Positions 1 through 64,000 of a stretch of 64,000 nt of DNA are shown one piece after another; the stretch's first letter is position 1; every line of letters starts with the position of its first letter. The stretch comes from Lineus longissimus (lineage: Eukaryota; Nemertea; Pilidiophora; Heteronemertea; Lineidae): assembly GCF_910592395.1 (NCBI RefSeq), contig NC_088317.1, forward strand, positions 3,596,001 through 3,660,000, given 5' to 3'. The notes under the pieces are model-generated. The model had not been told where the DNA came from. It saw only the letters and a list, made by a program, of their open reading frames with translations, and did no database searches. Made by a program: the position numbers and the translations under genes.

Positions 1-417
1 TCAAGGAGATCGGCCTTGTTCAGTTGGGTTCCATCGGTGAAATACGCCTTGAAAAATCAAAGAGAGGAATTTCATGACTCATTGAAACATACTCTGTTTT
101 TTTATCTACATGGTGCATGACTTTTATTACTTTCATTACTTTTTGGCCAATATGAAAGCGACGCCTTCCTAAGAGCCGTAGAGTAACCTCCAGGAACGTG
201 ATACTGTCATGCCTACTCCTAGAATTCAGGGCTCAATAGGAGGCCAAGCTGACCTTGAACCCTTTGATTTACACTGGAATTGATTGGTTGAACTCCCGAT
301 TGTGGTGGGAGTGTAGGCCTACAGCATTGTGTATTAGTGCATTTCTGTTTTCCTGAGCCACCAGTAAATACAAATGGTCTACCCCTTTAAGCATGTGACA
401 GTATCACCTTTCTTTAC

Positions 418-580
418 CTTGAACAAACTTTCTGCAAGATCATTCTGCCTCTCTGCTCCGTATTTCTGGAGAGTGAAATCCATGAGGACATGGGACAAGG
501 CCGTGTTCGGACGGATGTCTGACTTCCCTGTGAAGTCGATGTTCACGGCCTGACCTGCTGCCTTCAATTGTTGACCAACC
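418..580 (-). CDS. Single coding exon of an unrecognised gene (partial)
   Basis: On the minus strand an exon of 163 bases lies between a good acceptor (complement of 581-583, preceded by a pyrimidine run) and a donor reading AAG|GTAAAG at 418/417. It encodes about 54 residues beginning VGQQLKAAGQAVNIDF and ending LAESLFK, with no low-complexity sequence. I do not recognise the family. The rest of the gene would lie to the left of the window (downstream on this strand) and perhaps in 600-1860 (upstream), where I could not find a convincing partner exon. It could be a chance ORF, but the matched splice sites and balanced composition argue for a real exon. Confidence 0.4.
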
Positions 581-1862
581 CTGCAAAGAAGAGTGACATG
601 ACACAATGAGCTCGAGGCCAACGGACGTCAGTTTCACCCCCCGAAACCCACTTGGTCTTGGATCCCCTCCCCCAATGGCCGATGCCTGGCCACCCTGGCG
701 ACTACGTCTCCGTTTCTGCCCATTTTTGTGGCACATGGACATTTATCGCTTTACCTTGGATTTCCCGGTGTGTCTGGTGGCTTCGGTTCACCCTCCAGCG
801 GTATCTGTGGGCGAATCATAAACGGATGCCAGCGGACTGAGAACTCGTATTTTTTACAAGCTTCAATCGCGGCTTCCAGTTTACGCTTCCCCACCCAACA
901 CCATGGTCAGATGACGTCACTGACCACATCTACCACAATCTTTGAAGCCATTGGATTGCAAAAACACAATCTTCTTCACCAGGAATGTTGAGTTTTGTTG
1001 TTTTGGGGTGGGCGGGTCGTTGTTTATCTGAATACTTTGTATTGATTTGCTGTGTCATGCAAGTACCAAACAACCTTGATTTATGGATTCGACAAATTTT
1101 ATCGCGTGCATTCGCCTGCACATTTTATTTCCTTTCATCCTGGAAGCGAGGATCCGTAGTTCCACTTTTCACCGCTTCATTTTCGTTTTCTCAAATTCTC
1201 TCACAGTTTTGTCGAATAAACCACATCAAAACCAAAGTTATTCATCTACAATCGTATTTCAAAGGTAAAGTGTATATAGAAGAACCCTTCCGCAATGAGA
1301 AAAGTAGCAATTTTGCGATAGTTTCTTTGAAACCATCTAATGTTTTACTTCACAAAATCTATACAACAGCGCCATTCTATATTTAGCACCTTAGCAACCT
1401 GTCAGACTCAATAGTAAATGTGTTACAAAGCCTGTTCCAACTGCTCAAGTCTTGTCCAATGTCATCATCACAAGACCATTGGGCTAAACTTTAGAATCCC
1501 CGATCGGAAATGACGTAGTTTGATCGCATTCAACTATAAATCCATTGAACAGTGGTGCTTGGTTAGTCAACCGATGACCTTTCTTTTTTGGGGTGTGATC
1601 GGGGATCGTAAACTCGTTGCGACCATTGTATGCACCATGAATGAAGATGCCAAAGGCAAAGACAAGTAACTTTAGAATTTCTGGCATTTTTTTGTTGGCC
1701 ATTAGCGCTTGCCTGTAGCCTATATGTATAGATTCATGCACTTGATTGGGAACAACAATGCCAACGAGGTATGCTACCGTCGCTACCAGCATCTTGACTT
1801 TTTCACTTCAATTCAAAATTTCTTCCAGAATGTTCTAACCGTACCCGCAGAGTCTTTCCAAG
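581..1862. other. Intergenic or intronic stretch without a supported gene
   Basis: Several overlapping ORFs of 60-133 codons occur here, but none has domain-like sequence or paired splice sites. The stretch should contain the promoter and 5' leader of the RCC1-BTB gene that begins at 1863, and possibly more of the minus-strand gene to the left. Confidence 0.4.
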
Positions 1863-7224
<5,362 letters not shown>

Positions 7225-7300
7225 CATGAATGAGTTTTAGTTCATGTACCTTTCCACTGTGGACAAGTGTACAAAGCTATATTTTGTTCAACTTCATGTA

Positions 7301-8204
7301 CACCCTTGTCGGAAAGTTTATGGACACCAGTTTTTGCACATTTTCTCAAAAACGGCTAATCCTATTGAACCCAAATTTTCACCAATGGTGGAGAATCTTC
7401 TTGGCTATCGAATGACGTGATAGTTGATATCAGGACCAATTGCATAACAAAGTTATTACATAATTTTGAGAGGGATCTTTTTTTTACTTTTTTGTTAATC
7501 AATTTTTCAAAACCAAATTAACCTACAGTATATATTGCACATAGCTAAGACTTTCTGTGAAAAAAATTTGGATAAATCTCATTTCGGTTTTGAGATATAT
7601 CGAAATATCAAAATTTTGATATTTTGATAATTTGATATTTTTGGGTTTTTTGCAACTGTATCATTGAGAAGTCATACCCAAATAATGATTGGCACCAATT
7701 TAGCACAGCTAGCAACTAATATTGCTGAGAAAAGGTGGATACTTGGTAGTATGAAAATTTTCATATTATAATTTCAAGATGTTCCTTTAGTTGAAAATCA
7801 GAAAAAAATCACCATTCATTCAGGGGACATGGGTACTACTAGGATATATCGAAAAATCAGAAAAATCTCAAAATTTTCAGAATCTCAAAATTTTGATATT
7901 TTGATATATCATGAAAAGTAAATGATATTTTCAAATACTTTCTTCACAGAAAGTCTTAGCATTGTTATCTGTATGATGCAAGATTTATACTTCGATTTTA
8001 AAAAAATCAACCAAAAAGTGAAAAATAGATGCCTCTCAAAATTATGTAATAACTTTGTTATGCAATTGGTCCTGATATCAACTATCACGTCATTCGATAG
8101 CCAGGAAGATTCTCCACCATTGGTGAATATTTGGGTTCAATAGGATTAGCCGTTTTTGAGAAAATGTGCAAAAACTGGTGTCCATAAACTTTCCGACAAG
8201 GGTG
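7301..8204. mobile_element. 904-base TA-flanked foldback MITE
   Basis: The first ~180 bases (beginning CACCCTTGTCGGAAAGTTTA) recur as a reverse complement at the right end (8025-8204) with very few differences. The inner parts also match in inverted orientation but are more diverged (CTAAGACTTTCTGTGAA near 7545 against its complement near 7945), so nearly the whole element is a hairpin. TA dinucleotides flank both ends, which suggests a Tc1/mariner-type insertion. It lies 76 bases after the RCBTB stop codon, so it may be part of that gene's 3' UTR. Confidence 0.88.
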
Positions 8205-8331
8205 TACATGGTGTTTTCCGTAGTTGCCAAAAATGGGTTAATTTGGTACTTCAGAGTGGGATTACACTAGGCATGTATGATGAATACTTTGTTGGCAAGG
8301 GTTATCTGGCCATTGGTGCTTATTTTATGTA

Positions 8332-8506
8332 CAGTGGAACCTCTCTATTAAGGACACCCTCGGGACTGACAAGTGCTGTCCTTAATAGAGAGGTGTCCTG
8401 ATAAGACAGGTCAAATTGAATGGAAACTACCAAATTGGGACCAATTGTGTCCTTAATAGAGAGGTAGTCCTTAATAGAGAGGTGTCCGCTAAGAGAAGTT
8501 CTACTG
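8332..8506. mobile_element. Short MITE with CAGTGGAAC-type ends
   Basis: The left end is CAGTGGAACCTCTCTATTAAGG and the right end is the inverted CAGTAGAACTTCTCTTAGCGG, flanked by TA on both sides. Inside, the motif TCCTTAATAGAGAGGTGTCC recurs in both orientations. TIRs starting CAG(T)nGAAC with TA duplication are typical of pogo/Tigger-like elements. Fragments of the same family occur at 48370-48418 and 61713-61865. Confidence 0.82.
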
Positions 8507-9090
8507 TACTGTGGGATTGAAAGGTGCATGTAGGAAAGCAGGAACCCACGTGTCAGTCATTTCAAGAATGGAGTTTGTTTGCATTTACAGGGTGGCCCAA
8601 GATAAAAGAAAATTGGGGCCAATGATATCATCAACTGAGGGTCTAATGTGTTCAAATTGTACTTACCAGGTTCTTCCTGTCGGCTGTTTATGGCTTGTTG
8701 CTTTTGAGGGCACTTTCAATATCTCAAGGCTTGTACCGTGCAGAACAATGCTTTTAATTTCAGTACATGTAGTTAGAGGGCAGGCTGCTGAATAAAATAG
8801 CGCGAGGAACACAATTTTGCCAGAAATGTGTTAAGGGTTCTTTGCACTGGTTTCTTGCAGTGTATTGTGTCATGCTTATGTGATGATTTTTTAACTCCCG
8901 CATTACTTTTTAGGAATTTTTACGTCATTTTTAAACATGTTCGATTGCTGATCATTCCAGAGAGCTTAACTGGTGCTTGATATTTGTTGGTGTTTGTGAC
9001 TAACGCCTACACTCGATTTTATCTCCACATAAAAGTTCATTGCTTCGCGTTTCAGTTGTCAGGCTCTATTGTCCTATTACATTGAAATAT

Positions 9091-9310
9091 GTGACCCGCT
9101 CACCAAAACTAGGCGCTTGTCGCATCTGAACTTGACAGGTTGATACGGACTTGTTGTTCATTTCCCTATTGTAGACCTTTTGTGAAATGTGACCAAATCA
9201 GTTTGTAATAGATTTCACAAAAGGTCTACAATAGGGAAATGAACAACAAGTCCGTATCAACCTGTCGAGTTCAGATGCGACAAGCGCCTAGTTTTGGTAG
9301 AGCGAGTCAC
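9091..9310. mobile_element. Foldback MITE, copy 2 (inverted relative to copy 1)
   Basis: The same palindrome as 3218-3438, in opposite orientation: the loop reads GTGACCAAATCAGTTTGTAA here and its complement in copy 1. It is flanked by ATAT on both sides, which may be the target duplication. Confidence 0.9.
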
Positions 9311-10294
9311 ATATGTTCTATACAGGGTGGCCCAGAAAACTTTTCCCTTGCACAATCGAATTCTATTGTGTAATCCATTGTGTGAGGGAAATTTTTTTTG
9401 CCCCACCCTGTAGTCTTATGTAGTAGTCCTCAATATTTACCAGAAACAATGTGAAAGATTTCAGTTAAACAGATTATAAGTTATTCATTGACTGAAGTGT
9501 AAAATAGGGTTTGACATAACTTATTTTTTTAAACTCATTCTATATAGTACTTGACAGAGCTTTTGCAACAATGAGTATGCTTATGGGATAGGCCTTAAAT
9601 GCATGTGTAGTTTGAAAATATTGACAGAATTTTAATCTCTCTCTTACTTATTCATGTCTGTCTTTATTAAAGTATCAGTGGTTTTTTCAAGGGAAGATTG
9701 AAACCTAGTAGAAATAAATATGGTGATATTTAGTACTTATAATTGTTACTTACAATGTGTGTTTGGAATCTCATCATGCTCAACCTAATGTGATAATGAT
9801 GCATGTAATATGTAATTGCTGTTAATAAATGATAATTGGCCTTGTACATGTTGTAAATGAGAGGTTTTAGTGCTTAGATGGCAGTAGAGAAAGTTGGGCA
9901 AAAAAATTTATTGTGATTAAAAAAAAGGGGATGTCAGGGTCTCATTTCATGTCCCACTGAGACGAGGTTGCAGAGGATGGAGTATTCTCATCCAGGGAGG
10001 ACTCATTTCAAAGGAGGGGTGTCAAGTTCTCATTGAGATTCATCGCCTCCTGAGGTTACAGGTTGCAGAGAACGGAGTATATTAATCCAGGGAGGATCCA
10101 TTGTAAGGGATAGGGGTGTCGGGTTTCGTTTACATAGAACTGCCAGATGTTTGTTTGTGAATTCTTTGTGTTAATGCAATTAGTATTTATTCAGAATAAA
10201 TGAGGACAGCGAATAATCAGAATGATGTGGAAAATAACTTTTGTTTGCTTTATTTCATACCAGTTATCCATCTCGGCAGAAGCCCTCCCCCCAT

Positions 10295-10545
10295 AACAGG
10301 GGCAGCGGTAGCGCAGTGGAAGAGAGTCGGCCTCATGATCAGGAGGTTGTGGGTTCGACTCCCGGCCGAGTCACTGCTTAGTTCCCTACTGGTCGAGTTC
10401 AAGTGAGCGCCTTGTGGTTGCTCCTTGAAACCCCTGATTGATTTCTGTGGAGACCGGGGTAATAATATGATATCCCAAAGCGCTTTGAGCGAGAACTATA
10501 GTGTCACGGAATTGCGCTTTATAAAAGAATCATTATATATTATAA
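10295..10545 (+). mobile_element. tRNA-derived SINE (full length)
   Basis: The head looks like a tRNA: an A-box TAGCGCAGTGG at about 10308 and a B-box GGTTCGACTCC at about 10352, ending in GGCCGAGTCAC. The tRNA-unrelated body (CCCCTGATTGATTTCTGTGG ... CAAAGCGCTTTGAGCGAGAA ... CACGGAATTGCGCTTTATAA) is followed by an ATTATATATT tail. The body recurs at 33446-33603. The GCGCTTTGAGCG...GCGCT(A/T)TATAA 3' body is a style shared by SINEs of many marine invertebrates. Confidence 0.85.
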
Positions 10546-11640
10546 CTCACTGTTACATGTTCTTGTAAATGTTACCTACTATTATGCAACACAAACTATA
10601 GGGGCTGAGAAACCGATCAGTCACCCTCATTGATTTTGACCTCCATTTCATGATATGTATCAATAAAAGCCCAGTGAATAGGCCTATGATTGGATCAAAT
10701 GCGCAATGAGGTAATGACAAGGTCAGGGGTAGGGCCTATAAAGGTCTCTACAAAAGTTGCACACCACAACTAGACAGCTACTTCATGTCGGTGGTCTGAG
10801 CACGAGTAAGCCAGCTCGATGTGCATATGGAGAGTGAAGCAACCAGATCAGTATAAACTGATATATTGAATAATGTGGACCAACATAGTTTTCGGATTCC
10901 ATGCAGCACTGAATGGGAAAAACAGTTTCGGGGTAAGTTGTCTTGTTACTGTAATCCCCTTTATTTTTGCAAGGCAAATATTTGTACGAGTGGATACAAT
11001 CACAAACTTCTGGGGCCCATTCACCCATTTGTGGAAAACTAATGGATGCATAATCTGAAAATGATGTTTTCACAAACATATAGGGCCATGATGATTTGTA
11101 TGAGGTAACGGCATCTGGGAATCTCCACAATCATGTTGCTTGTGACATCTGGTGGCATTTTACGATGTCGGAAGCGATGTGGCTCTATTGCATTTTCTGA
11201 CATCATCCACCATCACGTCGGCTGTAGTCAAGTACCAGAAAATTGCCAACCTGCCCGAGATTTCCCACAGGCAACTACACAAAACATGGGCATAAAAATT
11301 GTTCGGTCCTGTCGCCTATTCATGGAGAGGACTTGCATACATGCGACTCCTTCATAAGGGGCTGTGACAAGTCGGATTGTCCAAAGCAGTACATCCATAT
11401 TGTTTCATGAAGTTAGTAAGGACCATGGGTTCCTTCTGACCCTATACCAGGTATCTAATATTGGCTATAATGTTATCTGACTAACGTTTTATTGGACCAG
11501 GGTTCCTTTTTATTGGTACTGCAGACAGTGTCCTTTGCCCTCTGTCCCACTCGCAGCTCAGAGACTTTATGATGGAAAATTTTACCTGTGACTTAAGGCA
11601 GACATTCTTGGCATCTTACAAACCTTTGGCTATAAACAAA

Positions 11641-12296
11641 AACAACCACATTTATTTTATCATTAAATAAAACTTTTATTATTCTTGAGTTCTGAGTACA
11701 TTTGATGAACTAACTCTATACCTGAAAAGCTCATGTATTGCATCATGAAAAGACCTCAATATATTTTCCCCCTCCCAAGTTCCTTTTATAACTGTACATC
11801 CCACATGCCCAAGTGAGTCTATCCGAGTCTGATACTACATGCAATACTGTAAATATATAAATTCATTGGGACGCAGAGCTGGGAATGCAAACCAGCTGAC
11901 CATATCTTGAGCAAATTCTCCTTCAGTATTGGATCAGTCTGCTCCTTGAACACACTTCTGATCACAAAAAACACACTTCTGATCACAAAATGCAGCTACA
12001 TCTCTTAAAAGCAGATTGTAAACGTCAGATTTTTGTTGCAGTGTCATGTGATAATTATCAACGCGATGAGTGACAAAAATATTGACTGTGGTAAAACTGA
12101 TTTTTGCAAATCACAGCGATGACTGATTCTTGTAGGAGCCTGCAACAACCCCTGCAGATGAAATTTTTATCTCATGCAATAATTATCAGAAATTGCAACA
12201 ATGGAGATCTCTGGTATGCAGCGTAATGATTCAATAAATTCGTTGCACCGTAGATAAAAAGCGTAATACCCAAACCCGTTTTAACAAATAATGCTT
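11641..12296 (-). other. Probable 3' UTR of golgin-45
   Basis: The stop codon of golgin-45 is at 12297. The complement strand carries AATAAA signals near 11650-11680, giving a 3' UTR of roughly 620-650 bases. No other gene is seen. Confidence 0.55.
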
Positions 12297-14478
12297 TCAA
12301 ATGACTAATATTTCACCATTACAATGATTACAACAGTTTATCGTTAGGTGATCGTATCTTGTGACTGGATGGTATCGCGATATGGAACCATGTATCATCT
12401 GCTCCGATGGGGGAGCAATATCTGACAGTCCTTCCAGTGTGGTTTGTTGGCTGTGTACAATCTCCATTGCCATAACTTCAGCTGGCGTATAATCATCTGC
12501 AGACACACAGACGTTCATCAGCATGGGTGGGTTGCCGATGAGACGGAACTTGATTGCCTCGACCATCCCTCGTATGGTTTCAACGAGGCTGACAACGTTG
12601 GTGGAATAGACGTGTTTCTTGGTGCCGTGGGCCTGCAGTGAGTCCTTCACTAGATGGAGATACCTAAATCAGAGAAGATTGCCGAGGTGAACAGGAAGAA
12701 ATACTCAAGTTTTCCTGATTATTTTTTAGCGAGCATGAAGGTACATTGAGCTCTTTAAGTTTTGAGGGACCATATTCACGACATGTGGAAATCTGTAACA
12801 TTGCCTTGACCATAGCCCAGCACAAGTAATTGAACAAGCTCGATGTCCATCATTCAAGTGGTTTGTAGCTGCTCTTATTTTCTTAAATGGTACAAGACAC
12901 TCATGGTTTATTCACCTGTATGTGTCGGTCAGATTAGACCTCATCTGATTACGCTCCCGCAGAATGCCTTGCAGTGCATGCTGGGATTCCTTGTATTGGG
13001 CGGTCAAGTGCGACCTGGTATTCGCGAGCTCGTCAACCATCATTCTGCTAGCTATGTATTTCGATCGCCACATATCGGCTTGGATTGAAACGCTGTCAAT
13101 ATTTTCATGATCGTCATGGATACGCTTGCAGTAGTCGCCGATTTCATTAGCCAGTTGAGCACGTTCTCTACAATATAAGAGTTAGGGAGTGTAAAGTTGT
13201 AACAGCTGTTACTCTCAAGAGATAACAGAACAGGTGTGCATGACATCAGACTGTACACATATGCAAGGCTGTGTATGATACAAATCATGATGTTTATCGA
13301 GTTCCAGACCGGTACTGGTCGACTCCTATGTTATCCTGAAGACCACAATCAATTTCAAGTTGCATGTCATACACTGTAAATAATCAGGAATAATTTTAAC
13401 AGTCGCAACTGACTCACCTCACGAGCCTTTCCACCCTGTGCTGTATATCTTCACCAACAGATGCAACCAACAGTTTTTTGAGTTCAGTGTTTACCTGAAA
13501 TTTATGAGAAGACATTGTAATATATTTTCCTTAAATGATGAATAGGAACATCGTGTCAGTGGCAGTAGTTTTAGTGAGTTTAAAGTTTAGGGTTTATAGT
13601 CTGATATCGCCTGCAGACTGGTACAGGTTATCATCAAACTTCAAGCCAGCACCAGGGAATGGGCACCAACCGATTGATTGAAATCTTACCTGAAACTGCA
13701 CCTCCAATTCTTTCTTTAGCTCATTCCTCTCCTCCCGTATCTGTTTCACCTTCTCGTTATATTTATCATTCATCCGCCGTAACCTCACAATCTCGCGACT
13801 CTCCAGGTCATTGATGTCGATAGCAGTCGTGTCCTCAATTTTCATCGGATCGACAACGCTAATCGGTTTAGTAACTTTCAAGGCTTCCCCGACCACTTCC
13901 AGCTGAGAACTCTCCAAAGGGTCTATCACAGCTGAAACTGGACTTTCTGGAATCAAATCATCAGGAAGGATTTTTCTTCTCACATTATTGCTCAAGTTTT
14001 CTATATTTTTGGCCACTTCATTGTCATTTTGAGATTCATTCAGCACATTTCTGTCCATTTCTTGCAGTTTTACTGCAAAGTCGCCAGTATTTTGAACAAC
14101 TTTCCCACTGGCTAGGACAGTGGACGACTTGACTCCTAAATTTCCCAATACTTCATTATTGGGATGAATATGAGTATGATACACAACGTGGGGACTAGGA
14201 TACAGCCGTTTTAAGTCTGGCTTTGAGGTTGGTGTGGCATTTTGTAGATTCTTGGTAGGCGGATGTGTCATGTGAGTTGGTCTTGTCGGAATCACATCCT
14301 GTTTCTTTCCATGTTTTCTGTGGCTGATAGGCGGAGGACCAGTTGCGGCTTTGGTTGGCTCCCAAGGAATGAACCGAGGTGCTCGTATTCTGGCACTTGA
14401 GTTTGATTGATCTGCAATGCCAGCATTTGGTGGCATCTCGTCTTCGATGTCTAAATGGATGTGCAGGTTAGTTGACAT
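12297..14478 (-). CDS. BLZF1: Golgin-45 (basic leucine zipper nuclear factor 1 family)
   Basis: Four coding exons on the minus strand: 13690-14478, 13418-13494, 12916-13167 and 12297-12663, which join in frame to 494 residues. Golgin-45 is a Golgi coiled-coil protein that binds GRASP55 and Rab2 and helps stack cisternae (family knowledge). The long N-terminal part is low in order. The coiled coil starts near residue 220 and continues through ELKKLLVASVGEDIQHRVER and DMWRSKYIASRMMVDEL, both strongly like the vertebrate protein. The C-terminus is diagnostic: RYHPVTRYDHLTINCCNHCN, then GEILVI, matching the family's YTRYENITFNCCNHC end, which contains the GRASP-binding tail. A minus-strand acceptor just before the ATG (CTTTTTCAG|AGGGACTTC) implies a non-coding first exon upstream, perhaps ending at the donor near 14896. 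Human BLZF1 is about 400 residues; the extra length here is in the N-terminal low-complexity part. Confidence 0.95.
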
Positions 14479-14479
14479 T

Positions 14480-15631
14480 GCTCAGAAGTCCCTCTGAAAA
14501 AGATGAGAACGATACTGATTACACCATTGATGATTGTGACAGCAGCAATCATGCTACACAGGGCATCATTTATGCTTGTGATGTTCTTCTCCTACAACCA
14601 CCTACATCCAATATCCACTGTCCACAAGCACGAAGTGTTGTTCATCGAGGTAGGTTTGGATATCAGCACACTCGTAGACGTAGTCGTATATTGCTGTGGC
14701 ATCATCACTCATAGATTTTCATCATCATCATCTGAGCAGCAGTGGGAAAGTATGGTATGTGAATTTACAGTAGCCATATGGTATGTCATGACATGTACAT
14801 GCCCGACAATCAGGTGGAGTTCAGTTGGAGTCCAACCAACACGGAAATGTAAATAAATATACAAAAATGAATGAAAACTAACCAATACCTGCTGATGAAT
14901 ACCAGCTCCAACTATAGGATGACTCTTTTCCAAATCAATATTTCCAATCGATTATCTGATAATGACGTTATTGGAGAAATTATGACGAAAACATGAGAAA
15001 CAAATTATTTCCTTCCGTCTACCATTTTGTATGACTGTCACGTGATTTTGGCTTCAAACCAATCAGAAGTTTCGACACAAATTCGTTCGGTTCCGTTTGT
15101 TGCCAACAACAAGTGCTTGCTTCAAAATCGAGTCAAGCAAGTTCCTTGCAAAAACAACCAATTTCATAGCATTTATCGGGTCAAAATTACTGAGGTGACT
15201 ATGTTGTTCTATTTTTCCATTACACTGTAACTACGTAGTGTGTGTTTTCTACTCTGTAAGTTGCATTGTGCTACAGAATGACCAGATATAGGCCTAGGCT
15301 AGTGCATTGCCATGGCATTGGTGATGCTCAAAACTGTTTTCACTCTCACAGTCTCAGCTTCTACACCACCAATCTATCGTGTCCATTTGGCATTACTCCA
15401 TACTCCATCAGTTCATGGGCCATGACACCGAAACATGAGACCATGTTCACTGAACAAGTTCACTTTCGTCTTTCCTCACTAAGTTAAATCAAAATGTCCA
15501 TGATGTCTCTGACTCTGTCCTCTCCTCAGCCTCAGGCTCAGTCCTATCCTGTTGGCCTGCACTGTTGCAATTCAAACATGACCAAATACAAATAGATTCA
15601 TGTGATAATTTATTATCTCCTTTCAGTGAGA
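14480..15631. promoter_or_regulatory. Shared head-to-head promoter region of golgin-45 and NME7
   Basis: The two coding starts point away from each other and are 1,153 bases apart. The core contains a palindromic E-box TCACGTGA at 15038-15045, a CCAAT box at 15059-15063 and a CRE-like TGACGTTA near 14964. Both genes show an acceptor just before their ATG, so both should have non-coding first exons inside this interval. Which sites are used is not visible from sequence alone. Confidence 0.6.
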
Positions 15632-18600
15632 ATGGCGGATGACCGATATGCCTTCATAGCAGAGTGGTACGACCCTAATGCCACCATTATCAGGCGATAC
15701 CAGTTCCTTTACTATGTCTGCGATAATTCAGTTGAGATGGTAAGTGAAATCGAGTGTGGAGCTGGTTCAACCAGTTTGTATTGAACAGTGTTTTATGCCA
15801 CTGAAACAGGAAGTGGTTGTTGGAGGTAATGGAGGAATGACGAGTCGATGTAGCATCAATTCAGTGGGTCCTCGCCCTCGGTGTGGGTCAACTCGTATTC
15901 CATGACATCCAACAGGGGAGAAGTCACGTCAAAGTTACGATTTTACCACTCAATTCAAATCTATATGGCGATGAAACATACAATCAGAGTAGGCCTGGGA
16001 ATCTTCTATAGGGGTAAAATCAGAATCCCATTTCCGTGATTCATTACCGATGCTACTAGTACTTACTGTTGAGTGTTTTCTAAACTTAAGATGAAGTTTT
16101 ACTCGAGGTAAACTGACTTATAATTTAACTTTCACTTCCATCTTATTTTCAGTATGACATTAAGAATAGACGCATTTTCCTGAAGCGGTCCAAATGTGAA
16201 AATATCACCCTAACAGACTTGTATGTAGGCAGCACAATCAATGTACACTCCAGGCAGCTAACTTTGACAGACTACGCAGATGAATATACCAGGAGTAAGC
16301 TCATTAGCAAGAAAGAAAAGTGAGTGATTATTGTAAAATGTGTCAATCATCAATGTGTCAATTAATTGAAGCTCCAATATGTGAGGTTGAGAGTCATGAA
16401 ATCATCCATATTTAAAGTTTCAAAACTTTGAAGAAGTTATTCATCTCGACGCACACCCATCTAGGCTGCAAATCACAAAAATTACCCTTATCCCGAGATT
16501 TTGGATAAATCCTAACTCAATGTGACGACTCCTTTATTCTTTTCCAGAACTTTAGGTATGATCAAGCCAGATGCCATCTCCAAACTGGGCCACATCCTCG
16601 ATGCCATCTACGCAGGCGGTTTCAGCATCTCAAAGTTAAAAATGTGCCAGCTGGGCAGAGATGAGGCAAATAAGTTCTATGAAGAGCATGTCGGGAAGCC
16701 ATTCTTCAGGTAGGTGTCAGTGCACTGCAACGCAATACAAAGCTTCCGTAATGATATTATTGGGCAAATTTTGCATTGTAGGCCAGTATTTAACAGAGTC
16801 GTTTTTGCCCTGTAGAATCCCTTGAATGGGAACTTTTTCCAGATAATTTACAACGATTCAAACCTTTTACTTTCATTTCAGTGAACTCTTAGGGTATATT
16901 ACAAGCGGTCCAGTGGTTGCGTTTGAATTGATGGGAAGTGATGCTGTGAACAAGTGGCGCAGTCTGTTGGGCCCCACCGACTCTGCGGCAGCAAGAAGCC
17001 AGGCACCAAGCAGTATTAGGGCAAAGTTTGGTCAAGGTAAGTTTGTACTGGGTGTCACAAAAAAATTTACCTTTTTTTTGATTTTGAATAACTCCCATAG
17101 TATCAATTACAAATTGACCAAATGTCCTGTAATACCATAATGAAGGCAATGGAGATGGTCACTATGGCAACTGTTTTCATGTTTGAACCTCTTCCTCCTT
17201 CAGATAACACACGGAATGCCTGTCACGGATCAGACTCCCCCGAATCTGCTGCGCGAGAGTTAGAATTCTTCTTCCCCACGGCAGCACCACCTCGACACAA
17301 CACGTCAAGGTCCGGTGACTGTACGTGCTGTGTGATCAAGCCTCACGCTGTCAGAGAAGGTGAGTCGCTGTGTTCTTTATCGTACATGTACAGGAAATGC
17401 ATTCAGGCCTGCTCTAAGCCGCTTTGGTGCAGTGGCTTGGACTCTGGACTAGCGGCCAAGAGATCCCTGGTTCGATCCCCACTGTCAGCATGAGACTCGA
17501 AGCAGGTCTCTTTGTCTTAAGTACCTTACTCCACCCAGATGTATAAATGGGTACCGGTCAGAAATGCTCAGATTGTGCTCATCTGAAGTCTACTGAAAAG
17601 TTTCTGTACAGACCAGGGTGTAAAGTCGGATGATACCCTTCTTTCGAGTTGATCCTAAACCAAAAAAACGTTTAAACTTTCAATAACCTTTTGGTTTGAC
17701 ATTTTAGGCCAAGCCGGTAAAATCATAGCCGCAATCCAAGAGTCCAACTTCCGAGTCACAGCTATACAAATGTTTAACCTGGAACGAGCTAATGCTGAGG
17801 AATTCTTTGAAGTGTACAAGGGAGTTGTGTTGGAGTATAAAGATATGGTAGAGGAACTCACGAGGGGGCCGTGTATTGCACTCGAAGTCACAGCGGAAAG
17901 TGCACCGACGGCTTTCAGGGAGATGGTTGGACCGGCTGATCCTGTAAGTAGAAGCTGCCAATGGAACACTAAGATGATCAGGAATGAAATGATGAAATTC
18001 TGCATTGTTATTTTGGTACCAGACTTGAGTCATCAGTGTTAGCTTGATTTGGTCAAGTTGAAAAAAGTCAACCCTGGGATATTTCAGGCAAGTAAGATAT
18101 CACTAGGCTTACATGTAGTTGTGGACGTCGCTTCATGAATTTTTATTTTCTTTCAGGAAATTGCACGCCACTTGCGACCACGTACACTCCGAGCCAAGTT
18201 TGGACTGGATAAGGTTCAGAATGCCGTCCACTGCACAGATCTTCCCGAAGACGGCCTATTAGAGGTTGGTATGAATTATTCATTTGAAACTTTCTGGAGT
18301 CGGACTGCAAGAAAAAGGGAGGAAAAGGCCGGGTGCAGCTCCCAGTTCAAAAACGGCCAGCAGAAGTACTACTAACTTGGGTTCAGTTGGACTTTCAGAT
18401 TCTATTTTATCGTGCAAGTGTACAGGTGAATTCAGGGTGTGTAATGCTGGGCATGGTATCAGTTTGGGCTCTCGCAAATACCTTCCAGGCATGTTTCTCA
18501 TGTATATAATTAAGCATGTTATCAGATTTCTCCTATGCCCTGTGTCCTCTTCCTCATCTGACCTATGCCTTTCCTCATCTGACCTATGCCTTGACTACAA

Positions 18601-18655
18601 GTTCAATTTCATTATTTTTCAGGTCGAGTACTTCTTCAAGATCCTCGACAGTTAG
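15632..18655 (+). CDS. NME7: Nucleoside diphosphate kinase homologue 7
   Basis: Eight coding exons: 15632-15739, 16153-16319, 16548-16709, 16882-17036, 17204-17359, 17708-17943, 18157-18264 and 18623-18655, about 374 residues. The N-terminal DM10 domain (FIAEWYDPNATIIRRYQFLY ... RRIFLKRSKCENITLTDLYV) is followed by two NDK domains. The first begins TLGMIKPDAISKLGHILDAI and keeps its phospho-acceptor histidine in RNACHGSDSPESAARE. The second begins TCCVIKPHAVREG and keeps it in QNAVHCTDLPEDGLLE. The end VEYFFKILDS matches the human protein nearly residue for residue. NME7 is a component of the gamma-tubulin ring complex and of ciliary doublet microtubules (family knowledge). The start follows an acceptor (TTTCAG|TGAGA-ATG). 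The exon 7 donor is the less usual GAG|GTTGGT. An intron carries a tRNA-like SINE at 17413-17600. Confidence 0.96.
17413..17600 (+). mobile_element. tRNA-derived SINE in an NME7 intron
   Basis: An A-box-like TGGTGCAGTGGC is followed about 40 bases later by a B-box GGTTCGATCCC. The downstream body holds CTCCACCCAGATGTATAAAT and GGGTACC, a motif set seen in SINEs of several marine invertebrate groups. It differs from the SINE at 10295-10545, so the genome has at least two families. Confidence 0.75.
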
Positions 18656-20022
18656 ATCCCGGTGGAATCTCCTGAAATACATGAACTGTTTGAAAATCTG
18701 AGATATATTTAGGCTGCATGACCTGTGAATGAAATCCCATTCCTTGAGTAGGAAGAGCTAAGAAATCAGTCCTGTACAAGTCTCTCTCTCTGGCGAATAA
18801 GTGTCCCTACTCTGAGCAGAGAACCATTGTGTCTGCAGAGAGCAGGGACAGTTGAATTCGCTGCAGAGACAACAATTAACTTTGCATGGGAAAACTAATA
18901 AGTTTTGTGAATAATGCGGGGGAGAAATTGTAAATAACTTAAATCTTTATGATCACGTGATATCACTTGTCCCAACTTAGGCCTGCATTAAAGAGTTAAA
19001 TATGCCATGATCTCTCCCTCAAATTAACATTTTCTACTTAATCTCTGGCTATAGAACTTGTGTGTTGACAGTCTCATCTGCTTAGGCCATTCAAAATTAA
19101 TTTTTAGATTTACGTTACCGCCCGCCCCGGTTTTTGCCTCCGTCCCAATATTTTTTTGTTTTTTGCTAAATTTTAAAAAAACCGTTTTTTTGTATTAGTT
19201 CGGTCTTGAAGCCCATTGGAAACCTTTTTTATGGCCTTACTGGCACAACTCCTCATAGGGATAGCTTCGGTACAGTGCTTATATGACCATTTACTAGCCA
19301 AAATATCCAACTCCCGTTAGATGTAGTACGCAATAGTATACCGACGCCGCATTGCGGGAATAGACTAGAGTGGAAGGTTCTTTCATCCTTTTCGAACTGA
19401 GGAGGACACGGATCAAAATGTCAAAAAGTAAAAAACAAATTCCCCTCCCCACCAAATTTTTCAGATCTGAGTGACGTAAATCTAAAAATTAATTTTGAAT
19501 GGCCTTATGAATAAGCATTGTGTATGTTAAATCCGTCCCTTTTTACGTGAAACGGAAATTCTATTGTTTTCGAAATGTCTTCTGGCATTGACTGCCAGAA
19601 AAATACGCTTGCAAGATGTTTCTTGGTATTTTCTGCAGGTCAGAAAGTCTTCAAATGCTAACAATGAAAGCGCTTCTGGTGATAGTTTTGTAAAAGATTT
19701 CATCAAGTTGTGTTTTCTGAAGTTTTTACATGCGTTCATGTATTAGAGTTGAATTTTTGCTATGCTGTATTCTAAAAGATATGATTCGTCCCACAAGTCT
19801 GCTAGCCTGGTCACTGTCCTCCCGATGTATTTTGAACAGGAAAGTATTGCACAAGCTCAGGTGCCTGATGATGGGCCTACAACTTGTTTGTGACTAATTG
19901 TTCCTGTCCAACTCGATCGTTTTCATATTTCATTGTGGCCCACGTCTCAATGGCTGTATATTTTTGTTGATATTTGGTTCATATATTGTGCACTGACTTT
20001 CTGCCTGGTATTGAATAATAAA
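18656..20022 (+). other. Probable NME7 3' UTR including a MITE
   Basis: No ORF of interest is present. A consensus AATAAA at 20017-20022 is the first strong polyadenylation signal. If it is used, the NME7 3' UTR is about 1.36 kb and includes the MITE at 19083-19507. Confidence 0.45.
19083..19507. mobile_element. MITE with ~34-base terminal inverted repeats
   Basis: The left end reads TAGGCCATTCAAAATTAATT then TTTAGATTTACGT. The right end is its inverted complement, ACGTAAATCTAAAAATTAAT then TTTGAATGGCCTTA. The roughly 360-base interior has no coding capacity. Confidence 0.85.
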
Positions 20023-22250
20023 ACCATTTTACTATTGAATTTCTTTGTCAGTTACTGTCTTTTATGCTAGTTACTGTCTTTTATGCTAATCAGCACATCC
20101 AAGGAACTGCATTTCGTGTCGGCTGCAACCTGTCCGTGGTGAAATCTCTTCCAGCTGGTTATCCGTCGTTTAATTAGTTAAGCATTATTCTCATACGCGT
20201 CGCCACTGTTCAGAGCGAAAATAATGGTCTTCAGTTCGGTCTCATGGTGGTTGTGCCAAGGAGTCAAGTTGGTTGTTTGGGGTTGGTAATTGAAAGGTCA
20301 TCTGCCTTGGAAGCATTCGCCAACCCAGATCTTATGATTAATTACCGCGAAATCATACTATTTTGGGGACGACGGGCCGCGAACTTCATTTTCATGCTTC
20401 CTGGTTAGATATTTTGTGGCACAAAATATATATTTGGAAAGTCCGTCGTTATCAATGCCCTTGCTTTAAAAAACAGAGTTATGATTGATGCGTTGATTGT
20501 TCTTACTTTAAACTTTGATTTGTATCAGCAAAGATATATTGCTTAATTCCATTGGCGGTAACCAACAGTCTGTCTCGACGGCGCTCAATTTTCATACCTG
20601 GCCAATGTCATAATTCGTCCACATTACGGGGATGACCGTGTAGATCTGTGTCTCTTTGAAGAGAGGCTATAGGAGAGATGGGGTTTCTGATTGGTTATCC
20701 CATTCTCCCAATCGCGCCAATTAAATATCAGACGCTTGCGCCAGAAGCAGCGACACTGGTCTGAGATGAGCAAGCGGAAGGGAACATCACTGGAGAAGGA
20801 GGCAGTTTCGCGCAGACTATGTTCCGAGGATAATCACCTGATAATTTACTGATTTAATGTATATTCGCGTGTTCTTTTGGATTTAAACTAATCATAGACT
20901 GTGTAATACAATATTCGACGACAATAAATATGGACGAGTTTACTGTTTTGAATAAGGTCACCTTCGCGTATTGAAGAACGGCAAAATTTGGTATACCACG
21001 AAATTAAAGTAAATTGAATATTTTTTCCACATTTATTGGCGTTGCAATAGTTATAGAGTTATACATTGGTGATCGTTGAAAGATCCCTGTATAAAGAAAT
21101 AAAGGAGAAACTTGCATGTACCCCTACGTGTATGTACAATAAATTCCACGCACGGTACATAAATTAATTCACAATAAGGTCATGCCGTGGATAAGTCAAT
21201 TCTGGGCTGTGCATTGTAACGTAGTTCTTGATGAACAAGTGCATCAAGGGCTATCGGTACCTCCGGGCACGAATTATAACAAAAGCTGGTTAAAATAAAC
21301 TGAGTGATTATTTACAAGAATAAACATAGATAACGAATATTAAACCCAAGAAAAATAGTTCATAAGAGCACGTTACTACTACAACAGTCCAAAAATTCTT
21401 CCAGAGACAAGTGTTCAGTGTTCAGCAAATATCAAAGGGACAGTTCCGGTGGGGGTATGAGCAACGAATTATTATAAACACGGGATGACATTCGGCCGGC
21501 CGAATCTCGACGAGACACAGTGTAGGAATTGGGTGCTTCGACCCCGTATGCCCTCTGGCATGGATGATATTGAAAAGGATATCAACGGCACCAACGCCAG
21601 GAACAGATTCTGACCGTCCACGACAGTGGTCTAGCCGCGTTTCACGACGACTCGTACGGCACCAACGCCAAGAATAGTACACTGAAGTCTTGCAGTCACA
21701 GCGGCATCAACGCCAAGATAAAGGTCGGAGCTCCTTCCGTAAAACAGGTCCTGCTCGGTCCTCGGTGACTTCCAAAGTGACCCAGCCTTCTGGTCACACA
21801 CCCCACATTAGCTCATACCCCAAAACATTTCATAACAGGGAGTTTCCAGCACAAATCACAACAGGCCTAGTTGAATCCTTATTCCTCCTGAATCACCTGA
21901 CAATGTTCCTACATGTAACAGAGAGTCAACTTCTAAAGCACAATTTTATAATATTTAAAGGAAAGTCCATTACTGATGTAATACGCACATAATTCATGTT
22001 GCCATAAAAACTCTCAACTTCAACCAGCTTACCAATATAGGCCTCCTTAAAATAGGCTACAGGGTGTCCAAAAAGAAAATAAAAGGCAACTTCGCCACAG
22101 TTGGTCAAAGGAGTACAAGGTCAAGCGTTCAAGACGAATGAATCTCAGGCAACAGAGGATGTTGCTCTACATCCGTTATAACAGGTACATGTCGTATTTA
22201 CAGTCCTTTACATGCATGTCGTCACTCGCGCTAGCTCATCCGTCATCTCT
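20023..22250. other. Intergenic, no supported gene
   Basis: ORFs of 78-100 codons at 21422-22374 lack recognisable domains and splice partners. A short motif (CGGCACCAACGCCAGGAACA / CGGCACCAACGCCAAGAATA, again CGGCATCAACGCCAAGA) recurs at about 21585, 21656 and 21700, suggesting local duplication, possibly in a transcribed but non-coding region. Confidence 0.4.
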
Positions 22251-22832
22251 TTACACTTTCATATCTACCCTGAGAATAGTTTTTTCCAGTGACGACTCGA
22301 AGTCTTCGTCTCTCCTCCTTGCACCAAAATCAACATACGAATCTGCGTCTCCATTGTCTTGCAGAGGAACGTAGCAATTGCCGTTCGGGTCATCGAGAAC
22401 AGCCAATGGATGAAGGAGAGCGGATCTGTACATCCGCGTCGCGGATGAACGGCAGTTATCAAACATGGACGCACCTTTGTTGTAAAAGTCCCGCAGGGTG
22501 AGAATGGTGACCCTGCGGCCGCACATCTCCGCCTCCGATACGACCTCATAACTCTGCCGGGAATCTAGTTTGCGCGTCCAGTCCACGACATTTATCAGCG
22601 CCCCATCGTCGCCCTTTCGCCAGTCCATGAAGATTATCGCGAGGTCTTTCGCTCTCCGTGAGCCAAGGTAGAGACACAGTGCGAAATGCTTGACGCAGTT
22701 CGTCTTCGCGGAACTCTTCTTCTTTCTGACCATGGCAATTTTCCTGATCGGTCTCATGATGACCTCCTCTTGGATGGTCGGATCTATATTGAATTTGCCT
22801 TTGGCAGAGGAGCAGCTACCGCAACAAGACAT
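22251..22832 (-). CDS. Uncharacterised single-exon protein, paralogue of the gene at 23613
   Basis: An intronless ORF of 193 residues starts MSCCGSCSSAKGKFNIDPTI. I do not recognise it. It aligns along most of its length with the divergent neighbour at 23613: MSC-x-C start, an IDP motif at about residue 16, KHFALCLYL against RHFGIRVVV, then MDW against LHW, and in the C-terminal half FDNCRSSATRMYRSA against WNDCLSVAEAMYRAA. The last ~45 residues are acidic and unlike the neighbour. There is no signal peptide or membrane segment, so a soluble intracellular protein is likely. A conserved histidine followed about 90 residues later by an Asp/Asn-Cys pair is compatible with a permuted papain-like fold (LRAT/PPPDE type); that is speculation. 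Confidence 0.75.
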   Translation of the reverse strand: MSCCGSCSSAKGKFNIDPTIQEEVIMRPIRKIAMVRKKKSSAKTNCVKHFALCLYLGSRRAKDLAIIFMDWRKGDDGALINVVDWTRKLDSRQSYEVVSEAEMCGRRVTILTLRDFYNKGASMFDNCRSSATRMYRSALLHPLAVLDDPNGNCYVPLQDNGDADSYVDFGARRRDEDFESSLEKTILRVDMKV

Positions 22833-23612
22833 GTTTCGTACATCCGGAGTAATATCCTATTTGAATCGGCGCCGTTCGCACTGTCCGATTTTGAAACGAT
22901 TGTCAAAAGCTTGCGTGTCGATAGGCGCAATATTTTCGTCCGTTCACTAGAGCTGACTAACGGTTGACTAACAACAAAGGCTTTGATGTCTAAAGTTAGA
23001 CCAGATTTTATTGTTTATTTTGATTGGATCATCTCGAGTTATGTTGAGTGCCTGATAACACCTCTGACCTGCTGTGAGATAAAAAAAGAGGAAAAATGAT
23101 GTTCAAACAAAAAGTGAAATTAGGTAGCTATTGTTTAATTCTGACCAATCAAAATCATTGTCTTAACAAATGGGTTTTCCCTTTCTAAACATGATCGCAA
23201 ATAACAATAACAAATCGTACAAATATAGCATTAGCATGGAGGAGAGGTTAGGGCAGGGGATAGCATTTTCATCGAATGGTCTGGTATAGGGGTTAGCAAT
23301 AGAAAGATTGGGATTAGATTTTAGCATTACATAAAAGGTACAGTTCCTGCAATCAAAAACCCCAACTTGGAAATGTTCCCAGGTTTCCAGTCGAAGGTAA
23401 ACGTGTCATAGGAAATACCGGCGGTCAATAGATTAGAGAACTCTTGAATCGATTTTGGAATAAACTGATCGATTTCGCAAGATAGGTCTAAACATACGAG
23501 CGTTGGCTGTTGTGTCTCCACGAAAATAGACCGCTGGATTGATTTGGCGAAGAGCTGAGTATCTTTCGGGAGTGCATCAGGATTTCGAACATTGTTAAAT
23601 ACATACACGAGT
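22833..23612. promoter_or_regulatory. Divergent intergenic spacer between the two paralogues
   Basis: The 780-base spacer between the two starts would have to contain both promoters. The minus strand carries a candidate polyadenylation cluster near 23010-23025 and an antisense ORF (see 23327-23610), so transcription here may be more complex than a simple bidirectional promoter. Confidence 0.35.
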
Positions 23613-23626
23613 ATGTCTTGCTTCTG
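23327..23626 (-). CDS. Possible antisense coding exon under the paralogue start
   Basis: On the minus strand a reading frame enters through an acceptor-like TTGTTGCAG just before about 23626 and runs to a stop at 23327, about 98 residues. The composition is protein-like (SIFVETQQPTLVCLDLSCEI, then FSNLLTAGISYDTFTFDWKP), not repetitive, and it is followed by AATAAA signals near 23015. It overlaps the first codons of the plus-strand gene at 23613. No upstream partner exon was found, so it may be only a chance frame. Confidence 0.3.
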   Translation of the reverse strand, partial: QKQDILVYVFNNVRNPDALPKDTQLFAKSIQRSIFVETQQPTLVCLDLSCEIDQFIPKSIQEFSNLLTAGISYDTFTFDWKPGNISKLGFLIAGTVPFM

Positions 23627-24185
23627 CAACAATGGGACTGGGGGGTTCATTGACCCCAATCTCGTAGAAGGCGACCTGCGGGCCAAGATTTCCTACATCG
23701 CTTTGGTGCAAACGAAGGAACTGTCACATCGAGTCCCGCACTGTCCGAACGACCGCCATTTTGGGATCCGTGTTGTAGTGCGGGAAACCCCCGGCGGAGT
23801 GAGAAATAAACACGTGTTTTTGCACTGGAGTTGTGAGGACAACAAATCTTTTCGTATCGAGGATGTGACAGGAACTCAGCAAATAGAACTGTACGAGGCA
23901 AAACCTGGATACGGGAAGCAAGTTACGCGGGATATGACTGTGTTTCAACTGCGGGATACTGTGACTGCCGCCGGCAGATGGAACGATTGCTTGTCCGTGG
24001 CAGAAGCAATGTACCGTGCAGCCACTGAGGCGGTGGAGACGATTGCGGCCGTTCCGGAGTCGGATGATGATGTCAGGTTGTCTGATGTGGACATCACGAC
24101 GCTGGCTGAGGAAATGAACACGAAGACTCAAGACGAGGCGGAGAGGTTGCTGGAGGGAAGGGCAAAATTCGACTCAGTTATGTAG
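23613..24185 (+). CDS. Uncharacterised single-exon protein, paralogue of the gene at 22251
   Basis: An intronless ORF of 190 residues. The start at 23613 is preferred over the upstream ATG at 23592 because MSCFCNNGTGGFIDPNLVEG then lines up with MSCCGSCSSAKGKFNIDP of the divergent paralogue. Shared features are the cysteine-rich N-terminus, an HF(G/A) motif leading into a beta-like strand, a W about 20 residues on, and the [FW][DN][DN]C ... MYR(A/S)A block. The C-terminus (SDVDITTLAEEMNTKTQDEA) is acidic and helical, unlike the paralogue. No signal peptide, no membrane segment and no known family that I can name. Confidence 0.78.
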   Translation: MSCFCNNGTGGFIDPNLVEGDLRAKISYIALVQTKELSHRVPHCPNDRHFGIRVVVRETPGGVRNKHVFLHWSCEDNKSFRIEDVTGTQQIELYEAKPGYGKQVTRDMTVFQLRDTVTAAGRWNDCLSVAEAMYRAATEAVETIAAVPESDDDVRLSDVDITTLAEEMNTKTQDEAERLLEGRAKFDSVM

Positions 24186-25143
24186 TGCAATGTAGAACGA
24201 TATTCTGTCCCAGTTAAAGGGACCGTTCGATTGTAAGCGAAAAGTTTACACTAACAGGAGCAGGAAAATCACTACGGGGGGAGTGTAAGTGGTACGATTG
24301 CCGAGAAGGACATATTTTTACATATTTAGACTGCTTCTTGTAAAATCAATTCGCCACACCTGTCCTAAATCGAACATTCTAGTGGTTTAGGGCCAATTAA
24401 TTAGCTACTGGTGGCACGTGTATTCACCAGTCGCACCAAAGTTAAAGCCGAACTAACCCTTAAAACGATTTAATGATTTCGGACAATACTTTTATACACA
24501 TGCATATATTGAACAATTGCAATTGATCGGAGTTCAAAAATCAATTTGTACTTTTAGAAGATGGCGGATATACAAATAGATTGGATATATTCGTGAATAA
24601 AATGTAGATTTTGACTTAAAACCTGAGTGTGATATACTCTTTTAGCAGATAATTTGGTGGTAAGTTATCAGTTTTAAAATACCATCCTATTTTTCTTCTT
24701 TTTATGATCTTTTATCTTCAATTGCTGCAGGAAACAACAAGGATGCGTCCGCGGTATATAAGTTGATCGTATACAGATGAAGCATTGGCGTCCCAGTGGA
24801 TGGCAGTCGGTTCGTCCGACCCCCTTCTTGGGAATTAATTGAAAATGACCGATGATCGAAAATCTCAGTTTCAAAATTAACGCTTTAGCCGCTGTACTTT
24901 TGGAAAAAGTCACCAATCCCCTTTGGAAATCATATGCTCGCTTCCTTCGTGTATACAGCCTGGCACTACGGGCCTCGGCGTTCAGTAAGGACAGTAAGGA
25001 CATCAGACAAGTGGGTCAGGAGCCCAGACTCGTACTGGTGGCGCCGCCTGGTTTGCGGATGGACATTTTTCCTGCTATCGGGAAATGGCTTAACGATGCT
25101 GTCCCTTAATTGTCGTACCATTCATTTCAGGCAATTACTAGCC
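24186..25143. other. Intergenic stretch upstream of the mosaic gene
   Basis: No supported gene. It should include the promoter of the secreted mosaic protein gene that starts at 25144; I see no clear TATA element at a fixed distance. Confidence 0.4.
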
Positions 25144-28100
25144 ATGGTACAAAGACTTTTGTTTCTCTTGATCGTGATTCTTCACAACACTGGTGAGTCA
25201 CTGCCGTGTATTGTTTTTTATTGTCCCCCGTATCTTTGTGTTTCCACACAATAGACATCGACCATAGAAAATGGGATTTTGGTAGGTTTTTGATTGTTTC
25301 TATATCATGTACCAACCCTTAGACGCAGCTGCCAAAGCGAGGCGCAGTTTATGTATAGAAGACAACACTGCATTGAACGAGAACAATCGTTATGATCGAA
25401 AGATTTTGATTGAACCAAGATGTTTTCGAACTGATTAATACTCGTATCAATTTCATCACATTTTAAGTATCACCACCTTTAGGTTCTTTGAGGCACAATT
25501 CTGCAGCTGGCATCTGTCCAAGAAACTTCAGAAAGACTGCGTTTGGATGTTTTTGTAAGTGATCTATGCTAGTTTTTATATTTAGATTCTCCAGTATAAA
25601 ATTATAGCCAATATTTTGAAATAACGCCATGTTATTCGACAAACTAATAGAGGCTACATTTATATTACATCTCTCTGAGGTCTGTAACGCAACTGGAAAT
25701 GTACTTAACCTCTCTATTGATATTAGAGAGGTTGCGCACGCTTACACAACCTCTGTATCATACTCCCTCCCCCAGGTAATGGACCGACGTGGAAGGTGGC
25801 GAAGGGCTACCACCTTCTCCACCACGACGACCGCACCATGCACGGCGTCTCCCATCCAAGGATCTGCCTGCTCTTCTGCATTCGTGAGCGGCGCTTCCTC
25901 TGTCTCTCTGTGGAGTATAACAAGGGGAAACGGATATGTCACCTCTCCAAGGACAATAGAAAAACACTTAGCAAGAAGACCTTTAAACCCAGCAAGTTTG
26001 GTGATATTTACTTCGAGATGTCTTGTTCTCATAAATTAGCAATGCGTAAGTTTCATTTTAACATTTTCTCAATCTTTGATCAGCCATTTTTCCTAGGTGC
26101 AGTGTAGATAGGTGGCCATCTTCTGTTCGTCTACCTCCTTATCGTCAGTCCTGTAGGCATATACATGTAAAACTATATGGCGCAAAAGATGGAGAAAATT
26201 AACCATTCGTTGTCTTAGTTTTTATAACATTGAATTGTTTCTGAGGCAATGGCCCTTTATTGACTTCGCTGCGGTCAGCTTATTTTTCCTCAAAAAAACA
26301 ATATCCGTCTCAGACAAGCCCCTCACCGCAATAACCTTAAAATATTTCAAACATTTGTCTTTCAAAACATTGTAGTTGTATTGCGAACGGTAGACGAAGT
26401 CTTCAGGAAAAGGCTCCAGTTTTGTCTTTACTATAACTGCACATGCGCCAAGTATGATATCATCATCAGAATGAGACGTGTCCAAAAGTTCGTCTGCCTC
26501 GATCAATTTGTTGATGACGTCATAATTCAGTAGTGTTGCAAAATCTTCGAAGTATTCCCTTACAACGAAATCTTTTCCTCTGTTGACACCTTCAGCCCAT
26601 TTTGGGTGCTCTTCAGGAAGATATTTGCGAGATATGACGCCCATGAACAAAGGCTCATTTGCTGAACGATCTGCAAGATAGTGCATCACATTCTCCGGAA
26701 ACACAGTGACGTCATCTTGCGTAGAAATGACGTAGTCCACATTGCCACAGTATTTTTTTACCCACTTGAATCCGTCCATAATATGAGCTCCTTTGCTATA
26801 GTAATTGTACTTTCCCTTCACGATATCAACATATATTCGTTCCTCCTTAAGAAATTTCTGTTTCATTCGCGTGCCGTCTGCAAATCCAATGAGAAAAACA
26901 ACCCGGATTGAAATTCCCGCGTAAATATAAGGATCTCCCCAGGTGCGTCTGATGAGCAGTCGTCTGGTCGTATCTTGCACAGCACTTTTCACAATAATTA
27001 GTAAATTAATTTTCATGTCGCCACGGCAAATTTCATTCACGCTCCTAGCTTTTAACTTAGGTTTAAGAATGGGTATATTATTTTGTACGGCAGCCATTTT
27101 GTTTGTCTTGGCGGCCATTTTGTTTGACTCGGCAGCCATTTTGTATGGGAAGAAGCCCATTTTTTGTTGTTGAATTGCTTCCACCATTTTGGAAAGTTCT
27201 TCATGTCGGGATTCGTGCTTCTTATGTTCCATTGCGAATTTCACGAGAAGCAAGAAGGTCAAGAGAAACCAGACCAGGACGAAGCCTATAGCACAACGGG
27301 CGTGCCGACTAGGCCTCGAGGATGTCATGATTTGAATGCGGCGCGTCATCTTCAGCGAAATTCGCCCAAATCGCAAAGTACTAAGCCTGGTTTCCACAGA
27401 ATTTTAATCCACCAACAATGTTATTATAGAACATTTCAGTGCAATGCCGGAGTAGCTTGCTCCATGGTGCAATTGAGCACAGTCTTTGTCCACGTTTTAT
27501 ATGATATTCTCAGAGTCACACCCGTAACTTGCCGTAACGTTACCGGTTATACTGATCAGAGATTGCCTTGTTTAAATGCTTTTTAGAACACAATTTGGGC
27601 AGCTTTAAGAACGCAAAAGTGGTCTGGAATACGAACTGGCGGCTTTAGACCGGCTGGTTGATTTTCATGATGAGAGAACGATACACGAGTTGTGGCACAA
27701 TCTTCTTTAGGGAACTGAATTCCCTAACATGAATCCCATGAAGACGGGTCGTCACACCTGGAAGGAATATCCAAATGGCAAGCTATCTCCTCTTTGAGTG
27801 TTATCGAGTTGGTCAACACTGCCATCCAAGTAGCCTATTCGTGTACGGGAACCTTCTACTCCAAAATGTGAATAACCTAGTTGTTGTCCAGCTGATACCT
27901 GATTGTGTAATTGATAGGGCATGTTGTCAGCGGATGGGCTGTGATGGTATCTGTGGCATGAAAATGAGCGCAAACCTGTTGCCTTCATATTAGGTCATGC
28001 CATTAAAGGTTGATATTGGAACGCATTAATAGTTTGCCATTTTTTTTCTCTCTCTGTGAAAATTACTCTAGGACCTGGTGTAGAAGTCTGAAATGTCCTC

Positions 28101-31100
28101 GGATAGAATGTCCGGGAACAAAGAGTTCTATGTTGCGCTTAATTTGTCTGCAACACCATAAAACTATATGTATTCTCTGTTGGTATTTATGTTATAATGG
28201 TTAATCAATAGTTGATATACATGTACAAGTCCGCAAATTGAATTGACGATCGCACACAGAAACGCCAGGTGGGACAAAATGCGCACAGCTGTGGCTGCCG
28301 CTTGCAGTGGACCCGCAGCTGACGAAATATCGATGTAGCAGAAACTTCACCGGGCCACTTCGCTGCTGGTTATTGTGATCAGGGAGATATATGATTGTTT
28401 AAATGTGACCACAAAAGTTTGAGTTTTTGTTTCGGACTTGTTTTATAGGTTGTCCGAAAGGCTACACATGGTTTGCAGGGTCTTGTCGTAAGTATAATAT
28501 CGGGTGAAAAATTACAAACCCTTCATAGAAATCACTAAAAAGTCAATGCTAAAATGTGCACTTTACAGCCCAAAACACGTTTTATACACATGTAGGACAA
28601 GGAGTTACGCGTAGATCAAGCTGCGCTTACATGCCATGATGCAGAAGAGGCTGACGACGCAGGTTGATCGGCGTGCAAACCTGATTGGGTTATAACCCAT
28701 GTCATCCGTGACTGATCCACGATTGGTCCATGAAGAATCGTTTCCTACGTTTGAAGGCGCGTGTATGACGTCTGTAGAGCATTTGGGTCAACGACAACGT
28801 ACGTCCGTCGAAAACATAACGGATGCACTTTCTACACTGGGCTTTATTTTGTACGCTCTCCATTACAGACAAGGCCATTAGCAGATGCCATCGGTTCTAT
28901 AGACTGGTAAACGGTAAATGCCAATGTAAGTATGACTTGGTTCACATATTTCCATTTGGGGGTATAGTTGGCTATATGGCTCTGAAACCTTTCCCAAAAC
29001 CATCCAATCCGGCGAAAAAAAGGAGTCTCATTAAAACACAGATGTGGAGCTATACATCCGTGATGACAATTAATACAACGTCAACGTCTGCGTTTTGTTT
29101 CAGTTCGTGCTTGTCCAAAAGGCAAAGTTAGGAAATGGACGGGACGTTTTTTTACCTGTTTAGGACAGAAAAATAGCAAAGTGCACAGAAAAGGAAGACT
29201 TCTCCAAACCGGAAAACCAAAACACCGCAAGGTTGTAACACATCTCTACAGTAGAAAACATCACACGGAAAGAACGCGCCACAAGAAAGAGGCACATCAC
29301 AAGAACGCAACACATAAAAAGAATGGAACACATGACAAGAAAGAAACACATAACGAGAAAGAAACACATGACAAGAAAGAGGCGCATCACAAGAACGCAA
29401 CACATCAAAAGAAAGGAACACATGACAAGAAAGAGGCGCATCTCAAGAACGCAACACATCAAAAGAAAGGAACACATGACAAGAAAGAAACACATGACAA
29501 GAAAGAGGCGCATCACAAGAACGCAACACATCAAAAGAAAGGAACACATGACAAGAAAGAGGCGCATCTCAAGAACGCAACACATCAAAAGAAAGGAACA
29601 CATGACAAGAAAGGAACACATGGCAAGAAAGAGGCGCATCACAAGAACGCAACACATCAAAAGAAAGGAACACATGACAAGAAAGAGGCGCATCTCAAGA
29701 ACGCAACACATCAAAAGAAAGGAACACATGACAAGAAAGAAACACATGACAAGAAAGAGACACATCACAAGAACGCAACACATCAAAAGAAAGGAACACA
29801 TGACAAGAAAGGAACACATGGCAAGAAAGAGGCGCATCACAAGAACGCAACACATCAAGGGAAGGAAACACATCAGAATAAAGGAACACAGTGTGATGTT
29901 GGATTCATTAAACAAAAAGGACGATGTGTTTGTAAGTCTCTTTTTCTTCCAGGCAGTTGTTCACCTTAACCTGTTACTTTTGTCAATAGAACAATCGCGC
30001 AAGTCGATCGTTGCAGCAAAAATCTCCCCTTTGCGGGGCGCTTTAGAACCGTATACACGTAGTACTGATGATCTCTTCCAAACAAAATGACTTTTATCTC
30101 AGTCTATTTTCCATAACCAAGCACTTTCATTGATTTTCAGTCTGGCATTGTCCAAATGGCTTTCGTAGAATACTCAAACGGTCCGGGAAGCTCCCGAGAC
30201 CAGTGTGCAAAGGTTAGTCCATAGAGACGGATTCTAAAATACGTGATACTGTTATTTGAAGGCTCCTTGCCGAATTGCTATTCGCATTCCAGCGTTGAGA
30301 TAAAAACTGTTCTCAACTTTTGTCTATGTCTTTTTTCAGCGTTTCGTCCGAATCATGGCTGTCCCGATGGTTTCGTCCGGTCCAAGTTTGGATTCTGTCT
30401 AAGTATGATAGTCACAAACTATAACATTGTATAAAAAAAGAAATGCTTTCTTGCTATGATATGTCAACAATGACATCAACTGAACCATTTTTGAATTCAT
30501 TTTACCGTTTCTTCCGCTCATCAGCGAAGGAAATGAGGAGCTCTTTAAAATGGACGACTGATATAGTCTGGAGGCAGGTTTCGCAGTCCGTAGGAACGGC
30601 GAAAGACTCTGCTTAGACTAAACCCGACGTACGATTTATTAGTCAAAATAAGATAACGTAACCTCTTTTGATAATTATTTTGCTCATCATTTTCCTTTTT
30701 GCTTTAGGGAAGCCATGCAAAGTTGGATACATTTGGAGAAATGACAAATGCACATGTGAGTCAGCCATATATGTTATTCTTCGCAATTGAAATGATTTCA
30801 ATCTTTATCAGACTATCAAATTTGATATGTAATTTGCGAACTGACCATATCCTCTCTTTTCTTATGACAGTTCGCGGCTGCCCGCTTGGTTTTGTCAAAC
30901 GAAAGTCATCCCGGACATGCCGATGTAAGTATCCGTTCTAAAATAAAAGACAGTATGTAATTTGGGCGGTATATATGAGGAACCTATCTTGGTCATAACA
31001 TCTTAACGCTTTTTCATACTTAGAGGAAATGGTCCTATCCCGTTCTATGATATCCATATCAAACATCATTATTTCCTGCGGACATGTAAGCCTAAGAGAC

Positions 31101-34100
31101 ACGACTAGCCCATCCAAATTGTTAGGCTCAGAGCGTAGTGCTATACCGTCCTATTTTCACATCTATTTCCAGTCAAGGGTTGTCCTTCTGGATACAGACT
31201 TGGCTTCATAAAAGGCATTAGGAGCTGCATAGTTATACGTAAGTTGATTTCGTTTTTTTTGCAAGGATTCTTAAAGTGATCTAATCCCGGCATTCTGGTT
31301 GTGACTCTGCCCTGATGAGATCAATTTGGGACGAAAGGAAGTTAATCACACAACACAACACAACACTCCTCTTTCGGCGTTTCTGAACTCTGCTGCATGT
31401 GGTCTATCTGATTGAATGATTCCGCAATTCCAGGTTGTATGCAGTTCTATCCGGCCAGCCACTCCATCGGTGGTATAAAACTCCGCGGCATCACCACTGC
31501 GGCCCATTGTAAGATGTACTGCATGGAGAGACCGAAGTGCAAGGCGGTGGACTGGAATGCCGGGCGGGCGCAATGCTGGCTGCATGATAGGCCCAGTATG
31601 CTGAAGAGAACACGTTTTGGGATTTCGCAGTTTAGGAAGATACGGCCTTGTACCTTTGAGAGAAAGAAAGGTGAAAATACCTAGGGCGGTCTCAGCTCTA
31701 GGTAGAATTTGAATTTTTGAAATCGGGACAAAAAAATAAACATTGAGAGGCTCACCTTTGCAAGTATAGAACCGTTTTAGTGACACAACATTTTCACATT
31801 CAGTCTAATTTGCGTTGAGCCCCGTCAGTTTCCGTGGCAATATCTAAGAATCTTTTAAAGATATTTCTTAATGTGAATCAAAATTTTCTTGTAAAGTGCA
31901 TGCGTCTCACTTTATCCTTCAGTCAATAAGTGCCCTCCATTCACAAAATTGGTGAGAAAGGATGCCGTTGTGCATTGCATTGGAAATAGCAAACCTCCTG
32001 TTAAGTGTCAGCCAGGGTATCGAAAAACAGGAGGAAAATGTGTTTGTAAGCATATTTCCTTCAATTAATTACTGCCTCCCCTATAACGTCCATGCCAAAT
32101 TATCGGCGGTGAATACCATTCCTAAAGTCTCCTCCTTTCACCGCCGATAACTCCCGCAAGGTAATCTGTCGGACGCACCATAAATGGATGGCCTATCAAA
32201 TTGCTCGACACAAAGTAATTGAATGACGGCCTCAATTGATAGTGCCAACCTCCGGATAAGGTCACCCTTCTTCTATACAGCATGCACTGTGCATTTGGGT
32301 CAGGTCAGCATCCCAGGAATCGTTACTCATTGAACACCTGGTCTTCAATTATGATGGCTTTTTAGCACGTGTCTCGTGCGACAACCACGATTGAGTGTAA
32401 TGCTAGTGTTGTCGCGACAGAGGACGCGTGGGAAAGGAAGGGAATGCAGGGAGACTACCGATAAAGTAACAGCCCTTCTGACAGCCGATCAGGGGAGAGT
32501 TATCGGCGAAGGATGGATATACGCACAACGGCGGTGGATCGGCATGTATAACGTCCGACGCTACTACATCGTTCGTATTACCGTCATTTATGGCTTGATA
32601 CAAATGTTAAATGAGGTCATCCCGTAATTCTACTCATCACGAAAATGCAAGAAACCGACTGAGAACAGGTTGTGTAAAATTCTGATTCAAGTCAGGATCC
32701 TTCTTTAAAAAAAACATTTTTCTGATATTTTCAGTTGTCAGGTGCCCAAAAGGCTGGACGCAGAAGATAAAGGGCGGCACAATTTATTGTGCGCCTAAAG
32801 GTAAACGCCCTCTGTTATCAAAGTCACACAAACTTTAGGGAATTCATCAACGAGACTGGAAGAGATCGGTTCAAAATTGCTTGATGCCGTGAGAGATGAA
32901 CCTTTTCCTCTCTCTCTGAACCTTCTCCCCTCTAAAATGTCGCAATCTGAATGTGAAACTTTAACCATCATCTTCCCAATGACCCCTTGATCCGAATGCA
33001 CACGGTAACACATGTATGACTATTGACTTTGTGCGTCTTGGTGCAAGGGAGCGCGGTTTCCCAAGACGCACGATCGGAACGAAAAGACTCGGCACCTCGT
33101 ACTGCCCGGAGTTCAGGATTTCGATTCTCTGGGGTGCTAGTAGCCTACTTATTTCTTTAATGTAACCTTCATATCTTCAGTTTGCATGAAGAAACTCCTC
33201 CGTACTCATACCCCTGGTGGCAGTCTCCTAAAACACATCCGGACGGACAAGGCGTGTGAAGCGTATTGCAAGTACCATTCCAAATGCGTCTCTGTGGATT
33301 GGAACAGCAAGGAGGGATCATGCACTTGGCATTACAAGGCAAAGAGCGTTCCATGTTCTGTCTTCATTTGGCAACACAAGAAAGTGGGCTGTAATAAAGG
33401 TACGTTTTGATGACCGACTTCCAACAGATAATTGCTCCGAATCTAGTGGTCGAGTTCAAGTGAGCACCTTCTGGTTGCTCCTTGAAACCCCTGATTGATT
33501 TCTGTGGAGACCGGGGTAACAATATGATATCCCAAAGCGCTTTGAGCGAGAACTATAGTGTCACGGAATTGCGCTATATAAAAGACTCATTATTATTATT
33601 ATTTGATACTGAAGTAGAAAAGTGATAGAAAGCTGGAGTAGTTCTTGACCATGACAAGCCCCTTCTTTCATTTGGCAGCAGTGTCTGTTGCTTTCGAGGA
33701 TTTTAATTCCGAATTTCAATGATATTTTGTCATCTAAACCCAATGCGCATGTTTCAAGAGGAAACAGATAAATGCACTACCAACAAAGAATACGATGTAT
33801 GTTATTTGGGCTGTCTCAACGAGTCGTAATTTCATGACAGTATGACTGCATCTTCGTTCTTTCAGCTAAGGTGTTAGTCTGTCACGTTGGATTCAAGCGT
33901 GTAGGAAAGAAATGCATTTGTAAGTAATCTCGGAAGGCTTTAGGCGAAAGCTTTATCAAATGAAATGATATTTTGGTTGAAAAGCATTATCAAAGAAATG
34001 GGAAGACGACATTTTGGATTCATGTGATGTGGTCCTGCCCTGTGTACGTCTGACTATTTGTGATGTTTGCGGATTGTCTACGCAGGAACGAGAAGTCGTC

Positions 34101-37100
34101 TGGTCGCTGTCTGTATCGAATACTCTCCATTTCCACCCATTGGAAAGATGATCATTTAAGCATTGGAAGGAAAACGAATTCGAAGTCTTGTATGATTTGC
34201 GTGCTTTGTGAACCTTTCGCTCAAATTGTCTTTATCTTTTTAGTTGTTCGCTGTCCGAAGGGTTATGCGAAATTCTCAACAAGAAGTATTCCACCGAAAT
34301 TCTTCTGCAAGAGAAGGAAAAGAGGTACGCATGGCAAAAAAGTTTTCTTCATATTTGTTTATTCTTATAATCATGCCATGGTTGTGTAATTCCAGGGCAT
34401 TAGCTGCAGCAAGCAAGGGCCCCCAGTGACCAAAAGGCTAGCTTGTGTGACAGCAGCATAGATAACATTTGATGATACATAGCAACGAAAAGTTACAAGT
34501 ATTCTCTGTGCCCGTGCACCGAGTACGCATTGTCAGATAAATGTACATATTTTTATATTTTATTTCGTTGATTATTATTTCATTACTAATTACATGTACA
34601 GTTTGTCCAAAGGTGAAGTGCAAGAGCGGATGCATTATCAAGATAGGAGCGAACGGCTGCGCGGAGTGTGATTGCAAGGATGGTAAGGAACTCATATAAT
34701 GTTGTCAAATTCATCTGCAATGCGACATAAACGCCCAAAAATCATCAGAAGTGTCCGTTCACCATTACAGCACAATAGAAATCTTTACTTATAACTTTGA
34801 TTCTGCAAGTGATGGAGCATAGATCGCCAAGATGATTCCGCCACTTCCTCCCGAACCAGGTTTGTCAATAGTTCCATATTTTCTTGGAAGACTACTTGGC
34901 AAGCCCGGCTTACCAAACAGCGACTTTTTCTTGTCCTGAATGGAGAGCCGAACTCATTAATATTAAAGTAAAGTCTCCAGCTCGCCAAACAGGGTAGATT
35001 TTTTACCTGTTTGGAAAGCCCGGCTGGCCGAACAGGGTGGCTTTTTAGTGCTGTTTGGCAAGCGACTCTCCAAACAGGACAAAAAAAGATGCCTGTTCGG
35101 CGAGCGGCTTACCAAATAGACCTGACCTATTTTCTTTCCAGAGTGCACATCAAAAGAGGACTGTCCTTGCCACAAGAAGTTGACAAAAACGGGTTGTCGG
35201 TGTTTCTGTAAGTGAACCTAGGCATACTAAGGATTATGCCTAACTGGTACTCACCCTGGAAAAACCATAACGAAAACAAAAAAGAAGCAATTCACCATCA
35301 AGTCGTTTTCAACCGTTTGCTTTAAACGAACGCAGATCCTAGATGACGGAATATTGCCACCTTCTCCAAACAGGTTTTGCTCTTTTTACTCCTTATCGCT
35401 GAACCAACTGCATCTTACTAGCATACGGCCAATGTTCTCATTCGCCAATATTTGAAAATTATGCTGTAGATTTTATTTTTCTGAGCCCTCATTGTAGTTC
35501 ACCGTGATTATTTCCCCCTAGGTTGCCGATTGGGAACTAAACCAGTCTTGGTCACAAACAAAATAAAATGCGTCTGTAAGTATAGGGCCTTTGTTCCTAT
35601 CTAAAAGCTTTCTACGATGTACTGTTCTCGTATCATTCGTATAATATCTTGGCTGCATTTACATCCACTTTTCAAACATAGTGACAGAAAAAATATAACG
35701 AACGAAAGTTATCATTGAACACACATGAATACTCATCAATACATGTAAGTCCTTCGCCATGGTTTCGGGTCCGACACAGTGTACACAGATCCCGGTGTAG
35801 AAGTATAATATGTCCCCTCGGTACAAGTGTCCGACCCTACGGATTATGGTATATGGTGCTATTGAGGCCATGGCCGTCCATAGCCCAGAGATTAAAGCAC
35901 ATAATATAGAATCCTTTGTTCCCCGGACATTCTATCCAAGGATATTTCAAACTGCTACGTGGATATCAAAGCCGTATTTTGTAGTGCTTCCTTTTCTCAT
36001 CACATTTTTCAATCGGTCTTTCTTGTAGTCACCGCCTGTCCAAACGGCTTCAGAGAAGAGAAAGAGATTGGTATACCAATGTGTCGACCCTTGACCAACC
36101 AATGTCCAGCCTTCTATTCCATGTTGACCGACCACAAGTGTGTCTGTAAGTTTAGGCTACACAGGCAGAAGTGTCCTTGCATTGACCTATGATGGTGATA
36201 AACCATCAATGTTCCATCCATGGGCCGTCCATGAATAGATGATGGAGAATCACCATCGTCTATCCATCCATGGACCTCTGTTGATGGGACGTCCATGGGC
36301 AATCATAGATCCATCGACGGAGACTAGTGTAACAGGGGAATAGCGAAAGAGTGTTTTCTATGATGTACGTTATCACGGACACCAACGGGTGAAAGTTCTA
36401 CGGTTTATGGACAAGTTGAAGCTTACGCCATGCCCTAGTCAGCCGAGGCTGATGAAGCTCGCGCCCTCGAAACACGGCTAACAATATACCCGTGACGCGG
36501 CCACGTCTGGTCTATAGCTGTACCCGGCGACCACATTGCTACCCCGTTCTGAATTTGACAGTTTCAGGATGCCCTGTTGGATACAAGGCGGCTGATATGA
36601 AGAACATGTACAAGTGTCAGTGTAAGTAATGTTGCTTAAAAATGGATCAATAATTGCGTTTAAACGAAAATGTGGTAAACATCGTTTTATCCGAAGTAAT
36701 GCCCGGTTACGTAAATGTATGCACATTTACATACTGATGTTATATTTTAAAGTTGTTTCAATTCAAGAAAGTCCACCTGGTGTCAAAGAGCCACCCTGTC
36801 AAATTGTTATATTTCTGCTTATGGTATGTTACAGTTCATAAATGTCCGAAATGGTATCGAGAGAAAAACCACCAGTGCTTGTGTAAGTAGTTCATAAGAC
36901 CAGCAGTGTCGTGTTGGATTAGAGCTCGCGAAAATATTCGCCGATTTGAAAAACCGCCAGAAAGTTGTGGTTTCCAAAATTTTCGCCGATCGCCAGCATG
37001 AAGAGACTCAAACTTTGTTTGTACAGTACATTGTACTTTCTTGTTCTTATTCATCATGATACCAGCAATGTTCTTATAGATCTATGAAAATGTGCAGGTA

Positions 37101-40100
37101 ATGTGCTTTTATCTCAGTGATACATACGAAATTCTAAGGGCACGATAACTTCCTCCTTCTCCATACCCGGGCCCCTCTTTTTATCAAATTTCTATGATGA
37201 GCAAGACGCTATTTGAAATTTTCATTTTCTCAAAAAGTGTCATTTACCCCCACAGTTCAAGGTTGTGGAAAAGGTATGGTGGAAGCAAGCAGGGGTATGC
37301 TTCAATATTGTAGAAAGAAAGGTGTGGACAAGAAAAGTACTGGAATCTCAAAAGAAAAGTTACTGAAGAAACTGACAAACTTGTCGAAGAAGTCTGAACC
37401 AAAGACGAAGGAGAAAGAAATGAAGAAGGGCAAGATTACTAGAGGTGAAGAGAAGAAGAAAAAGAAGAAGATTTCAAAATTACAGACGAAAGCTGAACAG
37501 GAACCAAAGCACAAGAAAAAAGGTCAGCGGCAACTGAAGAATGGTGGCTGATAACGCGAAAGCTTGCCTTCGTGCCGTGAGAGTCTCCACCACTTCCGAC
37601 TCTGAATCAGTTTTCCTAAAAATACTTTGTTGGTAGTCAGACAATTGGTCTGGAACATTTTGAATTTGACATTTGACATAAAGTTCACTGGTATGATGCA
37701 GTTAGGGGTTGACTAAATTACGTCCAACTATAACCCGGTGTGTGATCGAAGATGACCCTCTGTTTTACGTTCTGTCCACAGGCTGTCCGATAGGTTACAC
37801 CAAGAAAAATTTAGACTGCGTTTGTAAGTATGAAGTTTTTGGCAAAAATCACTCGTCAACTAAAAACTTTGTCGAATTAAAAAAAAAAATTAAGTCAAAT
37901 ATTGTTAACCAACAAATATTATCCTCTTTTTTGATTATAGTTGTTGACTGTCCCATAGGATATGAAACCAAGGCAGGAAAATGCACTTGTAAGTATTTAA
38001 TGAAGGTCAAAAGTGTTAAAAAGGTTGTAGTTGGGGTTCTTATAGTCAACGTCATACCCACAAGCCTTGGATCCACTCCGCCGACCCGGACTCCGTAACA
38101 CCGTTATGAGGAGAGGTAACGGACCGAGTAACTCTGATGGTTCAGAATGCGGTATTTCCTGCAACCTATGGATTGAATTTTTGAGTGGAGACTATGGCAT
38201 ATTCATAGTTTTTAATGTCTGTTTGTCGCCCATTTTCTTGTTGTCTTCCAGTTGTCAAGTGTCCGATGGGGTTCGTTAGACGAGGAAGCTATTGCAAACG
38301 TTAGTATGACAATAGTTGACTTGTATATGACGTTAACGCTAACTTTAACATTGGCATCGAAAGATTTACCTCTGTATGTCAACTAACCACAAGTGTTAGA
38401 TTCGCAGGGGCTTAGTCACAACCCATTTTCGTTTGCTTGCTCCAAACCAGCTCCCGGCTCGGCAATGACTAGGGTTGCTCCTAAAAACCGATGTTGCACG
38501 TTGGTGGATAACTTTACATGATATGTCAATCCGGTGTGGCCCCTGGCTTTGCCAACATTCTTCCCTTCGAGGGGCATCCCTAAATCAGCTGTGCTTGTTA
38601 AAGTTTCCATTGTTTTCATCAAGGGACCGCTACAATTTGTCCAATCGGATACAGGGCCAAGGGAGCGAACTGCCTGTGTAAGTGTTCCAGTTGCCATTTT
38701 ATTTTTGGCCGGGTCTATTTGGCAAGCCGCTCGCCGAACAGGCATCTTTTTTTGTCCTGTTTGGAGAGCCGCTTGCCAAACAGCACTAAAAAGCCACCCT
38801 GTTCGGCCAGCCGGGCTTGCTAAACAGGTAAAAAATCTACCCTGTTTGGCGAGCTGGAGACTTTACTTTAATATTAATGAGTTCGGCTCTCCATTCAGGA
38901 CAAGAAAAAGTCGCTGTTTGGTAAGCCGGGCTTGCCAAATAGTCATTTCCTTTATTTTTATGCATAGCACACATTAAAGTCACACCACTTCATTGCTTTC
39001 CTGACAACATGTTACGCAATATAAACCATCATCAAAAATACCACCTCGTTTTCGGGTCAAAATCTGAACCTCTCTGACAATCATTTCAGTTTACGAGTGT
39101 CCAACTGGGTTCAAAAAGACAGGAAACTACTGTAGCCGTAAGTACGAAATCTTCTTTTCATGATTTTAGTCTGCTATGGAAATAGTAGAAAGCAATGAAA
39201 ATTTCTTTTTTGATTTTATAAATCTCTAAATCTTTCAATTACACCGTCTGATGCTTTTGCTCATTCCAGGGTCGTGCCACCTTCACTATAAACAGGTCGG
39301 GAGAGTTTGCCTCCGTAAGTATGAATTTACAACAAATGAGCGTTCAGATTTGATACCGAACTGGACGTCTCTCTCAAACAACGCACGAGTCACGTGGAGT
39401 TGATAGGTAGGCCGCAAAAAACCGAGTCGACAGTCGACAGTGCCATCAAGACGACTTACCGTATTCAGATATATGCTAGGTTTTCCTGCGTTTTAAAACC
39501 CAACTGTCTTTTTCAGCACACAGCCATTGCCCGCATGGTTTCAAACGCACAAACCAAGGTTGTAGCCTCCCATCGGAACCTGCTGTTGGTGAGTTGCGTC
39601 GGTCGAAATCTGAGGTTGCGGCCATGAAAGGTTTCCGAATCTTTGAAAACGTCCGTATCAATTTGGCTTTTGTAACATACCTAAGGAGTGAAGCTTTGAA
39701 GTTGACGGACTGCCTGACAAAAAACTTCACCACAACCTCACTAGTTACATCGTTTCTTTTCAGACAACCTGAAAGCTGACATCGTCATTGCAATCGAGTC
39801 GTCAGGAGACTTGGAGCAGGAGGACGTGGTCCTAGCCAAGAGTTTCGGCGAGCTGCTCATCAGCTCCCTGCCTGTCCCATCAAGCCACACGCGTTTCGCG
39901 GTGATCGTCTACGGGAAAGAGACAGAGATCTTGGGACGGCTTGACAGCTTCAAGAACGCAGAAGAAGCAATGCATAAAATTGGTAAGTGGAGAGAGTGAG
40001 GTTAGTCTCGATGATGTCTGAGGACGAGGAGGACCCAAAAAAAGCATGTAATGCAATAGCCAGTGCATGATTGATACAAGTTTATGATATGGCCCTACAC

Positions 40101-42576
40101 TGTTCATGGGGTCCTGTTTCCCTCTGTTCAAAATAAACTCCTTTGGCTCAAACTCGTTCAAATATATTTTCCTAATCAGATTCCATCAAGAAGAAGTCCG
40201 GGGATGCTGATGCTTTCCCAATGTTGCGAAAAGCTGCAACGGTTCTCTTCGGCCCCGGAAACAGAAAGGACGCAGCGAAAACCCTGGTCATCATCGGCAG
40301 CGGGGAAACCACGCGCAAGACGAAGGTCGCCAAAGCTGCCGAGCTGCTGCGGAAAATGGGCATCAGGATTTTCTCCTTCGCGTTGGATGACCTCGCTGAT
40401 GCCAAGTTTCAATGGAGTTTGACGTATCCGGGGTTCAGGTTCCAAGTTTCACGGAAGGACGCGCTGGATTTGGTCTCCATTGTTGTGCCGACTATTGCCA
40501 GGGGTAAATCTTCTTATTTGGCTGTGGTCTAAGGACACACTAATGAAATATTGTTAGTGTGAAAGCGATCAATTGAATACAAGATCGTTGTCAGTTTTTA
40601 ACAGTTCGGTGAAAATAGGAATCCCCCAGGGCCAACACAACGTGCTGTCATTCTTTCTTTTTCATCTTAATCTCTCTGACTGAATATAATTTTGTTGCAG
40701 ATGTCGTTTGCAAGACAGACGAAACCAGGGTTGGTGAAACGTGTTACGAACTCAGTATGGGTGAGTGGTCCTAGTCGAATATTTGAACGCTATGTATATT
40801 TCCGATGGTATCTGCATCCAAATACATTTAGTTTATATTTCTGACGTTAGTTTAGCTACCATAAGCGAAAGCGTTCTATTCTTCTATAATTGCAGTTAAT
40901 ATCTGCCCCGTTGGATACAGAAAAAAGGACGACACATGCGAATGTAAGTACATGTATATGAGCCATGTATCAGCTACTTTTGGTCTAAATTTACTGGACT
41001 AATTAGTCACCTGGCTTGTGATACCTAACCTCGTCCCTATATACATACATGTATGAGCCAGCCAACTTCAAATTCTTCAGAAGCTTCTACTAAACATGTA
41101 TATGATGAAGGTGAATTTCAAAATGTATGACACCATCTGTTAATTTAAACGTTTTCTTAGTGTATACATTATGTAAACTATTATATTCAGTTACGACGAA
41201 GTGCCCTGGTGGTTATGAGATGGTCGGAAAGCAATGTCTTCCAACAGTAAAGAATATCAAGGGCATCTGCCCAGTGGGTTATGCCCATGATGGTCACAAG
41301 TGCAAACGAAGCAAAGTTAAAGACGGTTGCCTTCCAGGTTTTGTCAACGAGGACGGCGCGTGTGTTTGTAAGTTTATCGACAATCGAAGTTGTCGGTATT
41401 TCGTTTCCAATTTCTCGTTCTCGATTATGCATTGTCCGATTCTCGCAAGTACTTTTAGATACTTTGGACATTGAATATCAGATGAAGAATAGCATTTTTT
41501 CAACTATATTCTTACATTTAATATGCGAAGTCACCAATACCCAGAGTATCATTTTCTCGTCGATCGTAGACATTGTATATTTGATGTTTTGTTCCAGATA
41601 AGAAATGTCCGAAGTTTTACAAACGATATGGTGATCTCTGTCTCGGTGAGTATAATCAAAACAAAGTAAGATTAGTCTTCATCTAATTTAGGTACATTTT
41701 CTTTCCTACATCATTTCTGACATAGAAGTGATATTCATTAAATGGCGAATTTAAGTTCCGAAATGCAAAATCCTCAATGAATGATTTTCGGGAATAGCCA
41801 CTGCTCGAGTTGAGCAAAATCTATTTCATTATTTGATTGCCTCTGAATTCATCTTGAATTCTTTCTCTGTCTATCGACTACCTAATTAATGCACTCGCTA
41901 TTTTTTAACTTCACACATTTTAGGTAAAAGCGTAACAAGAAAAACTAAGGAGTTGGGAGAGAAGCAAACGCTGAAAGAAACTGGCAAAAAGAAGTCGAAA
42001 GTTATAATAAACACGAAATTCAAACTGAAAAATACCAAAACGAAAGCAGTGAAAATTGGGAAGAAGCTGAAAGGAAAAATGAAGCTGAAGGGTAATGGAG
42101 AGCAACAGAAGGCAAGGAAAGTAATGGTACCAATGGGGAAAGTAATGGGAAAGGTAAAGGAAAAGGAAAGATTTAAAGGAAAAGGAAAGTCAAGTGCAAA
42201 AAGTAAGGCAAAACGGAGAGGGAAATCAAATTTGAAAGGGGATGGACATTCAAGTTTAAAAACTAAACCCAAAGGAAGGAGGAAACCAAAATTAAAGGAA
42301 ATCAAATCAAAAGAAAAAGAAAATGGCAAGAAAAACGAGGGAGAACACATGAAAGTAAAACCGATCAAACTGAAGCCCGAGCAGGTTGGGAAGACTCAAC
42401 CTGTGAATGTTAAAGAGAAAGTCCCACACATATCCAAGGTTAAAAAGCTCGCCACGGCGCATAGGAAGCTCGGAGTGTCGTCCAAGGAGAAAAATCGCCC
42501 AAAAACTAAACTTCTTGATGCAAAACAGAAGATTACGAAAAAGATGGACCTCGCTAGTGTACGGAAGGCCGGATGA
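25144..42576 (+). CDS. Secreted modular protein: Cys modules, PAN, VWA, His/Lys-rich blocks (38 exons)
   Basis: Thirty-eight exons join into 1,656 residues. In order: 25144-25192, 25483-25554, 25776-26045, 28449-28487, 28869-28925, 29104-29931, 30141-30212, 30340-30396, 30708-30755, 30871-30924, 31173-31238, 31434-31670, 31923-32045, 32735-32800, 33181-33399, 33866-33919, 34244-34324, 34602-34682, 35142-35207, 35522-35575, 36029-36145, 36562-36621, 36835-36882, 37256-37522, 37782-37823, 37941-37988, 38252-38299, 38624-38677, 39090-39137, 39270-39314, 39517-39588, 39764-39982, 40180-40503, 40701-40760, 40896-40943, 41191-41367, 41598-41645, 41924-42576. Every internal exon is a multiple of three and phase 1-1, so any subset can be skipped without breaking the frame. 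Exon 1 is a signal peptide (MVQRLLFLLIVILHNTG). Most small exons encode one module of the form CPxG[YF]...C-x-C, for example GCPIGYTKKNLDCVC. The product is secreted and very basic. I do not recognise an orthologue. A matrix, shell, adhesive or mucus protein is my inference. Individual borders of exons 8, 22 and 28 are the least certain. Confidence 0.85.
25776..26045 (+). other. PAN/apple-like exon 1 of the mosaic gene
   Basis: Ninety residues with the PAN spacing: CLLFCIRERRFLCLSVEYNK followed by RICHLSKDN, and a closing C near the end (MSCSH). The C-x3-C-x6-C-x(n)-Y-x(n)-C-x-L pattern matches PAN_1 domains, which bind proteins or sugars. It is preceded by a cysteine module (CPRNFRKTAFGCF) in exon 2, tying the two to the same gene. 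Confidence 0.7.
26222..27397 (-). CDS. Beta-1,3-glycosyltransferase-like protein (GT31), single exon
   Basis: An intronless 391-residue type II membrane protein. It has a short cytoplasmic N-terminus, one membrane segment (CAIGFVLVWFLLTFLLLVKF, about residues 36-55), a stem, and a GT31 catalytic domain. Motifs: RRLLIRRTWGDP, VVFLIGF, YNYYSKGAHIMDGFKWVKKY, a DxD-type site in VISTQDDVTVFPEN, and SDDDIILGAC in the place of the usual EDVYVG. It should transfer a hexose or HexNAc in beta-1,3 linkage in the Golgi; the donor cannot be told from sequence. The stem contains three KMAA repeats (KMAAESNKMAAKTNKMAA). It lies antisense within intron 3 of the secreted mosaic gene. The start could also be the Met at residue 17 or 24; all keep the membrane anchor. 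Confidence 0.9.
   Translation of the reverse strand: METRLSTLRFGRISLKMTRRIQIMTSSRPSRHARCAIGFVLVWFLLTFLLLVKFAMEHKKHESRHEELSKMVEAIQQQKMGFFPYKMAAESNKMAAKTNKMAAVQNNIPILKPKLKARSVNEICRGDMKINLLIIVKSAVQDTTRRLLIRRTWGDPYIYAGISIRVVFLIGFADGTRMKQKFLKEERIYVDIVKGKYNYYSKGAHIMDGFKWVKKYCGNVDYVISTQDDVTVFPENVMHYLADRSANEPLFMGVISRKYLPEEHPKWAEGVNRGKDFVVREYFEDFATLLNYDVINKLIEADELLDTSHSDDDIILGACAVIVKTKLEPFPEDFVYRSQYNYNVLKDKCLKYFKVIAVRGLSETDIVFLRKNKLTAAKSIKGHCLRNNSML
29104..29931 (+). other. His/Lys-rich repeat exon of the mosaic gene (exon 6)
   Basis: An 828-base exon opens and closes with cysteine modules (ACPKGKVRKW...C and CDVGFIKQKGRCVC). Between about 29270 and 29875 it is a tandem repeat built from an 18-base unit (KKGTHD / KKEAHH / KNATHQ), with a higher-order period of 54 bases. 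Nine copies of KNATH, plus one NGT, each give an N-glycosylation sequon. The block is rich in His, Lys and Thr and would be strongly basic, with potential for metal or polyanion binding. Because the period is a multiple of three and lacks stop codons in several frames, long overlapping ORFs appear on both strands; these are by-products. Confidence 0.85.
29270..29875 (+). repeat. Coding minisatellite, 18-base unit in 54-base higher-order repeats
   Basis: Copies of AAGAAAGGAACACATGAC, AAGAAAGAGGCGCATCAC and AAGAACGCAACACATCAA alternate in fixed order through the exon. Near-identity of neighbouring higher-order units points to recent unequal exchange, so copy number is likely variable between individuals. 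Confidence 0.92.
31434..31670 (+). other. PAN/apple-like exon 2 of the mosaic gene
   Basis: Seventy-nine residues in one symmetric exon: ITTAAHCKMYCMERPKCKAV then DWNAGRAQCWLHD, with flanking cysteines at both ends. This matches the PAN core (C-x3-C-x5-C-x(n)-W/Y-x5-C-x-L). It is clearly related to the exon at 33181-33399. Confidence 0.75.
33181..33399 (+). other. PAN/apple-like exon 3 of the mosaic gene
   Basis: Seventy-three residues: TDKACEAYCKYHSKCVSVDW then NSKEGSCTWHYKA, with terminal cysteines. The VDWN core is shared with the exon at 31434-31670 (AVDWN), so the two arose by exon duplication. Confidence 0.75.
33446..33603 (+). mobile_element. SINE, 3' part, in an intron of the mosaic gene
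   Basis: It repeats the body of the SINE at 10295-10545 almost exactly (TGGTCGAGTTCAAGTGAGC through CACGGAATTGCGCTATATAA) and ends in an ATTATTATT tail. The tRNA head is absent, as in a 5'-truncated insertion. Confidence 0.9.
34602..34682 (+). other. Antistasin-like exon of the mosaic gene
   Basis: Twenty-seven residues in one symmetric exon: VCPKVKCKSGCIIKIGANGC then AECDCKD. The spacing C-x4-C-x3-C-x8-C-x2-C-x-C fits antistasin-like repeats, known from leech and other protease inhibitors. It is a single copy, so an inhibitory role is not implied. Confidence 0.6.
34885..35125. repeat. Interspersed repeat, copy 1 (inverted partner at 38704-38945)
   Basis: A repeat of about 240 bases, built internally from the motif TTGGCAAGC..CTNNCCAAACAG in alternating orientation. 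It occurs in the intron before exon 19 and again, reverse-complemented and nearly identical, in the intron after exon 28. It has no coding potential. Confidence 0.9.
37256..37522 (+). other. Lysine-rich exon of the mosaic gene (exon 24)
   Basis: A 267-base symmetric exon. It begins with a cysteine half-module (GCGKGMVEASRG...QYC) and continues as a lysine-rich helix-prone block (KLLKKLTNLSKKSEPKTKEK, then EEKKKKKKISKLQ). The donor is taken as AAAAAAG|GTCAGC, which keeps phase 1. If unspliced, the frame reads on to a stop at about 37551, which would give a short isoform. Confidence 0.7.
38704..38945. repeat. Interspersed repeat, copy 2, inverted relative to 34885-35125
   Basis: Near-identical reverse complement of copy 1, including the central AAAGTAAAGTCTCCAGCTCG segment. 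It lies directly after the donor of exon 28. Confidence 0.9.
39764..40503 (+). other. VWA domain of the mosaic gene (exons 32-33), metal site lost
   Basis: Two symmetric exons (39764-39982 and 40180-40503) encode about 180 residues of von Willebrand factor A fold. Strand 1 is ADIVIAIESSGDLEQEDVVL, strand 3 is TRFAVIVYGKETEI, strand 4 is KTLVIIGSGETTRK, and strand 5 is MGIRIFSFALDDL. The canonical DxSxS motif reads E-S-S-G-D, the loop that normally supplies a Thr reads SGDADAF, and the TDG motif of strand 4 reads GSG. The MIDAS site is therefore degenerate, which suggests metal-independent or structural use. Confidence 0.85.
41924..42576 (+). other. Lysine-rich C-terminal exon of the mosaic gene (exon 38)
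   Basis: A 653-base last exon encodes about 217 residues with no cysteine module, dominated by Lys and Gly with repeats such as KVMGKVKEKERFKGKGKSSA and KTKPKGRRKPKLKEIKSKEK. It ends KMDLASVRKAG and stop. The block is highly positively charged and would bind polyanions such as acidic proteins, sulfated polysaccharide or nucleic acid. Confidence 0.85.
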
Positions 42577-42596
42577 TGGTATGAGACGTCATCTTG

Positions 42597-42602
42597 AATA
42601 AA
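42597..42602 (+). terminator. Polyadenylation signal of the mosaic gene
   Basis: AATAAA begins 20 bases after the stop codon, giving a very short 3' UTR. A second signal (AATAAA near 42895) could serve instead. Confidence 0.55.
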
Positions 42603-44035
42603 TTACGTCACTCCGTATATTTTCTATTTCACTGCAACGGCAGACGGGTTGTGCAATAGGGCCATTTTTTCATCTTCAGTGTCGGCTTATATCTTAACCG
42701 AAGACCCATTTAAAGAAATGGGTTTTTGCTTTAACCTTATAGTAACTACCCAATACTTTTTTATCCCCGATAATTTTAAAGACCTCGTGAAATTTAAGGC
42801 ATAAAAAATCATCAGCAAATTCTGCTTTGGACAGGGAGGGACGTAAAAGGAAGAATGACATTCAAGATGTCGTTTATCAAGATGTCGTTTGTCAAATAAA
42901 GTGCTTCGTGCAATGTGTATGTTAGAGCCTTCGTTGGTTTCTGAGCAAAGAATACATATCCGGATTGTATCAGTGATTTTTTTATTTTTCCTTCGTATCG
43001 GTCAAATAAATTAGTTTCGAACGAATTCGTTTAAATTTCCTGTGTGCTTAGCCTCGGCGCCTCAATGGTACACTACGGAAGCAGTCAACTGGCTGGTCCT
43101 GTCGCATGAAAGACAATCAGGATGACGAAATGGACTGCATAGGAGTCTACTCAATGGCAGAATGGTACGTTATAGGGCCTCGGCTTTATCAGATCCTGAC
43201 GAGAAGCAGTGGTCTGTCCATGTGCCAGATAACGTCTAGGAATTCGAAAAGATCTCGAAAAAGAGGAGATGACGTTCTCGATAACAAACCACCAAGCACA
43301 CTCAGTGAATAACACGTGACGGAAGTCAATTTTTGAAAATACATATATTCAATTTATTAAGCAACAGTGTTACATGAGACAGAAGCAGTGCATCACAATA
43401 TAAATATGGCACGAGTAGATGTAATGCCAAACACTGTGGATACTCGCCGCGCCCATTGGTCAGAGACGAGCGGGTTTAGTGTGTATAATCTCTTTTGGCT
43501 ATATGAAGTTGACGGTTGAGTAAATTGAAGGGGACATGCTTGGAGAAGGGGGAGATATAAGTAACTGGGGAAACATGCGTGGTAGCCATTTAGTTTGTAT
43601 CGAGTAAGGGAATTCAAGTTGATTAGGCTATCTATATAATGGTTTTATAAGAAGGCAGATTTATAAAATACTGTCACAAGCCAAACGTTCCAACTAAACT
43701 CGTTAACCAGTCAACTCCGTATCCACAGCATTAGCAGTTAAATACTACATACAAAAATCTAAACCTACGTCCACCCTATTACACCTATCACGATCATTAC
43801 TGTCAATTCCGCCAGGAACCGTCACTTCACATTGCTTCATGCAGCTTCCCCAAAGCAAAACGAGGCTGGACATCTTTTACGGTATTTTTTCCTATGCCAC
43901 AATGCTGGTATGGCTCCTGGCTGATATTCCAGTAAAAATGCTCCGCCGAGAAGCTCCGACTAATTGGCACTTCATCCTCTACAGAATGAGTCTATGGTCA
44001 TGATAATGGATTGGATGATCAGCAAAATTTATTAT
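42603..44035. other. Intergenic, no supported gene
   Basis: No ORF with recognisable sequence. On the minus strand an AATAAA near 44036 may end the profilin transcript. Confidence 0.45.
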
Positions 44036-44544
44036 TTTCATTGTTATGGTTATGAACAGTTATGAGATGAATGACTAGAGCAAACGATCATAAAATGGTC
44101 AGAGGACGAAAAATGAAGGACAAAGGACACTTTGACGTTGTTCTCCTCTCCTCTAGTAAACATCGGTGACTTGAATTGACCCAGGGAGATGTCCGTATCG
44201 AACTTCCATGCCTGACCGAGACTTTCTCGAATATATCCGAAGCTCTCAGAGCAGTAAAACCGTAGTTTAAGCAATACCCCATGCCGACCTACCGGGGGTG
44301 AGCAGCAGTTCAAAACGTCAATAACACGCAGGCAATGAATGGATGATAATGGATGATTTTTGGAATGTGCTCTTTCAATAAAATGTCAGAATCACCAATC
44401 GTTTCGGGATTCTCTCGAGATAAACACTCAGTACAAAGATGTTTTTAATTCGAATGAGATTGGCATGAAGGAATTAGGCCCTTTCGTGTGTTTGGAAGTT
44501 AGCTCCACGATTGCACGTGCACCGTTTTCTCGTCAAGTCACTTT

Positions 44545-46530
44545 CTAAAATCCATGTCCCTCTAAATCAGATTTTAATTGGCAAAATTTGGCATAGGCTG
44601 GTCGACATTGGAATGGCTTACTGCAGTATCCCACTAGTGCACCTGCAATGAGAGAAAGACAGCAATTTTGAGAAACAATACAGGACGAGACGAAGTGGAA
44701 GCTGTAAAACCGGTCAGGAACATCGCTACCTTCTTGACCCGGTACCGCAACTTTTCCGCAATGACATTCAATCAAAACGTGTCGTGTTCTGAATCCTGAA
44801 CAGACAATGAATATTGCATCTCCTAAATGAGAATCCGTTGCTCCTAGCAACTGCCATTCTGACACCACGTGACCTGACACCCCGGGTCTGACACTCGTCT
44901 GATGGATGATGAGTCATCACTGGATCAATCGAAATCTGAATAAACACGTCGCGCTGTCCTCGTCTGGATATCTGGGGTGACTAAGCTACAGCAACCGTCA
45001 CACCTGGCCATCAGTAATCAGACAGCGCGAGCGTGAAGACCGGACCGGTGTAACGTATTTGTCTTTCCCCATAATTTGAGTGTTTCCATACAATAGACAG
45101 AAGTTTGGCTGAGATAATGTTTTTATATAATCTTGTATGGAAAGATATGGAAAGGCTACTCACATTTTCCCGACTTGGTCACCCCGACAAATAGACCACC
45201 GTGCTCCTTATGTTGGCCTTTTATACATTTATTTACTCTGTCTTCGGATGTGAATAAAAATTTCCTGCCGGAGCAAGCGCGGACTCCATTCACTTGGAGG
45301 TGGCTGAAGTCATTCATGTCAATGGCGCTGATACAGTGTTTGAGTTCTTCTTCGTTCATCTGAAAAATGAAATGGTTAGCATGAGTACAGAACCTAAACC
45401 TGGGTCGATCGCATGAAGATTCCTCTCTTCTCCGTCACTAGATGTTCCCGACGATAGCTGGTGGTGTTCCCAAAGATAGATGGTGTTCGCAAAGATAGGA
45501 GATGTTTCCAAGGAGATGTTCCCAATGATTCGTGGGATAGAGGATTGCCTCCCCTGAAATAGGGGATGTTTACAAAGAGAGAGGATGTTCCCAAAGCTGA
45601 TTTCGTAAAGACAGGGGATGTTCCCAAAGAGGGTGTTCCCAAGAACAGGATGATCACAAAGACTGTGGGTGTTCTCAAAATAATGGGGTGCTCCCAAAGA
45701 TAGAGGATGTTCCCAAAGACAGTGCGTGGAATGGATATCAATTTTGTATACCCTATTTCCTATTCAGATCCTTATTTCCATAAATATCATACCGACCTAC
45801 TTAAAGCGCTTCAGAATCCTGGCTAATAGTTCTCATTCCTGAAATCTATTGAGACTGACTGATTTAGTCATCCTGATGTTGATTATCGCAAATTGAAATG
45901 CGAGGGAGTGACTCATACTCTCACCTTATGAGGTGGATTCTATTACGAGGTTAATTGAAATGCGGAACGCTGCCTCTCTTCCGCGTTGTGGTGAAAGGAG
46001 TTTCCCTTTTAGCATGCGAAATTGATATACTTTCATGTTCATGAGTAGCGAGAGATTTATCTATACAGTGCTAATTGTTCAGATTTGTCATTTGGAGACC
46101 ACCGATTGGACCCCCAGCTCTTGCCTATAGTCCCCCTACATAAACTGACACATTTTGTGACCATGAATAAAAGATAGAAGAAGCGAATCACCTCATCAAT
46201 GTAATCTTTAAGTCAGGATGTGACATGCGAAGAAATAATTAAAGCTCCCAAAGAAGACGTCTCTCTCCACACTTTTACCGTAGCCTATGTTTGGTGACAG
46301 CGCGCGGTATATTTTTTCTCACGGGAGTCTTGAAACAAAAATATACTTCACACAAAAAGACCCCACCCCACACACAATGATTGTTTCAGGTTCTGACAAC
46401 ATTGGAGACTTACCGTAATCTGCTCCCCAGACGCGGACCACAATGTCAGTCCTCCATCCATACCGTAAATAGCACTCATGTCCATGCACCCGTTGTCAAG
46501 AAATTTATCGGACCATTCTTTCCAAGACAT
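44545..46530 (-). CDS. Divergent profilin
   Basis: Three exons on the minus strand, 46414-46530, 45164-45359 and 44545-44642, join in frame (phases 0 and 1) to 136 residues. Profilin binds monomeric actin and poly-proline and controls filament assembly. The start MSWKEWSDKFLDNG, the AIYGMDGGLTLWS segment, GGLFVGVTKSGK and the final LVGYCSKP...LEGHGF correspond to the profilin N-helix, first strand, central strand and C-terminal helix. The exon pattern is the usual metazoan one. Residues around the actin-binding region near the C-terminus (FQCRPAYAKFCQLKSD, where most profilins have PGQC..VVE.L.DYL) are unusually changed. The frame is open upstream to an in-frame ATG at 46668, which would add a 46-residue extension; the profilin-typical MSW start is preferred. 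Confidence 0.8.
45436..45725 (-). repeat. Irregular minisatellite in the profilin intron
   Basis: The motif GATGTTCCCAAAGA(T/C)AG recurs about a dozen times with variable spacers of roughly 15-30 bases, in the intron between exons 1 and 2. Repeats of this kind keep frames open by chance on the minus strand. Confidence 0.8.
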
Positions 46531-47638
46531 TTTGAAAGGATTTCTTTTGAGAGGAATTGAGAAAACGCTTCCTGTACGGACTCGAGTCGAAAAAGGATGA
46601 ACAATGTCGTCTGGAGGAGGAGCAGTTTTGAGACGAGCAGACGATGACTCATCTCCAGTCTCCGACAAGGCGTTGGTGAACTGCGCTGGTGCAGCTTTAT
46701 TTGAGATAAAGGATTTTTCATAGCTGCATGGAGAATGTCGGAAATAATTGTCAGACTCCAGTTTGAGTCATCTGCTGGTCCAGTCAGCTATGGTTGGTTC
46801 GGTTGCCAAGGAACTAGATCAATTCCGCCTGTGATTCTGATTTCCCCGAGTGCGCTTAGTCAACTTCGTATCCGGTTATTGACACATCGTTTTGATAACG
46901 GCATTGTCTATCTGAGAGCCTGTGTCTCGGATAATGCTAGCGTTATCTAAGAGCCAGGGTCTTGGATGCCATCGTTATCTGAAAGCCATCGTTATCTGAG
47001 AGTCTGAGTCTTGTGTCTCGGATATGATGCCAGCGTTGTTTAAGTCAAGGGCTTGCCGTTAGTCAGTCCAGTTGATTCTGAGCTTATATGATGGTATTTG
47101 ACAGGTCTTATATTCCCTCTCAGTCTCAGGATAGGTAGATGTCGCTAAAAATAAAAAAAGTCGTGACGGCTTCTGGCCTGTTTCACTGTTTGTCGGAAAA
47201 AGCAACGATCAGCAACGATCTTGAAAAATCAGCAAACTAGATGTCCCAACAAGCGTTCCATCAGTTGGGTAGCTGGTTGCATATAAATTTCATAAGATTA
47301 CAGCTAAAACCCTGAGATACAGGTTTTTGATACATCGTATACAAAATATCGTTTGAAATATCGCGGAGGATTAGTATATTTACAACCACTGATTACGTCA
47401 GGATGTCATAGTAGAAGCCTTGAATACTTTCTGTAATCAAAATAGTCGAGTTTTATAATTCAGCACTTTCATCAATAACTAAACGCATATTTATTCATGT
47501 TTTATACCAACCCAATTCATGACGTCACGTTGAGGCCGGCGGCCATGTTTTCGTGTTGACGAAATCGAGTCGTTCTTTTTGCATGTTTTATCATGTTAAC
47601 ACATCTATAACGTCAAAATAACATATTTATAGATAAAA
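46531..47638. promoter_or_regulatory. Divergent spacer between profilin and ARGLU1
   Basis: The two genes are transcribed away from each other. The spacer contains several near-copies of CGTTATCTGAGAGCC / TATCTAAGAGCCAGG at 46895-47030, an imperfect local repeat. No TATA element is clear. CGGCGGCCATGTT lies about 110 bases before the ARGLU1 start. Confidence 0.4.
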
Positions 47639-50600
47639 ATGGGTAGATCAAGAAGTAGAAGTCGGTCGTCTAGTAAACATAGACACCGAAATAAGCACAA
47701 AAAGCGTAGAACGCGCTCCAGATCTCGCGACAGAAACCGAAAAACCAGCAGCACTGCCAGCAGACACACAACGAGATCGCGCAGCAGGAGCAGAGATCGT
47801 CGAAACGACAGAGATCGTAAAAGCTCCAAAGCTAGCAGGTTTGGGCTTTTGTCAGTATTTTGTCCTATGCTGTACATGGGGCATGTATGTATGGTCTGGG
47901 CGTGTCCGGCCATAGTGACTACATCGTGGACATGGCCATGGGTCATTCAACTCATTGGGTGGAATGACCAGTCAGTCACGGAGCACGGGCATTCGTGTCT
48001 AGACGTGTGTCGATGGTCATGCTGCTTGCCTATGAATCATTGAATGCCAACACTAAGAATCTGATAGTACATCCTTTGATATGAAAACGATCGTCTTATA
48101 TACGAGTTTTGAATTCACGTAGATTGTAAATGTATAGCTGTGTTCATTTCAGAAAACGTTCATATTCATCGAGTAGCAGCTCAAGTACTGATGAAAGCGA
48201 CTACTCAAAAGAACTCACCAAAAAGATTGAAGAGGCCAAGCGGCGAGAAGAGGAGGAGAGAAATCTGGAACAGGAACGCCAGCGGCTTATGTAAGCAGAG
48301 TGATGGAGATTGGAGATAATTGCACCTACAGTCCAAGTCACAAATGACATCCATCCTTGGTGTCTATTATAGAAGTGTGTCCTAATAGAGAGGTGTCCGC
48401 TAAGGGAGATTCAAGTGTAGTTTGTAAGTCTCAGCTGCCAACTTTTCATTTGAGAACTTCTTTATTTGCAGTCGACAGAAAGAAATGGAAGAAAAATTAA
48501 TAGAGGAGGAGGTAGCCAAGAGGGTGGAAGAACTGGTTGCCAAGAGGGTGGAGGAAGAACTTGCCAAGCGAAGTGAGGAGATCGAAGAAGAGGTCCTGCG
48601 GAGAGTCGAGGAGGCAAAAAGCATCATGGAAAAACAGATGATGGAGGAGTTAGAGAAACAGCGGGCTGTAGAACTGGAGAGCCAGCGTGTAAAAGAGGTA
48701 CGAATACATCTGATTTGTTGTGGGGTGGGCGTGGCTCTGGGCAGCGGCCAGAGCAGGGGTTACCCAAGTTAAACCATTACATTACCATTAATTCCAGCGC
48801 AACTGTTTTTTTGCACTTGCAGTGCTGTTTTAGTCTGCCTTGGTGAAGTTCTGACAAGTCTCTACGGATGTGATTTGATGTTATTACCATCCCCAGTTAC
48901 AGCTCTGTTAACTTTTTGCCTTGGATACACCTATCCTTGTATGAAACAGAAACAAACGATAAGACTCGGTCTCTGAGAATTTGTGAGGTGAAAAAAGCTC
49001 CGTCAAGAGATCTGTCGGGCTAGGTTTCGCCCTGGTCGACTACAGCAGCACAGCCTGCCTCCTGTACAACACGGTGGTGGCTTCAAAATGAATTTCCCTA
49101 ATGCAAGAAGAAGGCAAGAACATTGGAATGATCATATCCTACCTAGTTTTGTTGCCTTTTTTGTGGTTATTTTTCAACAGAGTCGTTGTTTAAAAAACTT
49201 GTGTCTAACATGTGATATTCTTCTACATGTACATGCAACACTCTCAGTATTTAAACATGTCTAAGTTTTATAATTCAAACTTTCTAAAATGTATAGAATC
49301 ATCCCTCTTGCTCATGTCAGGTATCACCTTGGTAGAACTATGATTTGAGAGTTGAAAGAAAATGGTACCAATCGTTTGTGATTTGATAGACTGGAATTGA
49401 TCTGATCTGTTCAAAGAGTCTTTATGATATTTTCAAAAAGCGTTCTGTTTGGTCATTCCATGTTCTTGCCTTCAACTGCTGTGCAAAATTTTACACTTTC
49501 TGGCCCATATTCATGAATGATAATTTGGTGGTGTGATGAATACATATTGTGTTCTTTGTGGCATAAATGATAGTCCCTGCAATTTACACTTGAGGCATGA
49601 GGCAGGAATGGAAAAGAAAATGATGAATATGCCGTTCCAATTCTATATAGTCTGTTGTGAACAGACTATGTTGTGTAATCAAATCTCTTTGGACACAAAA
49701 TGTGAAAAATAAGAAGAGTCCCCCATGTTTATATTCCTGCCTCGTGTTTCATGTACCCTCGATTTGCATATTGGCATAGAGGTACTTAGGGCTGGAGTGG
49801 AGACGTGAGATTTTGGTTGATGATATGGTGCAGTCTGTTTGGGCTCTGGCCAGGTTTTCCGCAAGGTCCCATTCCAGTCCTCAGTGTCTTCAATGTTCGT
49901 GCATTCTCTCTTTTAGTTATGTGTTTCTTCCTTCATTTGTTATATAATTTTTGATTGTGTGGGTGTCTGGTGGGGTCAGCTCAGCTTTGACCCCGGGAAA
50001 GTGAGATCGTGTGACAATGCGAAATAGTTCCTCCTATTTTGCAATTGCTTACTCACAGACTCACACATTTGAGAGTCATTCAATAAAAAATAATTTCTTT
50101 AAGCTGAATGCCGCAAACCTTTATTTGCTGTGAATTGCTTTGCTTCTTCTAGTGCAATTTAAAACTTTGCTATTTAGGCAAGTAATCTGCAATTTTGTTC
50201 GTTATAAAATGCCCCACACAATCATACAAATTTTTGTGGTAAAATTACATGTATTGTGTAGTTTTTTCGCAAAATTCTTGCATGTTTTGGTAATAAAAAC
50301 ATTTGTATAACAAATCATACAATATATCAACTGAAATATGATGTTTGAAATCACAAATTCTGTTGTTGTGTGTCTCGTTTTATTCATGATACAGCAAAAA
50401 CTATTTTTCGAAAATTTGGAAAAATAATGATTAATATTTTTGTTTCAATGTAAATACGATTGCATAGGCTGCCTCATTGGCTCTGCAGCTTTCACTGTCC
50501 CTTAAAAATCAGCTAAAAAGATAAGAACAAGTTTGTATGATATTAGACAACCATGGTGCGATCTATCTGTGCTTTGGTGGCGGTTTGACAGATGTATTGG

Positions 50601-53600
50601 AGGCAACACCCCTCGCTGAAAGAAAGAAACTTGTTACTCCAGGTTTATTAAGTTGTCCAGGCCTTTCAGTCAAATGCATGTAACCTGTTGTGTGACTGAG
50701 ATATAAGCCTTCAGCTGTAAACATCAAAATAGTTTGTGGGATAAGATTTGGTTGATGTTTCTGTGACTTGTGTCCTTTGAGAGAAAAAAAGATTCCCACT
50801 GTTGTCTCCAGTACATTTGACAAGGTGCATGTTGACTGTCACTTTGTGTGTGAAAACCTAACTGTGAACTCCTGACTTGCACTACCGTGTGGCATATTCA
50901 TCATGTGGTATTTTCATTCCATTTTAGGGCAGTATTTGGCAACATCCCTCAGGTTGACCTTTACCCTTTGGTCTCCGTGGCAACGTGAAGAAGACCTAAA
51001 GTGTAAAGGCCATCTCTTCAGTGAATGTTACCAAGTACTGCTTGAAGTCGTCTTAATTGGTGTAGGTGGGTATCAGAACTTCAGGGCAAAGATTTTGAAC
51101 GGTTGTGAAAAAGTTTTAAAAAATGAAACATCAAGATTAACACCGTTATTGCTATTTTCCCCCAAGTTTCATTAGAAATCCAAATCTGTACCTAGGACAG
51201 GAAATTGAACCAATTGGTACTCCAACAGGCCAATAGTGGTGAAATATGCCTCAATTTTGTGCCCATATGAAGACAAGATGAAATATCGGTACCCTCTATC
51301 ATGCTGGAGTTGAGTGTCAGTTAGTGTCAAGAGCACAATGTTAAGCCAGAATTGGTTTCTATGGTGTGGTTGTCACTGATTTCAAAAAAAGTTCAAGGAG
51401 TTTCGAAGATTCTTTCTACTCGTAGCTGTTTCTGCGATTTCAACTGCTGACATCAATTTTAGGATCCAATCACCGTTGTTTCATCAGCTTTCGAAAATAG
51501 GGCCTTTAGACAACAGTTTAGAAATTGACTTGTCTTGCAAGTGTTTGATGTTTACCTACAAACTCGCAAAGTGGAATGAAAATATACGTATCTAATTCTC
51601 ATGACTGTCCTAACTGCTCTCTGGCCAAGTAGTCAGGATGGACACTCTCTTTCCTAACTGACAATTCACCTTACAAGAACCCATATATAATACTTGTAGC
51701 TATTTTATTCTCACCACCAGTTATGACCTGTGTTTTATTATTGTAATAGCTACACTTAGTTTCAGCTGGGGTCTTGTAACTTTGGATCTTATCACAAACT
51801 GGAAATAAGCAAGTATTCTTATCCTCTGAATAGTAATTTTTGCATATTTGCATTGAGAAAATATGTTACTTGTTTTATGCTGAATGCGTGTTGCATTTAT
51901 TCTCTGAGTAACCAACTTTATTCCAGGGGTGGATTTTCTGCATATTTAGGAGAAGGATGACCATCGCTGGCAGTTTCTAGGGGGAGAGAGTACAAGATTG
52001 AATTGTTTTTAGGCTATTCATGAACTTTTTGAATGTGAGAACATTTTGTGCTAGACTGTGGGGTGGGGTTTTAGGCATGTTTTGGGTGGAATTGAAAGGC
52101 CTGCCACCCTCCCGGATGGAACTGCAGGATTCTCTTGCTGAAGAAATCGGGAAATGACGTCGAGGTATAGGCTTGTATTTAACGGTGACTCAGTTCACTG
52201 GCAACGAATGCAGGAGTACGTATGAAAGCGCTCACAGCTATGTGTAAGTCACCGGCAAAACGACCATTTTCCCCCCGGACTTCTGATACTGAAAACTTCC
52301 CCTGCGACATCTGTGCTGCCCGCAGTTTTGTCACATATTGATCAGAGGTCTGGTCAGGGAAATGGAAAATCTGAACTTTTCAAAACCGGCAAAAATGAAA
52401 ATGTCAAACTAGTTACATAACTGGAGCCACTTATTTTCGATTTTCTACCAAGCTTCATAAAAAAACTTTCAAGAAAATGACAGATTAACCGGATTGAGGT
52501 CCACTGCTCCTTCAGAAAATTATGTAAAAATATCCATTCACGTTTTGATAGGGAATTCGGAGTTGCCAATAATTGCGTTTTTCATATCAGTCTCCTTTCG
52601 ACTAACGTTGATGAAAAACATACTACTGTACTTGAGGTCTAGATAGATGTTGCAAAGGAAAATGCCCTAGATGTACACTGAATGTTGGTAGTAATCACTA
52701 GCATACTCCAAAATTGGGATAATTTTACTGAAAATACTCCTAAATCAAGTTGTAGTATCGTTTGGACTACTGGGGTTGGCAGGTCCTGGTGTTAATATCA
52801 GATCAATATTTACCTAAAAAGACTTTTGGTTTCAAATATTGTACATGTTGTACATGTATGGTAACCCGGTTTGCAAACATGATTTCTTTGATATCTAAGT
52901 TTACATGAAATTGCGTTTTTTATCACAGTGCCCACAACTTTTCCGAACTAAACCAACCCTGCAAAGTTGCCTTGTGTATAAATATTTTTAAAATAACTTT
53001 TCAAAATGCACATGTATAAGAAACCTTTTTGAAAATATGTGGTGAAAATATGTCACAGGAAAATGGGAAATGATGCTTTAAAAATTGTGTTATTTTTTTT
53101 GGTTGACATGAAAAAACTAGTATGTTACCATGGCACAATTTGTTTTTTAAGGAAGAGGAGATGAAAAAGAGGGCAGACCTTGAACAAATTATGGAAGAGA
53201 ATAATCGAAAAATAGAGGAGGCACAAAAGAAATTGGTGAGTATGATGCATTTGGCGTTCTGTCGATTGTGGCTTGGGTGTTCGGGCCATTCAATCAGCGA
53301 CTACGAAATGGTGAAAATTCTACCACTAAATGAAAGACTTTGTGTCAGACTTCTGGTATCTTGTTGGCTAGTGTTAGTACACTCCTGGCCAAGGCTGTTG
53401 ACAAAGTGTTTCTTTTGTTGTTGAACCAACCGCAGTTGTGTCATTATGCATCTCGTAACATGAACTTATCCATTCTCTTCAGGCCGAAGAGCAGCTTAAA
53501 CTCGTCGAAGATCAGCGCAAAATGTTAGAAGAGCGTCAAAAGCTTGAAGATGAGCAGCGCAAGAAAAAACAAAAAGACCAGGAGGTGATACTCAACAAAA

Positions 53601-53647
53601 AGAACGCGAGGGGAAAAATCTCGTTTTCGCTCGGCGGAAAAGTATGA
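47639..53647 (+). CDS. ARGLU1: Arginine and glutamate rich protein 1
   Basis: Five exons, 47639-47838, 48153-48290, 48472-48697, 53152-53235 and 53483-53647, give 270 residues, close to the 273 of the human protein. The N-terminal half is an RS domain ([20 protein letters not shown]), characteristic of splicing factors. The C-terminal half is a long charged coiled coil: [20 protein letters not shown] and [20 protein letters not shown] match the vertebrate sequence almost unchanged, then [14 protein letters not shown] and the end [15 protein letters not shown]1 acts as a splicing modulator and a coactivator with the Mediator subunit MED1 (family knowledge). Four introns are short, but the third is 4.45 kb. 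Confidence 0.96.
48370..48418. mobile_element. Fragment of the CAGTGGAAC-type MITE
   Basis: GTGTCCTAATAGAGAGGTGTCCGCTAAGG in the second ARGLU1 intron matches the right part of the element at 8332-8506. It is only a remnant. Confidence 0.75.
48698..53151 (+). other. Long third intron of ARGLU1
   Basis: This 4,454-base intron is more than ten times longer than the others in the gene and is not visibly filled with transposons or tandem repeats. No second gene is supported inside it on either strand. Vertebrate ARGLU1 has a highly conserved intronic segment that controls an alternative exon and intron retention; whether this intron has the same job cannot be seen here. Confidence 0.5.
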
Positions 53648-55850
53648 TGCTTGATGAGGGGTTAGGATGCTCGTAAACTGAGTGATGTGCACTCTCTTCA
53701 ACACGTTAGCGTGTCCTTGTTCGTAGCTCTGTCCGCCTCTAGTGTCCTCGGTTCGTGCCGTTTTGTTTATGAGCTTGTGTCATGTTCTCGAAACCAACAA
53801 GGTTGGTGGGTTGTTCTGCTGTGTGGCGAATTCTCGGAAGATTTCAAGTGTATGATGCAATTGTTTGTGAATACCGCGCTGATGTCATCTGAAAATGGAA
53901 TCATTCTGATGAGGATTGGGAGCAGGTGTGCCAGTGTGGGTGTGGGGACGAGGTGGTTTCGTGTCAAATTCAAATGACGATAGTTCTACCTTCGTGGAAC
54001 AAGATGGAAGAACAATTCACTGCCTCTGGGCACATTCTACAGCTGAGGATGAACTACTAGACTTTGTGGTGTTTGTAAATATTTCATCCGCATAGAGTGA
54101 TTTGATAGTCTCAGACTTTTAAAAAGCAGTTTTGCGCTATGCTGCCAGACTGTCGATAATAAATGATGCTTGATTTATCCAAATCTTTTAAGCAATGAAG
54201 GATGCAATTCAAAATGCCAAAGATTAAAACCCCAAATCATAAGGGTCTGTGTTGAAATACCAAAACCCACAAGAATTTCAAAGGAAATCTGGTATTGCCT
54301 GAGATGGTTTGCTACCTTACATGTAACATGGATCAACGCTGAGGGTTGAATTTCAATCCTAATTGCCTCCTCATCAGTGAATTGATCACAACCCAATACT
54401 TGAATCAGGCAGTTTGAATAACATCATTATTTGCTTTCTGACTTGGAAAATGGAAAATAAACTTGATGAATGATAGTCAGCTTATGAACTACAGGTTTGT
54501 ATTTAGTAGATGTGAGGGGAAAATGTTGGCGTATTTTGGGGAATTGGCCCGGCTAGGGGTTGTGGGAGGGGGGTTGGTTCCTCGGAATTGACTAAGCCTG
54601 GGGTTTTACGGGTGGGAACCTATCTGTCTTGGGGCTCGATGCTGTCAAAACTAATTGTTGTAGCAGTGCAAAGGGAAGGAAATTGGGTGGGGGATCATCA
54701 GATTTCAAGCTTTCAGTTCAGGATTGCTCAAATTGATGGGACTACTTAATTTGGACTCGCCTTTCACATATCTTAAGGATAACTAATTTGTTTGATTGTA
54801 CATACCGGTACATACTGTGTTGAAGATATTAAGCCAGTTGAGTGGCGCCTGTCACACATAGTCCTATTGCATGTATAACAGACCTTTTTACAGGTGCCAT
54901 TCAACCAGCTTAATTCCGTCGACACAGTATTTTTCTTACAACACATTTCAAGGGGCAGTCCATTTATGCATTAAGTGTGGTTAAAATTCAGGGACACTTG
55001 GAAATAGGGATGCTAAAGAGGGGCTATATTGGCAAAAGGTGGTAGCAGTTGTTAGCGGTCCAATACAATAGATAACCTTGACATGGACTGGAAATCTATT
55101 GGCTAGTCGACCGTTGCTGACTTCAGGATTTATGTCATGCTGTTGACAGTCAGGCAAGGATCCTAGGCGAGTTGTCTCCTGAAGAAGCTATTTCGCCGTT
55201 CATCCTTTGGCCCTACCTGTTTGACTTCCAAAGCCAGAAGTGGCGACAACTTCTATTTGTAGGGTCCTTGCCTGACTGGTTGTAGGGAATATGAAGAGGA
55301 TGATCGATGTAGGTGTCTGCTAGAGAGCCTAAACCAAAGAGTTTTCTGGGTATCTTTATGGTCAAAACGCAGCCACAAAAGCTGACCTTAGAAAAACTGT
55401 GCTTGTGGGTGTGTTGAACTTGGCATGTATGTCACCTTTGGGGAAAGGTTTCAAGCATGCACTTGGAAATATATTGTTGAGTGGGGGGAGGGGGGTGTTA
55501 GGGCATTTCTGTGCTGTTCAGTTTCTCGTTTCACGCTCCTTTACCATTCTAGAAATTTGCTTCTGTGTAATGGCATGCATCACATACAGAATAAACTTTT
55601 TTTCAGAAAAACGAGTATTTAGTTGTCTTAGTTTTCTTTCACGCCTGATAAAACTTGGCAACTAAACACCAAGACACATTCTGCATGATTGTTCCTTTGA
55701 TGAACGGCCTTGATGAGAAGAAGACAGGGCTTTTGGCTGGAGCCAAAGTCACTGAAAACAAAGCTGTGGGAAATGCCAAAGACCTGCAGGAAACTGCTGA
55801 TTTGAGCTGAGGCCATGCTGGTCATGTTAACCTGAATGCAGAAGAAATCT
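53648..55850. other. ARGLU1 3' UTR and intergenic DNA
   Basis: After the ARGLU1 stop there is no supported gene. Candidate polyadenylation signals include AATAAA near 54163 and 54454. ORFs at 53687-53977 and 55399-55665 lack domains. Confidence 0.45.
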
Positions 55851-55854
55851 CTGA

Positions 55855-57075
55855 AAGCCTGGGTTGTGACAATGTCTCCATGTCTCGGGGGCCATTCAGA
55901 TCCTTTTCTGTTTCATCCTGTACAACCAAAAATATTGCATGCTGCCAAAGAAGCTGGGTCGTGACATTGTCTCCATGTCCCAGGGCTGCTCGGAATCTTC
56001 TGTTTTATCCCACATACATGACATGGCAAGAAATATTGCAACAGTGTGGCCATTTGGATAGAGATAGGTTGTGACGATGTCACCAAACCCTTTTGGTTCT
56101 GCAGCACGTACCTCTTCTTATGCATCCTGTATAAAGCAAAAAAGATAGCAACACATGGCCAGTTTGGGCATTAGAGATAGGATGTGACGATGTCTTCATG
56201 TCTTGGGACCGTTCAGATCCGTTTCTGATACATCATGTATTGCAAGAAAGATTGCAACGCAGTATGGCCAGCAGTTGGTGAAGCAGAGATAGGTTGTGAC
56301 GATGTCTTCATGGCCTAGGGCACAACAGATCATTTTCTGATTCATCAGTAGCAAGAAAGATTGCAACAGTATGGCCACTTGATGCTACAGAGATAGATTG
56401 TGACGATGTCTTCGTGTTCGTCTGGTTTTACATCTTACATCTGGTATGGCAAGCAAGATTGTCACACGGCCCTTAGGGGCCACACATATAGGTTGTGACG
56501 ATGTCTTCATGTCCTTGGACTGGTCAGGTCCTTCTCTGTGTTTCATCCTGTGACCTGTATAACAAAAAAAATGCAACAGTATGGCAATGGCTGTCTTCGG
56601 CAGCAGGGAAACAGGTTGTGGCAATGTCTTCATGTCCCAGCGCTGTCCAGGTCCCTTTCTGTTTCATCCTGTATATCAAGAAAGATTGCAACACAGAATG
56701 GCTACTTGGTACGACGGAAACAGATTGTGACGATGTCTTCATGTCCCAGGGCTGTCCAGGTCCCTTTCTGTTTCATCCTGTATATGAAGAAAGATTGCAA
56801 CACAGAAAGGCTACTTGGTACGACGGAAACAGATTGTGACGATGTCTTTATGTCCCAGGGCTGTCCAAGTCCTTTTCTGTTTATCATATGTCCCAATGTC
56901 AACCAAAGTACGGTTTGGTGTGGCAGAGACGGGTTGTGACAAAGTCTCCATGCGCTCTGGTTTTTACAGCTCTTTTTCTGATGATACATTGTATTTCCAA
57001 GAAGGGTTGCAATAGTATGGCCTTTTGGTGCGAGAGAGATTGGTTGAGACGATGTCCGAATCATGTTCTAGAGTG
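55855..57075. repeat. Tandem repeat array A, unit about 100-115 bases
   Basis: About ten to eleven diverged copies of a unit containing GGTTGTGACGATGTCTTCAT ... CCCAGGGCTGTCCAGGTCC ... TTTCTGTTTCATCCTGTAT ... AAGAAAGATTGCAACACA ... ATGGCTACTTGG. GACGATGTC anchors recur at about 56071, 56186, 56296, 56399, 56495, 56728 and 56837. The two units at about 56620-56835 are nearly identical, so they duplicated recently. Confidence 0.92.
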
Positions 57076-57897
57076 ATTGTCTCAACTCTCTCACTGTGTT
57101 GGTAAGACTGTAGAGCCAACAGTGGACCAGTTAGGATCAGGTTGTGACTGTCTGATCTCAACTCTTTCGCTGTGTTGGCAGGACTGTAGAGCCAGCAGTG
57201 GACCAGTTAGGATATGGTTGTGACTGTCTCAACTCCCTCCACTGTGTTGGCAAGACAGTAGAGCCAACAGTGGTCTCGTTAGGATCAGGTTGTGACTGTC
57301 TCAACTCTCTCACTATGTTGGCAAGACAGTAGAGCCAACAGTGGTCTAGTTAGGATCTGGTTGTGACTGTCTCAACTCTCTCACAGTGTTCGTAAGACTG
57401 TAGAGCCAACAGTGGTCTAGTTAGGATCTGGTTGTGATTGTCTCGACTCTCTCACAGTGTTCGTAAGACTGTAGAGTCAACAGTGGACCAGTTAAGATCT
57501 GGTTGTGACTGTCTCAACTCTCTCACAGTGTTCGTATGACTGTAGAGTCAACAGTGGACCAGTTAAGATCTGGTTGTGACTGTCTCAACTCTCTCACAGT
57601 GTTCGTAAGACTGTAGAGGTGACAGTGGACCAGTTAGGATCTGCTTGTGACTGTCTCAACTCTCTCACAGTGTTCGTAAGACTGTAGAGCCAACAGTGGG
57701 CCAGTTAGGATCTGCTTGTGACTGTCTCAACTCTCTCACAGTGTTCGTATGACTGTAGAGCCAACAGTGGTCTAGTTAGGATCTGGTTGTGATTGTCTCA
57801 ACTCTCTCACAGTGTTCGTAAGACTGTAGAGCCAACAGTGGACCAGTTAGGATCTGCTTGTGACTGTCTCAACTCTCTCACAGTGTTCGTAAGACTG
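57076..57897. repeat. Tandem repeat array B, unit about 72 bases
   Basis: About eleven copies of a unit TTGTGACTGTCTCAACTCTC then TCACAGTGTTCGTAAGACTG, TAGAGCCAACAGTGGACCAG and TTAGGATCTGG, with point differences only. The final copy is cut off at GACTGTCGTGGGACACTC (57890). The shared GGTTGTGAC(G/T) core suggests that array B arose from array A. Confidence 0.93.
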
Positions 57898-58343
57898 TCG
57901 TGGGACACTCTTAATGTGTCAAACGGTCAAAATATGAAAAATAAAGACGCGAAGCAACTTATACACAAATTGAAGATGTATTTCTCATCCTATGGTTCAT
58001 TTCATACAAAACATTACTTGACAGCATATAACATTGTTCTGCAGTTTTTATCAACATGATCTTGATTCTGGTTTTACTTGGCATCAAGGCACCTTCACCT
58101 GGTCATGTATGAAGGAATGCCAGATATTGAGCAAAACCAAAAATGATATTCTGGTCTTTACAGTCAAAAGCACAACACTAGAGGCAGAGAAGACGGGTTG
58201 TGACTGTCAAACAAAGGACTTTTGAGAGTTCTTCATTGACCAATACCAATTTTCTTGTCTTTTCACTCAAAGCACAACACCAGAGACTGTCCCGTAGAGG
58301 TGACAGGTTGTAACAGTTTTTGAAAAAGCGCACTCAATCAGTG
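57898..58343. other. Spacer after array B, probable TAF6 3' UTR
   Basis: Two degenerate echoes of the array motif (AAAAGCACAACACTAGAGGC ... GGTTGTGACTGTC near 58165, and CAAAGCACAACACCAGAGAC ... near 58268) occur here. The region directly follows the TAF6 stop on the minus strand and should be its 3' UTR. Confidence 0.5.
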
Positions 58344-62346
<4,003 letters not shown>

Positions 62347-63165
62347 GATGCCTGATCACTTTAGCCTTGATTTGCAACAAAATATTTTATGAAAAGTTTC
62401 TATAGATGGCAATAACAGCACAAAAATTAGGAGATTTCTGCAAAATATTAAATTTTGGAAACCATTTTGTTTTCTCGTGCACCTGCTGAAATCTCGCGAG
62501 GTTGCTGGGTGACGTCATCCAAACAACATGGTGGTCAGTGGACCAAAATAATATATTTTTCTCAAAAAATCATCAAAATCTAACGTTATTTGTGAACGGA
62601 TTTTTCTAAAAGCAGGTGAAACGATGTAAAAAGAACTTGTTTATATACAGCAGCTGTTGTTTGGTCAATCGTGGTCACTGATTTTTATAAAGAGTCGAGT
62701 TTTCAGGGCCAATTCTGTGCCTTCATCTTGTCAAGCTTTAGAAAAACTTTAGCTTGATTATGTAGACCATGTTGACTTTTTAGGTTGTGAAGAGTGAATC
62801 AGTTCACTTGTCATACACCACCACATGGCAACAGCGACACAATCGTTATATGCCATCGATGTTACTGATAACACTAACAGATTTGACATTTCGTTAACGC
62901 TCTGCCAAACAAATTCATGAAGTCAAGACACAGACAGACAGAGAGATGAAAGAATCATATAGATAGATGAGCAATGATATGTATTGTGAAGTCTTGACAC
63001 AATGCACATTGCACCGCCCTTTTGGGGATTAACATTATAGTTCAGTGTGGTCTCTGGAAATGCTGGAGGGCATGTAGTGCAGGCTGATTTTCTACTCAAT
63101 ATTTGTACTTGAAATGCAGTGTAGCCAGGGTGATTCTTTTACCCTCAGTTTTATTCTTCAGCGAC
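62347..63165. promoter_or_regulatory. Divergent spacer between TAF6 and the CAP-Gly gene
   Basis: The two starts are 819 bases apart and point away from each other. The part nearest TAF6 contains TCTCGCGAGGTTGCTGGGTGA with TCTCGCGAG (about 62492-62500), a palindromic TCTCGCGA element typical of TATA-less housekeeping promoters. A CAP-Gly acceptor (CTTCAG|CGAC-ATG) just before 63166 implies an upstream non-coding exon. Confidence 0.55.
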
Positions 63166-64000
63166 ATGGTTCTTTTCAACAATATTGTTGTTGGTCAGCG
63201 AGTTGAGGTGAAGTACGAAGGGAAGATATGTAAAGGAACAGTTCGCTACAAAGGAGGCGTTGGTAATCAACCTGGGGAATGGGTTGGAGTTGAACTTGAC
63301 TCTCCAGGTCAGCATGCCATTTGATTTGTAAATGTTTTCAAATATAAGGATATGAAATATGTACGGTTCATCCTAAACAGCCGCCACCAGGTTCAAAGAT
63401 CTAATGGCATCTTACATGGACCTTTGCTGCAGCGATCCTGGTCCTTGTTCCTTTAATATCAGCCCCAGTCATTGCATAGGGCACTCTGAGGACTGAGTCC
63501 TATCAGCCTCTGGTTTAGAGTGCTCCTATCTGGTCCATGACATTCACAAAGTGTAACTTTACTGCCTTCACTGAATTTCATCAGTTTGAATATTTGATGA
63601 TGCTTCATTTTTTCAGTTGGTAATCACAATGGCTTGTACCATGGTCGGCGCTACTTCCAGTGTCCAGATAAACATGGTATCTTCGCTGATGCAATTAATA
63701 TCAGGTTCATGATGCTGAAAAGATGGTAAGTAAGTTGGCTGCTCATGAGAATTGAATCTAAAAGCAAGGGAAAACACTGCAAGTTATTTTGATTTAAGCA
63801 CTTGGCGCTGGAATAAAAAATTGTTGTCTTTGTTCTTTGCTTGCTTGTCACCAGTTTGAGGTCTTTTCCCCATTTAGGTATGAGCTTTGGAAGCTTGACT
63901 TTGCAGTATCATTTTGGTACTAGGATTCATCTGTTCAAGCTTTTTTTCAGTGTATTTAACAGATACAAGTCAGTCGAGCGAGATGCCAGCCGTCATTGTG
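63166..64000 (+). CDS. CAP-Gly domain protein, N-terminal part (runs off the window)
   Basis: Three exons are visible: 63166-63307, 63617-63725 and 63951 onward to the window end, joining in phase 1 then phase 2. They encode one CAP-Gly domain: VVGQRVEVKYEGKICKGTVR, YKGGVGNQPGEWVGVELDSP, VGNHNGLYHGRRYFQCPDKH then GIFA. The GKxNG-type groove of classical CAP-Gly domains reads GNHNGLYHG here, so the EEY-binding loop is only partly conserved. CAP-Gly domains bind the C-termini of tubulin and EB proteins. The next residues, CVFNRYKSVERDAS, are not enough to name the family member. Confidence 0.85.

Follow-up and report, generated by a model that had tools for sequence, protein, structure and literature searches.

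A 38-exon mosaic gene of the ribbon worm Lineus longissimus with two-cysteine modules, PAN and VWA domains and lysine-rich blocks

The window analysed here is a 64,000-nucleotide stretch of chromosome 10 of Lineus longissimus (C10:3596001-3660000), and positions without a chromosome prefix are counted from its first letter. Between 25144 and 42576 on the plus strand (C10:3,621,144-3,638,576) we rebuilt a chain of 38 exons that reads in a single frame, with GT-AG splice sites and phase-1 introns throughout. The model begins at 25144 with an ATG and a hydrophobic leader and ends with a stop at 42576, and its coding sequence is 4,977 nt. Replacing the exon 22 acceptor at 36562 with the alternative at 36568 yields 4,971 nt, exactly the length of the unbroken frame that a first-pass annotation, made from the sequence alone, had assembled from the same number of exons. 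The joined frame contains one stop, the terminal one; the other two frames contain 55 and 89. The leader lies on exon 1 (25144..25192; MVQRLLFLLIVILHNT; donor score 10.4) and ranks first among four hydrophobic candidates for a first exon in 24500-42000, in agreement with the signal peptide proposed earlier.

Small two-cysteine modules run through the chain and are interrupted by larger exons. After a module on exon 2 (25483..25554, CPRNF...C), exon 3 (25776..26045) encodes the first PAN domain, and further modules follow on a micro-exon (exon 4, 28449..28487) and on exon 5 (28869..28925). Exon 6 (29104..29931) encodes a Lys/His-rich block with cysteines on its flanks, in which an 18-nt tandem repeat is nested in a 126-nt unit. 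Modules on exons 7 (30141..30212) and 8 (30340..30402), on micro-exons 9 (30708..30755) and 10 (30871..30924) and on exon 11 (31173..31238) lead to the second PAN domain on exon 12 (31434..31670). Two modules with four cysteines share exon 13 (31923..32045), exon 14 (32735..32800) carries one, and the third PAN domain occupies exon 15 (33181..33399). Modules on exons 16 (33866..33919) and 17 (34244..34324) precede a six-cysteine exon placed by its splice sites (exon 18, 34602..34682), a five-cysteine exon (exon 19, 35142..35207) and another module (exon 20, 35522..35575). Exon 21 (36029..36145) again holds two modules with four cysteines and is followed by modules on exon 22 (36562..36621) and micro-exon 23 (36835..36882) and by the second, Lys-rich block on exon 24 (37256..37522). 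A run of micro-exon modules comes next (exons 25 to 30: 37782..37823, 37941..37988, 38252..38299, 38624..38677, 39090..39137 and 39270..39314), with a further module on exon 31 (39517..39588). The VWA domain is split between exons 32 (39764..39982) and 33 (40180..40503). Beyond it lie modules on exon 34 (40701..40760) and micro-exon 35 (40896..40943), three modules on exon 36 (41191..41367), a micro-exon module on exon 37 (41598..41645) and the Lys-rich C-terminus with the stop codon on exon 38 (41924..42576), downstream of which an AATAAA stands at 42597. Exon ends are uncertain at the weak acceptors of exons 2 and 36 (alternative for the latter, 41161) and at exons 3 and 24, where several donors are possible.

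Exons were picked from a listing of open phase-1 exons, with extra exons drawn from a lower threshold or from gaps, so the uniform phase is partly built in. When the phase-1 rule was lifted, the best acceptor near each CPxG[YFW] motif was still compatible with it in 18 of 18 cases (P = 2.6e-9), as was the best donor in 15 of 18 (P = 1.9e-5). A six-frame scan located 18 such motifs on the plus strand and 0 on the minus strand within 25144-42576, and 0 and 1, respectively, in the rest of the window; 500 mononucleotide shuffles of the interval gave a mean of 0.09 and a maximum of 2. The interval contains 25 candidate two-cysteine phase-1 micro-exons on the plus strand and 0 on the minus strand, compared with 10 on one strand and 3 on the other in the remaining 46.6 kb. 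The gene model is well supported, as is the gene family described below.

The conceptual protein comprises 1,658 residues including the leader peptide, with a calculated mass of 188 kDa, a pI of 10.0, 6% Cys and 17.6% Lys (391 K+R, 128 D+E and 99 Cys). Pfam detects PAN_1 in three stretches (E = 1.4e-12), and each PAN exon passes the curated cut-off of 21.4 bits, with 43.4 bits for exon 3 (E = 3.1e-11), 27.1 for exon 12 (E = 3.8e-6) and 22.8 for exon 15 (E = 8.6e-5). The VWA domain scores 68.3 bits against a cut-off of 23.8, at E values from 6.5e-17 to 1.3e-18, the latter over the joined exons 32 and 33. The basic blocks consist of 26% K and 19% H in the first and of 39% K and 30% K in the others, and 10 of the protein's 11 N-glycosylation sequons sit in exon 6. 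Three PAN-like exons, a VWA domain and three blocks rich in Lys or His had all been recognized by the first-pass annotation. Its antistasin-like exon did not survive: the exons in 34602-35575 (exons 18-20) match no Pfam family, exon 18 resembles antistasin only by eye, and we rejected that identity. Across the whole protein, Pfam reports no family above cut-off besides PAN_1 and VWA, and neither an EGF family nor a chitin-binding domain is among its matches. Another exon, 39517-39588, gives a marginal Antistasin score of 21.6 bits against a cut-off of 21.2.

Searched against PDB sequences, the VWA domain finds collagen VI alpha-3 as its best whole-chain match, at an E value (2.6e-7) that is summed over the many VWAs of that chain, with no single stretch passing 0.001; integrin alpha-M comes second (E = 2.8e-5). 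The first PAN domain returned no PDB match (E up to 0.1), and a structure model from the three window PAN exons reached a pLDDT of 43.6 and was set aside. No near match to the Lys/His block turned up in a phage search.

The small repeated unit had been described as some 30 CPxG[YF]...C-x-C modules. The modules themselves stand, whereas the C-x-C does not: it is mostly a donor artefact, because an exon-final T followed by an intron beginning GTAAG reads as Cys-Lys when translation runs on past the donor. Of the 37 codons that span spliced junctions, 14 specify Phe and 2 Cys, and we therefore discarded C-x-C as a real motif. The spliced module is C-P-x-G-[YF]-x(n)-C, with two cysteines. A pattern search of the window exons finds 30 two-cysteine units, although the pattern is loose and a few of these may fall outside true modules; the spacing from Cys to Cys is exactly 12 residues in 21 of them. 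Exons of at most 30 residues contain exactly two cysteines in 24 of 27 cases.

From three observations we take the module to correspond to the final loop of an EGF domain. A 160-residue stretch of tandem modules from a paralogue matches the cEGF domain (PF12662) above cut-off (E = 4.5e-11). A VWA gene at C10:3.829-3.837 Mb encodes a complete EGF_CA domain (E = 1.6e-8) with a cEGF-like two-cysteine unit directly before it, in a stretch that scores below cut-off (E = 0.0089). A single-sequence AlphaFold model of exon 36, with its three modules, folds into two hairpins at a pLDDT of 63.9, a low confidence that makes it a hint only. With moderate confidence, the module would thus be the terminal EGF loop without the first four EGF cysteines. 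It shares the C-P-x-G-Y-x(n)-C core with cEGF and differs in standing alone, without those four cysteines. The resemblance holds for the paralogues and not for the window's own modules, which fall below the model: an array of 111 aa matched none of the Pfam EGF models, cEGF included, and no solved structure in a PDB sequence search (E up to 1). A second paralogue cEGF score (E = 5.7e-8) was discounted because the junction residues of its query had been filled in by guess.

Genome searches of the 391,118,348-bp Lineus longissimus assembly (30 contigs) suggested that these features recur together. The window VWA yielded 16 matches, two of them the window gene itself, and the best non-self match lies at C3:23747027-23747545 (35% identity, E = 1.4e-20). 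The modules yielded 18 matches (E up to 1), which beyond the window fall at C10:1.159-1.184 Mb, C3:22.05-22.07 Mb, C3:23.72 Mb and C17:7.93 Mb. We examined 187 kb of DNA around the module-match loci and two more places for relatives. On the minus strand of C10:1.137-1.190 Mb, automatic phase-1 exon prediction outlines a larger locus with PAN, a Lys-rich exon, modules and several VWAs, together with fibronectin-II-like exons in pairs, a single exon of 2,454 nt made of CKKGETMVKGKCEKK repeats, and further Lys-rich blocks; 33 exons, mostly micro-exons, were predicted in C10:1.138-1.148 Mb. In the pieces tested, Pfam supports one fibronectin-II pair (1.8e-30) and one VWA (2e-22) and places PAN_1 just at the cut-off. 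Some of these predicted exons must be wrong, because a stop codon arises at three of the C10 junctions, and the prediction at C10:1143876 takes in a dispersed repeat. The series starts with a phase-1 signal-peptide exon (1189903-1189828) and ends with a Lys-rich exon whose stop is at 1137631. In kind, these correspond to the first and last exons of the window gene, so that its layout recurs from end to end at this locus, in one gene or several. The single secreted mosaic gene inferred by the first-pass annotation gains support from this repetition, from signal peptide to Lys-rich C-terminus. One exon of the same locus looks LamG-like by eye, and Pfam gives only Pentaxin for it, below cut-off (E = 0.088).

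Elsewhere, Pfam identifies a kringle at C3:23.7215 Mb (6.6e-24) and an F5/8 domain at C3:22.074 Mb (8.8e-14), and exons at C3:23.727 Mb look by eye like those of the kringle or F5/8 locus. A further relative some 210 kb away, at C10:3.404-3.412 Mb, combines modules and a Lys-rich exon with pieces of VWA, one of which has ILSDG. Judged by sequence, it is well supported that the window gene is one member of a mosaic family and not a singleton. The family loci combine VWA, two-cysteine modules on phase-1 micro-exons and, mostly, Lys- or His-rich blocks, and they differ in the domains added, which are PAN, fibronectin-II, kringle or F5/8.

We also compared the metal-binding (MIDAS) motifs of the VWA domains. 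The window VWA has ESSGD in place of DxSxS (motif 1, exon 32) and GSG in place of TDG (motif 3, exon 33), a sequence that departs from the pattern of a metal-dependent MIDAS. We aligned 17 VWAs, namely that of the window, 13 of the 14 other genome matches (L005-L017) and three more from the clusters, a small sample given that the genome has at least 157 VWA matches. The third motif is T-D-G in 7 of them, T-N-G in L013 and T-S-G in L017, and its Asp is absent from the other 8, including the window. The eight VWAs labelled as family, by absence of this Asp and location in module-bearing loci, have the Asp in 0/8 and a full DxSxS in 0/8, compared with 7/9 and 5/9 in the nine others, a contrast that is partly built in because L010 and L013, at or near module clusters and with a canonical or near-canonical third motif, are counted among the others. 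In a tree of the 17 domains, one branch separates the 8 from the 9 (support 86/90) and the window groups with L005 (93/91); the tree has long branches, and strong support is limited to 2 of its 14 inner ones.

These features set the predicted protein apart from the known systems with which we compared it. Pif and BMSP are secreted, charged shell-matrix proteins with VWA and chitin-binding domains; the window protein has no chitin-binding domain by Pfam, and its host is a nemertean. Collagen VI alpha-3 and integrin alpha provide the top PDB sequence matches of its VWA, and the window protein has no collagen or integrin parts by Pfam. The matrilin family is defined by complete EGF domains and has a C-terminal coiled coil, and very high Lys/His content and two-cysteine modules are atypical for it. 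In the window protein we found no complete six-cysteine EGF repeats beside the VWA, as the two-cysteine short exons and the Pfam result indicate, and its C-terminus is Lys-rich; three PAN domains, Lys/His blocks and a degraded MIDAS add to the difference. What it has in common with matrilin-like VWA/EGF proteins, including those reported from slug adhesive secretions (PMC11178922), is the pairing of VWA with modules that would be EGF-derived. The limpet proteins P-vulgata_1 to 14 are likewise mosaics, of adhesive mucus, with EGF, lectin-like, kringle and antistasin-like domains; they differ in that vWFD is among their commonest domains, and the terms VWA and lysine are absent from the main text of that report (PMC7333891). 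Literature searches returned no paper uniting PAN and VWA domains in a shell matrix protein, and none uniting vWA, lysine-rich and EGF-like traits in an adhesive protein. Neither result shows novelty; both fit an architecture for which we found no description.

The leader, the charge, the glycosylation sites, the disulfide units, the PAN domains and the metal-dead VWA suggested to us a scaffold of an extracellular material. We lean, with moderate confidence, towards a secreted basic scaffold of slime, glue or matrix that combines a rod of EGF fragments with PAN, a metal-dead VWA and Lys/His blocks, and its likeliest role would be in slime, glue or connective matrix. The two-cysteine modules, as one-disulfide EGF fragments of the cEGF type, would line up as small hairpins in a long rod. 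Sugars or proteins may be the ligands of the PAN domains, and the VWA with its degraded metal site could have a docking or structural function that needs no metal. Acidic polymers, metals or surfaces may be bound by the Lys/His blocks, of which the first is rich in predicted N-glycosylation sites, and the basic scaffold could then condense with acidic mucopolysaccharide in epidermal slime, proboscis glue or connective matrix. The internal exons are symmetric (phase 1-1), so the frame is kept when one of them is gained, lost or skipped, and such changes may underlie the divergence among family members.

A style akin to shell-matrix or adhesive proteins had been suggested for this gene before its host was taken into account. 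To our knowledge nemerteans make neither shell nor byssus, and since Lineus longissimus is a heteronemertean ribbon worm, we rejected both of these roles; an adhesive or mucus role is possible by analogy only. VWA plus EGF (matrilin-like) genes of the semislug Megaustenia siamensis are named as adhesive constituents with higher expression in foot than in mantle (PMC11178922), and garden-snail mucus is listed as including VWA proteins (PMC10475054). Among nemerteans, the proboscis of one hoplonemertean is described as making sticky mucus; genes for adhesion and matrix are up-regulated in it, as are mucins, fucolectins, collagen XII and homologues of von Willebrand factor (PMC9132205). Counting against the analogy, a study of mucus from another pilidiophoran uses none of the terms VWA, EGF, PAN domain, kringle, mucin and structural protein in its main text (PMC11768458).

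The alternative with the most in its favour is that the protein belongs to the extracellular matrix of connective tissue or basement membrane, in a structural role like that of matrilin or collagen VI, and is not a component of slime or glue. The collagen VI alpha-3 and integrin alpha-M matches of the VWA point in this direction, as does the VWA gene with a complete EGF_CA domain on the same chromosome; set against them are the lack of any Pfam EGF family in the window protein and the unlikeness of matrilins in Lys/His content and modules. We consider this reading doubtful, if quite conceivable.

The phase rule imposed during exon picking could also have falsely joined two or more genes, such as a PAN gene followed downstream by a separate gene for the modules and VWA. 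ATG-led hydrophobic stretches at 34192 and 34541 run into exons 17 and 18, a weaker one begins at 24852, and polyadenylation-like hexamers occur inside 25144-42576. However, the model places the ATGs at 34192 and 34541 in introns, upstream of acceptors that were scored, no stop interrupts the joined frame, the phase agreement persists without the rule, and the C10:1.137-1.190 Mb locus starts and ends alike, so that a false join seems improbable to us.

An immune or defensive product, a cationic agglutinin that would bind microbes through its PAN domains and Lys/His blocks, would suit the three PAN domains, the strong positive charge and the F5/8 lectin-like domain of a relative; the fucolectins of the hoplonemertean proboscis are read as immune in that study (PMC9132205). 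The size of the protein, its long repetitive basic blocks and its many small modules would fit a material better, and we regard the agglutinin as a rather remote prospect. Least credible is a decaying gene or a set of unrelated exons without a product, for which the degraded MIDAS site could be cited, since 4,977 nt run over 38 GT-AG exons without an internal stop.

Extending the scaffold reading, ribbon worms may have evolved their own giant structural protein class, in which single-disulfide EGF fragments on interchangeable exons of ~48-60 nt, metal-dead VWAs and polycationic blocks would set as a coacervate with acidic mucopolysaccharide into slime, proboscis glue or pseudocnida capsule; we offer this as speculation that is unlikely to hold in full. 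The literature on nemertean mucus and proboscis secretions, as far as the sections consulted extend, deals mainly with toxins, and we found no structural protein family defined there. The shared signature of two-cysteine micro-exons, MIDAS-less VWA and Lys/His blocks provides direct candidates for secretome data. It also suggests how large proteins could come to be built chiefly from an EGF sub-fragment carried by a symmetric micro-exon.

The 2.4-kb intron 3 of the 38-exon mosaic gene holds, on the opposite strand, a galactosyltransferase reading (window 26222-27403, minus strand; Pfam PF01762, E 9e-18) that runs for 393 aa in one frame and is apparently a nested gene. Hydrophobic stretches with a leading ATG occur at window 34192 and 34541 (plus strand), in frames that continue through intronic DNA and enter exons 17 and 18; that these ATGs serve as alternative starts of the mosaic gene is possible but unlikely. 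One dispersed repeat lies in two of the gene's introns (window about 34972-35108 and 38700-38862) and recurs in the paralogous locus on the same chromosome at C10:1143876-1143715; an example translation is LFLSCLESRLPNSTKKPPCSAS.

VWA domains and the two-Cys module (C-P-x-G-[YF]-x(n)-C) also have matches elsewhere in the genome. At C10:3829001-3837000 (plus strand), VWA and a complete EGF_CA share one locus in which the two-Cys module precedes EGF_CA, possibly an ancestral arrangement. A series of 12 VWA matches of near-equal score, evenly spaced at about 1.9 kb, lies at C7:5692693-5714273 (minus strand), every one of them carrying an in-frame TAG. Module matches fall within long open frames of 950 aa at C17:7932800-7935500 (plus strand), close to EGF-like exons, and of 324 aa at C1:8945440-8945814 (plus strand).

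Neighbouring genes in the window are ARGLU1-like (48428-48769, plus strand; PF15346, 2.2e-17) and TAF6-like (60986-61378, minus strand), the latter with a TAF6_C match just at the cut-off. Window 57073-57898 and 56173-56882 consist of minisatellite arrays, whose repeat units measure 71, 112 and 109 bp.
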